A stretch of DNA of 64,000 nucleotides from Terebella lapidaria (lineage: Eukaryota; Annelida; Polychaeta; Terebellida; Terebellidae): NCBI GenBank assembly GCA_949152475.1, contig OX424561.1, forward strand, positions 19,958,481 through 20,022,480, in the 5' to 3' direction. The translations under genes were made by a program, and so were the position numbers. The notes below the pieces were generated by a model. It made no database searches and had not been told where the DNA came from. It worked only from the letters and a program-made list of their open reading frames with translations. Below, one piece after another: positions 1 to 64,000 of this stretch (position 1 is its first letter; every line of letters begins with the position of its first letter).

Positions 1-134
1 ATATATGCATTAATACTACCCAACCGAACCTAAGGGTCACTGCTCACACCCCGCTCGCCACCCCTGTTCGTCCCACGGTCACCCACGCACTGCTGGGATT
101 CTGGTCAGTGAAAATAAACATGTAGTTGTTACTC

Positions 135-138
135 TATA
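135..138. repeat. Target site duplication, left copy (TATA)
   Basis: TATA directly abuts the left LTR and is repeated at 13225-13228 next to the right LTR. A 4-bp duplication fits Ty3/Gypsy integrases. The site is low-complexity, so chance identity cannot be fully excluded. Confidence 0.7.
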
Positions 139-884
139 TGTGAAGAATACGGTTCACTGGCCCGTATCAGGCCGAATGTCTGTGATGTTGTGCTACAGAC
201 CAACAAGCCGGCAGTTCAATTCAAACTGTTTATTGTGGTGATAACGTCTGATGATCAATCACACCACAATCGGGGCCGCTCACACCTACGTCGGTGATTT
301 CCCAGTCGAATATCCTAATATAGTCCTTTATATATATATGACAGTTTATACATCCACGTTATATCAGCTTTTATATTCCTTTTATGCGATTACGGCCGTT
401 CTTCTGGTACAATATACAATGCGACCGTTCCCTTGGACATCTACTTCTCAACTGCGCAGATGACTGGGGCCGAGGGACCATGTGGCTGTGTAATTTCCCG
501 CCAAGTGTAAGCGGTGTTGTGATAGGTTGAATGTGTGGTGCAATGCGCTGATGTCACCGGGAAAGTGGGTTTCCCCGGCTCGTGTCAATACTTGTAATGC
601 CTGTATCGGTGCACGTGATGTGTGGAGTATGTGTGTCAAGTTCTATGTTTAGAAGTCAGTGCATGTGAAGGTCAAGGTCGAGTAAACGGGGCCGAGTGTA
701 CTGAACTAGCGGGGCCGCAGGTGCGTGGTTTGACCTGTGTATGTAACCATGACTACATGGAGTTTAGGCTTGTGATCGTATAGTATGTACCTGTCCTGTA
801 TGTAAGTCATGTAGAATGAATGTTTGTTGTGGAAATGTGTAGTGCGCGGGAGGGACGGGAGTTACAGTCGCTAAAATTACTACA
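139..884 (-). repeat. 3' LTR of the Ty3/Gypsy element
   Basis: This 746-bp repeat is identical to 12479-13224 except for two single-base differences that I saw (near 238 and 427). It starts TGTGAAG and ends CTACA on the plus strand. On the transcribed minus strand a TATA-like stretch lies at 340-325 and an AATAAA signal at 234-229, about 95 nt apart. This places R between them, with U3 to the right and U5 to the left. It also holds four GGGCCG hexamers (near 273, 467, 690 and 712). Confidence 0.95.
229..340 (-). promoter_or_regulatory. LTR TATA-like box and polyadenylation signal
   Basis: On the minus strand a CATATATATATAAAGG stretch (340-325) is followed about 95 nt downstream by AATAAA (234-229). 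This is the usual spacing for a U3 promoter and an R-region polyadenylation signal. The same pair exists in the other LTR at 12680-12665 and 12574-12569. Confidence 0.6.
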
Positions 885-886
885 TA

Positions 887-897
887 ACACCCCTTCA
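887..897 (-). promoter_or_regulatory. 3' polypurine tract
   Basis: Two bases upstream of the 3' LTR the minus strand reads TGAAGGGGTGT. A purine-rich run in this place is the expected RNase H-resistant primer for plus-strand DNA. The same 11-mer occurs three more times in the element (9612-9730). Confidence 0.75.
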
Positions 898-1385
898 TTA
901 ATTCTACGCCCTCGGAATTACCCTCCCCGGACCCTACCGTCGCCAAAAACTAAACAATAAAAAGCTAAGAAGTCCTAAAGGTCAAACCCAAAAACACACA
1001 CACACACACGCCGCGCGAAATGCGAAAACACTTCATACAATAAAAATTCCTAACTGTCAAAATAAACGTCAGCAGTCAGTCCGTCAGCAGTCTCTACGAT
1101 GATACATATACAAATACATGTACAACAATGACTGATGAAGAATGGAATGGAATGTATAAAGACAAAACTCCTCGACATTCTCTAGTAGAATGGAAAAAAT
1201 CACTCTTTAAAGTTCATTTCTGGAATAAAAATGGTGATTAAACTTAACTAAATTACATGTATAAAAACGAAATGCCATGACTAGGATAGAATATATATAC
1301 AACTATTTACACAAATAAACCTGTGACCAGGATGGTCGGTCACCACTGGGCCGCATCAAAGGGGCCGAACAGTTCAGGGTCGACA
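898..1385 (-). other. Non-coding 3' segment of the retrotransposon
   Basis: Between accessory ORF B and the polypurine tract lies AT-rich sequence with a short CA run (about 991-1010). Unlike the rest of the element it has almost no GGGYCG hexamers until 1348. No ORF is supported. Confidence 0.5.
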
Positions 1386-2924
1386 TTATTTCTCCTCCCG
1401 TTCACGCCTGCTGGCGGCAGGAGGCGGGGCCGCTGGCGATGCTTGTCGCATGAGTTGCAACTGCTCATCCGGGGGTAACCTCGGCAGAATGGACACAATT
1501 GTGGCCAAAAGCTCCCCCGGAATGGTCGGTGTAGACGGGGTCGTCGGAGCTGTTGCCTCCGGAGTAGTTGGGGTCGATGCTGCTTGGAGCCGAGCGTTTT
1601 CCTGTTGGAGGTTAGCAACTCGATCCTCCAACTGAGTCACGCGAACTCGGAGCCGAAGATTTTCCTCGGACAGGGCGTCCGGGAACGTGGGCTGGTGGCG
1701 CTCATGTAGGGCGCCCATCCCAAAGCCGACAGACAGGCCGTTGTACTCTGCCTGTCTGATGTGATGATCCAGGGCCGACAAGTACTCCCGACGTATCAGC
1801 CGTAAGTATTGGTGCGCCAAGTCGTCAGCGCGAGCGAGAGCCAGGGTCGGTAAATGCTCTTCCGGTTCTGACGGGAGAAGCAAGGGGTCGGCATTATGGG
1901 CGGCCTGTTCAAGGCGGGCCGACCAAAAGTCTTCATGGAACCCGAGGTAGTTCGGGAGCCGCTGGGCGTCCTCATCCCGTAGGAAGTCCGTGAGGTCGGG
2001 GTTCTGGCCGGGTAGCGCCTGCAGGCCGGGAAGCGAACGAGTCGCCAGACGTCTGCCGTGTTGCCGCAGAAATTGAAAGTCGGCCGCAAACTCGCCGGAC
2101 CCATGAAACGGAAGACGCTCGTCGAGGTCCCTGTGGAGTGACTCAAGCTGCTCCGGGTCGTCCACTTGGAGTCGGGGCCGATCTCTATCAGTGCCGCGTG
2201 TCAGGACGGAGCACAGAGGTTCCACTTCCTCCGTGAGGTACGGCGGGAGCGGGACGGGTTCCACCATCCGCCGTGAAGGCTCTGGTGAGGATTCCGGGGT
2301 CGAAAACTGTGTCGGGGACGCACGTACAGGAGATCCGGGTGCAATCTCCCTGAGTGGAGGCGGCCGATCCTCAGCTGGACTCTTTGGTTCATGGGTCTCC
2401 TTGCCGGTTGATGACGATACCGGTGTGGTATTCAGGGGTCGACTTGGGAGTGGCGGATACTCCTCAGGTGGAGGGACCAATCCCTCACGGACTCGGTAGT
2501 CCGTGACGTTAGAGGCCGTGGGTCGCTCCACAACCATCCGCCTGGGTATAATATCCGACGGCCGAGCTCTAGACGGGGTCGAAGATGTCACTGTGGTGAC
2601 CGGTCGGGTTGTCGCTGGCGACGCCACTGTCGCGAACGAAGCCGTCGTGACGACTGCTGAGGCCGAAACACCGGTGGTCGTTGTCGGGACCTCCTCCGCC
2701 GTGCTCACCGATGTTGTCTGGTAATTGATGGGCCGGACGAAGAAAATCGTGCTGGGTCGTCGAATTCGAACCCGCGTGTTCATGGTCTCAATGTCGCTGA
2801 CCATGCGGGTAAGCCGAATCTCGTCTGCCGGGGTCGAAGCACGATTGTACTCTAGTCGACGGAGTACCTGTTGCACTTCCGGGGCCGAGTTGGGCGGATA
2901 TTGCTCAAAGAGCTCTGGCGCCAT
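1386..2924 (-). CDS. Accessory ORF B: coiled-coil protein of unknown function
   Basis: This 512-residue ORF is the last before the 3' LTR and follows ORF A by 66 nt in the same frame. Residues about 80-230 are Thr/Pro/Ser-rich. About 235-415 are predicted by eye to be helical and rich in Leu, Arg, Asp and His. A clear coiled coil covers 421-450 (Leu and Val in heptad positions, e.g. LEDRVANLQQENARLQ), and the tail is Pro/Ala-rich and charged. No signal peptide or membrane helix is visible. I recognise no homologue. A coiled coil could serve self-assembly or bind ORF A or Gag. An ORF of this length kept open in a young element suggests that it is used. Confidence 0.75.
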   Translation of the reverse strand: MAPELFEQYPPNSAPEVQQVLRRLEYNRASTPADEIRLTRMVSDIETMNTRVRIRRPSTIFFVRPINYQTTSVSTAEEVPTTTTGVSASAVVTTASFATVASPATTRPVTTVTSSTPSRARPSDIIPRRMVVERPTASNVTDYRVREGLVPPPEEYPPLPSRPLNTTPVSSSTGKETHEPKSPAEDRPPPLREIAPGSPVRASPTQFSTPESSPEPSRRMVEPVPLPPYLTEEVEPLCSVLTRGTDRDRPRLQVDDPEQLESLHRDLDERLPFHGSGEFAADFQFLRQHGRRLATRSLPGLQALPGQNPDLTDFLRDEDAQRLPNYLGFHEDFWSARLEQAAHNADPLLLPSEPEEHLPTLALARADDLAHQYLRLIRREYLSALDHHIRQAEYNGLSVGFGMGALHERHQPTFPDALSEENLRLRVRVTQLEDRVANLQQENARLQAASTPTTPEATAPTTPSTPTIPGELLATIVSILPRLPPDEQLQLMRQASPAAPPPAASRREREEK

Positions 2925-2990
2925 GTGCCAGATGCCGAATGTCAGGACGGTGTTGACATCCCTCCTGAAGATCGGGATGTTGGCCGGAAC

Positions 2991-4184
2991 TCATGGGGGT
3001 CGATAATTCGGGTTCGGCTGCATGTCGACTCTGCAGCGTAGCGCGAACCTGACGAGCATGGGGCCGGATGCCGATAGTCGTCCCTCCTGGTAGAACGGAA
3101 ACGACGTCACGTGTTGCGGGGTCGCTTGGGACAGGTGCCGGAACATCTCCTCCTGGGCCAATGTCCGGAAGCCGTCGCGGGCCGGGCACACGAAGTAGCG
3201 TAAGAACGGAAAGTGGTACGCTAGTACGTGCGCGTCGAGACTCTGGGCCGTCCGGAAAGGTCCGCGTCGTGGCACGGAGGACCACTGTCGCTCTCCTGCT
3301 CCTTCCTCTTCGCCGATGCAGAAAGGGCACTCGTAGCGACCGTCTCCACGCTGTAGCGGAGCCAACGTGAGGAGGTTTCCCTCCGACAGGGTCGACTGTT
3401 CATCGAAGTTGTGGATATGGCCGTATCCAGCGCTCCGATTCCGTTTGCTGAGTGGAACCTTGTTCCAGTCTATGGGCCGAGTTCCGTAAGGCGTCACGGG
3501 AGGTGGCACCAATTCCATCAATTCCGCCACTTGCCGACGGAAAGTCGAGGTCGGGGCCGGAACAGCAGATCCGCCACTAGAGCGCGACGAACTGCTAGAG
3601 GTCGATCGGGCTCCCGCTCCATGTTTCTTCTTAAAAGAAGTATAAGTTCTCTTGTTTGGAGAACGGGAGGCCGCAGGTCGTGCTACCGCTGAACTGGAAG
3701 CGGGTGAAGTCGGGGCCGGAGCGATCGGGGCGATCACCTGATTTGCTGGGTCGGGTTGGCGGCTCGCTGTGGCGACTCGTTGAGCCTCTTGGGCCGCTTG
3801 TCGTGCCTCAATCGCACGCTGGACGATACTTCCGCCCTCCTCGAGTCGGCGGAAGCGTTCGGGGTCGATATTAAAAATGTCGTCCGGAGTCGGGCTCGGT
3901 GTATGGCGCTCTCCTCGTTGCGCCAGCTTGTTCCGGGCCGTTTTGGGTCGTGCTCCCTTCTCCGAACCACTTGCCGTGTCACTGAGCGTGACTGGATCGC
4001 GCTGCTCAGGCTGCGAGCCGGGGTCGGACGAAGCTTCGTTGTCGGGGACGACTATAGGATGATCCGATTCATCCCCGGTGTCGATTACTTGGACGGTGAT
4101 GTTATCGCCGTCCAACTTGACTGTGCGGGGCCGATTATCACCTGGGTCGTTATTTTCCCGGTCGTCTCCGGGTTTGTCAGCCAT
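2991..4184 (-). CDS. Accessory ORF A: zinc-finger-like protein, not env
   Basis: This 397-residue ORF lies downstream of pol, where env would be. The first 200 residues are acidic, then Ala/Pro/Ser-rich and disordered. The last 115 or so hold Cys/His pairs that look like two degenerate C2H2-type fingers: C286 and C289 with H319 and H324, then C333 with H350 and H358. There is no signal peptide, membrane segment or furin-like site, so it is unlike an envelope. I do not recognise the family. A nucleic-acid-binding role is plausible from the fingers. The ATG sits in the loop of a 6-bp hairpin. GGGYCG hexamers run through the gene in all frames. It could be a captured host exon or an element-specific regulator. 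Confidence 0.75.
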   Translation of the reverse strand: MADKPGDDRENNDPGDNRPRTVKLDGDNITVQVIDTGDESDHPIVVPDNEASSDPGSQPEQRDPVTLSDTASGSEKGARPKTARNKLAQRGERHTPSPTPDDIFNIDPERFRRLEEGGSIVQRAIEARQAAQEAQRVATASRQPDPANQVIAPIAPAPTSPASSSAVARPAASRSPNKRTYTSFKKKHGAGARSTSSSSSRSSGGSAVPAPTSTFRRQVAELMELVPPPVTPYGTRPIDWNKVPLSKRNRSAGYGHIHNFDEQSTLSEGNLLTLAPLQRGDGRYECPFCIGEEEGAGERQWSSVPRRGPFRTAQSLDAHVLAYHFPFLRYFVCPARDGFRTLAQEEMFRHLSQATPQHVTSFPFYQEGRLSASGPMLVRFALRCRVDMQPNPNYRPP

Positions 4185-4274
4185 GCTGACGGGCCGAAAT
4201 CAAGCCGAAGTACTTCCCAAGTACTGACTAGGCTGGTTGTAACAAAGTCCGGATTTCTTCAAAACCAGCCTAGT
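4176..4274 (-). promoter_or_regulatory. Three consecutive hairpins around the accessory ORF start
   Basis: In the sense RNA a perfect 12-bp stem is formed by 4263-4274 and 4227-4238 (AACCAGCCTAGT against ACTAGGCTGGTT, 24-nt loop). Then comes a perfect 7-bp stem with a 3-nt loop (4225-4209). Last is a 6-bp stem, GTCAGC-ATG-GCTGAC (4190-4176), whose loop is the ATG of the next ORF. The arrangement suggests translational or splicing control; function is inferred. Confidence 0.5.
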
Positions 4275-5630
4275 TCAAATGCCGATACTCAAAGCCGAAT
4301 TAACTCCAAAGTCTTGTGACCAGGATTTATACAATGTCACAGTTTATAGGCCGATAATTATTGTTCGATTAGCACAGTCTCTGTATCACTAGTCTGTATT
4401 CTGGTATCCGAAACTTCAAGTCCGTCTTTCTCCTTTAAAGTCTCAGGCACAAGTGACCTGATTGCCGCTAATCTTCAATGCCGTACACAAAGATGCTGAC
4501 AGCATCTCGATTCTTAGAACTGGGTCGGGGGACGCTCTCTATCTGTATAGAAAACGTCTTTACGCTATGTATCATTGTTCCAAGCGTACACACAGCAAGG
4601 CGGGGCCGTCGTCAAGGAAACGCAGAGCGATCCTTCTCTGACCTCTTGGGTCAGTCCATTACGACAGTAGGGGTGTCCTCACACTGTCCAGATTTCCGTA
4701 TGTCCAACTGCCGTCCCCTGGATAGCACGTTCCGAATCATTGTCTATTTATACTGATCGACTGTTCGAATTACTGGGCTCTTTTTGCCCGACGACTCACT
4801 ATTGTCTTTATCAGGGGAGACTTCATGTAGGTGCTGTAAACAGCTAAAATGTTTATTAGCGCTCGTGCGTGCCTTGTGAACTTATCAGTTTATCGTTCCT
4901 TCTCCCACAAATTAGCGCACAATAAACTACGGGGTCGAGTTGCTGTTTCACAGACGACACACAGTTATTAAAGGCTGAGATATGAATATCAATCACTCAC
5001 AGGGGCGGACATCGTTCCATTCATTTCCAGCCAGTTCACAGGACGACGGGGCCGCAAATATTGTAGGGGTCGAAATTGCAATGAACTGGGTCGGTCACAC
5101 CGCGGCGCTTTGAATATTTTGGGTGATGGATTTGATGACAGGCCGCATCTTGGCATGATAGCTATGTAGTGACTGGTTCACGTACCACTGGGCCGTTCCT
5201 CCGAATATTACATGGAGTGAGTAGAGGCTCTGTCGACGCATACTCCAGAACGAATCACACTATCACCTCTTCGACAACTAAGTGGCCTTACTCACGGTGT
5301 GACTGGTTATTATCCTCTTCGGCTGGCACATGGATTGAAGCTTTACATGATAATTTTAGTCATTGCGTAACATACGCCTTGATCAATGGTACATGTTATA
5401 CGGGGTCGAAACATATATCATAATGCAACCAATTTTTCACCAGCATCATAATTATAATATCATATCTAGTGTGTATATAACGAGTTTGCCTCACTGACAT
5501 CTTGTACATATTAAATGCATATATTGTTATTGTAATATAATATATTATTATTGGGAAAGACATGATATCATAGTCCATTAGACATGCATAATTCATCATC
5601 AATGATATCAATCAGATAACAAGGCCGGGG
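4185..5630 (-). other. Long non-coding interval between pol and the accessory ORFs
   Basis: This stretch of about 1.4 kb inside the transposon has no credible ORF on the sense strand. It keeps the one-sided GGGYCG hexamers (for example near 4522, 4602, 4931, 5048, 5067, 5089, 5190 and 5402). Near its downstream end it holds three consecutive hairpins just before the zinc-finger ORF. It could carry a promoter, splice sites or packaging signals; none was proven. Confidence 0.5.
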
Positions 5631-5951
5631 TTATCTGTAGCGGGCCGGTTTGCGTGCATTGCGTCTGGGTCGATTTGGTCGTGCAGGCGGGGGCGTAGCC
5701 TCGCTTGTCTCAGGGTCGGAAGATACCACAGGCTTTTGCCTGCGTGTCTTGCGTGCCGGTTTTGGAGTGTCGGAACTTGATCTGTGTGATCTTTTCCGTT
5801 GCCGATGTCGACTTGAGCCGGATGAAGTCGGAGATCGCGATTGACGATCCTGGGTCGTTTGCGAATCAGACTCAGCTGTTTGGTCTGAATCGGTATGTCG
5901 ATCTTGGACTGTTACCTCCCAAGGGTAATAGAACTCCTTGAGAAGTCCCAT
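5631..5951 (-). CDS. Basic C-terminal tail of integrase, separated by one in-frame TGA
   Basis: This stretch is in the same frame as the integrase and is cut off only by a single TGA at its end; the first Met is 16 codons after the stop. It is hydrophilic and very rich in Ser, Arg, Lys and Pro, and ends RPRRNARKPARYR, much like the basic tails that close many Ty3/Gypsy Pol proteins. I infer that it is the native Pol C-terminus, either lost by one point mutation or made by read-through. The stop is followed by C (TGA-C), a context known to be leaky in other systems. Confidence 0.6.
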   Translation of the reverse strand: MGLLKEFYYPWEVTVQDRHTDSDQTAESDSQTTQDRQSRSPTSSGSSRHRQRKRSHRSSSDTPKPARKTRRQKPVVSSDPETSEATPPPARPNRPRRNARKPARYR

Positions 5952-5999
5952 GGGGTCGGGTGACTGTTCTGGGTCGGAGTGACTTGACGACGTTGTGGG

Positions 6000-6992
6000 T
6001 CATACAGGGTCGGAGTAGATGTGGGCCGCTTGGTTGTCACCTTCGTATGGCTTGAGCACATCCAGATGAACAACACGAGTGTTCCGAGGGTTGGAAACCA
6101 GGGCGATTCGGTAATCCACCTCGGTTACACGGTCGATGATCCTCCAGGGACCAGTCCAGGGCCGAGCGAACTTATTATTCTGCGTGAGTGGCAGATAATA
6201 ATACCGGACCAGTTCGCCTGGTTGAAACTGGGGTCGTGGTTTCGCGTGGGCGTCATAACCCATCTTTTGCCGAATTGCCGCTTTTGCGAGATGGTCTTGG
6301 GCGAAACCGTGGGCCGTCCTGATGGCTTGCCGCAAATACTCCACATACTCCGGACCACACGGAGGTAGAGGCTCGGGGTCGTAGGTCGGAAACATGAGGT
6401 CGACTGGCAAGTTACACTCATGTCCATACACCATCAGATGCGGGGTGCATCCCGTGGACGAGTGTACTGAGGTTCGATAGGCCATTAACACATATGGCAG
6501 GTGCAAGTCCCAATCGTTTGCACGATCGCTGACGAACGCACTCAGCATGTTGAGCAATGTCCTGTTGAATCGCTCAACCTGGCCGTCGCTCTGGGGTCGG
6601 TATGGGGTCGTGCGAATCTTCTTAGCGCCCAGTAGACGCACAACATGCCGGAACAGGGACGACTCAAACTCAGTACCTTGATCGCTATGGACCGCTTTGG
6701 GGACACAATGGTAGACTATCCACCGATTCACCAGGGTGTCGGCAACATTTTTGGCCGTATGTCGCCGTAGCGGAAAAGCGTCAGTGTACTTCGTAAAGTA
6801 GTCCGACACGACTAGTACATACCGATAGCCTCTTCCCGTGACCTTGTGGGTGTCGAGGATGTCCATCGCTATTCTGTCGAACGGCGCTCCTGTCGGTAGC
6901 TGTGTCAGGGGCGATCTTTTTGGGGCCGGTTTACCCTTGCGGGTCACACATTGCGGGCAGCGGGCACACCAGCGGGCGACGTCCAGCGCCAA
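6000..6992 (-). CDS. Integrase (DDE type)
   Basis: From the given Met the protein starts in the CPQC half of the HHCC zinc-binding domain. The HH half lies upstream in the same open frame to about 7090, overlapping the RT-RNase H ORF. The catalytic triad is Asp44 (AMDIL), Asp104 (HSDQGTEF) and Glu140 (GQVERFN), with exactly 35 residues between the second Asp and the Glu. A C-terminal domain follows (PGELVRYYY, about 245-253). The integrase inserts the cDNA into host DNA. A TGA stops this frame, but the same frame is open for another 121 codons beyond it (see 5631-5951). Confidence 0.95.
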   Translation of the reverse strand: MALDVARWCARCPQCVTRKGKPAPKRSPLTQLPTGAPFDRIAMDILDTHKVTGRGYRYVLVVSDYFTKYTDAFPLRRHTAKNVADTLVNRWIVYHCVPKAVHSDQGTEFESSLFRHVVRLLGAKKIRTTPYRPQSDGQVERFNRTLLNMLSAFVSDRANDWDLHLPYVLMAYRTSVHSSTGCTPHLMVYGHECNLPVDLMFPTYDPEPLPPCGPEYVEYLRQAIRTAHGFAQDHLAKAAIRQKMGYDAHAKPRPQFQPGELVRYYYLPLTQNNKFARPWTGPWRIIDRVTEVDYRIALVSNPRNTRVVHLDVLKPYEGDNQAAHIYSDPV

Positions 6993-8899
6993 GCCGGGCC
7001 AGTAGAATCGGCGCCTGACTCTCTCGATGGTACGCTGTATGCCGAGATGTCCGACAATCTTGAGGTCGTGTAGTTGGTGCAGAACTTGTGTCGAACAACT
7101 TGGCGTGCCGAAACTAGCTGGGGCAAGACCGGTGATGTTATCGAATCACTGTCCAGGAGGTCTGCCCTTGTCTGGGTCGGAACAACAGTTATCCGACGAA
7201 CTGGAAGTTCTCCGGAACTTGTTTCTGGGTCGGTCGGAGGTGTGACGAGTCGTCCGGGACAGTCTTGGTGTTTGCAACTGTGGCACCGTGACAAGCCGTC
7301 GGCGTTACCGTGTAGTTTTCCGGGTCGATGCTCTATCCGAAAGTCATACTGCTGTAGCTTGGCGAGCCACCTAGCGAGCATGCCGTCGGCGTCGCTGTAG
7401 TTTTTCAGCCACCTTAGCGAGCTATGGTCGGTCCGGAGGAGGAATTTCCTACCCCAGAGGTAGTGCCGATAGTGTTGCACCATCTCAACTACTGCCAGTA
7501 GTTCCCGATAGGTGGTGCAATAGTTCCGCTGGGTCCGGGAAAGGGTCTTGCTGGCGAACCCGATGGGGATCTCCTTCCCGTTAACCCTTTGCGAGAGGGC
7601 TCCTCCCACAGCAAAGCCGCTTGCATCCGTGTCGAGGATGAAGTAGTCCTCCGGATTCTGGGTCGGATGAGCGAGCTTGGGAGCCTTAATGTGGGCGTCG
7701 CGGAGTCGCTGGAAAGCTCGTCGCTGGGCCGGTCCCCAAGTGAAGTGGCATTCACCTCGGGTAAGCGCTACGAGAGGTTCAGCGATCTCAGCGTAGTCCT
7801 TGATGAATCGCCTGTGGTAGTTGGCGAAACCAAGGAAAGCCCTGACGTCGGTGATCTCGCACGGGGTCGGCCATTCTCTGATGGCTTTAACTTTGTTGGG
7901 GTCGACTCGGATTCCTTGGCCGCTCACTATGAACCCTAAGTACAAGATTTCCCGTTGGAACAACTCACACTTCTTGGGCTGTAGTTTCAGGCCTGCCGAT
8001 CTGATCCGATCCAGGACCGCTTCCAGGTTTGCGAGTGCCTGATCGAATGTTCTGCCGTAAGCTATCACGTCGTCGAGATAGCACATACACCGGGTCCACA
8101 AGTAACCATGGAGTATGGTTTCCATAAGCCGTTCGAAGGTTGCCGGGGCGTTGCTAAGGCCGAATGGCATGACCTTAAACTGGTAAAGTCCCTTCCTTGT
8201 GGCGAAGGCAGTCTTCGGTCTGTCGCTGGGGTCGACTTCGACCTGCCAGTAGCCGGAGGCCAGGTCTAGGGCCGAGAAGTAGTTGGCGCCTGCCAGGGCG
8301 TCATGAGTGTCCTGAATGTTGGGCAAGGGATATGAGTCCTTGCGGGTGACGTCATTCAGGAGCCGATAGTCGACACAGAAGCGTACTTGTCCGTTCTTCT
8401 TCCGCACGAGCACTACCTGTGCGCTCCAGGGCGAATCTGACGGCTCAATACACTCCAAGCGGAGCATCTTGTCGATCTCCTCGTCGATGATGCTTTGCTG
8501 CGCCTGAGGGACGCGTCGCTGTCGTTGTCGAATCGGGGCCGAGTTGCCGGTGTCGATTCTATGCTGGACGACTTGGGTCCGTCCCAGTTGGCCGTCTGGG
8601 TGCATGAATGTGTCCTGGTATTGGTGAACCAGGTTGGCGCAACGCCGATGTTGTTCCGGCGCTAGTCCGGCGCGATCCACCATTTCTTGTAGATGTGGCG
8701 GTAGGTCGCGGTAATGACTGGCGTCTACCGTGGCCGGGTCGGGCTCCTCTCCGGGTCGTGGCAGAGCTCCGACGACACTTTCGACAGGGCTTGCTATGGC
8801 GACAGGGTCGGAACGGGTGAGCGTAATGCCGGTATCTGCTGGATTGACTACCGACACCTTTACGCACTGCCGATTCAGGGTCGTAAGTGTTCTCCCCAT
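6944..8899 (-). CDS. pol: Reverse transcriptase - RNase H
   Basis: RT motifs are complete: FCVDYR (about 174-179), LDLASGYWQ with the first catalytic Asp at 212, FGLSNAPATF (246-255) and the YLDD active site (274-277). RNase H follows with DTDAS (423-427), the Glu of YRELLAV (466), TDHSSL with Asp 491 and GNADGLSR near 531-538. These residues copy the RNA into DNA and remove the template. The reading frame is open upstream of the ATG and overlaps the end of the protease ORF. The last 55 or so residues are out of frame: the integrase zinc-binding region lies there in the -1 frame (shift near 7085-7090). Confidence 0.95.
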   Translation of the reverse strand: MGRTLTTLNRQCVKVSVVNPADTGITLTRSDPVAIASPVESVVGALPRPGEEPDPATVDASHYRDLPPHLQEMVDRAGLAPEQHRRCANLVHQYQDTFMHPDGQLGRTQVVQHRIDTGNSAPIRQRQRRVPQAQQSIIDEEIDKMLRLECIEPSDSPWSAQVVLVRKKNGQVRFCVDYRLLNDVTRKDSYPLPNIQDTHDALAGANYFSALDLASGYWQVEVDPSDRPKTAFATRKGLYQFKVMPFGLSNAPATFERLMETILHGYLWTRCMCYLDDVIAYGRTFDQALANLEAVLDRIRSAGLKLQPKKCELFQREILYLGFIVSGQGIRVDPNKVKAIREWPTPCEITDVRAFLGFANYHRRFIKDYAEIAEPLVALTRGECHFTWGPAQRRAFQRLRDAHIKAPKLAHPTQNPEDYFILDTDASGFAVGGALSQRVNGKEIPIGFASKTLSRTQRNYCTTYRELLAVVEMVQHYRHYLWGRKFLLRTDHSSLRWLKNYSDADGMLARWLAKLQQYDFRIEHRPGKLHGNADGLSRCHSCKHQDCPGRLVTPPTDPETSSGELPVRRITVVPTQTRADLLDSDSITSPVLPQLVSARQVVRHKFCTNYTTSRLSDISAYSVPSRESGADSTGPAWRWTSPAGVPAARNV

Positions 8900-8940
8900 G
8901 ATGAGGTCGGTTTCCTCGGGAAAGGTCGTAAGTGGCTGGA

Positions 8941-9723
8941 CTATCCTCGGGTGTTGTCGAACTCGAACCCGGAAGTCGGGACCAGCTCCACTATTGCCTT
9001 GCTGCGTGCGGGGACGGTGACAGCTCGTCGCACGGCCATTCTGACAACATTGGCCTCAATGTCTTTATGTGCGAACAGGACTTCTTTGTGTACCTGTATC
9101 GTCCCTTCACCGTAATTCACTACAGCGTGAGCTTGCCGAAAAAAGTTCATGCCGAGAATCATGTCGTCATGTATGTCAGCCACACAAAAGGTTACGACCA
9201 TATGGTTGGTTCCGACCTGTATTGAGAGGTCGATCAGTCCATCGATCGGGCTTGACTGTCCGGTGACGTCACGAATAATAGCCGAAGTAGACCGCAAATG
9301 TCGCTGGTCAGCGGGGACGTGACGTAGCTGATCGCGTCGGAGCAGGGAGATCTGCGCTCCGGAGTCGAGTACAGCCTTTATCGTCTTGTTTCCGACGTGT
9401 ACCGGCAACTTCCAGCATTTGTGATTGGTGGCGCTGGAGTTGTTGATGACAGCCGGAATTTCGGGGTCGTCTAGCGGTGGCCGGAAGAGTGTGTGAAGAG
9501 GCGGCAGTTTGGATTCCGGTCCACTCGGAAAAGCGTAGAATCCTCCGTCGTCGGAGATCCACTCAATCTCGGACATGCTGTCCGTTCCGGTGCCGTTGGC
9601 GGTCGGGGGTGACACCCCTTCAGGACGACGGTTTCCACGTGGTGGCCGTTGTGGCCGCGGTGCGGACACCCCTTCATGAAAAGAGGCCGATTTCGGGGTC
9701 GGAGCTTGACATTTTGTACACAC
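8941..9723 (-). CDS. Retropepsin-like aspartic protease ORF
   Basis: The active-site motif V-L-D-S-G-A is at about residues 118-123, with the catalytic Asp at 120. The second hallmark, ILGMNFF, is at about 189-195. This is the retroviral/retrotransposon aspartic protease that matures Gag and Pol. The N-terminal 100 residues are low-complexity and hold three EGV repeats that coincide with the polypurine-tract-like DNA repeats. The frame is open upstream of the given start to beyond the Gag stop at 9870, so it is probably reached by -1 frameshift. At the C-terminus the RT frame overlaps in the next -1 frame. Confidence 0.9.
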   Translation of the reverse strand: MCTKCQAPTPKSASFHEGVSAPRPQRPPRGNRRPEGVSPPTANGTGTDSMSEIEWISDDGGFYAFPSGPESKLPPLHTLFRPPLDDPEIPAVINNSSATNHKCWKLPVHVGNKTIKAVLDSGAQISLLRRDQLRHVPADQRHLRSTSAIIRDVTGQSSPIDGLIDLSIQVGTNHMVVTFCVADIHDDMILGMNFFRQAHAVVNYGEGTIQVHKEVLFAHKDIEANVVRMAVRRAVTVPARSKAIVELVPTSGFEFDNTRG

Positions 9724-9730
9724 CCCTTCA
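9612..9730 (-). promoter_or_regulatory. Three internal copies of the polypurine-tract 11-mer at exact 54-nt spacing
   Basis: TGAAGGGGTGT (minus strand) occurs at 9720-9730, 9666-9676 and 9612-9622. It is identical to the 3' polypurine tract at 887-897, and the DNA between copies is otherwise dissimilar. Lentiviruses and Ty1 use an internal second polypurine tract; three copies at the Gag-protease junction would be unusual. In the protease frame the repeats read as an EGV tripeptide every 18 residues, so selection on protein is an alternative. Confidence 0.55.
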
Positions 9731-9869
9731 AGGAGCTGAGGTGTGGGCTGGGCCGGCTGCGGGGTCGTTATTGGTGTCGTTACCGGTACAGTAGTCGTGA
9801 CAACCGCAGATGTGGAGCGGGGAACGTTGTCCTGTTGTCTGGAAGGTCCTTGCTCCTCAGCACCTTCCC

Positions 9870-11288
9870 CTACTGGTTTGACGACGGGGTCGGAGGTGTT
9901 GGTGGGGCCGGTTTAGTTTGGTTACCGGTTTGGTTAGGTACTGACAACACTTGAGCTGTCCTTCTGTCAGTACCGGGACCATTAGGCCGAAATGCTAGCG
10001 GTTTCATGCCGTTGCGTACTAGCACATCCTTAAGCCGAAAGCACCGCATCCAGCGATGGCCGGGCTTCTTGCAAAAGAAGCAAACCATGGGTCGTCCGGG
10101 TTGCGGGGGTCGATCACCTTTCATCGGGGCCGTTGTTCGTAGGACAGAAAAGATAGCCGTTTCCTCGCATAGTCCATTCTCGTCACTAAGGACGCACTGG
10201 AAAGCTTCAGCCACCCACTCGCGTGAGCTGGTCGGCACTGAGTGTTCGTCGCAACCTTGTAGGCCGGTAGAGTCACTGTCCGCGGGGTCGTAGTAGGCCG
10301 CAATTTGCTCTGGGGTTAGTGTTTCCCCCTGAGTGACTTGTCCCATGGCACAGGACAGTTCTTCATTGACAGGGTCGTCTTCCGCGTATCCGCTTGCGGA
10401 AATGTCGGCACGTCGTGTGCCTCGATGTCGATCTCTGGCTGTCCTCTGCTGACGACTCTCTACCTTGAGAACGGCCGTCAGTGCCTCACTGTAACTGTTA
10501 AAAGTGAGGGCACACAGTTTATCGGCAATGGGGTCGGGTTGGCCGTTCACGAATTGTGCAATTACAGTTCGTTGCCGCGACGTTGGCGTAACGTCATCGA
10601 ACACTTGCTCCGCCAGGGCTTGGAGTCGCTCCATGTAGTGTTCCACGTCCTCTTTTCGTTCCCGCTTGAGGAACGGGAAATCGTCCCGTTTGGACTGTCG
10701 ACGGGGCTCGGGTTCCCAGCCCTCTAGGAGTTGGCGACGGAACTCTCCCCAGGGAGTCGCGACCGGGATATTTAGGGCTAGCGCTTCAGCGCGGCCGCGT
10801 AGCGTGCTCCGGAAGGTCGTCGTCTTGTTGAGGTCGGAGTAAGTGAAAGCCGCAGTAAACTGTTCGAAACTCCGAATGTATTGAGTGAGATTGCCCTCCT
10901 TGAAGGTCGCACGCCATTGAGCCATTTTAGCCGTAGCCAACGTTTGGGGCTCAGACGTGAGTCTCTGTGGCGTGGGCGTGTCAACACTCACCGCAACTGG
11001 TGTAGTCGCTGCAGTGGCCGTCGGAGTCGGAACAGCCGAAGTCGCCGGAGCCGTCGTATCTGGGCCGATCGGGGTCGCGTTAGCGGGGGCGGTCGGTGCT
11101 GTCGTCGCGGAGACGGCGAGCGATGCGGCGGGTGGTGCCGTCGTGTGACTGGGGTCGTGTGGTGCTTGTGCAGCGGGGGCCGGTTGACTGTATGGAGGCG
11201 TCACCCATGGTATCCCGACTGAGGGTGGGAATACAGCCGGTGGTGGATATCGGTATACCGATCCATCTGGGCATACACCATGGTACAC
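9870..11288 (-). CDS. gag: Gag core with capsid-like domain and CCHC zinc knuckle
   Basis: After a Pro/Thr/Ala-rich start the protein has a helical region typical of retrotransposon Gag capsid. It covers about residues 130-250 and contains a W-x-x-F-R-x-x-L-like stretch. A zinc knuckle follows with exact CX2CX4HX4C spacing (C403, C406, H411, C416). Such a protein forms the particle and binds the genomic RNA. The first in-frame codon after the upstream stop is GTG and the frame stays open further upstream, so the true start is probably by -1 frameshift from the preceding ORF. The protease frame overlaps the end of this ORF, again at -1. Length (472 residues) is usual for a Ty3/Gypsy Gag core. 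Confidence 0.85.
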   Translation of the reverse strand: MYHGVCPDGSVYRYPPPAVFPPSVGIPWVTPPYSQPAPAAQAPHDPSHTTAPPAASLAVSATTAPTAPANATPIGPDTTAPATSAVPTPTATAATTPVAVSVDTPTPQRLTSEPQTLATAKMAQWRATFKEGNLTQYIRSFEQFTAAFTYSDLNKTTTFRSTLRGRAEALALNIPVATPWGEFRRQLLEGWEPEPRRQSKRDDFPFLKRERKEDVEHYMERLQALAEQVFDDVTPTSRQRTVIAQFVNGQPDPIADKLCALTFNSYSEALTAVLKVESRQQRTARDRHRGTRRADISASGYAEDDPVNEELSCAMGQVTQGETLTPEQIAAYYDPADSDSTGLQGCDEHSVPTSSREWVAEAFQCVLSDENGLCEETAIFSVLRTTAPMKGDRPPQPGRPMVCFFCKKPGHRWMRCFRLKDVLVRNGMKPLAFRPNGPGTDRRTAQVLSVPNQTGNQTKPAPPTPPTPSSNQ

Positions 11289-12418
11289 TAATCCGGGTTG
11301 TGCACCATGATAGCCGGTGAATGATAGCCGACATGATAGCCGACATGCGGTGAATAGTATCCGACAGCTACTCCATTTGGAACACCGCTTGTTGCGCCAG
11401 GGTATCCGACTGGCGGTACACCATATCCGTTGGTGTTTCCGACTGATTGTGAGATCGGAGGTCCGATCATTGGCACAACACTTTCTGCCGGAGCAGACAC
11501 AACTTGATCTTGCGACGGATCGAAGCGCGGTTGTTCTCCGGTAGTCGGCGATGGTCGGTGCGTGGTCGGCGCGGGAGCGCGTGTGTCGAAAGTCGGCGTG
11601 TCAGGGTCGCAGGGTCGGCGACTTGATGTCGAGGGTGCTTGTCGGGGTCGCGCTTGTCGCATGGTGGCGCGAGATTCCGTCATCGTGTCGCTGGGTCGTT
11701 GTTGTCGTAGAGGCGTCGCGATCCGGGTAGCGGTCGTCGCCAGGATGTCTTCGGATGTCGCTCCCGTCTGGCTGGGTCGTGTGTACTCTACCACCGTAGG
11801 CTCGGTCGGTATGCGTGAGTACATTTCTGGCGCGGGGTCGTGTTGTCTCGGCGTCATGGACGGCGCCAGGTGTCGATTGGCCGAATAAGCGTTCGGCGGG
11901 GTCGATTCCGGAACATTGTCAGACTGACAAACCCACTGTCGTATCCGAGAGTTACTTGGTGGGTGCGTAACCATTGACGTGTCTATGGTTACCGGCCGAA
12001 CGTTCACTGCTAATTGTTCTGGGTCGATATCACGATCTACGCTCGCTCTTTGACGTGAGCGCGTATAGTTTCTGTCGGCAAAGTCACTTTTCTGGGTCGC
12101 TCTAGCCGGCGTGGCCGAGTACGCTCTAGCGTGTGCACGCAGAATGTCACTTACTGTATGTGACGGCGCGAGCGGGTCTTCGTCTAGGAACTCCTGCACC
12201 AGGTCGGTAGGCGGCGAAAACGATCTCAGGGACGAATGGTCGCCGATGGAGTCGAAAAGGCCGGACGGTTGTTGCTCCTGCGACAGTGGAACTGTATCGC
12301 TCATGGCAACTGAGCGAGGGCCGGAAGGTCGGAAGGCCGGATTCGGATTGATCGTCACTTCGTCATCCGTGGGGTCGAGTGGCTCACCGCGGGAGGCTCC
12401 CGGGACCAATGCCATCAA
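11288..12418 (-). CDS. Gag-like N-terminal ORF (Pro/Ser/Thr-rich)
   Basis: This 376-residue ORF is the first in the transposon. Its ATG lies about 60 nt inside the 5' LTR and a second Met codon follows at once. The protein is rich in Pro, Ser, Thr and Arg, has no obvious fold, and ends in a GY-rich tail (about residues 340-365) just before the TAG stop. The downstream Gag core is open in the -1 frame and overlaps this end by at least 90 nt without a good ATG of its own. I infer that this is the N-terminal part of one Gag, joined to the core by -1 frameshifting, or less likely that an indel split the gene. No domain was recognised, so the Gag assignment rests on position. Confidence 0.65.
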   Translation of the reverse strand: MMALVPGASRGEPLDPTDDEVTINPNPAFRPSGPRSVAMSDTVPLSQEQQPSGLFDSIGDHSSLRSFSPPTDLVQEFLDEDPLAPSHTVSDILRAHARAYSATPARATQKSDFADRNYTRSRQRASVDRDIDPEQLAVNVRPVTIDTSMVTHPPSNSRIRQWVCQSDNVPESTPPNAYSANRHLAPSMTPRQHDPAPEMYSRIPTEPTVVEYTRPSQTGATSEDILATTATRIATPLRQQRPSDTMTESRATMRQARPRQAPSTSSRRPCDPDTPTFDTRAPAPTTHRPSPTTGEQPRFDPSQDQVVSAPAESVVPMIGPPISQSVGNTNGYGVPPVGYPGATSGVPNGVAVGYYSPHVGYHVGYHSPAIMVHNPD

Positions 12419-12459
12419 TGCCGGTCAGGTCTGGGTCGAAGATCCGAGACTAGCTCAGA

Positions 12460-12477
12460 TCCTGGTCTACGGCGCCA
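12460..12477 (-). promoter_or_regulatory. Primer binding site for minus-strand DNA synthesis
   Basis: One base inside the 5' LTR the minus strand reads TGGCGCCGTAGACCAGGA. It begins with the TGG complementary to a tRNA CCA end. The implied tRNA has the 3' end CTACGGC-G-CCA; the discriminator G would suit a serine tRNA, but I could not identify the tRNA. Confidence 0.7.
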
Positions 12478-12478
12478 A

Positions 12479-13224
12479 TGTGAAGAATACGGTTCACTGG
12501 CCCGTATCAGGCCGAATGTCTGTGATGTTGTGCTACAGACCAACAAGCCGGCAGTTCAATTCAAACTGTTTATTGTGCTGATAACGTCTGATGATCAATC
12601 ACACCACAATCGGGGCCGCTCACACCTACGTCGGTGATTTCCCAGTCGAATATCCTAATATAGTCCTTTATATATATATGACAGTTTATACATCCACGTT
12701 ATATCAGCTTTTATATTCCTTTTATGCGATTACGGCCGTTCTTCTGGTACAATATACAATGCGACCGTTCACTTGGACATCTACTTCTCAACTGCGCAGA
12801 TGACTGGGGCCGAGGGACCATGTGGCTGTGTAATTTCCCGCCAAGTGTAAGCGGTGTTGTGATAGGTTGAATGTGTGGTGCAATGCGCTGATGTCACCGG
12901 GAAAGTGGGTTTCCCCGGCTCGTGTCAATACTTGTAATGCCTGTATCGGTGCACGTGATGTGTGGAGTATGTGTGTCAAGTTCTATGTTTAGAAGTCAGT
13001 GCATGTGAAGGTCAAGGTCGAGTAAACGGGGCCGAGTGTACTGAACTAGCGGGGCCGCAGGTGCGTGGTTTGACCTGTGTATGTAACCATGACTACATGG
13101 AGTTTAGGCTTGTGATCGTATAGTATGTACCTGTCCTGTATGTAAGTCATGTAGAATGAATGTTTGTTGTGGAAATGTGTAGTGCGCGGGAGGGACGGGA
13201 GTTACAGTCGCTAAAATTACTACA
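12479..13224 (-). repeat. 5' LTR of the Ty3/Gypsy element
   Basis: This is the partner of the repeat at 139-884. It would drive transcription of the whole element leftwards. The TATA-like stretch is at about 12680-12665 and the AATAAA signal at 12574-12569, both on the minus strand. The flanking TATA at 13225-13228 matches the TATA at 135-138. Confidence 0.95.
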
Positions 13225-13239
13225 TATATAATAATATTT

Positions 13240-13860
13240 GATTTTGTTAGACGTGAGTCAAATAATTTTTTGTATTGCTTTCTTTCGAATGAATTGGAAG
13301 TCGTATTTCCAGACCCTTGAAGAGGGAGGTACTTCAGCTGTGATTGCTTTCTGTTGTAGTACTATTAACTTATTTAGGTGCATCTTGAATGCGGATCCTC
13401 AGATTAAGTTACTGGATGCAAAATGGCCGTTTACTAAGAATATATAACATTCTTTAACTTTGTGTAGATTAAAGTATTTCCTTGCCATTTTTAAAGCACA
13501 TATAAACCCCCAAAAATTTTGCAACATTAACCTGGTTAATGACGGTTTTATCAATATTTATATTTATATCAATTATTTTTCGTAATCAAATACACTGTAC
13601 TATAATGACATGTAATTGGTTTTGGTGATATTTAGTAAAGATTTATTTGCTTTTAGCCAGTCTGAGAGAGTGTTGAGCTGGAAGTTTATGGTATCAGCCA
13701 CCTCATCCACATTGTTCGATGTTGTGTATATCGTTGTGTCGTCTGCGAATAAAATTGTATTGACATTGTTTGTACTAAATGTAGTATACATGTGGTTATT
13801 CCTGTTTCGGTGAATATTCATGCGATGCAACTGGTACGCTGAGTTTTTTTTTCGCATGAG
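13240..13860 (-). mobile_element. LINE reverse transcriptase relic (3' part)
   Basis: The minus strand encodes the RT active-site block FADDTTIY followed by the usual Leu/Asn-rich segment ending in ANKSLLN (13857-13600). Further downstream, in broken frames, a KAI-type LINE C-terminal stretch can be seen (about 13400-13270). Stops and frame breaks show it is dead. The Ty3/Gypsy element sits immediately to its left. Confidence 0.75.
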
Positions 13861-14562
13861 TGAATTGCTTGAATATTTTGCAATAAATTATGTTATAATG
13901 TTGCATTTTACTTGATAGTATTTACCAATATTGTAAAAATAAATTCTTTTTGTCACACATACATGTATCGTCTAAGAACATGCCCGTTTATATTCGAATA
14001 TATCACACGCATTTTCCACTTTAAAGAACCATATTCCTGCTCTCAAAGCTGGGCTGGATAGCTCAGTTTCTTGGAATGTCTCTCATGAACACAGCTCAGT
14101 TTCTTGGAATGTCTCTCATGCCACTTGAACACAAATATAAAACATCCTTATACAATTTATTTTCATACAAAAAAAGTACACCGAGGTTATCCAGTCCTGA
14201 GGTTATCCAGCCGTCGTCAGCTAACAAAAAAGCCTCTTACCAAATTCCTACTAGATACGTCGAACAGAGCCCCCCCCCCCACCCCCCCCCCCCCGCCCCC
14301 GACATCGCCATAGCAAACGGACAAAAGCCCATCATTATTCTTAACACATTCCATTATCTGGTGAGGTCTAGCCCCCCTCTGTGCGTCATTAACTGCTTCA
14401 TACACAATTACTAAATACACACCCCGTAATTAGCTCTGTTCTTCTCTTTAGATGCTGGTTTCGTAGTTCACTTGTGATTCCTGGAATTACAGAAATCGTT
14501 TTCCTGTATAAATTCCCACGGTGTCGCGTGAGAGCTGTAATGGGGTGATGAACCCCCTATGT
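13861..14562. other. Intergenic, no gene seen; poly-C tract
   Basis: Nothing coding is supported. A poly-C tract interrupted by A and G lies at about 14271-14299. A short phrase ending TCAGTTTCTTGGAATGTCTC is directly repeated at 14062-14082 and 14096-14116. Confidence 0.4.
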
Positions 14563-15603
14563 CACAGGGAGGAACCGTTTGCCTGATTCTATGTGCATTA
14601 TTCTGATTCTATGGGCAAAAAGTCTGATTCTATGGGCAAATTGTCTGATTCTATGGGCATTAAGCAAATAAGCGGTGGGGCACCAGTAAAACATGCTGGA
14701 TAAACGACAAATTTCTCAACACAATCTGATGGCATATGTTCTGTTTACTCCCTAAATTATTGCAGAATATGGATTATGTTCAGTTTCTTATGCAGTGTTC
14801 ACCGTTGTTCATACATTTGTCGCACAAAAGTGGAACGGCCAGGTGGTGGAGCAGTTATCCATAATAAATCACCAACTGCAAAGCGTTCACACTAACCTAG
14901 CTAGGTATCTGAACAAAAATTAGTCCAGTTGACATTCTGATTGTTCCTAGATGTGAAATCAGCTACCAAATCAAACAATTGATCATAGATTAAAAATAAC
15001 AGAAACAAACCTGATTCTATGGGTAGGTTTATTTGATAACCATGGAACTATAGGCTTCGATCTGTCGTCCATGTTATTGACCTTCTCCTAGAAACAGAAC
15101 ATAAAATCAAGCTTCAATACTATATTTATTCAGGATTAGCATCGAGAAGCTCTTAGTTCCATGGCTATAACAACACCCTACCCATAGAATCAGGGTTGTT
15201 CCCATAGAATCAGGTTTGTTTCTGTTATTTTTATTCTATGTCCAATTTTGTTGGATTACGTAGCTGACTTCATATCCAGGAGCAATCAAAATGTTAACTT
15301 GAATAATTGTCATGCAATTGTGGTCAAGATATCCTGGTAAGTAACTGGAAGCGCTTTGTCTTTGGTGATTTATGATGGCTAACTGATCCACTGCCTAGCC
15401 GTTCCACTTTTGTGCGACAGATATATGAAGAGCGGTGAACACCATACAAGAAATTAGCCGTCGATCCAGCATGTTTTACTGGTGCCCCACAGCTTACTTG
15501 CTTATTTGCCCATAGAATCAGACAATTTGCTCATAGAATCAGACTTTTTGCCCATAGAATCAGGCAAATGCACATAGAATCAGGCAAACGGTTCCTCCCT
15601 GTG
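14563..15603. mobile_element. Palindromic (foldback) element with repeated CTGATTCTATGGGCA
   Basis: The ends are perfect inverted repeats starting CACAGGGAGGAACCGTTTGC, and the whole 1.04 kb is an imperfect palindrome centred near 15100. TGATTCTATG is repeated about five times at the left end and about twice more inside. Its complement is repeated similarly on the right. There is no ORF. No convincing target duplication was seen, so the superfamily is open; clustered subterminal motifs suggest transposase-binding sites. Confidence 0.8.
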
Positions 15604-15835
15604 TTTGTGGCCCAGTGGATAGGGACTGGTGGCTCTTGAAGCGACGAAGCTCAGAGGCGGTAAGTGACGCGGGTTCAAAGTAGGTGGAGTTTTCATCCTG
15701 GCAACATAAAGGTTTCTCCATTCGAATGTGCTATCCAAATTCAAAATTGTCACTCGACGGTGGATGGGGAAGACAGGCAGACTTGCCTATCATCATGGAC
15801 CGTCGTTAAATAAATCTGATGATAATTATTATTCC
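15604..15835 (+). mobile_element. Possible tRNA-derived SINE
   Basis: An A-box-like TGGCCCAGTGG (15608-15618) is followed 54 nt later by a B-box-like GGTTCAAAG (15672-15680), as in RNA polymerase III promoters of tRNA-derived SINEs. The segment ends in an ATT-rich tail near 15830. The palindromic element abuts its left end and may have cut into it. B-box agreement is partial. Confidence 0.45.
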
Positions 15836-15878
15836 TTCTGGAGCGCGCATCTCCTTGAGAATGGACGATCAGATGATG

Positions 15879-16988
15879 AAAAATTAGCCCAAAGGCTAAG
15901 ATAGGTTACCGGACAATTTTGGTTTGGCCATGGCAGCATTGGCAGGTAACAGATCTTGAGATTTACCAATCAATGTTCACAGTGTGAACATATGACCTTG
16001 AGGTTTACCAATCAAGGTCATCCGTGTGAACTTCGATGTCACCATTACATTATATTATACATGTATGTGTGCGGCATTTGATATTCCATATGTTCATAAT
16101 AGAAAGATATATCTGGGTGGAATCGTTTAGGCCGATCAGGTCCATTTACACATTCCGAGTCAGACATTTGGCACTCAAGGTCATCTGATGTCAAGTTCAA
16201 GGTCATCATTAGTTGTGCCATATATGTCTTCCTATATGTTCATAATGCAAACATAAGCTCTATCTGCAAGCATTTCATCTATAGAGGCAAATCTGGGCAT
16301 TTTTTGACCCCAAAATTGCTGTTTTGACCCTGCAAGATCATCGAAGGTCAATTTCAAGGTCACCACACAAATCGTCATATATGACTTCCCATTTGAAAGT
16401 GCCAATTTCTAAGCAGTATCTTCAAGTGTTCTATGAGTACAGTCCTGACAGCTCCCATAATGAAGGAAAAAAGTGCCGAAAATTTTTAAGTCCAGCATTT
16501 TTTTCAAAGGGTGAAAAAATTTTTTTGCCTAGAAATGGTCTAGAATGGATAGTAATGCGATTTGGGGTGAAACAATTTTTTTTCGCCAACTCGTCAAAAA
16601 TTCAAAATGGCCACCACAAGGAGACCGGCGATTCAAGGGCAACCAAACTTATACATATCAGATAGGTATATAAGAGGAATCTTTTAAATAAAAAATCTCA
16701 AAACTGTCTGAACAGTTTTTGAGAAAATGGCCGCCAAAGTTCAAAATTGGGCATTTTTCAACGAAAATGTCCGCCATTTCAAGAAAAATGCGAAAATCAA
16801 AAAACGAAAAAAAATTCCCTTCCCTGGGAATATTTTTAGTTATTTTTGTGCAAAATTTCAGAAAGATTCGACCGTAAACTTTAAAGATAAAAATGTGGAC
16901 GGACGACGGACGGATGGACGGACGGACGGACGCCGGACGCAACGCCATGCCAATAGGTTATCGGACCATAGGTACGGTAACCTAAAAA
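15879..16988 (-). mobile_element. Helentron-like non-autonomous element, AGGTTACCGGAC family, copy 1
   Basis: One end has TTAGCCC-nnn-GGCTAA, a hairpin next to an AGGTTACCGGAC motif (15881-15914). The other end has the inverted GGTAACCTA preceded by a GGACGGAC run and a GACGCAACGCCATGCC block. Three further copies occur at 40155, 58001 and 61094. A terminal motif repeated inverted just inside a hairpin at the other end is the design of Helentron-associated elements. The interior contains GGTCAAGG and TGACC half-sites and phrases such as AAAATGGCCGCC. No ORF is credible. Confidence 0.6.
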
Positions 16989-17499
16989 TAGATTGATACA
17001 AGGCTAACCCACGTATAATCTCGTCTCTACGGTGGCCCTATGCTGCCAAGTAGTTTATGAACCAATCCGCCAAGATTGAATTCCAGAAAGAGTTACCGCC
17101 GAGTTTGTAAACCAATGCGCCCAGTTTTTAGACTAAAGGCGGGAACACACCTGTCCGATTTTTACCATCCGCATCCGCATCCGTATCCGCATCCGTCATC
17201 AGTTAAATTCGCTCTGGCTTATTTGAGAGGCAGTGAGCACACCTCTCCGCATCCGTATCCGCATCTGCACTGTCGTCCGGCACAATCGGTAGCGGACCGA
17301 CTTTCACGGATGCGGACGCCCTTCAGGATAAAAAATCACGTGCTTAAGAACGCACGTGAGACGCATAACAAGTGCACGGTGCATGTACTACGACTAGGCC
17401 TAGGCTAGGCCACTTATAGGCCTATTTAAATTCAAACCGAACCGTCGGTGCCATTGTCAAACATAATAGTCTAGTAATCAAGTGACAGAAATGAGAATA

Positions 17500-17652
17500 T
17501 GAAGGCCCCAAAAAACAGGAGATTTTAATTATGAGCTCTTAATTGAACTTGTGAGAAGTGAAGAATACCTATATAATCGGAAGCATACGGAATACAAAGA
17601 CGCCCAGCTGGTGCGAAACACCTGGGATTCAATTAAAAGTGGGTTTCAGCGG
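17500..17652 (+). pseudogene. MADF-like exon of the Harbinger accessory protein
   Basis: One frame reads ELLIELVRSEEYLYNRKHTE followed by YKD and a conserved Trp (NTW), the signature of MADF/Myb-like DNA-binding domains that partner Harbinger transposases. It ends at CGGTAAGT, a good splice donor. No ATG lies in this frame; an upstream ATG (17500) is in another frame, so a small indel has probably broken it. Confidence 0.65.
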
Positions 17653-17700
17653 TAAGTAGGGGCCTACGTTACTATATATAGAATCTAGTTCTTAATTACT

Positions 17701-17952
17701 AATGCTATGGTCACATGTATTCCCGACACAAATACGGACTTTTAGAAACAGCCGGAGAAGCACGGAGATAGCCGGCGTGTACTCCAGCATTCGGCCAGAA
17801 GTTTTTGAACGTGTCCAACTTTTCCCGGAGCAGCTCCCGACACAGGCGAGAGTCAAGGCGGAACGTCCACGGAGATTCCCGTCAGTTCCCGGAGTTTTCG
17901 ATTTTTTTGCCGTAGATATATCCTCCGGGTATGACATGTTACCATAGCATTA
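17701..17952. mobile_element. Small inverted-repeat insertion inside the Harbinger element
   Basis: The ends TAATGCTATGGTCACATGT (left) and ACATGTTACCATAGCATTA (right) are inverted repeats about 250 bp apart, with further symmetry inside. It resembles a MITE. No clear target duplication beyond TA was seen. Confidence 0.5.
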
Positions 17953-18419
17953 AGGGTATTCGTATAAAGTGGAAGTCGATCGTCCCCGAATAGGAATAAT
18001 CGCAATAAAATATTTTTGTCTTGGAAAGTAAGGTCATAGATGTTTATGTCGGGCATGATATCCGCGATAAAGGGGTCAACGGCGCAGAAGAATTGTATCG
18101 ATGAAGGTGAATGGGTCATTACAGAAAATAATGAATCGAAGTTTTATATGTTAAATAAATTAGTTCTTTTATACGTCGAGGTATAGTAACACTTGTCCTT
18201 AACAGTAAATTCAAACAGGGTGCTGCTTGTGAAATGCGTCTGTTCATGTGAGATTCCCAAGAGAAGTTTTCATTAAATACCATTCCCAAATGACAGTGTT
18301 CTTGTACTCTCTCGATATTCGACCTCTGGAAACGTAAATTTGGGTAATTTATTCACAGCCCATTGGCTCAATTCAGAAGTCCCAGGTCGTTGTTCATCAT
18401 AATGGATTCAGAAATCGGG

Positions 18420-19030
18420 CCCGTGACAACTCTCGTAAAGGTAAATATCGGAATCAAAACCAAGTATTATATCGTTCACATGAACTAAAACAATAGGGCT
18501 CCTAGTATCGACCCTTGTGGAACTCCTGCATTCATGAGACGCCAGTCAGCATTAATCCCGTTTATGAACCCGCTGAGAACGACCATGGATATAGTTTCAA
18601 AGCCAATTTAATAACCGAAACGTAATTCCCAAAGTTTTTAATTTATGAATTAGACCCGTGTGCTATACACGATCAAGGGCCTTCGAGATGTCCATAACAA
18701 AGAGCCTATTTTAGGCTCTTTGGTTCATAGCAGAATCCATAGTTTTAAGTAGAGATTCCTCTACATTAAGAAATTCGACAACTTTTAGTATTCGTAAGGA
18801 CGATTGCATATCATTCTTTCTAGAATTGGTGACAATCTTGTTATCCCCTTTCTTGTATACAACAATATTAACTGTTTTCCATTGCACCGGAACGATTCCC
18901 GACCCAAAAGATAGGTTAAATATTCTGCTTAAAAAATCATTAATTGGCAAGTGTGTATACTTTAATAATAAGGCACTGATTCCATCAGGACAATTAGATT
19001 TGTTGGCGTTCAATATCCTAATAATTGATG
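18420..19030 (-). mobile_element. LINE reverse transcriptase relic nested in the Harbinger element
   Basis: Minus-strand fragments read NCPDGISALLLK and later VPVQWKTVNIVVYKKGD (about 18960-18850). Further on, GVPQGSILGAL is encoded near 18525-18495. These are the order and motifs of a LINE RT domain. Frames are broken. Confidence 0.7.
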
Positions 19031-19544
19031 AAACAGGGTTTGATTTGGACTTTTTCTAACTTGTTCATAGTCTGAAAATGGAGTTTATACGAATAATAAC
19101 TACAAGCATATCATGAAGTTGTCTTTCAACTTAAGTAACTGTTAGATGTATGGTCAGATTCGGCCTAAATGACTTCCGTGGATATTGTGTGATTGTGATT
19201 TCTAGGGAATGCGAAATATTATCAAGCACGAGTAATAAAACAAATATTCATTTGTGACCATTGTATTTTCTTTGAGATGGCCCCTATTCAAATCGGCTAT
19301 TCCATTGATTTGTCTCAATCCCAAACAGCATCAATGGCAAGCTAGATTTCCCATGTAAAACCCCATAAGGATATATATTTTGCTGAATATATTGACGAGA
19401 AACGCACACGACGGAAAAAAAAACAGCAATTATTTTATAATGGCCATAGTACCGTTTTCACTTTATATAAATTTCAATTACTACAAGTCTGTAAATTCCG
19501 AGATATGACGAGATAGGTTCGCGCCAATATATTATGCACCGACT

Positions 19545-19760
19545 TTAGTTAAAAAGTCCGACCTAGTTGTTCCTTGGACATTCGTATGTAATTATGGAAC
19601 CGTTCGCTGTCCAGTTCCAGTTCCATAACCAACCGATGATAGTCATATTTCTTGCGCTTTTGCACAATGCTATGTACCCAATATCTTTTTTTTTGGATCA
19701 CAGTTCTGTTTTTGGCCCTGTACCTTGCTAAAATAATTCCTCAATCTCCTCATCAGACAT
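19545..19760 (-). pseudogene. Harbinger transposase N-terminal relic
   Basis: The minus strand encodes RYWVHSIVQKRKKYDYHRLV and, after MELELDSERF, HNYIRMS, closely resembling the start of PIF/Harbinger nucleases (R-x-W-V-H-P, then F-x-x-Y-F-R-M). An ATG at 19760 is in a different frame and stops follow. The DDE catalytic part was not found. Confidence 0.65.
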
Positions 19761-20094
19761 AACTGTAAACAATACAGTAGAATTTACGCTGAGAACATTC
19801 AACCAATAAATCATCTCGAAACGTGCTTCTATGCAGTATTTTAATCAGTTTATGCTCACGTGATGTAATTTCACTTCATCCGGACAAAAAAAGCTGACAA
19901 CGGACGGAATAAATCGGACAAGGTGTGTACACGCTCTTGAATTAACTGATGACGGATGCGGATACGGATGCGGATGCGGATGGTGAAAATCGGACAGGTG
20001 TGTGCTTGCCTTAATCCGGATTGTAGACTAATCCGTTTGAATTCAAAACAATAGCTTCCAGCGAGTTTGTCAACCATTCCGCCGAGTTCTTAGC

Positions 20095-22860
20095 ACGGGC
20101 GGAAACGTTTTTAGCGTGGAGGAAACCTTCTTAGCATGGCACAAACCTTTCTAGCATGGAATAAACATTTCTAGCACGGCACAAACCTTTTTTAGCACGG
20201 CACAAACCTTTCTAGCATGGAATTAACCTTTCTAGCACGGCAGGAACATATATAGCATGGCGGAAATACGGCGGCCCAATGCTGCCACTATTCATGCCTG
20301 AGTTAGGAGTAGTTTTGAAATCAGTTTCATAGTTAGTAAACAGTTATTTTCATATACCTTTATAACACGGCACAAACCTTTTTAACATGGCGCAAACCTC
20401 TATAACACGGCACAAACCTTTTTAACACGGCACAAACCTTTATAGCATGGCACAAACCTTTCAAACACGGCACAAACCTTTATAACAGGGCATAAACCTT
20501 TATAACACGGCACAAACCTTTTTAACATAGCGCAAACCTTTATAACAGGGCACAAACCTTTTTAACACTGCACAAACCTTTATAGCAGGGCACAAACCTT
20601 TTTAGCTCGGCACAAACCTTTATAACAAGGCATAAACCTTTATAACACGGCACAAACCTTTTTAAAATGGCGCAAACCTTTATAACAGGGCACAAACCTT
20701 TTTAACACGGCACAAACCTTTATAGCAGAGCATAAATCTTTCTAGCAGGGCGCAAACCTTTATAACACGGCACAAACCTTTATAGCAGAGCATAAATCTT
20801 TCTAGCAGGGCGCAAACCTTTATAGCATGGCACAAACCTTTATAGCACGGTGCAAACCTTTTTAGCAGGGCCAAAAACCTTTGTAGCATGGCACAAACCT
20901 TTTTAACATGGCGCAAACCTTTATAACAGGGCACAATCCTTTTTAGCATGGCACAAAGCTTTATAGCAGGAAGAAAACCTTTATAACAGGGCACAAACCT
21001 TTATAGCACGGCACAAACCTTTTTAGCATGGCACAAACCTTTTATAACACGGCACAAGCCTTTATAGCAGGGCGCAAACCTTTATAACAGGGCTTAAACC
21101 TTTATAACACAGCACAAACCGTTTTAACATGGCGCAAACCTTTTTAGCACGGCACAAACCTTTTTAGCATGGCACAAACCTTTATAACACGGCACAAACC
21201 TTTATAGCAGGGCAGAAACCTTTATAGCAGGGCACAGACGTTTTTAACAGGATGCAAACCTTTCTAGCAGGGCGTAAACCTTTCTAGCAAGGCACAAACC
21301 TTTATAACAGGACATAAACCTTTATAACGCGGCACAAACCTTTTTAACACGGCACAAAACTTTGTAGCATGGCACAAACCTTTGTAGCATGGCGCAAAAC
21401 CCATGTTGTAAAGGTTTGTGCTATGATAGATACGTTTGTGTCATGCTAGAAACTAGTTTCATAACTGAAAATAACTGTTTACTAACTAGGAAAACTACAA
21501 AACTACTCTGTTATAAAGGTTTGCGCCCTGCTATAAAGGTTTGCGACCTGCTATAAAGGTTTCTGCCCTGCTATAAAGGTTTGTGCCGTGTTATGAAGGT
21601 TTGTGCCAAGCTAAAAAGGTTTGTGCCGTGCTAAAAAGGTTTGCGCCATGTTAAAAAGGTTTGTGCCGTGTTATAAAGGTTTATGCCCTGTTATAAAGGT
21701 TTGCGCCCTGCTATAAAGGTTTGTGCCGTGCTATAAAGGTTTGTGCCCTGTTATTAAGGTTTGTGCCCTGCTATAAAGGTTTGTGCCGTGATATAAAGGT
21801 TTGCGCCCTGCTTGAAAGGATTGTGCCTTGTTATAAAGGTTTGCGCCATGTTAAAAAGGTTTGTGCCATGCTACAAAGGTTTTGGCCCTGTTAAAAGGTT
21901 TGCACCGTGCTATAAAGGTTTGTGCCATGCTATAAAGGTTTGCGCCATGCTAAAAAGGTTTGTGCCGTGCTATAAAGGTTTGTGCCGTGTTATAAAGGTT
22001 TGTGCCATGTTATAAAGGTTTATGCCATGTTATAAAGGTTTGTGCCGTGCTAAAAATGTTTGCGCAATGCTAGAAAGGTTTGCACCCTGCTAAAAACGTT
22101 TGTGCCCTGGTAGAAAGGTTTGTGCCGGGTGTAAAGGGTTTGTGCCTTGCTAGAAACTAGTTTCATAACTGAAAATAACTGTTTACTAACTATGAAACTG
22201 ATTTCAAAACTACTCCTAAGTCTGGTACGAATAGCATGGCGAAAACCTTCTTAGCATGGCGTAAAGTTTTTAGCATGGCATAAACATTTTTAGTAGGGCA
22301 CAAACCTTTCTAGCATGGAATTAACCTTTCTAGCACAGCGGGAACGTTTATAGCATGGCAGAAACCTTCTTAGCATGGCGAAAACCTTCTTAGCGTGGCA
22401 AAAACTTTTTAGCACGGCATAAACCTTTTTAGCACGGCACAAACCTTTCTAGCACGGCACAAACCTCTCTAGCATGGAATTAACCTTTCTAGCACAGCGG
22501 GAACGTTTAGAGCATGGCAGAAACCTCCTTAGCATGGCGAAAACCTTCTTAGCGTGGCGGAAACTTTTTAGGACGGCACAAACCTTTCTAGCACGGCACA
22601 AACTTTCTAGCATGGAATTAACTTTTCTAGCATGGCGGGAACGTTTATAGCATGGCAGAAACCTTCTTAGCATGGCGAAAACCTTCTTAGCGTGGTAGAA
22701 AGTTTTTAGCATGGCGTAAACCTTTTTAGCACGGCACAATCCTCTCTAGCATGGAATTAACTTTTCTAACACGGTGGGAACGTTTATAGCTTGGTAGAAA
22801 CCTTCTTAGCATGGCGAAAACCTTCTTAGCGTGGCAAAAACCTTCTCTGAACAGCATTTT
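20095..22860. repeat. 20-21 bp minisatellite array that inverts in the middle
   Basis: About 130 degenerate units of the type GGCACAAACCTTTATAACAC run rightwards to about 21405. Their reverse complement, AAAGGTTTGTGCCGTGCTAT, runs from about 21410 to 22140, and units in the first orientation resume from about 22230 to 22860. The inner inverted part is bounded by a matching pair: left 20300-20345 (GTAGTTTTGAAATCAGTTTC) and right 22155-22215 (its complement). A related spacer (GAAAATAACTGTTTACTAAC) sits at the turn near 21470. Long frames read as KGLCHVIKVCAML repeats only because the unit often keeps frame; I do not regard them as genes. Confidence 0.85.
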
Positions 22861-22949
22861 CCCAATACCTGCTTTTATTTGTTCACCGTTGGTGAGCATA
22901 TGTTATGGTCGGTGTGTGTTGTTCTGGCAATATAACTTAATTATCACTG

Positions 22950-23345
22950 TGTATTGCTGCAGCAGCAGCATTCCAGCAGCAGCAGCAGCAGCCACAGCAG
23001 CAGCAGCATCCCAGCAGCAGCAGAACTCCTGCGGTGGCGACAAATTGTGCGGCAACTTCTGTAGCGGCAGCAAATTTTGTGGCAACTTCTGGGGCGACGG
23101 CAAATTTTGTGGCAAATCCTGTGGCGGCGGCGAATTGTGCGGCAACTTCTGTGGTGGCGGCAACTCCTGCGGCAACTTCTGTGGTGGCGGCGGCAAATTT
23201 TGCGGCAAATCCTACGGCGGCGGCAAATTCTGCGGCGGTGCCAAATTCTGCGGCAACTCCTGCGGCGGCGTCAAATTCTGTGGCAATATCTGCTGCTGGA
23301 ATGCTGCTGGTGCTGGAATGCTGCTGAGACTGAGACTGTGGTGGC
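22950..23345. repeat. CAG triplet tract and GGCAAATT/GGCGGC minisatellite
   Basis: Imperfect CAG repeats (about 22958-23030) lead into degenerate 15-24 bp units such as GGCAACTTCTGTGGCGGCGG. The plus frame would encode a Cys/Gly-rich chain with many CGG and FCGN units (ORF 22811-23536). The other frames are equally long and repetitive, so coding is unproven. Confidence 0.6.
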
Positions 23346-23349
23346 GGTT

Positions 23350-25240
23350 GTGGTTGTGGTTGCCCATACCATGTGGTAAAGACCTTTTCATGCCTCCTGA
23401 CAGAATCAGGCATCAAACAGAAGAAAATAAAAAACAAGACGCCATAGGCGACGCACTTGCCGGAATTCTGAAGGTCAAAGGTCACATTCAAAGTCACATA
23501 AGAACGGCCTTTCAATATGCTACAATATGGTTCTAGTTTGAACTCTCGACGACGATTAGTTCCGAAGTTATTGTCATTTATGTTATTTTGACCTTTTCTT
23601 GACTTTGACCTTGACCTTTGACCTTGGGTCACGAAAATTGTGCTTTGCCTGTGCATGGAGCCCTAGATTATACTTGAATAATTTAATCAGAATCTAACAA
23701 GAATTGTGGACACTATGGCCTTTTTAAATTTCGAAAAATTTACGTTTATGACGTCATTGTGACGTCAATAGACGTCACATCTGAAAACTAATTGAACAGT
23801 TCGTATCAGGGGATCAAGACCTTCCATTTGATACACTACTTGATAGGCTTTAGTCAGTTTTGAAAATTTGACCTTGAAGCTTTGCTCATGTGACCTCATT
23901 TTTTCGACCAAAAAAATCCCGGCCTATATATAGCCACCATGCTAGTTTCATCAGTTGACGTATTGGACATCGCGTGATAAACATGACACATGGGATTTTT
24001 TGCTATTCGGCCTTGAATGGACCCGGGGTGAAAATACCCAAAATTATGGGTGCTGATGGCCATGCCAAACCCCTTTGCTTGCCCAGCTCCCGAGAAGAAC
24101 CCTAACGAGATAATGTCTTGAAAACCGAGTCATCGTTTCCCAGCAGTGTATTCTTTCAGATGAATACGCACTCGTCCGGAAATCTGGCATAAAATTATAT
24201 GAGGGGATGTTACACAAGTGAGGTGAACGCTCGCTGATTGGCTGAGCGATTTACCGTATTGTGCCCTTACTATAGGCGTTTCTGAGATATATGAATTATA
24301 TTTTATCAGTAGGTAATGTTATATCTATGTAAATGTGAAACGAAATATATACCTAATGCCCCAATCCATTTCTCTGTTTCAGTCCATTGAATACATAGGC
24401 TACATGTGCTGGAATTTGCCAATTTGCCAATTTCTTACATTGGTTGAAAACTCATTGAGTGGTCATAATAAAGCCTGGGAAATTTCAGGATGAGTATAGA
24501 ATACAAGTGCAATTAGCATCAAGACCCAATCGTTGGTATGGCTCGATGGCAGTTTGGATTATTTAGTAAAGCAAGATTAAAGAAAACCGTATATTTATCA
24601 CACTGAAAACGGAAAATTACCTGTAGAATCCATGTTAAACGTAATAAGCCATTAATAATTCATTTATTTAATAATTCATTTAGAGAGTCAAGAATATCGA
24701 GGGGTCATGACTTGTATGCAATATTGTGTTTCCAGAATGTTGTTGGGGTCAGAGAGGCTGCTTATGATAAGCGTCAGCTCGGCATAGGGCCGACCTCAAT
24801 TCTTGTAATCTGGCACAGTGGTGAGAATTTCTTAGCCGCTGACAACTGTAGAAGCCTGAACTATTGAAATGCATCAACATTATTTGATATTGTGCAAATA
24901 AGTTTTTCAAATAAGTATTTCAAGTCATAATTTGGCCGCTGAGCATAGCTAGAAGATTTTTGAATGCCGATCGACCATGTAATTTATGTGTATTCCACAA
25001 TTCTCTCCCTAGACACGCCAAACATGGCAAATGAACTTTGGATTTGGTCGGGAGCTTTCAACAGTTAGTAAGTTCAACGAATTATGACATCTTTTCCGCT
25101 CCCAGGCCACGCAGGTTGAAAATTGTGTGCTTGATTAAGGGCATATTATGGTAATTGAATTGGCCATTCAACTCAATGTTAAATGGTCTTACTTTGTTGG
25201 TCCATAGCACCTTTCAAAAAAAATCCCAGCCTAACCATGT
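23350..25240. other. No gene seen; cluster of CRE-type and half-site motifs
   Basis: No credible ORF. Three TGACGTCA-like sites lie within about 35 bp (23748-23780). TGACCTTGACCTTTGACC, with a perfect DR1 spacing, lies near 23607-23625. The rest looks like unique or old repetitive sequence. Confidence 0.4.
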
Positions 25241-26699
25241 TAAATCCTGAAATGACGTCAGTATCGGTAAAATCGGTGTTGACATTGTCTCTTTCCAGTC
25301 ATGGGAAGTAGTAGTGGGAGTAGTGAGTGCACAATATGTATCTACAAAGCATCGAATGTTGAAGACCATTATTGGGGATCCAGTAATGCGGATATTACAT
25401 GTATTATGGAATTCTCATTTGGTTTTGTGTTTGAAATGCTCGGTGTGTGTGTTTGTGTTCACTTCAATAACGAGGAAGAGGTTAATAAGTCACTTCCATG
25501 TTCACATCCAATTACTGCACCAGAATGTGCACTTCACCATGGAATATATGAGCGGATTGCTGCGTTGGTGATACATAAACAGGAAAAGGTGTGCATCGAA
25601 CAGAAAATCACACATCATTGTGTCTTTCAACGTAATACGGATATACTGAATAGTCACAGGCAAATCAGGCATCGACAAAACCAATCGTCGATATTCACGA
25701 GAAATGACTAGACCAAGTGGTGAAACCAATGACCAGTTACTAAAATGTGAGCTTGCCGGGTATGAACGATACTTTTCCAGCACAGGCCATGTCATGCGAG
25801 TTGGTGTTTCACAGATGAGCAGTTTTTGTCGGTATCCCGTTCATTTCTGTGATACCGGGAAACGCACCGATCAATACATAGTAATATAAGAATAGGCTCA
25901 CCTGTACATATATGTAGGACACAGAAAGGAAATTATACTGTTTTGAAGATAAACATTCCAATCATTTGATGTGTCAATTATCAAATTATCTTCATATTTC
26001 ATTATGTTTCAATTATCATTTTAAAAAATCCTTGGTCCTATTTCTGCTAACCTGAGCGTTGTTCTGAACCAAATGACCTAGCAATTCCTCCATTTCTAGT
26101 ACTAATTGCTTTTAGTTTGATGAATATATTAGAACCCTATCCTATTCGTATCGAAAGTAAAAACACTCGTTCTCCGATGAAATGTTCACAGTGATTTGCC
26201 CTCGCCCGATCGGGGGATGTAGTGAAGGTATTGTAGTTGGGTCTCTGTCTGTCTGTTTGTCTCTATAAGTGTTCGTGCGCATATCTTGAAAAGGAATGGT
26301 TCGAGTGAGAATAAATTTTAGGCCTACGGTACGAAGTGTACTGCTCGGTCTTTCTCGATTTTGATCGAAATTGGATCAAAATGGTGCTGTGGCAACACAG
26401 AATGTGAAAATAGCATAAATGACTATACCTCCGGTGCAATCTAAATTATTAATTGGAAGGCAAGAATGACCATATTGTGAAGCCAGTTTTCAACATATTT
26501 AAAACATTTCCGTCCAAGAGAAATGCCTTGACATAGAACAACACTGAAATACTACAGCTTATGGGTATAGAAGTTTATCGACACAGAAATTGTTCTGTGT
26601 CGATAAGATGTTCATTCGATTTTTCACTATTATATTCGTATTTTTCTGTGGTCAATTCCCTCCACCGTTTGATATATGACCAATGGTTGTACGACCTAA

Positions 26700-27440
26700 A
26701 TTCCCTTTTGTGTGTGTTGCTGTTATAAAGTAACTAACCGACTGGGATTTGACCTTGGTTTATTTAAAAATATAATTATTTAAATTATAATATACAAACA
26801 TAATGAAGTTGAGGTAGTTACAATAAAATTAGTTACAATGAGAAATAAGACATAATTATTGGAAATGGGTTATGACTAACAATTACCATGATATGTGGGT
26901 AAATAACACAAATATGAACGACAAAAATCAGAACCTAAGGCTGACACGCGTTCACAGAAAATACGATCTACCGTACATAATGATACATGGAAGAAACATA
27001 GTACACAAACTGAAAAAAGATACATTACACATAATTCTAAAATAGTACAATAACACATAATATACCAAAGTGAAGAAATACAAGATAAGATTATATTTTG
27101 AATATAACGGAGAAACAACACGAGATTACATGACAATGAAGTGATATGGTATATAGTACTATAGTATACAACGGTACTTGTATGTAAATAATATTGACAA
27201 AGAAAAAGGGTGGGTTGGGTGGGAAAATTGAAAGATTGAAAGGAAAACAACCTCGAGGAGCTTCTAGTCGAAAAGAGAGATTGTCATTGGTTGAATAATC
27301 AGGTAACGTTGTCAAGGGATACCAATTCTACATAAAATGTGGACTGTAGAAATTAGAAGAACGGATAAAAAGGCGGGAATGATAACCTTGGGGATAGACT
27401 ACCGGCACGCTAACACACACAAACCCGTTTGTAGCCTGCG
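26700..27440. mobile_element. Copy-1-specific insertion, possible non-autonomous element
   Basis: Relative to duplicate 2 (AAATTCCC-TATTATCTCCTGAGG near 35690), copy 1 has about 740 extra bases between the same flanks. The first 225 or so (TTGTGTGTGTTGCTGTTATA onward) recur at 34725-34948 in copy 2 at a different place, so this block is mobile or was shuffled. The end has ACACACAAAC, complementary to the TTGTGTGTGT start. No ORF was recognised. Confidence 0.5.
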
Positions 27441-27930
27441 TCCACAAACTGATTATTATCTCCTGAGGTCGAAAGTCCTGGATTGTCAGCTGAAATACTG
27501 TATAGTGACAAAAATGTAAGGGTCGAAGGTTTGCAAACTCTGATTGTCTAGATACCACATGTTATTTATTTTTAATGAATGTCAAATAAAAATATTTCCA
27601 AAAGTCAACTACTTGTGCATGTACACCAGTATGCATTTCATCTCTTTCCAACCATCACAGCGGTCAAAATTAAATTGACTAACTTCGTCATTCATTTTAT
27701 ACATGTATTCATGTGTTGGGTTGATATTCAGTGCGACATTGCAGTTCAAAAGCCAGCTTCTAATGAAAATGACGCATGCGCAGCTATTCAGAATACACAT
27801 GCTCTTAGCGTCAAACCCATTATTTATCTGTATAATATATCTATTGACCATCTACGGCAACAGTGAATTATTTTGTCAGGCCTTGTCTATAATCTCTTCG
27901 TCAGACTCCTGTGTCAGTCGTGCTCGCGTC

Positions 27931-27973
27931 ATTGGGACATAGAAATGTAACGGGTATATTTCTATGATTGGGA
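27931..27973. mobile_element. 29-nt hairpin insertion with 7-bp target duplication
   Basis: In copy 1 ATTGGGA (27931-27937) is repeated at 27967-27973 around a 29-nt insert that begins CATAGAAAT and ends ATTTCTATG, a perfect 9-bp inverted repeat. Copy 2 has a single ATTGGGA at the equivalent place (36726), the empty site. The insert lies about 30 nt before the receptor start codon. Confidence 0.75.
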
Positions 27974-28001
27974 CCAGTTCAGCTTCAGACCGGCACACGT
28001 C

Positions 28002-28928
28002 ATGTCTTCCCTGGTGTTCGGGATTGTGGATTGTACCATCGGATGTTTGGTAATGACGGTCAATATCTTCCTGTTATACACTATCTGGATACTGACGACC
28101 AAGAAGAAGAAGTATGTGTCGATGCTCATGACCCAGATGTGCGTGGCGGGTGTTCTTGTCAGTGCGGGCTTCACTCTGCGCGGGATTCTCGTCTTGGCTC
28201 AGGTCAACAGTTGGTTGGCCTGTGGAGTAGTTGTCTGCAGCAATTCGACCTTCATTGGTATATGTGGCTCCCATATGACCATGTTATACGTGGATTTATA
28301 CCTGTCACTGAAGAAACTGAGCACGAAAACCGTGTTACCACCGAAGATTGTGGCAATTGTATCGGCGGTCATTTTCGTGTTCTGGTTCATTCTGGGTTTC
28401 GGTGGGCTCACTTTTATGAAATCGGAAATTAAGTCACTGGAATATTTTGACTGCGCCCAGCGAGTTTACATGCCAGTGTACCACTTCGTCCTGATCGGGT
28501 TCTATGCGGTACTATTGGGGATGATGATAACGTTCCAGTGTCTCGCCGTGAAGGCCGCTAGGAATCCTGGGAGTGGAGCGGCAGAGCGTGGCAACAAAGG
28601 GAATCAAACGACCCAGATGCTGAGAACCATGCGCGTGTTACTGATTATCTACGGGACATGCTGGAGCATAACTCTTGTACTTCAAGCCGTTACCTCTCTC
28701 TGTCCTCTTTGTACTGACGACAGGGTACGCGGAATACTACGACCAGTGGTACGGGTCATGATATTACTGCCATACATGATGAACGGACTGGTGTATTTGT
28801 ACAACACACAAAATGTCAACGCCATATGGAGAAACACATGTATTCGACATATCAGGAGCGTGAATAGTGTGACACCAGTATTAGTAGTTAATACGTCTAT
28901 AACAGAAACAGCGAGTAATAACAAATGA
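28002..28928 (+). CDS. Intronless class-A-like 7TM receptor 1 (orphan GPCR)
   Basis: The 308-residue protein has seven hydrophobic segments at about 8-30, 42-65, 72-97, 110-133, 155-180, 208-233 and 245-270, a short N-terminus and a 35-residue tail. A Cys before helix 3 and one in loop 2 (DCAQ) could form the usual disulphide. Key class-A switches are altered: DRY is DLY at the end of helix 3 (VDLYLSLK), CWxP is CWSI in helix 6, and NPxxY is NGLVY in helix 7. It probably signals at the cell surface to an unknown ligand. The gene is intronless and its ATG is conserved with receptor 2. Class A is my best call; a lineage-specific orphan family is likely. Confidence 0.85.
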   Translation: MSSLVFGIVDCTIGCLVMTVNIFLLYTIWILTTKKKKYVSMLMTQMCVAGVLVSAGFTLRGILVLAQVNSWLACGVVVCSNSTFIGICGSHMTMLYVDLYLSLKKLSTKTVLPPKIVAIVSAVIFVFWFILGFGGLTFMKSEIKSLEYFDCAQRVYMPVYHFVLIGFYAVLLGMMITFQCLAVKAARNPGSGAAERGNKGNQTTQMLRTMRVLLIIYGTCWSITLVLQAVTSLCPLCTDDRVRGILRPVVRVMILLPYMMNGLVYLYNTQNVNAIWRNTCIRHIRSVNSVTPVLVVNTSITETASNNK

Positions 28929-31900
28929 ATCTGCAATTAAAATTTATCCCCAATAACACCCAGACATGTACACCCGAATAGGGCACCGAAGTCTCGTTCC
29001 ACATGTGTCCAAAAATTACGTATTTATGACGTCATTTTGTACTTCCGGGGACAAGCCTTGCCAAGTGGTCATTTTTGCTGATTTAGCTTGAATTCACATT
29101 TACCGTACAATAAATATTGTTTAGATAATTTCATAATTCTTTCCTGAATGTAATGGAAGTACTCCGAATTATTTACTTGCAAAATTTACATAAAATCAGG
29201 TGTATTTTTTCAAACTGAAAATGCGCCCTGTTCAAGTCGTGTTTGAGAGTGCATTTCTGAGGCATAAATTCGATTATAACAGAAATATTTATGTGATGTT
29301 ACACTTGAAATAGGACAAAATATGTATCTCCTCTTATGTAGTTCCTCGGAACACAAAAAGAAAGTACAAGTTCGACTCAATTTAAAAGCCTTGGTACATT
29401 TTCTGCAATGAAGATCGCGGCCCAAATGCCCTGAAATATTGGTTATTCAAACTCTTCAATCGGCAGGAAATATTTGAGGAATAATACATTCATCGATCTG
29501 ATAGCGGTTGTATTGTGTCAATAATGGGAATATAAAATTCCGATGAATTTCCGTTGATTTACTTTGAGAATATTTGGAACCGAACAATTACAATATTCAA
29601 AATTTTTCAGAAAATTTGGCGGGAAAGTTGTGTGTCCCCAAAATGACGAAATAACGCAAAATAACGTGACGTTTTAAATCTCACTTCTGTGCCCTATACA
29701 ATAAACAAGAAAATGCAGCTAACTGCGGGAGACGACATTAGAGCTCGAGCACATCATCAGCACCACGACAGCTGAATGTATCTTACACAACGTTACCCCC
29801 CCCCCCCTTTCTGCAAAAAAAGAAAGAAAGTTGAACCATATCATGCCCCCATATGATTCCAATTCATTCCCTATATTATGATGAAGCACATAGGCGTACT
29901 TCAATCATATTCCTAATGAGTAAACATTTATTTTGAACTCAATGAAACAGATACGCCTGATAAAATGATATTGAACCTCAATAGAATATCCTTAAAATAT
30001 TGGATACTATGATGAATATCTGCATCTGATATCATGATATAAATAACACATACATACTGAGCAAATTAGAAGACCAGTTCAAAATAAAAAGGTTTCACAA
30101 CCCAGCATGGAACACGTCTCAAGTGATTAAATATGTCAGATTACGGTAAATGTAGTCGTGGTGTCGCAGACGAATCATTGTGTTTACTTCATAACGCCAA
30201 AGAAGGCCACACGCAAAGTTACATGTACATGCATGCACAAAATGCTGCACAGAAAATTGTGTGTTCCAAAGTACGCGTCATTGCGGTAAAATTTGCTTTG
30301 CATTCTGGGAACGTGAATTTCCATCGGCTCCGCCATTTTGACGTTTTTCAGACGAGCTGACCGTTTTGCGTAATTTTCTCAAACCTAACACATCGATTTA
30401 TGCATTATATATCTGTGGAATATTCAAAGGTTGCCATCAAATCGAGAGATTTTATGTTAAGGACGAAGAAAATCCTCATTTGAAGTAGGTGAACAAAGGT
30501 TGATATGCCAAAACGGGCGTCGATAGGTTGGCATGAAACCTCCATAAAAAAGTCAGCACATAGACATGTAGAGGTTTGGGGGCTTCGCCCGCAACGCTCT
30601 AATAGGGACCTTTAGCATCACCCGATCTAAACGCTAACCTAAACGTAAACATAAAACGAAATTACGTTTCACGGTAATGTAACGTCTGACTGCAAAAGAC
30701 CTTTAGCAACTGGACCACATACGGTACTTTGTCCATGGTGAATGCATGCATAATCCATTGGTCTTTCGATGCGAGTACCAGAATGGCTCGATTAAGTGCC
30801 AGGGCGCTTATTTGTCAATAAAGTTCTACCGACGACGCTCTTTCAAAACGGGCGCTTATTCAAGGGAGGCGTTATTATGACAACAAACTTTTCCAGGTTA
30901 AAATACGATCTATATGTTGTCGGTCAATGCCAATGTCCAAGCCTTTATTTGGTGTATTTTTCATACATGTAGCACATTCAATATCAAACTAATCAGTTGA
31001 TGGCCAATTAAGATATACATTGCAACGGATGACCTTCAGTTGAATGAAGCTTGGCACGGGATAAAATTTTGGAGTACTGATATGAAACGGTGCTGTCGAG
31101 TGCCAGAAAAATGTCACACTGGGCTACCCCGACACAACTCGTATTGATCTCTAGTAGTCGCAATCCATGTTATTTCAGTCACACAAAGTTGTTATTCCAT
31201 AGAAATCAAACATGTCCAAAGGGGAAAGCCTACAGCAAACTTTCAATTGTAAATTTGAAATTTCACCTGCAGTTACAATTACCAGTATCAATAAACAAAG
31301 TGCAATTGAAGTGTGAGTCACCGATATAAACGGTATTTCTTGTGCAATGCCGGCGCTCTTTCAAGGAGGCACATATTTGTCAAAAACTTCATACCCGCTG
31401 GTGCTCATTCGAGGGAGGCGCTCTTCAAATTTATATCCGTACTGTAATTGGTTTGGTAGTAGTTTTACTTGAATTGATTTGTGGTAACTTGTTTTGTCCA
31501 CCAGTAGAAAGTTCTACTAGTAGAAAGAAATGGCCTACTAGTAGAGTTTCTACTGGAATAGGCCTGATGAAAGGCACAGAAAAATCTATCTGCAGAAGTT
31601 CTACCAGTAGAAATTCTACAGGAATAAAAAAACGCACGCAATAATAAAAATAACATAATAATAATAAGAATAATAACAATATCGATCGGGTTTGTCCGAC
31701 TGTAGTCGTACTTACCCCATGCGGTAAGTGCGACTCTTTTTTTCTTGTCAAACTATAGTTTAACAAGGAAAAGCCAGTATTCCATTTTAGCTTCACGCCT
31801 TCCCAAACTGCCACCACCAGCCCTACAAGGACACCCAGGCCCATAGAAAGAATCCAGACACTTTTACGGTGTCACTAAGTAGGCATGACATACCCCATGA

Positions 31901-31939
31901 ATGTGGTATGTGCCCGGGGGTATATGTCCCAATGATATT

Positions 31940-31987
<48 letters not shown>
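31940..31987. repeat. (TAA)n microsatellite
   Basis: About 16 uninterrupted AAT/TAA triplets. Confidence 0.95.
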
Positions 31988-33042
31988 GATATATATACAT
32001 GTAGGCCTGATAGTTATGATGCAGTGTATATAACATGCCTAAATCTGAAGAGATCTACAGTAACTATGTATATATATATAGAAACATAATACATTTATTT
32101 ATTAAAATCAATATAAACTAAATAAATATAGTTAAATATTTACATGTGTATATATGTAGATCTATGATGATGTGGGTCACCTTCCCTAGTGGATCAACAG
32201 AAACCCATAAGAGACCCATGGGTTTCTGATGCCAGTAATTTGATGATCGTAGATCGATAATTTGACCAGAAGCTACTGCATGCGTGCAAGACTGCAAGAG
32301 TACCGTAAACTTCTAATAAACGTGGGGGCGTTTATTAATTTCACTTGCCGTCCAGACCATGCGCCTATTAAAGACCTGCGTTCATTAGAGGCCCTCTGTT
32401 TACCAAAAGTTTTGCCGTACACCGTACATGAACTTTAACGTGAAATAGATCCGCTAAACCCAGAGTTTACCGTAAACCACGAACGCTAACGTTATGGCGC
32501 TTGACGGAGAAGAACGGAAAGTTATGACGTAATGCACATACTTTTGACTTTTACGTTACCGTTCGATATAGCGTAAGCGATGCTAAAGCTCCCTAATGTC
32601 AAAAATACAACGGCAATATTGTGACACTGTGTTGATGACGTTTTTGATTTTACGTTATTTATTTGCTTGACATCCTCAGAGTGCCAGACAGCGCATGGGT
32701 TCTCATATATCATATTCACTGTAAAATATGATTTATCTGAAAGGCCCCATGGAAATCTTATCCATAATGACTTTTGTATAGTAAAACAAATGCAGGTACA
32801 TGCAATTACCACCCTCACAGAGAATATTACTGCACTCGGCTTCGCCTCGTGTGGTAATGTTCATGCCCCGGGTAGTAATTCCATGTACATGCAGCGGAAC
32901 AGTGCAGTATTCGTATAATATATATGGGATGCCGCCAACGTAACTTATTATCACAACATTCATCTTGGACTTGCGTAAATGTACCTATGATTGCAAATGC
33001 ATAATATAAATTCTTGCTGTCGCAACTTCTCATCCACATACA

Positions 33043-33132
33043 ATATATGTGATGCAAATGTTATAGCAACATCACGTATATTGTTGGATATATGTGATGC
33101 AAATGTTATAGCAACATCACGTATATTGTTGG
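33043..33132. repeat. 45-bp tandem duplication carrying two ATGCAAAT octamers
   Basis: Two practically identical 45-bp units (33043-33087, 33088-33132) each contain ATGCAAAT (33052-33059, 33097-33104), the POU/Oct consensus, inside an imperfect inverted repeat GTGATG...CATCAC. Confidence 0.85.
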
Positions 33133-35918
33133 AATGTCTCATCCCATCATGCCCCAATATTGGCAAATTTCATTGCAAAATCTCGCAGAATCTCGACCAC
33201 TGTTGTACCTTTTCAAAGCATCGCCGAAACAATTCTCCTAACTAGATTTACTTACAATATACAATTAGATTCACGTGAAATATATACAGATAGTACAAAT
33301 TTTTAAAATCCCACTGTAGATTATGAGCGTATGTAAACCATGGCATCGGACACCAACAAACAGCTGGCGTAGCTGGTTTTTGGGAGAAAATAGTTCTACG
33401 CAAACGGAATATTCTACTTCACATACGAGCATCTGATCCATGCTAAAGCTGCTAGATTTTAGTGAGTAACAATTATGGAATGTCATTCAACAATAAACAG
33501 CTTTTTGTTAACTCTCAGGTTGATAGTTTATAATATCGAGATAATCATATTCACACATATAGCTTAATATAATAAATATATGCAAAAAGCACAAAATAAC
33601 AGCCATGGTTATAGTTTGGTTATAACAAATACCTCTCATTCATACACGCAAACAATATACATGTATGTTATGAACCATTCACATTCAAATTGCTGTTACA
33701 ACAAATATATCGGGTTATTCCTTTTCTCCCATTCTTTTATATTGCGACCTAAAAATTGCGATCATTCATACATTCATGCAAAATATAAGTAGGCCTATAT
33801 TAGATACACAAAGCTCGACTCAACATTCATGAGTATTAAATGGATTGCATTGATTTTGATCGTTTTGTTGTTGGATTCTGATCCAGATGATATTTACACA
33901 ATATGATTCCAGTAACCATCCACTTTCGAATTGAATATTGAAAACTCGTGATGACGCGTCCTACATCACCAGAATGTACAGTGTATTTGAATGACATAGG
34001 CCTACCGGTTTATTCATTAAAGAGGAATTAGTATTGTTTGTAACAGGTGTAATGACGTCAGTAAATATCAGCAAAATCAGTGCTGACATTGTCTGTTTCC
34101 TGCAATGTCGCCAATTTCCCGTGTAAATAATGAGTGTATAGTACGGGGAGTAGTAAGTACACATTATGTATAGTCACAAAGCATCGAATGTTTGAGACCA
34201 TTATTGGGGATCCAGTAATGCAGATATGACATGTATTATGGATTTCTCCCTTGGTTTCGCGCCTGAATTGCTCGGGGTTTGTGTGTTCGTGCTCACTTCA
34301 ATAACGGGGAAAAGGTTAATAAGTCACTTGCATCTTCACATTCAATTACTGCACCATCATGCACTTCACCATGGAAAATATAAGCGGATTGCTGCGTTCC
34401 ATTGGTGATACATAACCAAAAGAGGTATATACGCATCAAACAAAAAATCACACATCATTGTGTCTAAAATGGTATTACGAATATCCTGAATAGTCTCGAG
34501 CGAGTCAGGTATGAACGAAATCAATCGTCTATAGTCACGAGAAATGACTAGACCAAGTGGTGAAACCAATGACCAGTTACTAAAAAGTGAGCTTGCCGGG
34601 TATGAACGATACTTTTCCAGCACAGGCCGTGTCATGCGAGTTGGTTTATCACAGGATGAGCAGTTTTTGTCGGTATCCCGTCTATTTCTGTGATACCGGG
34701 AAACGCACCGATCAATACGAAGTAATTTGTGTGTGTTGCTGTTATAAAGTAACTAACCGACTGGGATTTAACCTTGGTTTATTTAAAAATATAATTATTT
34801 AAATTATAATATACAAACATAATGAAGTTGAGGTAGTTACAATAAAATGAGTTACAATGAGAAATAAGACATAATTATTGGAAATGGGTGATGACTAACA
34901 ATTACCATGATATGTGGGTAAATAACACAAATATGAACGACAAAAATCATAAGAATAGGCTTAACTGTACATATCTAGGACACAGAAAGAAAATTATACT
35001 GTTTTGAAGATAAACATTCCAGTCATTTGATATGTCAATTATCAAATTATCTTTATATTTCATTACGTTTCAATTATCATTTTAAAAATCCTTGGTCATA
35101 TTTCTGCTAACCTGATCATTGATCTGAAGCAGTTGACTTAGCATTTCCTCCATATCCCGTACTTTTTAATTGGTTGTAGTTTGATGAATATATTAGAACC
35201 CTATCCTATTCGTATCGAAAGTAAAAACACTCGTTTCCCGATGAAATGTTCACAGTAATTTGCCCTCGCCCGATCGGGGAATATAGTGAGTGTTCGCGCG
35301 CATGTCTTGAAAAGGAATGGTTTGAGCGAGATTAAATTTTAGGCCTACGGTATGAAGTGTACTGCTCGGTCTTCCTCGATTTTGATCGAAATGGATCAAA
35401 TTGGTGCTGTGGCAACACAGAATGTGAAAAACCATGACTAAACCTCCAGTGTAATCAAAATTAATAATTGGAAGTCAAGAATGACCATATTGTGCAGCCA
35501 GTTTTCAATATATTTTCGTTCAAGAGAAGTGCCTAGACATAGAACAACACTGAAATACTACAGCTTATGGGTATCAAAGTTTGTCGACACAGAACACTTA
35601 TTCATGTTCGATTTTTCACTATTATATTTGTATTTGTCTGTGGTCAATTCCCCCCGCCGTTTGATATATGACCGATGGTTGTTCGACCAAAATTCCCTAT
35701 TATCTCCTGAGGTCGAAAGTCCTCGACTGTCAGCTGAAAATATACATATAGTAACAAAAATGTAAGGGTCGAGTGTTTGCAATCTATGGTTGTCTAGTTA
35801 CCACATGATATTCATTTTTAATTCTGTCAAGTAAAAATATTTCCCAAAGCCAACTACTTGTGCATGTACATCAGTACGCATTTCATCTCTCTCCAACCAT
35901 GACAGCGGTCAGAATTAA

Positions 35919-36463
35919 AGCTGCTGCTTTCGAGTGTATGTAATATTTTTTCAAAAACAATTTTTTGTTAATCACATCTAATTCAATATAACAACAGGTG
36001 TGCTCAATGATTTTGACGTTTACAGTCCGTCCGAGTTGTTGTTTTTTTTTCATCTGTTTTAGTGCCCAATTTGTATCGGTTTTGTAAATAAACAAACGAA
36101 GTGTATCCATCAAATCCGAATGTAAACAAATGCTCAAATCGCGCTTAAAAGTCCACATTGAGTACATTTTCCAGTTCGTATGTGCATATATAGTGTAGTT
36201 TTGAGAAAATAATCAGTGATATACAATGATGTGCGCGGAATTGTCAGTCTATCTCGCACTTCTATGCTTTGTTTACATCTGCGTGTGATGGATACAGTTC
36301 CTGCATTTAAGCGAGAACCGCCTGTTCAAATGAGCAAAATTTCCCTGAGGACTGGTTATTTTCATTACATTTGATGTTAGTATGTTTCATTCAGTTAGTT
36401 TAGCATGTTTAGTATGAAATATAGTTTTCAAAAAAAAATTGACTGGTTTCGAAGGCAGCTGCT
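35919..36463. mobile_element. TTAA-flanked MITE, AGCTGCTGC family, copy 1 (piggyBac-like)
   Basis: The 545-bp segment is flanked by TTAA (35915-35918, 36464-36467) and has ends AGCTGCTGCTTTCGA / TTTCGAAGGCAGCTGCT. The empty site is present in receptor duplicate 1 at about 27676 (single TTAA). TTAA duplication is the hallmark of piggyBac-type transposition. No ORF. Confidence 0.85.
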
Positions 36464-36760
36464 TTAAATTGACTAACTTCGTCATTCATTTTGGTACCTG
36501 TATCCATGCGTTGGGTTGATATTCAGTGCGACATTGCAGTTCAAAACCCAGCTTCTAATGAAAGTGAAGCATGCACAGCTATTCAGAATACAAATGCTCT
36601 CAGCGTCAAACCCATTATTTGTCTGCATCATATATCTATTGACCATTCACGGAAACAGTGAATTATTTTGTAAGGCCTCGTCTATAATCTCTTCGCCAGA
36701 CACCTATGTCAGTAGTGCTCGCGTCATTGGGACCAGTTCAGCTTCAGACCGGCACACGTC

Positions 36761-37687
36761 ATGTCTTCCCTGGTGTTCGGGATTGTGGATTGTACCATCG
36801 GATGTTTGGTAATGACGGTCAATATCTTCCTGTTATACACCATCTGGATACTGACGACCAAGAAGAAGAAGTATGTGTCGATGTTCATGACACAGATGTG
36901 CGTGGCGGGTGTTCTTGTCAGTGCGGGCTTCACTCTGCGCGGGATCCTCGTCTTGGCTCAGGTCAACAGTTGGTTGGCCTGCGGAGTAGTTGTCTGCAGC
37001 AATTCGACCTTCATTGGTATATGTGGCTCCCATATGACCATGTTATACGTGGATTTATACCTGTCACTGAAGAAACTGAGCACGAAAACCGTGTTACCAC
37101 CGAAGATTGTGGGAATTGTATCGGTGGTCATTTCCGTGTTCTGGTTCATTCTGGGTTTTGGTGGGCTTGCGTTTATGAAATCAGAAATAAAGTCGTTGGA
37201 ATATATTGACTGCGCTCAGCGAGTTTACATGTCAGTGTACCACTTCGTCCTGATCGGGTTCTATGCGGTACTATTGGTGATGATGATAATGTTCCAGTGT
37301 CTCGCCGTGAAGGCCGCTAGGAATTCTGGGAGTGGAGCGGCAGAGCGTGGCAACAAAATTAATCAAACAACCCGGATGCTGAGAACCATGCGCGTTTTAC
37401 TGATTATCTACGGGACATGCTGGAGCATAACTCTTGTACTTCAAGCCGTTACCTCTCTCTGTCCTTTTTGTACTGACGACAGGGTACGTGGAATACTACG
37501 ACCAGTGGTACGGGTCATGATATTACTGCCATACATGATGAACGGACTGGTGTATTTGTACAACACACAAAATGTCAACGCCATATGGAGAAACACAAGT
37601 TTTCGGCATATCAGAAGCATGAATAGTGTGACCCCAGTTTCAGTAGTTAATACTTCAATGACGGGCACAGCGAGTGATAACAAATGA
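36761..37687 (+). CDS. Intronless class-A-like 7TM receptor 2 (orphan GPCR)
   Basis: A second intact 308-residue receptor that differs from receptor 1 by about 20 substitutions (roughly 93% identity) with no gaps. The changes fall in helices 4-5, the third intracellular loop and the tail. The altered switches DLY, CWSI and NGLVY are unchanged. Start codon and 5' context are conserved (GGCACACGTCATG). Both copies being open over 927 bp suggests selection or a young duplication. The 36-bp hairpin insertion found upstream of receptor 1 is absent here. Same family caveats as for receptor 1. Confidence 0.85.
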   Translation: MSSLVFGIVDCTIGCLVMTVNIFLLYTIWILTTKKKKYVSMFMTQMCVAGVLVSAGFTLRGILVLAQVNSWLACGVVVCSNSTFIGICGSHMTMLYVDLYLSLKKLSTKTVLPPKIVGIVSVVISVFWFILGFGGLAFMKSEIKSLEYIDCAQRVYMSVYHFVLIGFYAVLLVMMIMFQCLAVKAARNSGSGAAERGNKINQTTRMLRTMRVLLIIYGTCWSITLVLQAVTSLCPFCTDDRVRGILRPVVRVMILLPYMMNGLVYLYNTQNVNAIWRNTSFRHIRSMNSVTPVSVVNTSMTGTASDNK

Positions 37688-37789
37688 ATATGCAAATAAA
37701 TAATATAATGAATTTGTCCTCAATAACACCCAGACATGTACACCCGCATGCAGTCACAGAGTGCAACAAAAAGACAACGGCAATTATAT

Positions 37790-38480
37790 TTGCATCATCT
37801 GTCATGATATGTTCACTGTCATCACGTTCTGCACCACCCATGGTGACATTTTCTCCGTCATCATGTTCTCTATGTTATCTGTCATCACTTTCTGTTGCAC
37901 CACCCACGATGACAATTTTTGTGTCATCACGTTCCCTTGCACTACTGATGATGACATGTTCTCTGTCATCATTTTCTCTTGCACCACTCATGATGAGGTG
38001 TTCTTTCTCATCACGTTCTTTTGCACCACTCATGATGTCATGTTCACTGTCATCACATTTCTTGCACATTCATATTGAAATGTTCTTTGTCATAACGTTT
38101 GTAAAGCATTTGTAAAATTGGGAAATAAATGTATTATTAAGCGAGTGAAACTCAAATTGCTTTTTGCGCCAAATTTCAGTGCTGAAAGATCTACACATAC
38201 ACTTTCTCTTGTCATAAAACCTAATGAAGTATAAGTAAAATAAGCAACTAATGTAGGGTTTTCTTGCACCATCCGTGATGACATGTTATCTGTCATCATT
38301 TTCTCTTACCCCTCTCACGATGATATGTTCTCTGTCGTTACGTTCTATCGCGCTATTCATGATGGCATTTTCTCTGTCATTACATTCTCTAATTGCATCA
38401 CTCATGATGTCATGTTCACTGTCATCACATTTCTTGCACACTCATATTGAAATGTTCTCTGTCATGACGTTCTTACATTG
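37790..38480. repeat. Minisatellite of about 40-50 bp units (CATGATGACATGTTCTCTGTC), two blocks
   Basis: Degenerate units combining TTGCACCACTCATGATG with ACATGTTCTCTGTCATCA fill 37790-38075 and 38265-38480. A sequence ending in AAATAAATGTATTATTAA follows each block (38125, 38538), so the block and its flank were duplicated. Overlapping frames on both strands are open only because of the repeat. Confidence 0.75.
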
Positions 38481-38940
38481 GTTTGGATGTTTTGCGAAAT
38501 CACTATCAATGAAGAAGCATGTGTAAAAATTGGAAATAAATGTATTATTAAACGAGTGAAACTGGACTTTGTACATTTTTTCTTTGAAATTGTACCATTT
38601 CTCTTGTCATAAAACCTGTACAAGTAAAATTAGCAAATAATGTAGATTTATCGGACGAAACTCAGTTAGTTTAATAATATCGTTTCACTCTGTGTTTATA
38701 TCTCGGTCGAGTCCGATTCAGCCTTTTGAAATCGCCATTTTCGCACGCTTTCTTGAAAAGTTCTTGGCCATTAAATATGTGTAGCCGTACAAGCAATCCG
38801 AAAAATCCTTGGTATAACTGCATATGATAAAAGTTCAACAACACATATCGAGTCTTATAAGTTTAGTTATACAACATACAGCTATTCGCCCTAACGGTAT
38901 ACCATTTTGAAGATTGACCAATAAAAAGTCAAAATGATGG

Positions 38941-39614
38941 AATCGAATACATAAATAAATCTAGGATTTTACACAATCAAACTACTTCCACCTTTTACTT
39001 CAAACTACTTGAAGCGTTATAATTTGAGGCCAGGTTTGATCGTATAAACCGAGACTTCAAACTACATAAAAAAAAATTCTTGTACTTCAATAAATTCAAA
39101 CTCCACCACAAAGTTTGATAAACTCTATGATGACTCTTTGACTCTTTGATGTCAAACTATTCAGGCTCGTGTCCATATCCGAGCATGATTTTCACTTTAA
39201 AACTCGAGACGCTGAAGTATATAACACATATTCGTTCAGCGGCAACTTTGAACAAACTTCAAATGAGAATATTGATATAGTTTGATATAGTTTGCAGTGG
39301 TTTGAATGAGTTTGAAGTGACAAATTTGACCATATAAACCGGAATTTCAAAGAGTTTGATATAGTTTGAAATGTTTAGCATGACAGCTTTGATCTTATAA
39401 ACACCCACCATCAAAGAGTCAAAGAGTCATCATAGAGTTTATCAAACTTTGTGGTGGAGTTTGAATTATTTGAAGTACTTGAATATTTTGATGTAGCTTG
39501 AAGTCTCAGTTTATACGATCAAACTTGGCCTCAAATTATAACGCTTCAAGTAGTTTGAAGTAAAAGGTGGAAGTAGTTTGATTGTGAAAAATCCTAGATT
39601 TATTATGTATTCGA
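38941..39614. mobile_element. Foldback element with arms of about 220 bp
   Basis: ATCGAATACATAA at the left end (38942) is matched inverted by TTATGTATTCGAT at the right end (39614). The arms stay complementary through blocks such as CAAACTACTTCCACCTTTTA and ACTCTATGATGACTCTTTGA. The central 200 bp is itself rich in AGTTTGATATAGTTTGA repeats. No ORF and no clear target duplication. Confidence 0.85.
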
Positions 39615-39698
39615 TCCCGTCAGCGTACGTTTCTTAAATCTTGGAACAAAAGGCAAACTAATAAAAAAAATGTATTTCACCCTAGAATATCTTTATTA

Positions 39699-40005
39699 CG
39701 GAGCTTCTGAGGGGAAATGGAAGAAATATTTTTAGCACATTGTTATTGCGTTCCCTCGCAATCCGGATCGCGTTCCCTCGCGATCTTTTTGCGTTCCCTC
39801 GCAATCCGGATCGCGTTCCCTCGCGATCTTATTGCGTTCCCTCGCGATTGACTGGAATGCCAGGGAACGTGATCCGGAACGCGAGAGAACGCAATAAGAT
39901 CGCGAGGGAAAGCAGTAATATTGCGAAGGAACGCAATATTATTGCGAGGGAACACAATAACGATATGTCAAAAAATATTTCTTCCATGTCCTTTCAGCGG
40001 CTCCG
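39699..40005. mobile_element. CpG-rich hairpin MITE, copy 1
   Basis: The 307-bp element starts CGGAGCTTCTGAGG and ends with the complementary CTTTCAGCGGCTCCG, flanked by TA on both sides as in Tc1/mariner-type insertions. The interior has about five GCGTTCCCTCGC units on the left and about five inverted units on the right. Several units are themselves perfect hairpins (GATCGCG-TTCCCT-CGCGATC). No credible ORF. Confidence 0.85.
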
Positions 40006-40154
40006 TAGCTCTACTTTATGTTTCCAGTAGATATTTAATAATAAATACAGCTCGAGATCTGAATTCTTTTCATATCTAATAACAAATCTAGCTTGGAATT
40101 GTTTCATATCATCCATCATGCCAGTTTTTATATTATTTTCTAATAACTAATAAC

Positions 40155-41128
40155 ATAAGTTATTCGCTTATTTTCGAACTTACAGCTTAGGAATCAATTT
40201 GAACATATAGGAATTGATATACACTGAATATTCTGATGACATTGAATTTGACCTTTGACCTTATCTCACTTAATATTGAGATTAGAGACTAGGAATCAAT
40301 TGTGGACATATAGGAAATGATATATGCTGAATAATCTCGTGACTTTGAATTTGACCTTTGACCTCGGTTTCAAGGTCAGAGCACAAAATGGCCAATATCT
40401 CGCTTATTTTCGAACTTACAGCTTAGGAATCAATATGAATATATAGGAAATGATATACACTGAATATTCTGATGACATTGAATTTGACCTTTGACCTTAT
40501 TTTCAAGGTCATACCACAAATTGGCTAATATCTCGCTTGTTATCGGCTTTACAGCATAGGAATCAATTGGTAACATATAGGAAATGATAGAGGCTGAATA
40601 TTCTCGTGACCTTGAATATGACCTCTGACCTCATTTTCAAGGTCAGAGCACAAAATGGCTAATATCTCGCTTATTTTCGACTTTACATCAATTGTGCACA
40701 TTTAGGAAATGATATATGCCGAATATTCTGATGAGCTTGAATGTGACCGTTGACCCCATTTTCAAGGTCATACCACAAAATGACTAATATCTCGCTTATT
40801 ATTGACTTTACAGCTTAGACATTAACTGAGGGAATATAAGAAATGATATACCCTGAATATTCCTGTGACTTTGAATTTGACCTTTGACCTTATTTTCAAG
40901 GTCATAACACAAAATGGCTAATATCTAGCTTATTATCAACCTAACAGCTTAGGAATCAATTGTGGACATATAAGAAATGATATATGCTGAATATTCTAGT
41001 GAGTTTGAATTTGACCAGTGACCTAATTTCGAAGGTAAACGGGATAAAATGGCTAAAATCTAAAATATAAAGCATATATTGTCCGGTAACCTGCCTTAGC
41101 CCTTGGGCTAATTTTTTTATTTGCAATT
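40155..41128 (+). mobile_element. Helentron-like element, AGGTTACCGGAC family, copy 2 (5'-truncated)
   Basis: The right end has GTCCGGTAACCT followed by the TTAGCCC-TT-GGGCTAA hairpin and a T run (41091-41128). The interior is a tandem array of about 120-135 bp units. These contain phrases like ATGGCTAATATCTCGCTTAT and AGCTTAGGAATCAAT, and mostly TGACCTTTGACCT (a perfect DR1 pair, e.g. 40249-40261). The expected other end is missing. Confidence 0.65.
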
Positions 41129-42768
41129 CTCAAATAAAAAATAAAAAGTGTTCCCGCCCCTATTTTGAGGATAGTGACACCGAATTACAGCATGCAACTT
41201 AGGCGTACATAGTTAACTTACCTCCTTCTTTTCAACTCTCTCCGCCAAATGAGACGAAGATGCTACCGGTTTTCAAAAACAGTTATTCTATGTGGTTACG
41301 TGTATGTAATAATACATATAAAATTGTGATCAAGAATTGATTTACTATATTTCTCATGAATACTTCAATGGACATATTAACTGATAGAACGGATCTCCAC
41401 AATTACTCATCATTGAAATATATTATCAACTGACGTTTTTTGATGATAATAATACTAGTAAACAGAATCATCCTGTCTGTGCTGACTGCTGGGATGATGG
41501 CACACCAGTAGTGCCAAGGTGCCCGGCCAAGAGGTTTCAAGCCCAAATAAATCAAATTTCTAGAAATGAATTCATTAAAGTCATGTGTGTTACACATGAT
41601 TTCAATTCTAGAGGCTTGATTTATTTGGGCTTGAATGCGTCTGTGCGTAAGTGTTTTTTTTAACCAATCAATAAATCAAATTTATATTCATATGTGTGAA
41701 ATGTCGTCCCATCAAAAATAAAAATTAAAAAGTGCCTCCCTACCCAATTTTCTCTTGAGCTGAAGACGGTATTTTTTGCAAAATAAAAAACGAAAAATAA
41801 AAAATAAAAAATAAAAAGTCCCTCCCTACCCAGTTTTGAATAAAAATAGGAGGACGAGAAAAAGAAAATTATTTTTTTAGGCCTTAACTTGATTACATGT
41901 CGTCTCCTTCAGGTGCGTGGAAGCAAAACCCAACAAGGTTATTGCCCTAAGGGCCCAAAAAACTTGTGCTGCTTGTTCCTGTACTTTCACCGAGGGTACA
42001 AAAAGGTGCGAGACGGATTAAATGGTATGTTTCCAATGGACGAGTAATTTTACAAGGCAGTACAAGGTACTTATACCCAGGTCATTTATACATTAGAATA
42101 TTGGCAAATACATGTAAACAAGTTATGAGATTAGTTGTTGACTAGATTGATGGGCCCAACTATCATACGCTGCGCCTTAATACTACTCACCCTCTAAATG
42201 AATGTCATTTAATCGGTCTGTGACCTTCTTAATCCTTATTGAATAAAGAAGAAAGCGCAGAATATCATAATTTGGCCGATTAATGAACTAGTTACTCGTA
42301 ATCCAAAGTGTAATGGTTCAGAAAAAAGTCCGTGTTTTGTATTTTCATGTCCATGGATATTGAGTGTTATGATGAATCTGTAGCCATTGTTCTTGAAAAT
42401 TTTCAGCACGTCATTAGTATGTAAATGAGATGTTAATAAGAATTCATAACGTCATGAGGGGAGAGAGGGTATTTGTTGATCAGTTAAGTACTGTACTTTC
42501 TTGTCAGAGCCGCAGGAGACTATCTATGTTCATCATATACCTACGTATACATCTCCAATAGTGTTTACACAAGTTATATGGTTGCTCTAGATCTACTTCG
42601 TTGCACCATATATGCAAACGATATACCAAAAAATCCTATAGATATAGAGTTTTAGGGGAGAAGATGCAGTTAGCTGCCATGCCATGATGTTGTAATGCAT
42701 TGTGGCTATTTATGTTTTATGTAGATTCTGACTCGTAGGCGGATTCCTTCTACTTGTTCCTTGCACTA
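41129..42768. other. No gene seen; small hairpin element
   Basis: A palindrome of about 100 bp (41536-41636) has arms reading CAAGCCCAAATAAATCAA and its complement, around an internal ACATGTGTGT/ACACATG centre. A-rich stretches of AAAATAAAAAGT type recur near 41130, 41725 and 41790. Confidence 0.45.
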
Positions 42769-43042
42769 CGGAGCTTCTGAGAGGACATGGAAGAAATATT
42801 TTTAGCACATTGTTATTGCGTTCCCTCGCAATATTATTGCGTTCCCTCGCAATCCGGATCGCGTTCCCTCGCAATCCGGATCGCGTTCCCTCGCATTGTG
42901 CTGACGCCAATGACTTCTGAGAAGGTTATTCTACAAGATCGCGAGGGAACGCGATCCGGAATGCGAGGGAACGCAATAAGATCGCGAGGGAACGCAATAA
43001 CCATATGTCAAAAAATATTTCTATGTCCTTTCAGCGCCTCCG
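42769..43042. mobile_element. CpG-rich hairpin MITE, copy 2
   Basis: Same family as 39699-40005: starts CGGAGCTTCTGAGAGGACAT, ends with the complement CCTTTCAGCGCCTCCG, with TA on both sides. It has fewer internal GCGTTCCCTCGC units (274 bp in total) and a different centre, showing unit gain or loss. Confidence 0.85.
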
Positions 43043-43314
43043 TACTGATCCTTAAAAAAAACATTTTTTTTCTTATAAATTTAAGTGTGTGTGCAATGAC
43101 ACCACCGATCCTGTGTCACCACATATTTGTATCAAAATATTTCGTGTCCGTTCTGACACGCAAATTTGGCTTATTTTTGTAATGAAATTAGCGCACAAAA
43201 ACAACGGATATTTACATGTATTCGCACAAAATGAAACACGTGGTCAATTCTACCGAAAACGAGTTTCACTGTGACCGCCGACCTGCAGTTGTACATTGTG
43301 AATATCGTCGCTGG

Positions 43315-44253
43315 TCAGGCCTGTTCCGTGTGGAATATATCAATGCGGTTATCCTGGCTAGGCCAGAACATTTTGGAACACAGTCGACTAAAAGTCTTCA
43401 TAAATTTGTCTCTTGGCAGATGCAAAATAATAGCTATCAGTATGTGTGGTGCAATTGATATCCAGTTTACCACTGAACGCAATATCATGCCTATTGTTGC
43501 TTCTTTGCAGATTCTGCATGTTGCCAGCGATATCTGAAATCCGAGTCCTATGAACCAACAAATGCTATAAAACGTGAGAACAGTTTTAAGTCTTTTCAAT
43601 GATTTTCGCTGTCCGTGCGATAATGTAATGTTCTGCGTTTGAACAGTTTTGATTGATAAAAAGTGAAAGGTGATTGCAAAGATCAGTGTAACCATGTAGA
43701 ATAACGAGATGCAAGCGTTGAGTGGCAACGGTGGAGAACATGGCGGCACGGAATCCACATTCAACTTTGTCACTCTGAAAAAAATACCACCAAGTACGAT
43801 CCAGAACGTGTTGCCGATAACTGAAGAAAGCACAACTGTTCTCGTTGAAAAAGTTGAGCCAGGAGTCATTCCTTTCAGTGACAAATATAGGTCCAAGGTC
43901 AGCATTACTAAGCGATAGCCATAAATCCCAAGAGATGCTCGGAACAGCCATGCAAGACTCACACAAAATGTCCAGTTTTGCATGTGAAATATCAAGTAGA
44001 ATCCACGGAGCAGTGTAGACAGTCCGACGATAGTTCCTGCAGTACATTTCTGGATCAGGAAGCACAAAGTTGATTTCTGTTTGTTCCTTGTAACACATAA
44101 ATTCACTGTGGCCAACACGTTAACAGTGAAGGCGACAAACCCAAGCACACAAAGCTGTATGCCCAAATATTCGACGGAATTCATTTCAGGTCGACGGAGT
44201 TCATTCCTGGAAACAGATATCAGATGTCTGATCTGCGCCAACGAGTGATACAA
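43315..44253 (-). CDS. Intronless 7TM receptor 3 (diverged paralogue)
   Basis: The 312-residue ORF has seven hydrophobic segments and the same signature as receptors 1 and 2 after helix 3 (TLDLYLSLK against YVDLYLSLK). A Cys-Trp in helix 6 is kept without the usual Pro (ICWFIGL), and helix 7 lacks NPxxY (APHILIAIILHLP). The Met at residue 25 (MNSVEYLGIQL) aligns better with the short N-termini of the other two and may be the real start. The gene runs opposite to them and sits next to duplicated upstream DNA (44476-45450). Function is unknown; a cell-surface receptor is likely. Confidence 0.8.
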   Translation of the reverse strand: MYHSLAQIRHLISVSRNELRRPEMNSVEYLGIQLCVLGFVAFTVNVLATVNLCVTRNKQKSTLCFLIQKCTAGTIVGLSTLLRGFYLIFHMQNWTFCVSLAWLFRASLGIYGYRLVMLTLDLYLSLKGMTPGSTFSTRTVVLSSVIGNTFWIVLGGIFFRVTKLNVDSVPPCSPPLPLNACISLFYMVTLIFAITFHFLSIKTVQTQNITLSHGQRKSLKRLKTVLTFYSICWFIGLGFQISLATCRICKEATIGMILRSVVNWISIAPHILIAIILHLPRDKFMKTFSRLCSKMFWPSQDNRIDIFHTEQA

Positions 44254-44283
44254 CCACAGAGAAGCAACCAGACGGGCATTTAT

Positions 44284-44450
44284 TTAAAGCTGCCATCACA
44301 CTCTGTGAGTCAGTCGCAGCGACTTAATGCGACATGCAACTTAGTCGCAGGTGATTAGTCAATAGATATGGCGTGAACAGTGCCGGTGGCCGTGCTCAGA
44401 TCGCATGCGACTAGCTGATTCGCGTAGTCTGACGGTAGCCTTTACGGCGC
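44284..44450. mobile_element. Possible small MITE upstream of receptor 3
   Basis: The ends AAAGCTGCCATCACACT and AGTCTGACGGTAGCCTTT are imperfect inverted repeats, with further TCGCATGCGACT-type symmetry inside. It lies just upstream of the receptor start. Identity of the arms is only moderate. Confidence 0.4.
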
Positions 44451-44475
44451 CAACAAATACCAGTAGATCTAACTA

Positions 44476-45450
44476 TCAAAGTAATATTGTCAATGGTGTT
44501 GTTATTAGCGGCGCACACGATAATAACAACATGGAATCATGCGTATTCGGTCTTTTCCTTTGATATTTTATATACCACAAATGTGTCAATATTCCTAATG
44601 GAAACACTCGCGTGCAGTGGGAATATTAACCTTAATGATCACGTAGAGGTTTATCTGTGAGTTCACTGCTACCACAAAAACCTTTCATCACACGAAACAA
44701 CGAGGACAATCTTTTGAATTTCCTGATCTTCTGGAGTTCTGATCTGTGCTAGGTTACTGTATAATTAATCTTTATTTGAATTATAGGAAGAATATCGTAA
44801 TATAAACACAATGTCACATCGAACACCACATTCTTGCAATGGATAGGCTCGGTAGGTAGATGGAACTTCGATGAATGTGCTGATGAGCTTCGTTCTGGCC
44901 TGCTTTATACTACAGGCGGTGGCATTTCCTTTCATCAGTTTATTGCACCTCCGTCTATTCGCAAATACCTAATCCTAATATGAGTGAGCCCCACCCTGGC
45001 CAATTAAGGATAACTTGCTTCATGACCGATGGTCGTACGAGCAAAACTCCCCATTATCGCCTGAAGTAAAAATCAATTGGGAGGGGGGGGGGGGAAAGCA
45101 TGATTTAATATATACAAACTATTTTTCGGTATCTCAAGATTCACGACCATACTATGAAACCAGTTTTATTGTTTGAGAACATATTTCACTAAGGACAGAG
45201 AATGGCAAAATCCGAACAACTCCAATCTAACATATTATTAGTTTTTCCCATTGTTTACGTACTTTTCCATGACCAATTCCACATCATTTTGTATATGACT
45301 GATTGTCATACGACGAAAATTTATATTATCGCCAAAAATAATACGTGTAATTTCAAAACCACATGACTAATATTCAATTGGAAATTGCACCTAATAAATG
45401 CAACATCGGTGTCACAAGATTGTAAAGTTTGGGAGGGGATCGAGTGTTGA
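44476..45450. repeat. Duplicated non-coding segment A upstream of receptor 3
   Basis: This stretch (starting AATATTGTCAATGGTGTTGT) recurs in order in three pieces at 45778-46072, 49816-50018 and 54970-55430. The gaps in the second copy are insertions. Confidence 0.8.
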
Positions 45451-45777
45451 AATTCGAGGTCAAGGCAGAGGCGGGTTTAGAGGCAGAGGCGCCCCCCCCC
45501 CCCCACACCCCCCCCCCCCTCAAAAAAAAAAGATGAAGAGAAAAAGAAAGAAGGAAAAGAGAGGGAAGGAAGTGTTTTGTTTTTAACTAAATTTGGTTGA
45601 CAGCGGTAATAGGTTGATACATGAATTACACCGGAAAGTAGCTTTGCATGCTTCCGGGGCCCCATGTCGCGAGCAGTGTATTCGCTCTAGCCAACCCACT
45701 TGTTCTCAGTGAAAGCACTGTATGGCCTTCACCTTCTATCAAACATCTATCTTATATATCTTTCTTCTACCAGTAAC
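45450..45777. other. Spacer between the duplicated segments, no gene
   Basis: It contains poly-C tracts (about 45491-45519) followed by an A/G-rich stretch. Nothing coding is supported. Confidence 0.4.
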
Positions 45778-46073
45778 TATCAAACTAATATTGTCAATGG
45801 TGTTGTTATTAATGCCGCACACGAAAATGACAACATGAAATCATGTATTATTCGTCTTATCCTTTGATATTTTATATACCACAAAAGTGTCAATATCCCT
45901 AATGGAAACACTCGCGTGCATTGGGGATAATATCTTAATAACCTTAATGACCACGTAGAGGTGTATATCTGTGATGTCAGTGCTACCACAAGAACCTTTC
46001 ATCACACGAAACAATGAGGACAATTTTTCGAATTTCCTGTCCTTCTGGAGTTCTAATCTGTGTTAAGCTAGTT

Positions 46074-49000
46074 ACTTGGCGAAATCGCTAAAGCGATTTT
46101 GCCAAGTATGTTGGTCACTTGAGTGGGTTTGTATGTTTGTTTGTTGGTTTGTTTGCACTCTACAGTCCACAGTCTTCATGTACTTTTTACGAAATCCATA
46201 GAGCATCCTCAAGATCAGAATTCTAGGTCAATGAACTTTTTTCGTGATCCTACATCATTTAGTTTCTGCATAATTAACAAAGTTATTAATTTCGTTCATT
46301 CAAACCCATGTTAACCGAAAACCAAGCTGTAACTTGGTAAATATGTATCGTAGAGTGAAAAGGACCCCATTTTCGAACTTTGGGCTATAGAGAAGATGAT
46401 GTGATGATGGAAACGATGTAATTAGGCCAAAGTAGGTCACTGTGACCTAATTTCGGGTCAAAAAATGAACTTTGACCTACTTTTCCAAAAGTGATGCCAA
46501 GACCCTGAGATATGCAAATCTGCAGGAATTTCTGAAATCGGACAGTTCTTTGATGAGTTATGGCCTAATTAAGGTGCTAATTGCAGCAACATTCTGTATC
46601 TCGCTTAATATTGGTCGTAGAGCAAAAAGGACCTCATTTTTGCACTTTGGGCTATAGAGAAGATGATGTGATGATGGAAACGATGTAATTAGGCCAAAAT
46701 AGGTCGGTGTGACCTAATTTCGGGTCAAAAAATGAACTTTGACCTACTTTTTCAAAAGTGATGCCAAGACCCTGAGACATTCAAATCTGCAAGAATTTCT
46801 GAAATCGGACAGTTCTTTGATGAGTTATGGCCTAATTAAGGTGCTAATTGCAGCACAAATCTGTATCTCGCTTAATATTGGTCGTAGAGCAAAAAGGACC
46901 CCATTTTTTGACTTTGGGCTATAAAGAAGATGATGTGATGATGGAAACGATGTAATTAGGTCAAAATAGGTCACTGTGACCTAATTTCGGGTCAAAAAAT
47001 GAACTTTGACCTACTTTTCCAGAAGTGTTGCCAAGACCCTGAGACATTCAAATCTGCAAGAATTTCTGAAATCGGACAGTTCTTTGATGAGTTATGGCTT
47101 AATTAAGGTGTTAATTGCAGCACAAATCTGAATCTCCCTTAATATTGGTCGTAGAGAAAAAAGGACCTCATTTTTCGACTTTGGGCTATAAAGAAGATGA
47201 TGCGATGAATGAAACGATGTAATTAGGCCAAAATAGGTCACTGTGACCTAATTCTGGGTCAAAAAATGAACTTTGGCCTACTTTTCCAAAAGTGATGCCA
47301 AGACCCTGAGACATGCAAATCTGCAAGAATTTCTGAAAGTGGACAGTTCTTTGATGAGTTATGGCCTAATTAAGGTGCTAATTGCAGCACAAATCTGTAT
47401 CTCGCTTAATATTGGTCGTAGAGCAAAAAGGACTTCATTTTTGGACTTTGGGCTATAAAGAAGATGATGTGATGATGGAAACGATGTAATTAGGCCAAAA
47501 TAGGTCCCTGTGACCTAATTCCGGGTCAAAAAATGAACTTTGACCTACTTTTCCAAAAGTGATGCCAAGACCTTGAGACATGCAAATCTGCAAGAATTTC
47601 TGAAATCGGACAGTTCTTTGATGAGTGTTGGCCTAATTAAGGTGCTAATTGCAGCACAAATCTGTATCTCACTTAATATTGGTCGTAGAGCAATAAGGAC
47701 CTAATTTTTGGACTTTGGGCTATAAAGAAGATAATGTGATGATGGAAACGATGTAATTAGGCCAAAATAGGTCACTGTGACCTAATTTCGGGTCAAAAAA
47801 TGAACTTTGGCCTACTTTTCCAAAAGTGATGCCAAGACCCTGAGACATGCAAATCTGCAAGAATATCTGAAATCGGACAGTTCTTTGATGACCTATGGCC
47901 TAATTAAGGTGCTAATTGCAGCACAAATCTGTATCTCGCTTAATATTGGTCGTAGAGCAAAAAGGACCTCATTTTTGGACTTTGGGCTATAAAGAAGATG
48001 ATGCGATGATGGAAACGATGTAATTAGGCCAAAATAGGTCACTGTGACCTAATTTCGGGTCCAAAAATGAACTTTGGCCTACTTTTCCAAAAGTGATGCC
48101 AAGACCCTGAGACATGCAAATCTGCAAGAATTTCTGAAATCGAACAGTTCTTTGATGAGTTATGGCCTAATTAAGGTGCTAATTGCAGCACAAATCTGTA
48201 TCTCGCTTAATATTGGTCGTAGAGCAAAAAGGGCCTCAGTTTTGGACTTTGGGCTATAAAGAAGATGATGTGATGATGGAAACGATGTAATTAGGCCAAA
48301 ATAGGTCACTTTGGCCTAATTTCGGGTGAAAAAATGAACTTTGGCCTACTTTTCCAAAAGTGATGCCAAGACCCTGAGACATGTAAATCTGCAAGAATTT
48401 CTGAAATCGGACAGTTCTTTGATGAGTTATGGCCTAATTAAGGTGCTAATTGCAGCACAAATCTGTATCTCCCTTAATATTGGTCGTAGAGCAAGAAGGA
48501 CCTCATTTTTGGACTTTGGGCTATAAAGAAGATGATGTGATCATGGAAACGATGTGATTAGGCCAAAATAGGTCCCTCTGACCTAATTTCGGGTTAAAAA
48601 ATTAACTTTGGCCTACTTTTCTAAAAGTGATGCCAAAACCCTGAGACATGCAAATCTTCAAGAATTTCTGAAACCGGACAGTTCTTCGATGAGTTATGGC
48701 CTAATTGAGGTGCTAATTGCAGCACAAATCTGTATCTCGCTTAATATTGGTCTTACAGCAAAAAGGACCTCATTTTTGGACTTTGGGCTATGAAGAAGAT
48801 GAAGTGATGATGGAAAGGATGTAATTAGGCCAAAATAGATCACTGTGACCTAATTTCGGGTGAAAAAATTAACTTTGGCCTAATTTTCCAAAAGTGATGC
48901 TCAATAATGGTCGTAGAGCGAAAAGGACCTCAGTTTCGGACTTTGGGCCATGAAGAAGATGATGTGATGATGAAGTCGTTGTAATTAGGTCAAAATAGGT

Positions 49001-49815
49001 CACTGTGACCCAATTTCGGGTCAAAAAATGAACTTGGGCCTACTTTTCCAAAAGTAATGCCAAGGCCCTAGGACATGCAAATCTGCAAGAATTTCTGAAA
49101 TCGGACAGTTCTTTGATGAGTTATGACCTAATTAGGGTGCTGATTACAACACAAATCTGTATCTCGCTTAATATAGGTCGCAAAGCGAAAAGGACCTCAT
49201 TTTTGGACTTTGGGCCATGAAGAAGATGATGTGATGATGAAGTCGTTGTAATTAGGTCAAAATAGGTCACTGTGACCTAATTTCGGGTCAAAAAATGAAC
49301 TTTGGCCTACTTCTCCAAAAGTGATGCCAAGACCCTGAGACATGCAAATCTGCAAGAATTTCTGAAATCGGACAGTTATTTGATGAGTTATGGCCTAATT
49401 AATGTGGGATTAATGTGCAGCACAATTCTGTACCTCACATAATATTGGTCACATCGCAAAAAGGACCTCACTTTCGGACTCTGGGCTATAAAGAAGATAA
49501 TGTGATGATGAAATCAATGTAATTAGGCCAAAATAGGTCACTATGGCCTTATTCCATGTCAAAATATGAACTTTGGCCTACTTTTCCAAAAGTGTTGTCA
49601 AAATCATAGGGCACGCGAATTTGCAAGAATTTATGAAATGGCCAATTCTTTTTTGAGTTATAGCCTAATTAAGATGCTGATTACAGCACAAATCTATATC
49701 TTGCCTATTATTGGTCGTAGAGCAAAAATGAACTCATTTTTGTACTTTGGGCTATGAGGAAGATGGTGTGATGATTTCGCCAAGTTCTCGCTCTGTGAGC
49801 AATCAAGCGAGTCTT
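46074..49815 (+). mobile_element. Helentron-like element with a 267-bp satellite core
   Basis: The 5' end carries ACTTGGCGAAATCGC in a perfect hairpin (46074-46107). The inverted copy GATTTCGCCAAGT is at 49773-49785, followed by a terminal hairpin CTCGCT...AGCGAG (49787-49811). A terminal motif repeated inverted just inside a 3' hairpin, with tandem repeats between, matches Helentron-associated elements such as DINE-1 and bivalve Pearl-type elements (family knowledge). The uninterrupted site is preserved at about 44755. There is no clear target duplication, as expected for that class. Confidence 0.7.
46350..49770. repeat. 267-bp satellite, about 13 units, many with a perfect ERE-like palindrome
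   Basis: Units repeat at exactly 267 bp from 46434 to at least 48303, with an indel near 48900. AGGTCACTGTGACCT, the consensus inverted repeat with 3-nt spacer, is intact at 46434, 46968, 47235, 47769, 48036 and 49264. The other units have one to three changes. Each unit also carries AACTTTGACC or a variant. Because 267 is divisible by three, a 61-residue frame recurs in the units, but each unit has its own stop. Confidence 0.9.
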
Positions 49816-50130
49816 CATTGTATAATTAATCATTATTTGAGCTATAGGAATTTGATCGTAATATAAATGCAATGTCATATCCAACAACACATTCTTTCAA
49901 TGAATATGCTCGGTAGGTGGTATTTCTGTACATCAGTTCATTACACCGGCTATTCGCAAAAACCTAATTCTAATATGAGTAAGCCCCACTATGGCCAATT
50001 GAGGATCACTTGGTTTATGATTTATCATCAAATATTTAGGTGTAATTCTCGACCAAGACATGTCAGGAGTAACCATGGCTACTAGGGTTCTTTCCAATTT
50101 AGTGCCCAAATTAAATTATGTACAGGAAGG

Positions 50131-53100
50131 TATATATGAGCAGGAATCAGCTAATGGGTAGTATGTTACGTCCATGACGAAAAATTTCGTTTTTTTAAAA
50201 AGTTCTACTCCAAACTGGTAATTTTAAAGTTTGAAACATAGAATGGAAAATGTATTGATGGAAAAACCAGAATCTATGGCTACACTGTTTGAAATAAATA
50301 TTTTATAGATCTAAAACTTGAGACATGTCCTCGAAAATCGCTCATATTTTGATGTCCTTTTTCGGCTGTTACGTCCTTCCCCATAAGCTTTCTAAAAAAC
50401 TATGTGCGTGAGTGATAACTGGTTTGTGGGTGCTGATTCGGAATGCTACGAGTATTTGAACAAATGTTTTCTATTGGTTATTATACACATATTTCAATAC
50501 TAAATATATTCTTTAAAAATATCAAATCAGGTGTGAAAATGTCCTCGATTTGGAGTTACGTCCAAAAACGTGGCTGTAAGGAGTACCATATAGCTCAAAT
50601 AGTAGAAAGTGCAATAATATATGAAATGCCACACAAAAAGACGCAACATGTATGTTTCACTTATTGTATGTATGTGAATACCAGTTTGTAAGAGAACGTA
50701 CGAAATGCATGTGTGACTCACAATAATCGAGTTACGTCCAGTATTAAATTTTCAGAGTGTCTTTATATATCGGATAATGTTTGTGAATGGATGCGAGTCT
50801 AAGTTTTACGTTCTCGAGCTACCATGGCAACGTTACAAATTTTCGAGCTCCAAATGGGACACAATGGCGCGCACCGTCGGCGATCTTCGGTAAGGCTCCA
50901 TGGAAGTTTATTTGGTTACGTCCGCCGTTCAATGGAAATTAGCTGAGTTTTGGGGTATTTGGTGCGTATAACTTCATAGAATATGCATTGTAAGTATTGA
51001 AAGGATACCCTCCCCGATAGACTTTCAAATCACAATGATTGTGCCGTGTTACATGAGCGTTCACGAGCAGAGCATGGTGACAGGAGCCTACACGAGGTTA
51101 TTCATGGACGAACAAGGACATTTCTTGTTTATGGTTTAGTTGAAATGTGTGCCGTACATGGACATTCTCCGTTATGGTCTCTGCATTGTGGACGAACAAA
51201 GACCGAAACCAACCCGTAACCAAATATTAACAAGACATACACGGAAATTCTACGTTCGTCCATCTGTGATGCCGATGGCATGTATGGTATGATGCTACGT
51301 GTTATGCATATATATGATATACTTGCTACAATATATTTACACTGCACGTTGGAGGTGCTGAAGTAGATCTAGATCTAGGACTTGTAGATAGAAAATCATA
51401 GAATCCATATCGCATAACTGAACCATGCGATGATTTATTTATTATATGAATGTAACCTACGTGTTACTGAATACCAGGACCGTATAAAGCTGTCAGGCCA
51501 TGGCCTGACCAATAATTTGACCCACAGGAAGGGTTGAGGTCATTCAATGTAGGCCCATGGCGTGCTCCATTCGATGGACAAAGAGGTAAGTTCGTGATTT
51601 GTCCTGCCTTTTTTCTTGGGTGAGATCTCCTAGGTACTCTCTGAGGTAAAAACCTAGGCCACCCCATTGTCGGCCACAGTTGTTTGGAACCCTAGGGTCA
51701 GATTATTTTATTTATTAACATGTGGTAGCTGTCAAGTGAATGGCTCAATATGACAACATTACGCAATACTAGTATATTATTAAAAAAATATATAAATCAA
51801 CAAAAGTCACCATGCCAAGCAACCATCAATATCACCATCAATATGATCGCAATGTTTATGATATTCGTGGACCAAGAACTGTTTGCTTTTTTTTTTGGCA
51901 TCTTCTCAAAAATAATGTCTGAAACCCCTAATTTTGTACTAAAGTTAAGTTATATTAAAAATCAGACCCCCCCCCCTTTTTTTGCTTGTGGTTTTGCTTG
52001 GGGTAATCGGATCAGCCTGAAATTTTATATATGTCACTTCTGCATCACCCCACAACTTTCTGGTGATTTTCAGAATCCTAGCTTCAAAACTGAAAAAGTT
52101 AGTAATCTACCTCAATGTTAAATTTCGGTTCAAAATGCCATTTCTGGAATTTGGCTGAATTTTCAGCTTTGGTCTTGTTCCTAGATAACATAATTGAAGA
52201 AGTGTTGCAATTTTAAGTTAGGTGATACAAAAAACTATATTATAAATGAACATACTCAATTGACTGCTATCTCATTTATATCCGCATCAATAATATGAAT
52301 GAACATGGTTCGTTTTTGGCGCTCAGCCGCCCTCGTGATAAAATTCTTTTATACCGGTGAATAACCCCAGACTGCTCGAACTGTGCTCGCTTCGTTCGTT
52401 CGCACCCGTCCTGAGAATTATCGAACACGCACCTGTTCAGAATAACACTTCGGATAAAAATCTGATCATGTGACGAACCTTGTGACATACGTTCCGACGA
52501 ATCAGAAAGTGAGCAAACATGACAAAACATTTTAAATGTACGAGGGGCGTTCCAGAAGATCATGGACTGCGTCTGCCATTTAATCACTTTTTCAAGTGAA
52601 ATTTTCACAGAAGAAATCTGCAAGGGTTATGAGTCGAATCCCCATGTGATGGATATTGTATCCTTCCATACTGCATGACAACGGTTGTCATGGTAACCCA
52701 AAGCCAGAGGTACCGGAGCATGGTGATATTTATTTTGCATACAGATATTGCAATCACCCATTATTGAGTCAATTTCAATCAATTGAATACAGGGAACAGC
52801 ATAAGCTGCATATTAATATGCCGCATATCTCACACATAATTTTGTATAAATTCCACAAATGATAAACATAATGAGATATATATGAGATTTCGTTTAATAC
52901 CAGTGGAAAAATTACATTTGTACATCCAAGGATGAAAGAGATTATATGGTATTGTTTCGAGTGCCAGATCGGTTTATCTAGCGCTCTGATCGCCGAATCT
53001 AGACCGAGCCTTTAGAACTCCCCCGCGTCAGATGTTTTTTTTTAATAACCTCTTTTCTCAAATTTTCAACGAACACTTTTTTTTATCTAAATTTTTCTTT

Positions 53101-53842
53101 TCATTTTCCCCCCTATTTTCTGAATCGATATACTCTGGTTATTTCTGTCTCACAGTTTTTGACCTTGTAGCTCTGGACATGAGTGCACAAACTGAGTAGA
53201 CTAAAAAAAAATAATATAAAAATTATTATACTTCGATATTTATATATTCCTTTGTGGGTTTACAATATACCGGTATACGCCACAAACATATATATGCCCA
53301 TCAATATGCGCTGGACCCCGATATCCAGATTAGCAGTTATAAAAAAAACTCAGAACCATAGCACCAATTTTGGAGCATCACTGGGACGCAACCAAAAACA
53401 TTTTTTCGTTAGCCTTCCACAATACCACTGAAATTTATTCACTGATAATCACTGTGTTTGGTACCATAACGTGGACATGTCATTGTTTGCACTTAAATTC
53501 TTCCACCACTGAACCATTATAATGTAGACATGTCCATGTTCGTCCGTTTGCAATGCATGTATGTCCATGTTCGTCCGTTTGTAACGTAGACATGTCTGTG
53601 TTTTTCCATTTGGAACGCAGACATGTCCAAGTTCGTCCTATGCAAAACATTAAAGATAAAATATTAAGATAAAATATTGTTATTGCTCATGAAGTCTCAA
53701 CAAATACATTATTTGATAACTATGACCATATTTACACAAAATGTACTTCTTAAAATTGTTGAAATATGAAAAAAAAAAAATAGGACATGTCCATGTTACG
53801 TACTCTACCCATTAGCTGATTCCTGCTCATATATATATATTT
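50131..53842. mobile_element. 3.7 kb inverted-repeat element inserted in the LINE
   Basis: The ends are inverted repeats: TATATATGAGCAGGAATCAG continuing into CTAATGGGTAG on the left, matched at 53790-53842. They split a LINE reading frame. The left 800 bp has spaced GTTACGTCC motifs (near 50166, 50368, 50554, 50722 and 50914). The right end has GGACATGTCC/TTCGTCC motifs (53475-53640) that also occur inverted near 51105 and 51187. A mariner-like TACGAGGGGCGTTCCAGAAG lies at 52538. No transposase was recognised, so it may be a non-autonomous or chimeric element. Confidence 0.65.
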
Positions 53843-54046
53843 GTCTCACGCTGACAGAAAACTGCTTGTCTCTGCACTTGTTCAGTCTAATTTTGATTAT
53901 GCATGTATATGCTGGCATTTCGGTCTACCCTAGGTTCTGTTACGAAAACTTCGAACTGCTCAAAATAAACTTATCAGGTACATCTTAGGATATCATTCTA
54001 GAGAGCATGTTGGCTTTAAAGACGTCAAGCAGTTGAACTGGCTTAA

Positions 54047-54413
54047 CGTAGTCCGCTACAAACATGGAGGTAACGGAGAGTCAAAATTTAAAAGTCATTT
54101 CTTGAATATTATCTCTTCAAAATGACATTATTTTATAGAGTAAATGATCAGCATCCTAATACTGAAAAGAAAATAGGGGGTCACCGTGCTCGTTTCATCT
54201 ACATGTTCGATCAAAATCACACATATTTACCTAAAATGACATAAATTCTGGCATTTTTGCACATTTTTCGGTCCATATTCACATCTTGCATCGTGTTTTC
54301 CATGCGAACGGATAGGATCCCCTTATTTTCTTTTCAGTTTTAGGATGCTGAACAGTTACTCCGTAAAATATATCATTTTGAAGCTCTTCCCTCACTGTTT
54401 GGAGCGGACTACC
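54047..54413. mobile_element. TTAA-flanked MITE inside the LINE (second family)
   Basis: The 367-bp insert is flanked by TTAA (54043-54046 and 54414-54417). Its terminal repeats are GTAGTCCGCTACAAACATGG and, inverted, GTAGTCCGCTCCAAACAGTG. Removing the insert and one TTAA restores a continuous LINE frame (NWLNV then AKRVTY), which proves the insertion boundaries. No ORF. Confidence 0.9.
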
Positions 54414-55634
54414 TTAATGTGGCCAAACGGGTGACTTACATCTCGCTATGTCTAATGTATCGCATTCATAAATACATCGCTCCATGATCTCTGTGTAACA
54501 TTGTTCCTGTAAACTCATCCCATCATACACGTTGTAGCTCTTTGGAATATATTATACCAACTCTCAAATACCATGGTAAACACACCTTTGATTATATTGG
54601 CATAGTCATGTGGAATAGTTTGGCAGTATCTGTGTTCACATGTAAACAACATCTTATGGACAAGCTTAAAACCGAAGAGGAAGAGGAATCAGAATATCTT
54701 TATTTCTAATTTGTATCCCAATGTGTGTCATAACCATTCCAGTTTTTTTTCTTCAGGTTGGTGTGATAGGCTATTATGACAGGGGGTATAATGTTACAGG
54801 GCCTATAGGTCCTCATCTTACTGGTCAAAGGTCCACTATGGAAATCAGCTTTTATCATAATCTTTTTAGTGCTCTTTTTTATACCCTACATGTTTTCCTG
54901 TGTCTGTTTATTTGTTCTCCTCGTCATAATTGTCGCATCTCATGTATGTGTATAAAAAATAAATTCATTCATTCATGACCGATGGTCGTACGAGAAAACT
55001 CCCCATTATCGCCTGAAGTAAAAAAATCAACTAGTGGGGGGCACGATTTAATATATTTATCGGTATTTCAAGATTCACCACCATACTATGAAACCGCTTG
55101 TATTCTTTGAGAACATAATATTTCATTAAGAACAGAGAATGGCAAAATCATAAAAATCGGAACGACTTCAACCTGTAATTAATTTTTACCAATGTTTACG
55201 TCCTTTTCCATTAGCAATTCCACATCATTTGGTATATGATTGATTGGCGTGGGACCAGAATTTATATTATCGCCAAAAACAATACATAGAATTCCCTGAC
55301 CACGTGATTAATATTCAATCGAAAATTGAACCTATTGAATGCAACATTGGTCTGAACAAGGTTGTGAAGTTTGGGAGGGGATCAATTGTTGAAATTCGAG
55401 GTCAAGGTCGGGAAAGCGGTAAAATAGCAAATATACTAATCACTCCAGTTAAATAATTTCACGATTTACTTTTTTCCTGCGTTTTTTTTTTCTTTGACAT
55501 TTCCCACCTTGCACGTTATAGTAGCATGACCAAACGTCCTTATCAACACCCGAAGATTCGTTATCTGAAACTATAGTTAAACCATAGTGAGCATAAGAGG
55601 CGAGGGTTTGCAATCTCTGACTGTCGAGTATTAA

Positions 55635-56140
55635 AGCTGCTGCCTTCGAATGTATGCAATATTTTTTTCAAAACCCATTTTTTTAAAAACACATCTGATG
55701 CAATCTAACAAAAGGTGTGCTCAATGATTTTGACGATTACAGTCCGTCCGAGTTGTCTTTTCATCCGTTTTAGTGCCCATTTCGCACCGGTTTTGTAAAT
55801 AAACAAATTGCGCTTAAAAGTCCACATCGAATACATTTTCCAGTTCGTATGTGCATATATCTGTATATAGTGTAGTTGTGAGAAAATAATCAGTGATATA
55901 CCATGATGTGCGTGGAATTGTCAGTCTATCTCGCACTTCGAATGCTTTGTTTACATCTGTGTGTGATGGATACCGTTCATTTGTTTACGCGAGAACAGCC
56001 TGTTCAAATGAGCAAAATTTCCCTGAGGAATGGTTATTTTCATTACATTTGATGTGAGTATGTTTCATTCAGTTAGTTTAGCATGTTTAATATGAAATAT
56101 AGTTTTCAAAAAATTTCGACTGCATTCGAAGGCAGCTGCT
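55635..56140. mobile_element. TTAA-flanked MITE, AGCTGCTGC family, copy 2
   Basis: Flanked by TTAA (55631-55634, 56141-56144). Ends are AGCTGCTGCCTTCGAATG and CATTCGAAGGCAGCTGCT. The interior closely matches 35919-36463, including GTGCTCAATGATTTTGACG. Confidence 0.9.
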
Positions 56141-56144
56141 TTAA

Positions 56145-58000
56145 CTGCATGGGTAATTTATGATTGAAGGGCATTTTGGAAGATGTCTTGGTATCCTTGA
56201 ACATTACTTCCATAACAAAACCTGTACCGTAAAAATTGAGGCCCTTATTTTTGTTCATTTCACAGGAGAATACGATATTCAATTACAATGTTTACAAATG
56301 AATGAGAGCGTGTGATACCGTGTACCAAGTTTGGGAGTATTGGGAATCGGTCTGGGAATTACCAATAAATACTCATGAATCATTTTAGCTGGAATAAGGT
56401 CCCTAGGGAATTTACACACTGTGGATCTCATGAATCGGATATTGATAGTAGTGAATATATTAGCCTACTGAAATAGAATTATGGTCATTATTTTGGATAT
56501 GAATTTTATTGATTACATCGAAAATTATGATTATGAATTTCATATGAGGCATGGGACCCATATATACATTTTAAACAATACGTATTTAGAATATTTATGA
56601 CTGCAACGACCCAAACCCTCCCCTTACACTTTCTCTCACTTCACATATACATCATAAAATCAATACACGATCAATACTTGCGCACTACATCACCGCACAC
56701 GAGCACGCCGTCACGAGGACCAAAAACATGCATTCACCACGTGCACCGACCGACATGTCACCTTACATCGCAGCCAATCAGGACATTTCCAGACATACAG
56801 CCACTACAGATTCAGACATTACATCATCACGAACGAATCATACTCGACTTCCACTACACAAGGCGGGAGAAATATAGACACGCATGCACATGTCCCGCGA
56901 TTTTGGATGAGGTATTTTTGAGACAAGACAGCTAAAAGACATGGATAAAAAGCTAAGAAGAATTTTTTTTAAAATCATTGTAAATATAGAAGATATTTCC
57001 AATATATTACGGTCTATATCTTTGTCGGACTTAGTGGGAAATCGCACCATGAGTGGGTGTGATTCATCGGACTTATCATCTTAAAGACCTAGTAGCATGC
57101 CAATGAAAGTGCTTTTTATTTAGTCCATTATGAATATTTATCAATGAATTCGAACGAATTTTACAAATACAATCGATGGGTTTCGAGCTATTGAATCAAA
57201 TAGGCACTCCTTCCGAAAATTGCCGAAGATTTTGATCACGATTTTAGTATGGGTCACGTGGTGACGTCAGTTGAGGCAGAGCTGAAAGTACATGTAACCA
57301 GCAAGGTAAACTGCATGTCGCATATTCATTCCCGTTGTGTATGTTTGACAATGCAAGTGAATTGGTGAGATGGTGGGAATACGGCATTTCTTGTCTTGAT
57401 AATTAGAATCAGTACTATTCATTCTCTCAGAAGGGTGGTTTGTTGAACTGCAAGATGTCCAGTATTTGCTGGTTTTCGCGTGTTTTCTTTTGAATCTCAT
57501 GCCTTTTGGAGTGGTTTTCTATCTTTGAGCTGACTGCCCAAATTACGCATTTTACTTTTTTGGCCAGCCATCAAAGCACATTTTGCCTCAACTGACGTCA
57601 CGATTCAGGGGAACTGCCGAAGCTATTTTGTTCATCGGCATGAGAAGGCGATTGTAATACTGGCTCAATATACTCGATTACATGTCGCTGTTACTAATTA
57701 CCAATTAACGCGAACATCTTTTTTATCACCAAATGTCCACAATGCCTTTATCTGAACAGGAATAAAACCATATAACGGTACCTTGCTACTATGACTTTAA
57801 ATAAATCGGAACGCCGGGCTTATTCTGTCGTACTCGCACAACACTTCATCGTACTATACATCCGCACACGGGCTGATCGGGCCCGGAAGAACCCGATTCG
57901 TCTCACGTTTGTTATTTGTTCAGCAAATAACATATAGTCATACATACAAAAATTCAGAAATTCAGGCATATACTCCGATATTTCTAAATCGTTTACACTG
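56145..58000. other. No recognisable gene; inverted GTGACGTCAGTTGAGGCA pair
   Basis: GTGACGTCAGTTGAGGCA (57261-57278) and its complement TGCCTCAACTGACGTCAC (57583-57601) face each other about 300 bp apart, each with a CRE-like TGACGTCA core. Both are within a stretch that may be a small foldback element. A Pro/His/Thr-rich frame of 112 codons at 56597-56935 has no family features. Confidence 0.4.
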
Positions 58001-59733
58001 TTTTTAGGTTACCGCACCTATGGTCTGATAATCTATTGCCGTGGCGTTGCGTCCGGCGTCGTCCATCCACATTTTCTATCTTTACGTTCCAATCTTTCCA
58101 AAGTTTACGCTCCAATCTTTCTGAACATTTGGGAAAAGATACCATAATATAATTCGAGAAGGAAGTAGGCTTTATTTTTTTATTTTTCAACTTTTTCCAA
58201 AATGGCGGCCGTTTTTGACGAAAAATGGCCAATTTTGGACTTTGGCGGCCATTTCCTCAAAAACTGTCTGACCACTTTTGATATTTTTGTTTCAAAAGAT
58301 TACACTCATATACCTCTGTGATGCATATGAGTTTGATTGTCCTTGAATCGTCGTGTGGCAGCCATTTTGATTTTTTCGACGGGTCACAAATGGGACTTTC
58401 CCATGTTAAATTCTCCTATGCTTTATAATGGGAAATATTTTTCCTGATGTCTCACTTAATATTGAGAGTAGAGATTAGGATCAATTTTGGACATATAGGA
58501 AATGAAATATGCCAAATATTCTCGTGACCTTGAATTTGACCTTTGACCTGATTTTCAACGTCATAGCACAAAACGGCTAATATCTCGCTCATTATCGACT
58601 TTACAGCTTAGGAATCAATTGTGGACCTATAGGATATGATACATGCTGAATATTGTCATGACCTTGAATTTGACTTTTGCCCTCATTTTCAAGGTCAGAG
58701 CACAAAATGGCTCATATCTCGCTTATTATCGATTTTACAGCTTAAGTATCAATTTTGAACATATGGGAAATGATGTATGCCGAATATTTTGATGACCCTG
58801 AATTTGACCTCTGACCTCATTTTCAAGGTCAAAGGGCAAAATGGCTAATATCTCGCTTATTATCGACTTTACAGCTTAGGAATCAATTGTGGACCTATAG
58901 GAAAGGATACATGCTGAATATTGTAATGACCTTGAATTTGACCTTTGACCTCATTTTCAAGGTTAGAGGGCAAAATATACATCGAATATTCTAATGACCT
59001 TGAACTTGACCTTCGACCTCGTTTTCAAGGTCAGAACACAACTTTGAACAAAAGGGTTAGGAATCAACTGTGGACACATAGGAAATGATATATGCAAAAT
59101 ATTCTCATGATTTTGAATTTGCTCTTTGACCTCATTTTCAAGGTCACAGAACAAAATGGTCATTATCTTGCTTCTCATTGACTTCACAGCTAGGGAATCA
59201 ATTGTGAACACCTAGGAAATGATACTTGCTGAATATTGTTATGACCTTGAACGTGACCTATTTTCAAAGGCAGTGCACAACATGACTAATATCTTGCTGA
59301 TTGTTGACTCTACAGTTTGTGAATCGAATGTGTACATATAGGAATTGATATAAGCTGAATATTCTCATCAACTTGAATTCGACCTTTGACATTATTTTTG
59401 AGGTGAGAGCACAAAATGGCTGATATCTTGTTTGTAAGCAACTTGTAAATGTAAACTTTATTTGCTTAAGGAGGATTCCCCACAGCAGATGCCACGAGGG
59501 GGTCTCCTCCGGAAGCAACTTTAACAACTTTATGTCTTAAGAATCAATTGTATATGAAATGATATATGGTGAATATTGTTATTAATTGAATTTGACCTTT
59601 GACCTCAGTCTTCCTTCATAATGGTAGCTGGATGGAGTACTCCTAGAACATTTCAAGATCAATACGACAATTTTGATGAAAAAGTTGTTTTAAAATGACG
59701 GTAAACTTTCTTAGGCCTTGGGCTAATTTTTTG
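58001..59733 (+). mobile_element. Helentron-like element, AGGTTACCGGAC family, copy 3
   Basis: It begins TTTTTAGGTTACCG (58001) with the GCCGTGGCGTTGCGTCC block just inside, and ends with the TTAGGCCTTGGGCTAA hairpin and T run (59710-59733). The core (58450-59610) is an array of about 130-bp units with TGACCTTTGACCT pairs near 58540, 58940 and 59600. A foreign-looking piece (GGAGGATTCCCCACAGCAG, 59455-59530) interrupts the last unit. Confidence 0.7.
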
Positions 59734-60550
59734 CTGTTTATTTCGCGATGCTAAATGTTATTTTATTTGAACTTCATCTGAGCGTCAAACGGCAATTTTA
59801 TACGATACCAGATTCCAGACTTCTATCGCGAAAATTGAAAAAGTTCGCAATCTACCCCAGTATTATATTTCAGCCCAAAATAGAATCTCGGGAATCTGAG
59901 CATTTGTGGGGATTTGGTCGTTTCTACATCCGCCAGGATTCGAGGTATTGTTTTGGTTTTGGACCAGGACACACATCGAACTGTATTCTACAGAAACATA
60001 TTGACTTGGAGAGATTGCTCCACTACAAAAGCGACAAAATGCACAAAATCGTTTGCAGACCCAGTAGTTCGAAGATTTGGCTGAATATAACATTGGATTA
60101 GATTGCACATTTTTCTCCATTTTCGTGATAGGAGTCTGAAATTCCGTAGAAATTTGCCGTTTGACTCCCTGACGGATTATGCAAAGACGGAGATTGCATA
60201 CTCATTTTAATACAAATAAGCTTGTGTCAAGCTTGTGTCAAGACACAATCTATTTTCTTACAAGACATGATAAGGTTTCCAGTTACATTACGGTTCTAAG
60301 AGACGAGTTTAGGAAGGAATTCATATCGATAATTATTATATTTTGAAAACATCAACATAGAGTGAATCGCATCCACACTTTTTTTGTAAAAAGTCTATAT
60401 TTTTCTATGGCTTATTTATGATTCGAACATCCAAATCGAGACAATGCAATGCGGTGTTTATAATAAATGTCATAACACAAATACATTTCTAACTGATCTA
60501 ATTATCTTTATATGTATTACGAGTTCGAGTTCAATTTTCGTGTATATCGA
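59734..60550. other. No gene seen
   Basis: AT-rich sequence with a 117-codon plus-strand frame (59748-60101) that shows no family features and is opposed by a similar minus-strand frame. Probably non-coding. Confidence 0.35.
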
Positions 60551-61010
60551 AATTTTGTTTTCTTTTCGTTGTCAATTAAGCACTGTCTAAACACATACAA
60601 AAATTCAAAAGCTCAGGATTTCCAACACCTTGGTTTCTCCATACATTTCCAAAACAATGAGAACACAATAAATATTTGAAATCTGTCACCCAATTTTTGC
60701 ATCCATAGTCGTCAAAAGGTTTTAATAATTTATATGTCTTCAAGTCTTTTATTATCGATGACTGAAACAAATTTCAGCCAGAATTTAACACACTTTATAT
60801 TATGAATACAGAGAGTGAATATCTTCCCCTGTTCCCCTGAAAAAACTGCATTGAATGTATTGTACGAAACAGACAAAACATATTTACAGAGCTTCTTATA
60901 AATGTACTGTTTCAATTTTATCACTTGTTTGTGTACCCCAAATCTCACAACCATACATCAAAATCGGAACAATTCATGAAATGGGTCCATGGCAATTTGA
61001 TCGATTACAT
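60550..61010 (-). mobile_element. LINE reverse transcriptase C-terminal relic
   Basis: Two minus-strand frames in series read GVHKQVIKLKQ, then NAVFSGEQGKIFTL and VKFWLKFV (60954-60730). They continue with DFKYLL and NVWRNQGV (60770-60576). This is the order of the C-terminal region of many animal LINE proteins (YG-x-E-x-W, IYGELGR, KYWLKL, IW-x-NQ). It is broken by frame changes. Confidence 0.7.
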
Positions 61011-61093
61011 AAAAAAAATCCAAATTCTGAAATATGATTAGCTTCCCAGGACCGTGAACGGCTATGGTGTATCATTGCGTATGATAGCTCATG

Positions 61094-62136
61094 AAAAAAT
61101 TAGCCCAATGGCTAAGATAGGTTACCGGACAATATATAATAGCTATTTTGTCCCGTGGCCTTGAAAATAAGGTCACGGTCAAATTTAAAGTCACGAGAGT
61201 ATTCAGCATACCGGGGGTATATGATTTCCTAAACGTTCACAATTGATTTCTAAGCTGTAAATTCAGTAATAAGAGAGATACTAGTATTAGTCATTATGTA
61301 CTCTGACCTTGAAAATGGAATAAAAAGTCAAATTAGAGGTCATCAGAAAATTCAGCATATATCATTTGCTGTATGTTCACAATAGAATCCTAAGTTGTAA
61401 ATTTGATAATAAACAAGCTATTAGCCAAATTGTCCTGTGACACCTTCGAAATGAGGTCAAAGGTCAAATTAGTTCACGATAATATTCTGCATAATATATT
61501 ATTTCCTATACGTCCACAACTGATTCCTAATCTGTAAAGTTGATAATAAACGAGATATTAGCCATTCTGTACTCTTGACCTTCAAAATGAGGTCAAAGGT
61601 CAGATTCAAGGTCATGACAATATTCAGCATATATCATTTCCTATATGTCCACAATTGATTCCTAATCTCTAATCTCAATATTAAGTGAGATATCAGGCAA
61701 AATGTGTCCCATTATAAAGCATAGGAGAATTTAGCATGTGAAAGTCCCATTAGGGCCGAGTTTGGGCCCAAAATGGCCCACTTTGAGCGATTCAAAGGCA
61801 AAGAAACTTATACACTTCACAGTGGTACATATGAGGAGTGTTATGCATCAAAAAGAAAAAAAAAGTTACTGAACAGATTTTGAGAAAACGACCGCCAAAA
61901 GTCCAAAATTGGCCGTTTTTCGTCAAAAATAGCCGCCATTTTGAAAAAAAAATTCGAAAATAAAAAAACTAAAAAAATACCTCCCTCTCGAAATATTTTT
62001 AGGCATTTTTGTGCAAAATTTCAGAAAGATTCGATTGTAAACTTTAAAAATTAAATGTAGACGGACGACGGACGACGGACGACGGACGCAACGCCACGGC
62101 AATAGGTTATCGGACCAAAGGTCCGGTAACCTAAAA
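61094..62136 (-). mobile_element. Helentron-like element, AGGTTACCGGAC family, copy 4
   Basis: The left end has TTAGCCCAATGGCTAA with AGGTTACCGGAC (61099-61130). The right end has GACGGACGACGGACGACGG, CGCAACGCCACGGC and GGTCCGGTAACCTA (62058-62134). Units with AGGTCAAAGGTCA occur near 61453 and 61591. It matches copy 1 in layout and is the most complete copy. Confidence 0.75.
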
Positions 62137-62188
62137 ACGAGTTTTAATTTTATTGTACAGTTTGTGATTGGTTAATACATGTGGCATG

Positions 62189-62662
62189 CTAATATTTCAC
62201 AAAGGTATCACCATTGTCTGGCTCCAAGAGGATCCCGATATTTCCTCCTTGTGTTTGGTGACGATGTTTGGTGTCAGATGTTTGACGAAGTCTAAGTTCA
62301 TGCAATGAAAAACCAGGACTGCTTCCAGTTAATTCCTTAACAAACGCCCCTGCCTCCAGATGGCCAACAAAGTTGAAGCTTTGGCCAGGCCTCTCACCTT
62401 CCCTCACAATATGATCATAATTGACCACGCGTGCCTTTGGAATTGTCTCTGAAGTTTCTGTTTCGTTCTCTGTGAGGTCTAGCCGTAGAATGTAGTCATC
62501 TTTGGCCACGGTTTGTGTGAGTGCACACTGCGGACACCCTGCTACGTGTCGCTCACTCCCAGTTCCGGAGTGAGACTCGGTGTGGCCCAAATCTTGCAGG
62601 AAGTCTCGCTTTTCTCCAACGGAGGTATTGGTTTCAGTGTTCAAGGTATTGAATGAGCTCAT
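62189..62662 (-). CDS. Hypothetical protein or downstream exon, unknown function
   Basis: This 157-residue ORF is hydrophilic, Thr/Glu/Gly-rich, with a CPQC motif at about 44-47 and no membrane segment. I recognise no family. The frame is open upstream of the Met to a polypyrimidine-rich acceptor-like site (TTCTTTTCTTACCTGCCAAG, about 62706-62687), so it may be the last exon of the gene at 62808-63791 rather than a separate gene. It lies only 145 nt downstream of that ORF, in the same direction. No strong donor was seen at the end of the upstream ORF. Confidence 0.5.
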   Translation of the reverse strand: MSSFNTLNTETNTSVGEKRDFLQDLGHTESHSGTGSERHVAGCPQCALTQTVAKDDYILRLDLTENETETSETIPKARVVNYDHIVREGERPGQSFNFVGHLEAGAFVKELTGSSPGFSLHELRLRQTSDTKHRHQTQGGNIGILLEPDNGDTFVKY

Positions 62663-62807
62663 GTGGGTTATTCTCGAAGCTTGGCAGGTAAGAAAAGAAT
62701 ATTTTCTAAATCTAGGAGTAGGTAACTTCTGATATGTAGATCTCTGGAGGTCAATGTGATTCAGTCGTGACTCTGAGTAGGTGCAACAGAAGGCTGCTCG
62801 CTTTCTA

Positions 62808-63791
62808 TCAACGAACTGCCGCGTGACAGAAAGGGCACTGAATGCAAAATGCTCGGCTTTTTTTCAGAGCATTGACTCTGTCGTTTACTGAACCATTTTT
62901 GGAAATCCTTATGAAGTAGTCACACTGCACAAGAGCGAACTCAAATTTTGTTTGTATACTCAAAATGTCTTCTTTAGCCTTCACTTGTTCCATGCATTTT
63001 ATGGCTTTCCGGATGTTTTCTGGAGGGCATGGGTATTTGTGAAAATTGGCAAAGCCTCCTGCCACACAGGACCTGACAAGTGAAAATATGTAGCGGACGA
63101 AGGAGAAAAGGAAGAAGGACGTGGACACAGACTCCGGGATTTTACCGTCTTCGTCGAGGTCCTTTGTCCAGACAAGGTGCTGTTGACAGCCCAAGCTGTA
63201 GTACGTCTCCGCCCGGCGCCAGTCTGCCTCGCTCGGTATCCGGCTAACGTCGTCCTGGTCGACTCTGTGTAGGCAACAGTTTAGGGCGTACGTCACTAGG
63301 TTGTATGCTGTCGGATTGCTGGCTGTCTGTACGACAACCATCTGTACAGCCTGTCCGTGCAAGGAGAGCGACTGGTCCTGTCGGCCCAGGAAGTGCAGAG
63401 TGAATGCTTTGGTTGTCAGGTAGCGCACCAATAGACATTCCAACGAGTCGGCCTGAAACAGCAATCTTTCTATCTCCGGGAACATCGAGGCGGCCCCCGC
63501 CAGGTCACCACTGTTCCGCAGACGATCAGACTTGTAGATGGCTAATAATGTTTTGATGTCGGCGTCCCTATGATAGCGTGAGGTGAGCTGTGTCGTGTAA
63601 ACGTCGAAGCCAGCCCAGTCCATATCATGTAAGTACATGTAAAACCGTGTCATGATGCGGGACAAAACTTTGCGCCGCTCTTTAACGCCCGGGAAACAGT
63701 CCACTTGGTGTACTAGGGGAATCTCTTCCCCATCGTCCTCGTTAGTATCCTCTGGAGTCGTGTCACGTATTCCGGGGAGTTTCTTCTCCAT
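62808..63791 (-). CDS. Alpha-helical TPR-like protein, unknown function
   Basis: The 327-residue ORF starts with a charged 30-residue segment (EDTNEDDGEE). It continues as alternating amphipathic helices with TPR-like spacing of Ala, Gly, Leu and Tyr (for example ATMF-type helices at about 95-135 and YYSLGCQQHLVW at about 197-208). There is no signal peptide; a hydrophobic stretch at about 227-245 (SFFLFSFVRYIFSLV) could be a buried helix. It ends CIQCPFCH, a possible metal-binding cluster. The start codon has a good context (CCCCATGG). It is probably a real host gene, possibly continuing into the ORF downstream. A protein-binding scaffold is the likely role; no specific function can be assigned. 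Confidence 0.65.
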   Translation of the reverse strand: MEKKLPGIRDTTPEDTNEDDGEEIPLVHQVDCFPGVKERRKVLSRIMTRFYMYLHDMDWAGFDVYTTQLTSRYHRDADIKTLLAIYKSDRLRNSGDLAGAASMFPEIERLLFQADSLECLLVRYLTTKAFTLHFLGRQDQSLSLHGQAVQMVVVQTASNPTAYNLVTYALNCCLHRVDQDDVSRIPSEADWRRAETYYSLGCQQHLVWTKDLDEDGKIPESVSTSFFLFSFVRYIFSLVRSCVAGGFANFHKYPCPPENIRKAIKCMEQVKAKEDILSIQTKFEFALVQCDYFIRISKNGSVNDRVNALKKSRAFCIQCPFCHAAVR

Positions 63792-64000
63792 GGGGAATCT
63801 ATTATGATATTCTCCGGCTTGGTATGTATAGTTTGCTTGCGTTTTCGATGTTTAAGACAGTACAACGAGTATTTAATGGTTATCTTGAACGAGATACCTT
63901 TTACTTGTGCAAACACAACACAAAAAAATGCTTCATGTTTATCGGTTACACAATGATCACATGGAGGAAAATGCAGCCAACTATAGCGAAATGTGTATTC
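63792..64000 (-). other. Upstream region of the TPR-like gene
   Basis: This is the 5' flank of the last gene up to the window edge. No TATA box or other promoter element is obvious, and an upstream exon cannot be excluded. Confidence 0.3.

What the first reader, a model, noticed from the sequence alone, without database searches (positions are those of the whole stretch)
139..13224. One-sided hexamer code: about 110 copies of GGG(T/C)CG across the whole retrotransposon
Counting by eye I find about 110 occurrences of GGGTCG or GGGCCG on the plus strand of this 13.1 kb element; about 6-8 would be expected. I noticed essentially none of the reverse complements (CGACCC/CGGCCC) on the same strand. 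The copies occur in LTRs, Gag, RT, the accessory ORFs and the non-coding 4.2-5.6 kb gap, in all codon frames, roughly every 120 bp, so codon usage does not explain them. In the element's RNA they read CGRCCC. They stop at the element borders. This looks like a dispersed recognition motif, for example for Gag or accessory ORF A in packaging, for RNA protection, or for escape from a host system. No such property is known to me for Ty3/Gypsy elements.
Basis: seen in the sequence. Interest (0 to 1): 0.88.

Follow-up and report, generated by a model that had tools for sequence, protein, structure and literature searches.

The report
One-strand motif code in gypsy retrotransposons
A young 13-kb retrotransposon carries a six-letter motif more than a hundred times on its RNA-sense strand and never on the other, related families in the same genome carry different motifs of the same kind, and the motif copies resist silent mutations, which suggests that such elements tag their own RNA.

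Summary
In detail: 111 GGG(T/C)CG (CGRCCC on the element's sense strand) and 0 reverse complements in 139-13224. Coding parts hold 86 against 22.4+-4.0 in a protein- and codon-preserving shuffle. Where the amino acids allow the motif, 82 of 140 places carry it, 21.7 expected. In 41 copies of one 4.25-kb piece the reverse motif is absent. In the 3' ORF, synonymous frequent polymorphisms number 5 per 76 sites inside motifs and 222 per 652 outside, while singletons do not differ. Three distant Gypsy copies of the same genome lack it. Closer families have their own one-sided CG-anchored motif: CGRC[AC], CGRA[CT], CGNGA. CGRA[CT] was confirmed in two later-fetched pieces.

Best reading: a selected, strand-specific self-RNA tag whose letters switch between families, read by an element-encoded RNA-binding protein (Gag, or the 3' ORF protein in a Rev/CERV-like role). 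Reader and job are inferred. Codon usage, composition and tandem duplication are rejected and a mutational sink is disfavoured. A host reader or a DNA-level VANC-like role is not excluded.

The parts
139..13224 (-). whole Ty3/Gypsy element (sense = minus strand) carrying 111 CGRCCC in sense and 0 in antisense
   Evidence: borders
139..884 (-). 3' LTR, 746 bp; motif sites at 273, 467, 689, 712
   Evidence: the two 746-bp LTRs align without a gap and with 2 mismatches (score 742)
12479..13224 (-). 5' LTR, 746 bp; motif sites at 12613, 12807, 13029, 13052
135..138 (.). target-site duplication TATA, left copy
   Evidence: read
13225..13228 (.). target-site duplication TATA, right copy
   Evidence: read
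12461..12478 (-). probable primer-binding site (TGGCGCCGTAGA... next to the 5' LTR); the tRNA was not identified
   Evidence: read; name by position only
9870..12418 (-). Gag region in two open frames (11288-12418 and 9870-11288), frame broken near 11.29 kb; one CCHC knuckle; 23 motif copies
   Evidence: one 859-aa frame in 2 of 2 other copies examined; Retrotrans_gag 19.2 bits, below its cut-off of 24.1, in the window's fragment and no Pfam match for the 859-aa frame; knuckle read by eye
8941..9723 (-). aspartic protease part; 2 motif copies, no excess
   Evidence: Pfam PF13975, PF13650, RVP above cut-off
6944..8899 (-). reverse transcriptase / RNase H; 14 motif copies
   Evidence: Pfam RVT_1, RT_RNaseH above cut-off
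6000..6992 (-). integrase; 9 motif copies in the part not overlapping RT
   Evidence: Pfam rve, Integrase_p58_C above cut-off
5631..5951 (-). open frame of 106 aa, probably the C-terminal end of Pol; 4 motif copies
   Evidence: similar Pol ends in L071 and L072; assignment is an inference
4185..5630 (-). stretch without a long sense frame between Pol and the 3' ORF; 9 motif copies against 0.42 expected
1386..4184 (-).
   Evidence: no Pfam match above cut-off, no PDB sequence match, no database relative; single-sequence model mean pLDDT 38.5

Best explanation
The motif is a strand-specific identity tag on the element's genomic RNA. SHOWN: in this host genome the element's family and closely related families each carry a short one-sided motif built on CG (ours CGRCCC; others CGRC[AC], CGRA[CT] with best word CGGACT, CGNGA), in coding sequence in all frames and, where looked at (ours, L071, L072), also between the frames; its copies in our family resist synonymous change. 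Candidates are Gag (one CCHC knuckle) or the fast-diverging 3' ORF protein. Many weak sites, one per about 60-120 nt, would give avidity, so that the protein coats only RNA of its own family, either for nuclear export of the unspliced 13-kb RNA (as Rev or Cer1 CERV do) or for selective packaging (as dispersed packaging signals do). Reverse copies would be missing because reading happens on the sense RNA, where they would also pair with the sites.
For: 111 against 0 by strand, 86 against 22.4+-4.0 under codon shuffle, noncoding parts too. 82 of 140 amino-acid-permitted places used, 21.7 expected. 0 reverse copies in 41 of 41 pieces. 3' ORF: synonymous frequent variants 5 per 76.3 sites inside and 222 per 652.3 outside, singletons 9 and 76; fourfold sites 5/69 against 109/496, p=0.0035. 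Motif windows free of frequent variants 44/52 against 216/379 of other CG-starting hexamers, 0 of 5000 draws reach it. Own one-sided motif in 8 of 8 pieces of closer families under codon shuffle (z 4.6 to 7.1). CGRA[CT] then confirmed in 2 of 2 pieces fetched afterwards: 28 and 33 against 13.9 and 13.2, reversed 7 and 4. Sites turn over while the code stays: of 17 L003 sites 15, 10, 0, 1 remain in L066, L065, L064, L067. The 3' ORF is recognisable in L071 and L072 at 28-45% over parts.
Against: No binding, export or packaging was measured. Predicted accessibility of the sites is only slightly raised (0.474 against 0.432, p=0.016, 61 of 111 sites). The selection signal in the noncoding piece alone is not significant (3/66 against 95/1388, p=0.62), and it was tested in depth in one 4.25-kb piece of one family. 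The protease part has no excess. The patterns for L063-L070 were chosen after seeing those pieces; only CGRA[CT] has a held-out test, and L063 rests on one damaged copy on a long branch. L071 also has 6 CGRCCC against 1.5 expected, 2 reversed. In yeast Ty3, nt 429-4979 are dispensable when proteins come in trans (PMC4974528, passage), which argues against a general need for dispersed signals in this superfamily. Tree support for the CGRC group is weak (57/87).
Confidence: 0.5

Rival explanations
1. The same kind of RNA tag, but read by a host RNA-binding protein (for example an SR or hnRNP protein) for export, stability or suppression of splicing; families recruit different host proteins.
For: One-sidedness and dispersal fit RNA-level reading equally well. 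No element protein was shown to bind. That L063's GACGAGAA-like matrix recalls published SR-protein motifs is from memory; the search for one such consensus found no paper holding that string in the rows shown.
Against: A shared host reader would favour a shared motif, yet families in one genome carry different ones. The distant Gypsy copies L058-L060 lack any comparable one-sided motif.
Confidence: 0.2
2. DNA-level, VANC-like system: an element-encoded DNA-binding protein recognises a high density of the motif on integrated copies and blocks silencing; motif and protein co-evolve by family.
For: Family-specific, dense, same-orientation motifs that switch between relatives are described for VANC (PMC5735166, passages); the CG in the motif could matter for methylation; the 3' ORF is of unknown function.
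Against: VANC motifs share one orientation as parts of tandem repeats; here there are no motif arrays, copies arose by point changes inside genes in all frames, and still none of the exact motif is reversed. A duplex reader should accept both orientations (inference). The motif avoids no coding region except the protease part.
Confidence: 0.18
3. Mutational sink: a family-specific bias of reverse transcription or editing pushes sequences towards the motif and keeps them there, without selection.
For: Would give a one-sided motif and few frequent variants at the motif.
Against: Columns one step away are not enriched in frequent variants (4 of 76; elsewhere 359 of 3959). The process would have to create C from several bases at three successive positions in our family and A or G in others, for which I know no enzyme (recalled).
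Confidence: 0.07
4. Codon usage, amino-acid content or base composition.
For: Sense C exceeds G and the proteins are rich in Arg and Pro; the codon shuffle alone gives 22 coding copies.
Against: 86 against 22.4+-4.0 with proteins and codon sets kept, and noncoding parts have it too. Dipeptide excess is slight (RP 33 against 26.9, DP 25 against 18.1). GC-rich Gypsy copies of the same genome show none.
Confidence: 0.02

Closest known systems
VANC proteins and target motifs of Arabidopsis VANDAL transposons (PMC5735166; passages seen)
   Same: Short motif at high density and in one orientation, specific to a transposon family, differing between related families, with a co-evolving element-encoded protein.
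   Different: VANDALs are DNA transposons; the motifs lie mainly in noncoding regions and spread by tandem repeats; reading is on duplex DNA. Here an LTR element carries the motif through coding sequence in all frames, without arrays.
Dispersed packaging signals of RNA viruses (PMC6281560; search listing with start of abstract)
   Same: Many copies of a short recognition element spread over the genomic RNA, compatible with coding.
   Different: Known examples are in RNA viruses and hepatitis B virus; no coat-protein contact or stem-loop display is shown here (weak accessibility signal only); here the motif differs between families in one host.
CERV of Cer1, a C. elegans LTR retrotransposon (PMC10309623; abstract and passages seen)
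   Same: LTR retroelement with an extra protein outside Gag-Pol; potential leucine zipper and a Cys-rich possible zinc finger; CERV is needed for export of unspliced genomic RNA and colocalises with it.
   Different: No dispersed RNA motif appeared in the passages seen; our protein was not compared with CERV by sequence and its role is unknown.
Yeast Ty3 genomic RNA packaging (PMC4974528; passages seen)
   Same: Gag with one CCHC knuckle; packaging reported to depend on UTR or POL sequences.
   Different: nt 429-4979 are dispensable when proteins are supplied in trans; no dispersed one-sided hexamer in the passages seen.

Membership tests
Ty3/Gypsy (Metaviridae) LTR retrotransposon | two LTRs and a short target-site duplication | tested here: met
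   746-bp LTRs with 2 mismatches, TATA on both sides
Ty3/Gypsy (Metaviridae) LTR retrotransposon | order protease, reverse transcriptase, RNase H, integrase | tested here: met
   Pfam matches above cut-off in that order on the minus strand
VANC/VANDAL anti-silencing system | carried by a MULE-type DNA transposon | tested here: not met
   LTR retroelement
VANC/VANDAL anti-silencing system | motif mainly in noncoding tandem repeats | tested here: not met
   86 of 111 copies are in coding stretches; one tandem array of 27 bp, not the motif
VANC/VANDAL anti-silencing system | motif specific to a family and changed in relatives | tested here: met
VANC/VANDAL anti-silencing system | encoded protein binds duplex motif DNA and removes methylation | not testable with these tools
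   no binding or methylation data
Dispersed RNA packaging signals | many copies of a motif along the genomic RNA | tested here: met
Dispersed RNA packaging signals | motif displayed unpaired in loops | tested here: inconclusive
   unpaired probability 0.474 against 0.432 with shuffled flanks, p=0.016; loops not mapped
Dispersed RNA packaging signals | contact with the coat or Gag protein | not testable with these tools
   needs a binding assay
Rev/CERV-like export factor (for the 3' ORF protein) | required for export of unspliced genomic RNA | not testable with these tools
   needs an experiment
Rev/CERV-like export factor (for the 3' ORF protein) | sequence relation to Rev or CERV | not tested
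   not compared directly; general searches found no relative

The most novel reading that the evidence does not exclude
A clade of Ty3/Gypsy elements writes a family-specific 'self' code into the whole sense strand of its genome: the CG(R) anchor stays while the following letters switch (C, A, G) as families split, together with a co-evolving element-encoded reader, so that families sharing one germ line keep their RNAs apart. It would be an orthogonal RNA-identity system spread by silent substitutions rather than held in a single packaging site.
Probability: 0.42. Interest if true: 0.92.

Novelty: new variant of a known kind. Interest (0 to 1): 0.82.

Why it matters
How LTR retrotransposons tell their own RNA from host mRNA and from related families is open; a review says that the sequences important for packaging in the yeast elements have not been precisely defined (PMC4974528, passage). 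A dispersed, strand-specific motif under synonymous constraint, with related families carrying different motifs, makes the question directly testable, because the motif, its alternatives and two candidate readers are named by sequence. It is also a case in which a nucleotide code sets more than half of the permitted codon combinations along a 13-kb element (82 of 140).

Tried and rejected
Codon usage and composition: rejected. Tandem spread: rejected. Regular spacing: none. RNA hairpin or loop display: weak signal only. Mutational sink: disfavoured. Relatives of the 3' ORF: none found; one search used only the 397-aa N-terminal part, whose length filter would miss full-length relatives, and one search repeated it with the 932-aa protein, residues 225-420, again without result. 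Structure of the 3' ORF: single-sequence model too poor (mean pLDDT 38.5), so no fold search was made. DNA relatives outside this genome: viral contigs gave 0 and then 1 distant element, L001, with CGRCCC 2 and reversed 1; its best matrix is weakly one-sided (49 against 15 above score 4, 3.4 bits). Prokaryote species genomes gave 0. The phage collection gave one short match in a Listeria phage record, ignored. Literature: no paper describing a dispersed one-sided motif in an LTR element stood in the rows shown (open-licence papers only). Counts on 8 plus 8 copies (shared variants 3/270 against 77/4683, and 3/282 against 119/3902) were superseded by 41 copies.
Full report
OBSERVATION. On the + strand of 139-13224 there are 68 GGGTCG and 43 GGGCCG, 111 in all, and no CGACCC or CGGCCC; the following 50,776 bases have 4 and 8. 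The element lies on the minus strand, so its sense motif is CGRCCC. Four sites lie in each LTR, so 107 are independent. A dinucleotide-preserving shuffle gives 14.6+-3.5 and, for the reverse, 6.4+-2.4 (minimum 1 of 300). A shuffle keeping each protein and its codon set gives 22.4+-4.0 for eight coding stretches against 86 seen; seven of the eight show the excess and the protease part does not (2 against 1.7). All frames are used (21/39/26), and noncoding parts carry it: 9 against 0.42 in 4185-5630, 6 against 0.35 in 438-1385, which is partly LTR. Spacing is random-like with a mean of 116 bp; a weight matrix gives C-G-R-C, then C-rich, then (A/C)-G, with about 226 weighted sites; 209 windows score above 4 in sense and 15 in antisense. 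Taking the amino-acid sequence as given, 140 places could encode the motif; 82 do, against 21.7 expected from codon usage (20 of 33 Arg-Pro; 37 of 73 and 25 of 34 in the other phases). In RT the residues at motif sites agree with 14 relatives less often than other residues (0.36 against 0.56), so the motif sits mostly at variable residues.

ELEMENT. LTRs of 746 bp (139-884, 12479-13224) differ by 2 mismatches, with TATA on both outer sides. Protease, RT-RNase H and integrase match Pfam above cut-off; Gag is only a weak match, with one CCHC knuckle by eye. The window's copy is broken. The 94% RT identity of the 67 other copies is probably due to a frame break near the end of the window's RT frame (inference), as DNA identity is 97.1-98.7% to the 7 other copies compared. 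The genome (762 Mb, 438 contigs, unnamed) lists 104 places for ORF A, a lower bound.

SELECTION. Forty further copies of the piece 1386-5640 (93.4-98.3% identical to the window) have 42-46 motifs each, and 0 reversed in 41 of 41; among 14 other-copy pieces, one (L004) has one reversed copy. Of 52 motif places 42 are present in at least 95% of copies. Columns ever covered by the motif show variants in three or more copies at 11 of 294, other columns at 359 of 3959 (p=0.0008); singletons at 21 and 245. By part: 3' ORF 8/228 against 264/2571 (p=0.0004); noncoding 3/66 against 95/1388 (p=0.62, not significant). In the 3' ORF, synonymous frequent variants are 5 per 76.3 sites inside and 222 per 652.3 outside, singletons 9 per 76.3 and 76 per 652.3; nonsynonymous frequent 3 and 42. 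Fourfold sites: 5/69 against 109/496, p=0.0035; composition-matched hexamers 42/450 against 11/294, p=0.003. Against other hexamers starting with CG, 44 of 52 motif windows and 216 of 379 controls are free of frequent variants, and 0 of 5000 draws reach this. Equal singletons suggest equal mutation after insertion; the deficit of frequent variants suggests removal while the element multiplies (inference; copies are related, so p-values are approximate). Columns one step from the motif are not enriched in frequent variants (4 of 76), against a mutational sink.

FAMILIES. Three copies of distant, GC-rich Gypsy elements of the same genome (L058-L060; L058 and L059 are 50-54% identical to the window and L003) have CGRCCC 3, 3, 5 and reversed 4, 4, 2; in four of their genes it is below the codon shuffle (0, 1, 2, 2 against 4.5, 5.2, 5.4, 5.1). 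Closer families, found through the database protein P0001, were sampled as eight 2.7-kb Pol pieces. L066 (95% to L003 of our family) has CGRCCC 17 against 4.6 under codon shuffle; L065 and L068 (88 and 87%) CGRC[AC] 50 and 48 against 23.7 and 22.0; L064, L067, L069, L070 (71-72%) CGRA[CT] 40, 41, 43, 40 against 22.5, 23.2, 21.5, 20.5, with CGRCCC 0, 2, 0, 2; L063 (58%) CGNGA 18 against 6.7 in its longest open stretch. All three frames contribute. The base three after the C of CG is C in 47-52% of sense CGs in the first two groups, A in 41-44% in the third and G in 50% in L063, against 10-27% on the other strand; L058-L060 show no such difference. These patterns were chosen on these pieces. Two pieces fetched afterwards are a held-out test of CGRA[CT]: L071 (same copy as L064) and L072 (another copy, put with L067 by its frame length and match start), each covering the Pol end, a stretch between frames and the start of the 3' ORF. 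They have CGRA[CT] 28 and 33 (expected 13.9 and 13.2; 0 of 1000 shuffles; reversed 7 and 4) and CGGACT 10 and 11 (expected 0.55 and 0.61; reversed 0 and 0); the stretches between frames alone have CGGACT 5 and 5 against 0.16 and 0.13. L071 also has CGRCCC 6 against 1.5, 2 reversed. Of 17 aligned motif places of L003, 15 persist in L066, 10 in L065, 0 in L064, 1 in L067, so places turn over while a code stays. On a Pol tree of 13 rows the four classes need 3 changes, the least possible; support is 57/87 for CGRC and 87/99 for CGRA, and L063 is a long branch. The 3' ORF is recognisable in L072 (45% over 88 aa, 32% over 85 aa) and L071 (28% over 102 aa).

MECHANISM. One-sidedness despite spread by point changes points to reading on RNA or single-stranded cDNA; a duplex reader should tolerate both orientations (inference). 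Density and degeneracy suggest many weak contacts. A family-specific reader explains a switch with a kept CG anchor. Gag and the 3' ORF protein are the element-encoded candidates; the second has a coiled coil and a Cys/His-rich stretch by eye and recalls in outline the CERV protein of Cer1, which is needed for export of unspliced RNA (PMC10309623, abstract and passages). Function remains inferred; a host reader and a DNA-level role stay open.

COMPARISON. VANC motifs share family specificity, density, orientation and switching, but lie mainly in noncoding regions, in tandem repeats, of DNA transposons and are read on duplex DNA (PMC5735166, passages). Dispersed packaging signals share the spread over genomic RNA (PMC6281560, search listing). 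For yeast Ty3 the internal region is dispensable in trans assays (PMC4974528, passages), a point against a superfamily-wide need. No paper in the rows shown describes this property for an LTR element.

Noticed in passing
L058, L059, L060 (distant Gypsy copies of the same genome): Their genes have a two-sided excess of TCCG[GC] (36, 40, 25, 41 against 17.1, 19.8, 11.2, 21.1 under codon shuffle; reverse [GC]CGGA 41, 46, 20, 43 against 22.9, 28.3, 12.8, 26.1) around the palindrome TCCGGA, perhaps another family-specific code of a different, duplex-type nature.
   Followed up: partly
L071, 2501 bp: A CGRA-type family piece also has 6 CGRCCC against 1.5 expected, 2 reversed; it could be a remnant or a transition between codes.
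   Followed up: no
window 27951-28928 and 36716-37687, + strand: Two similar rhodopsin-type 7-transmembrane receptor frames (Pfam 7tm_1, 37.9 and 34.7 bits), apparently a recent duplication.
   Followed up: partly
window 43315-44283, - strand: A 322-aa open frame that reads like another membrane receptor by eye but has no Pfam match at E 0.01.
   Followed up: no
window 14001-22000: Very frequent AAACCT/AACCTT/ACCTTT words (48, 47, 47 against about 3 expected), with the reverse words also in excess, suggesting a diverged repeat family.
   Followed up: no
window 14563-15603: Nested inverted repeats, arms 97 nt (96% complementary) and 138 nt (78%), possibly a small DNA transposon or hairpin element.
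   Followed up: no
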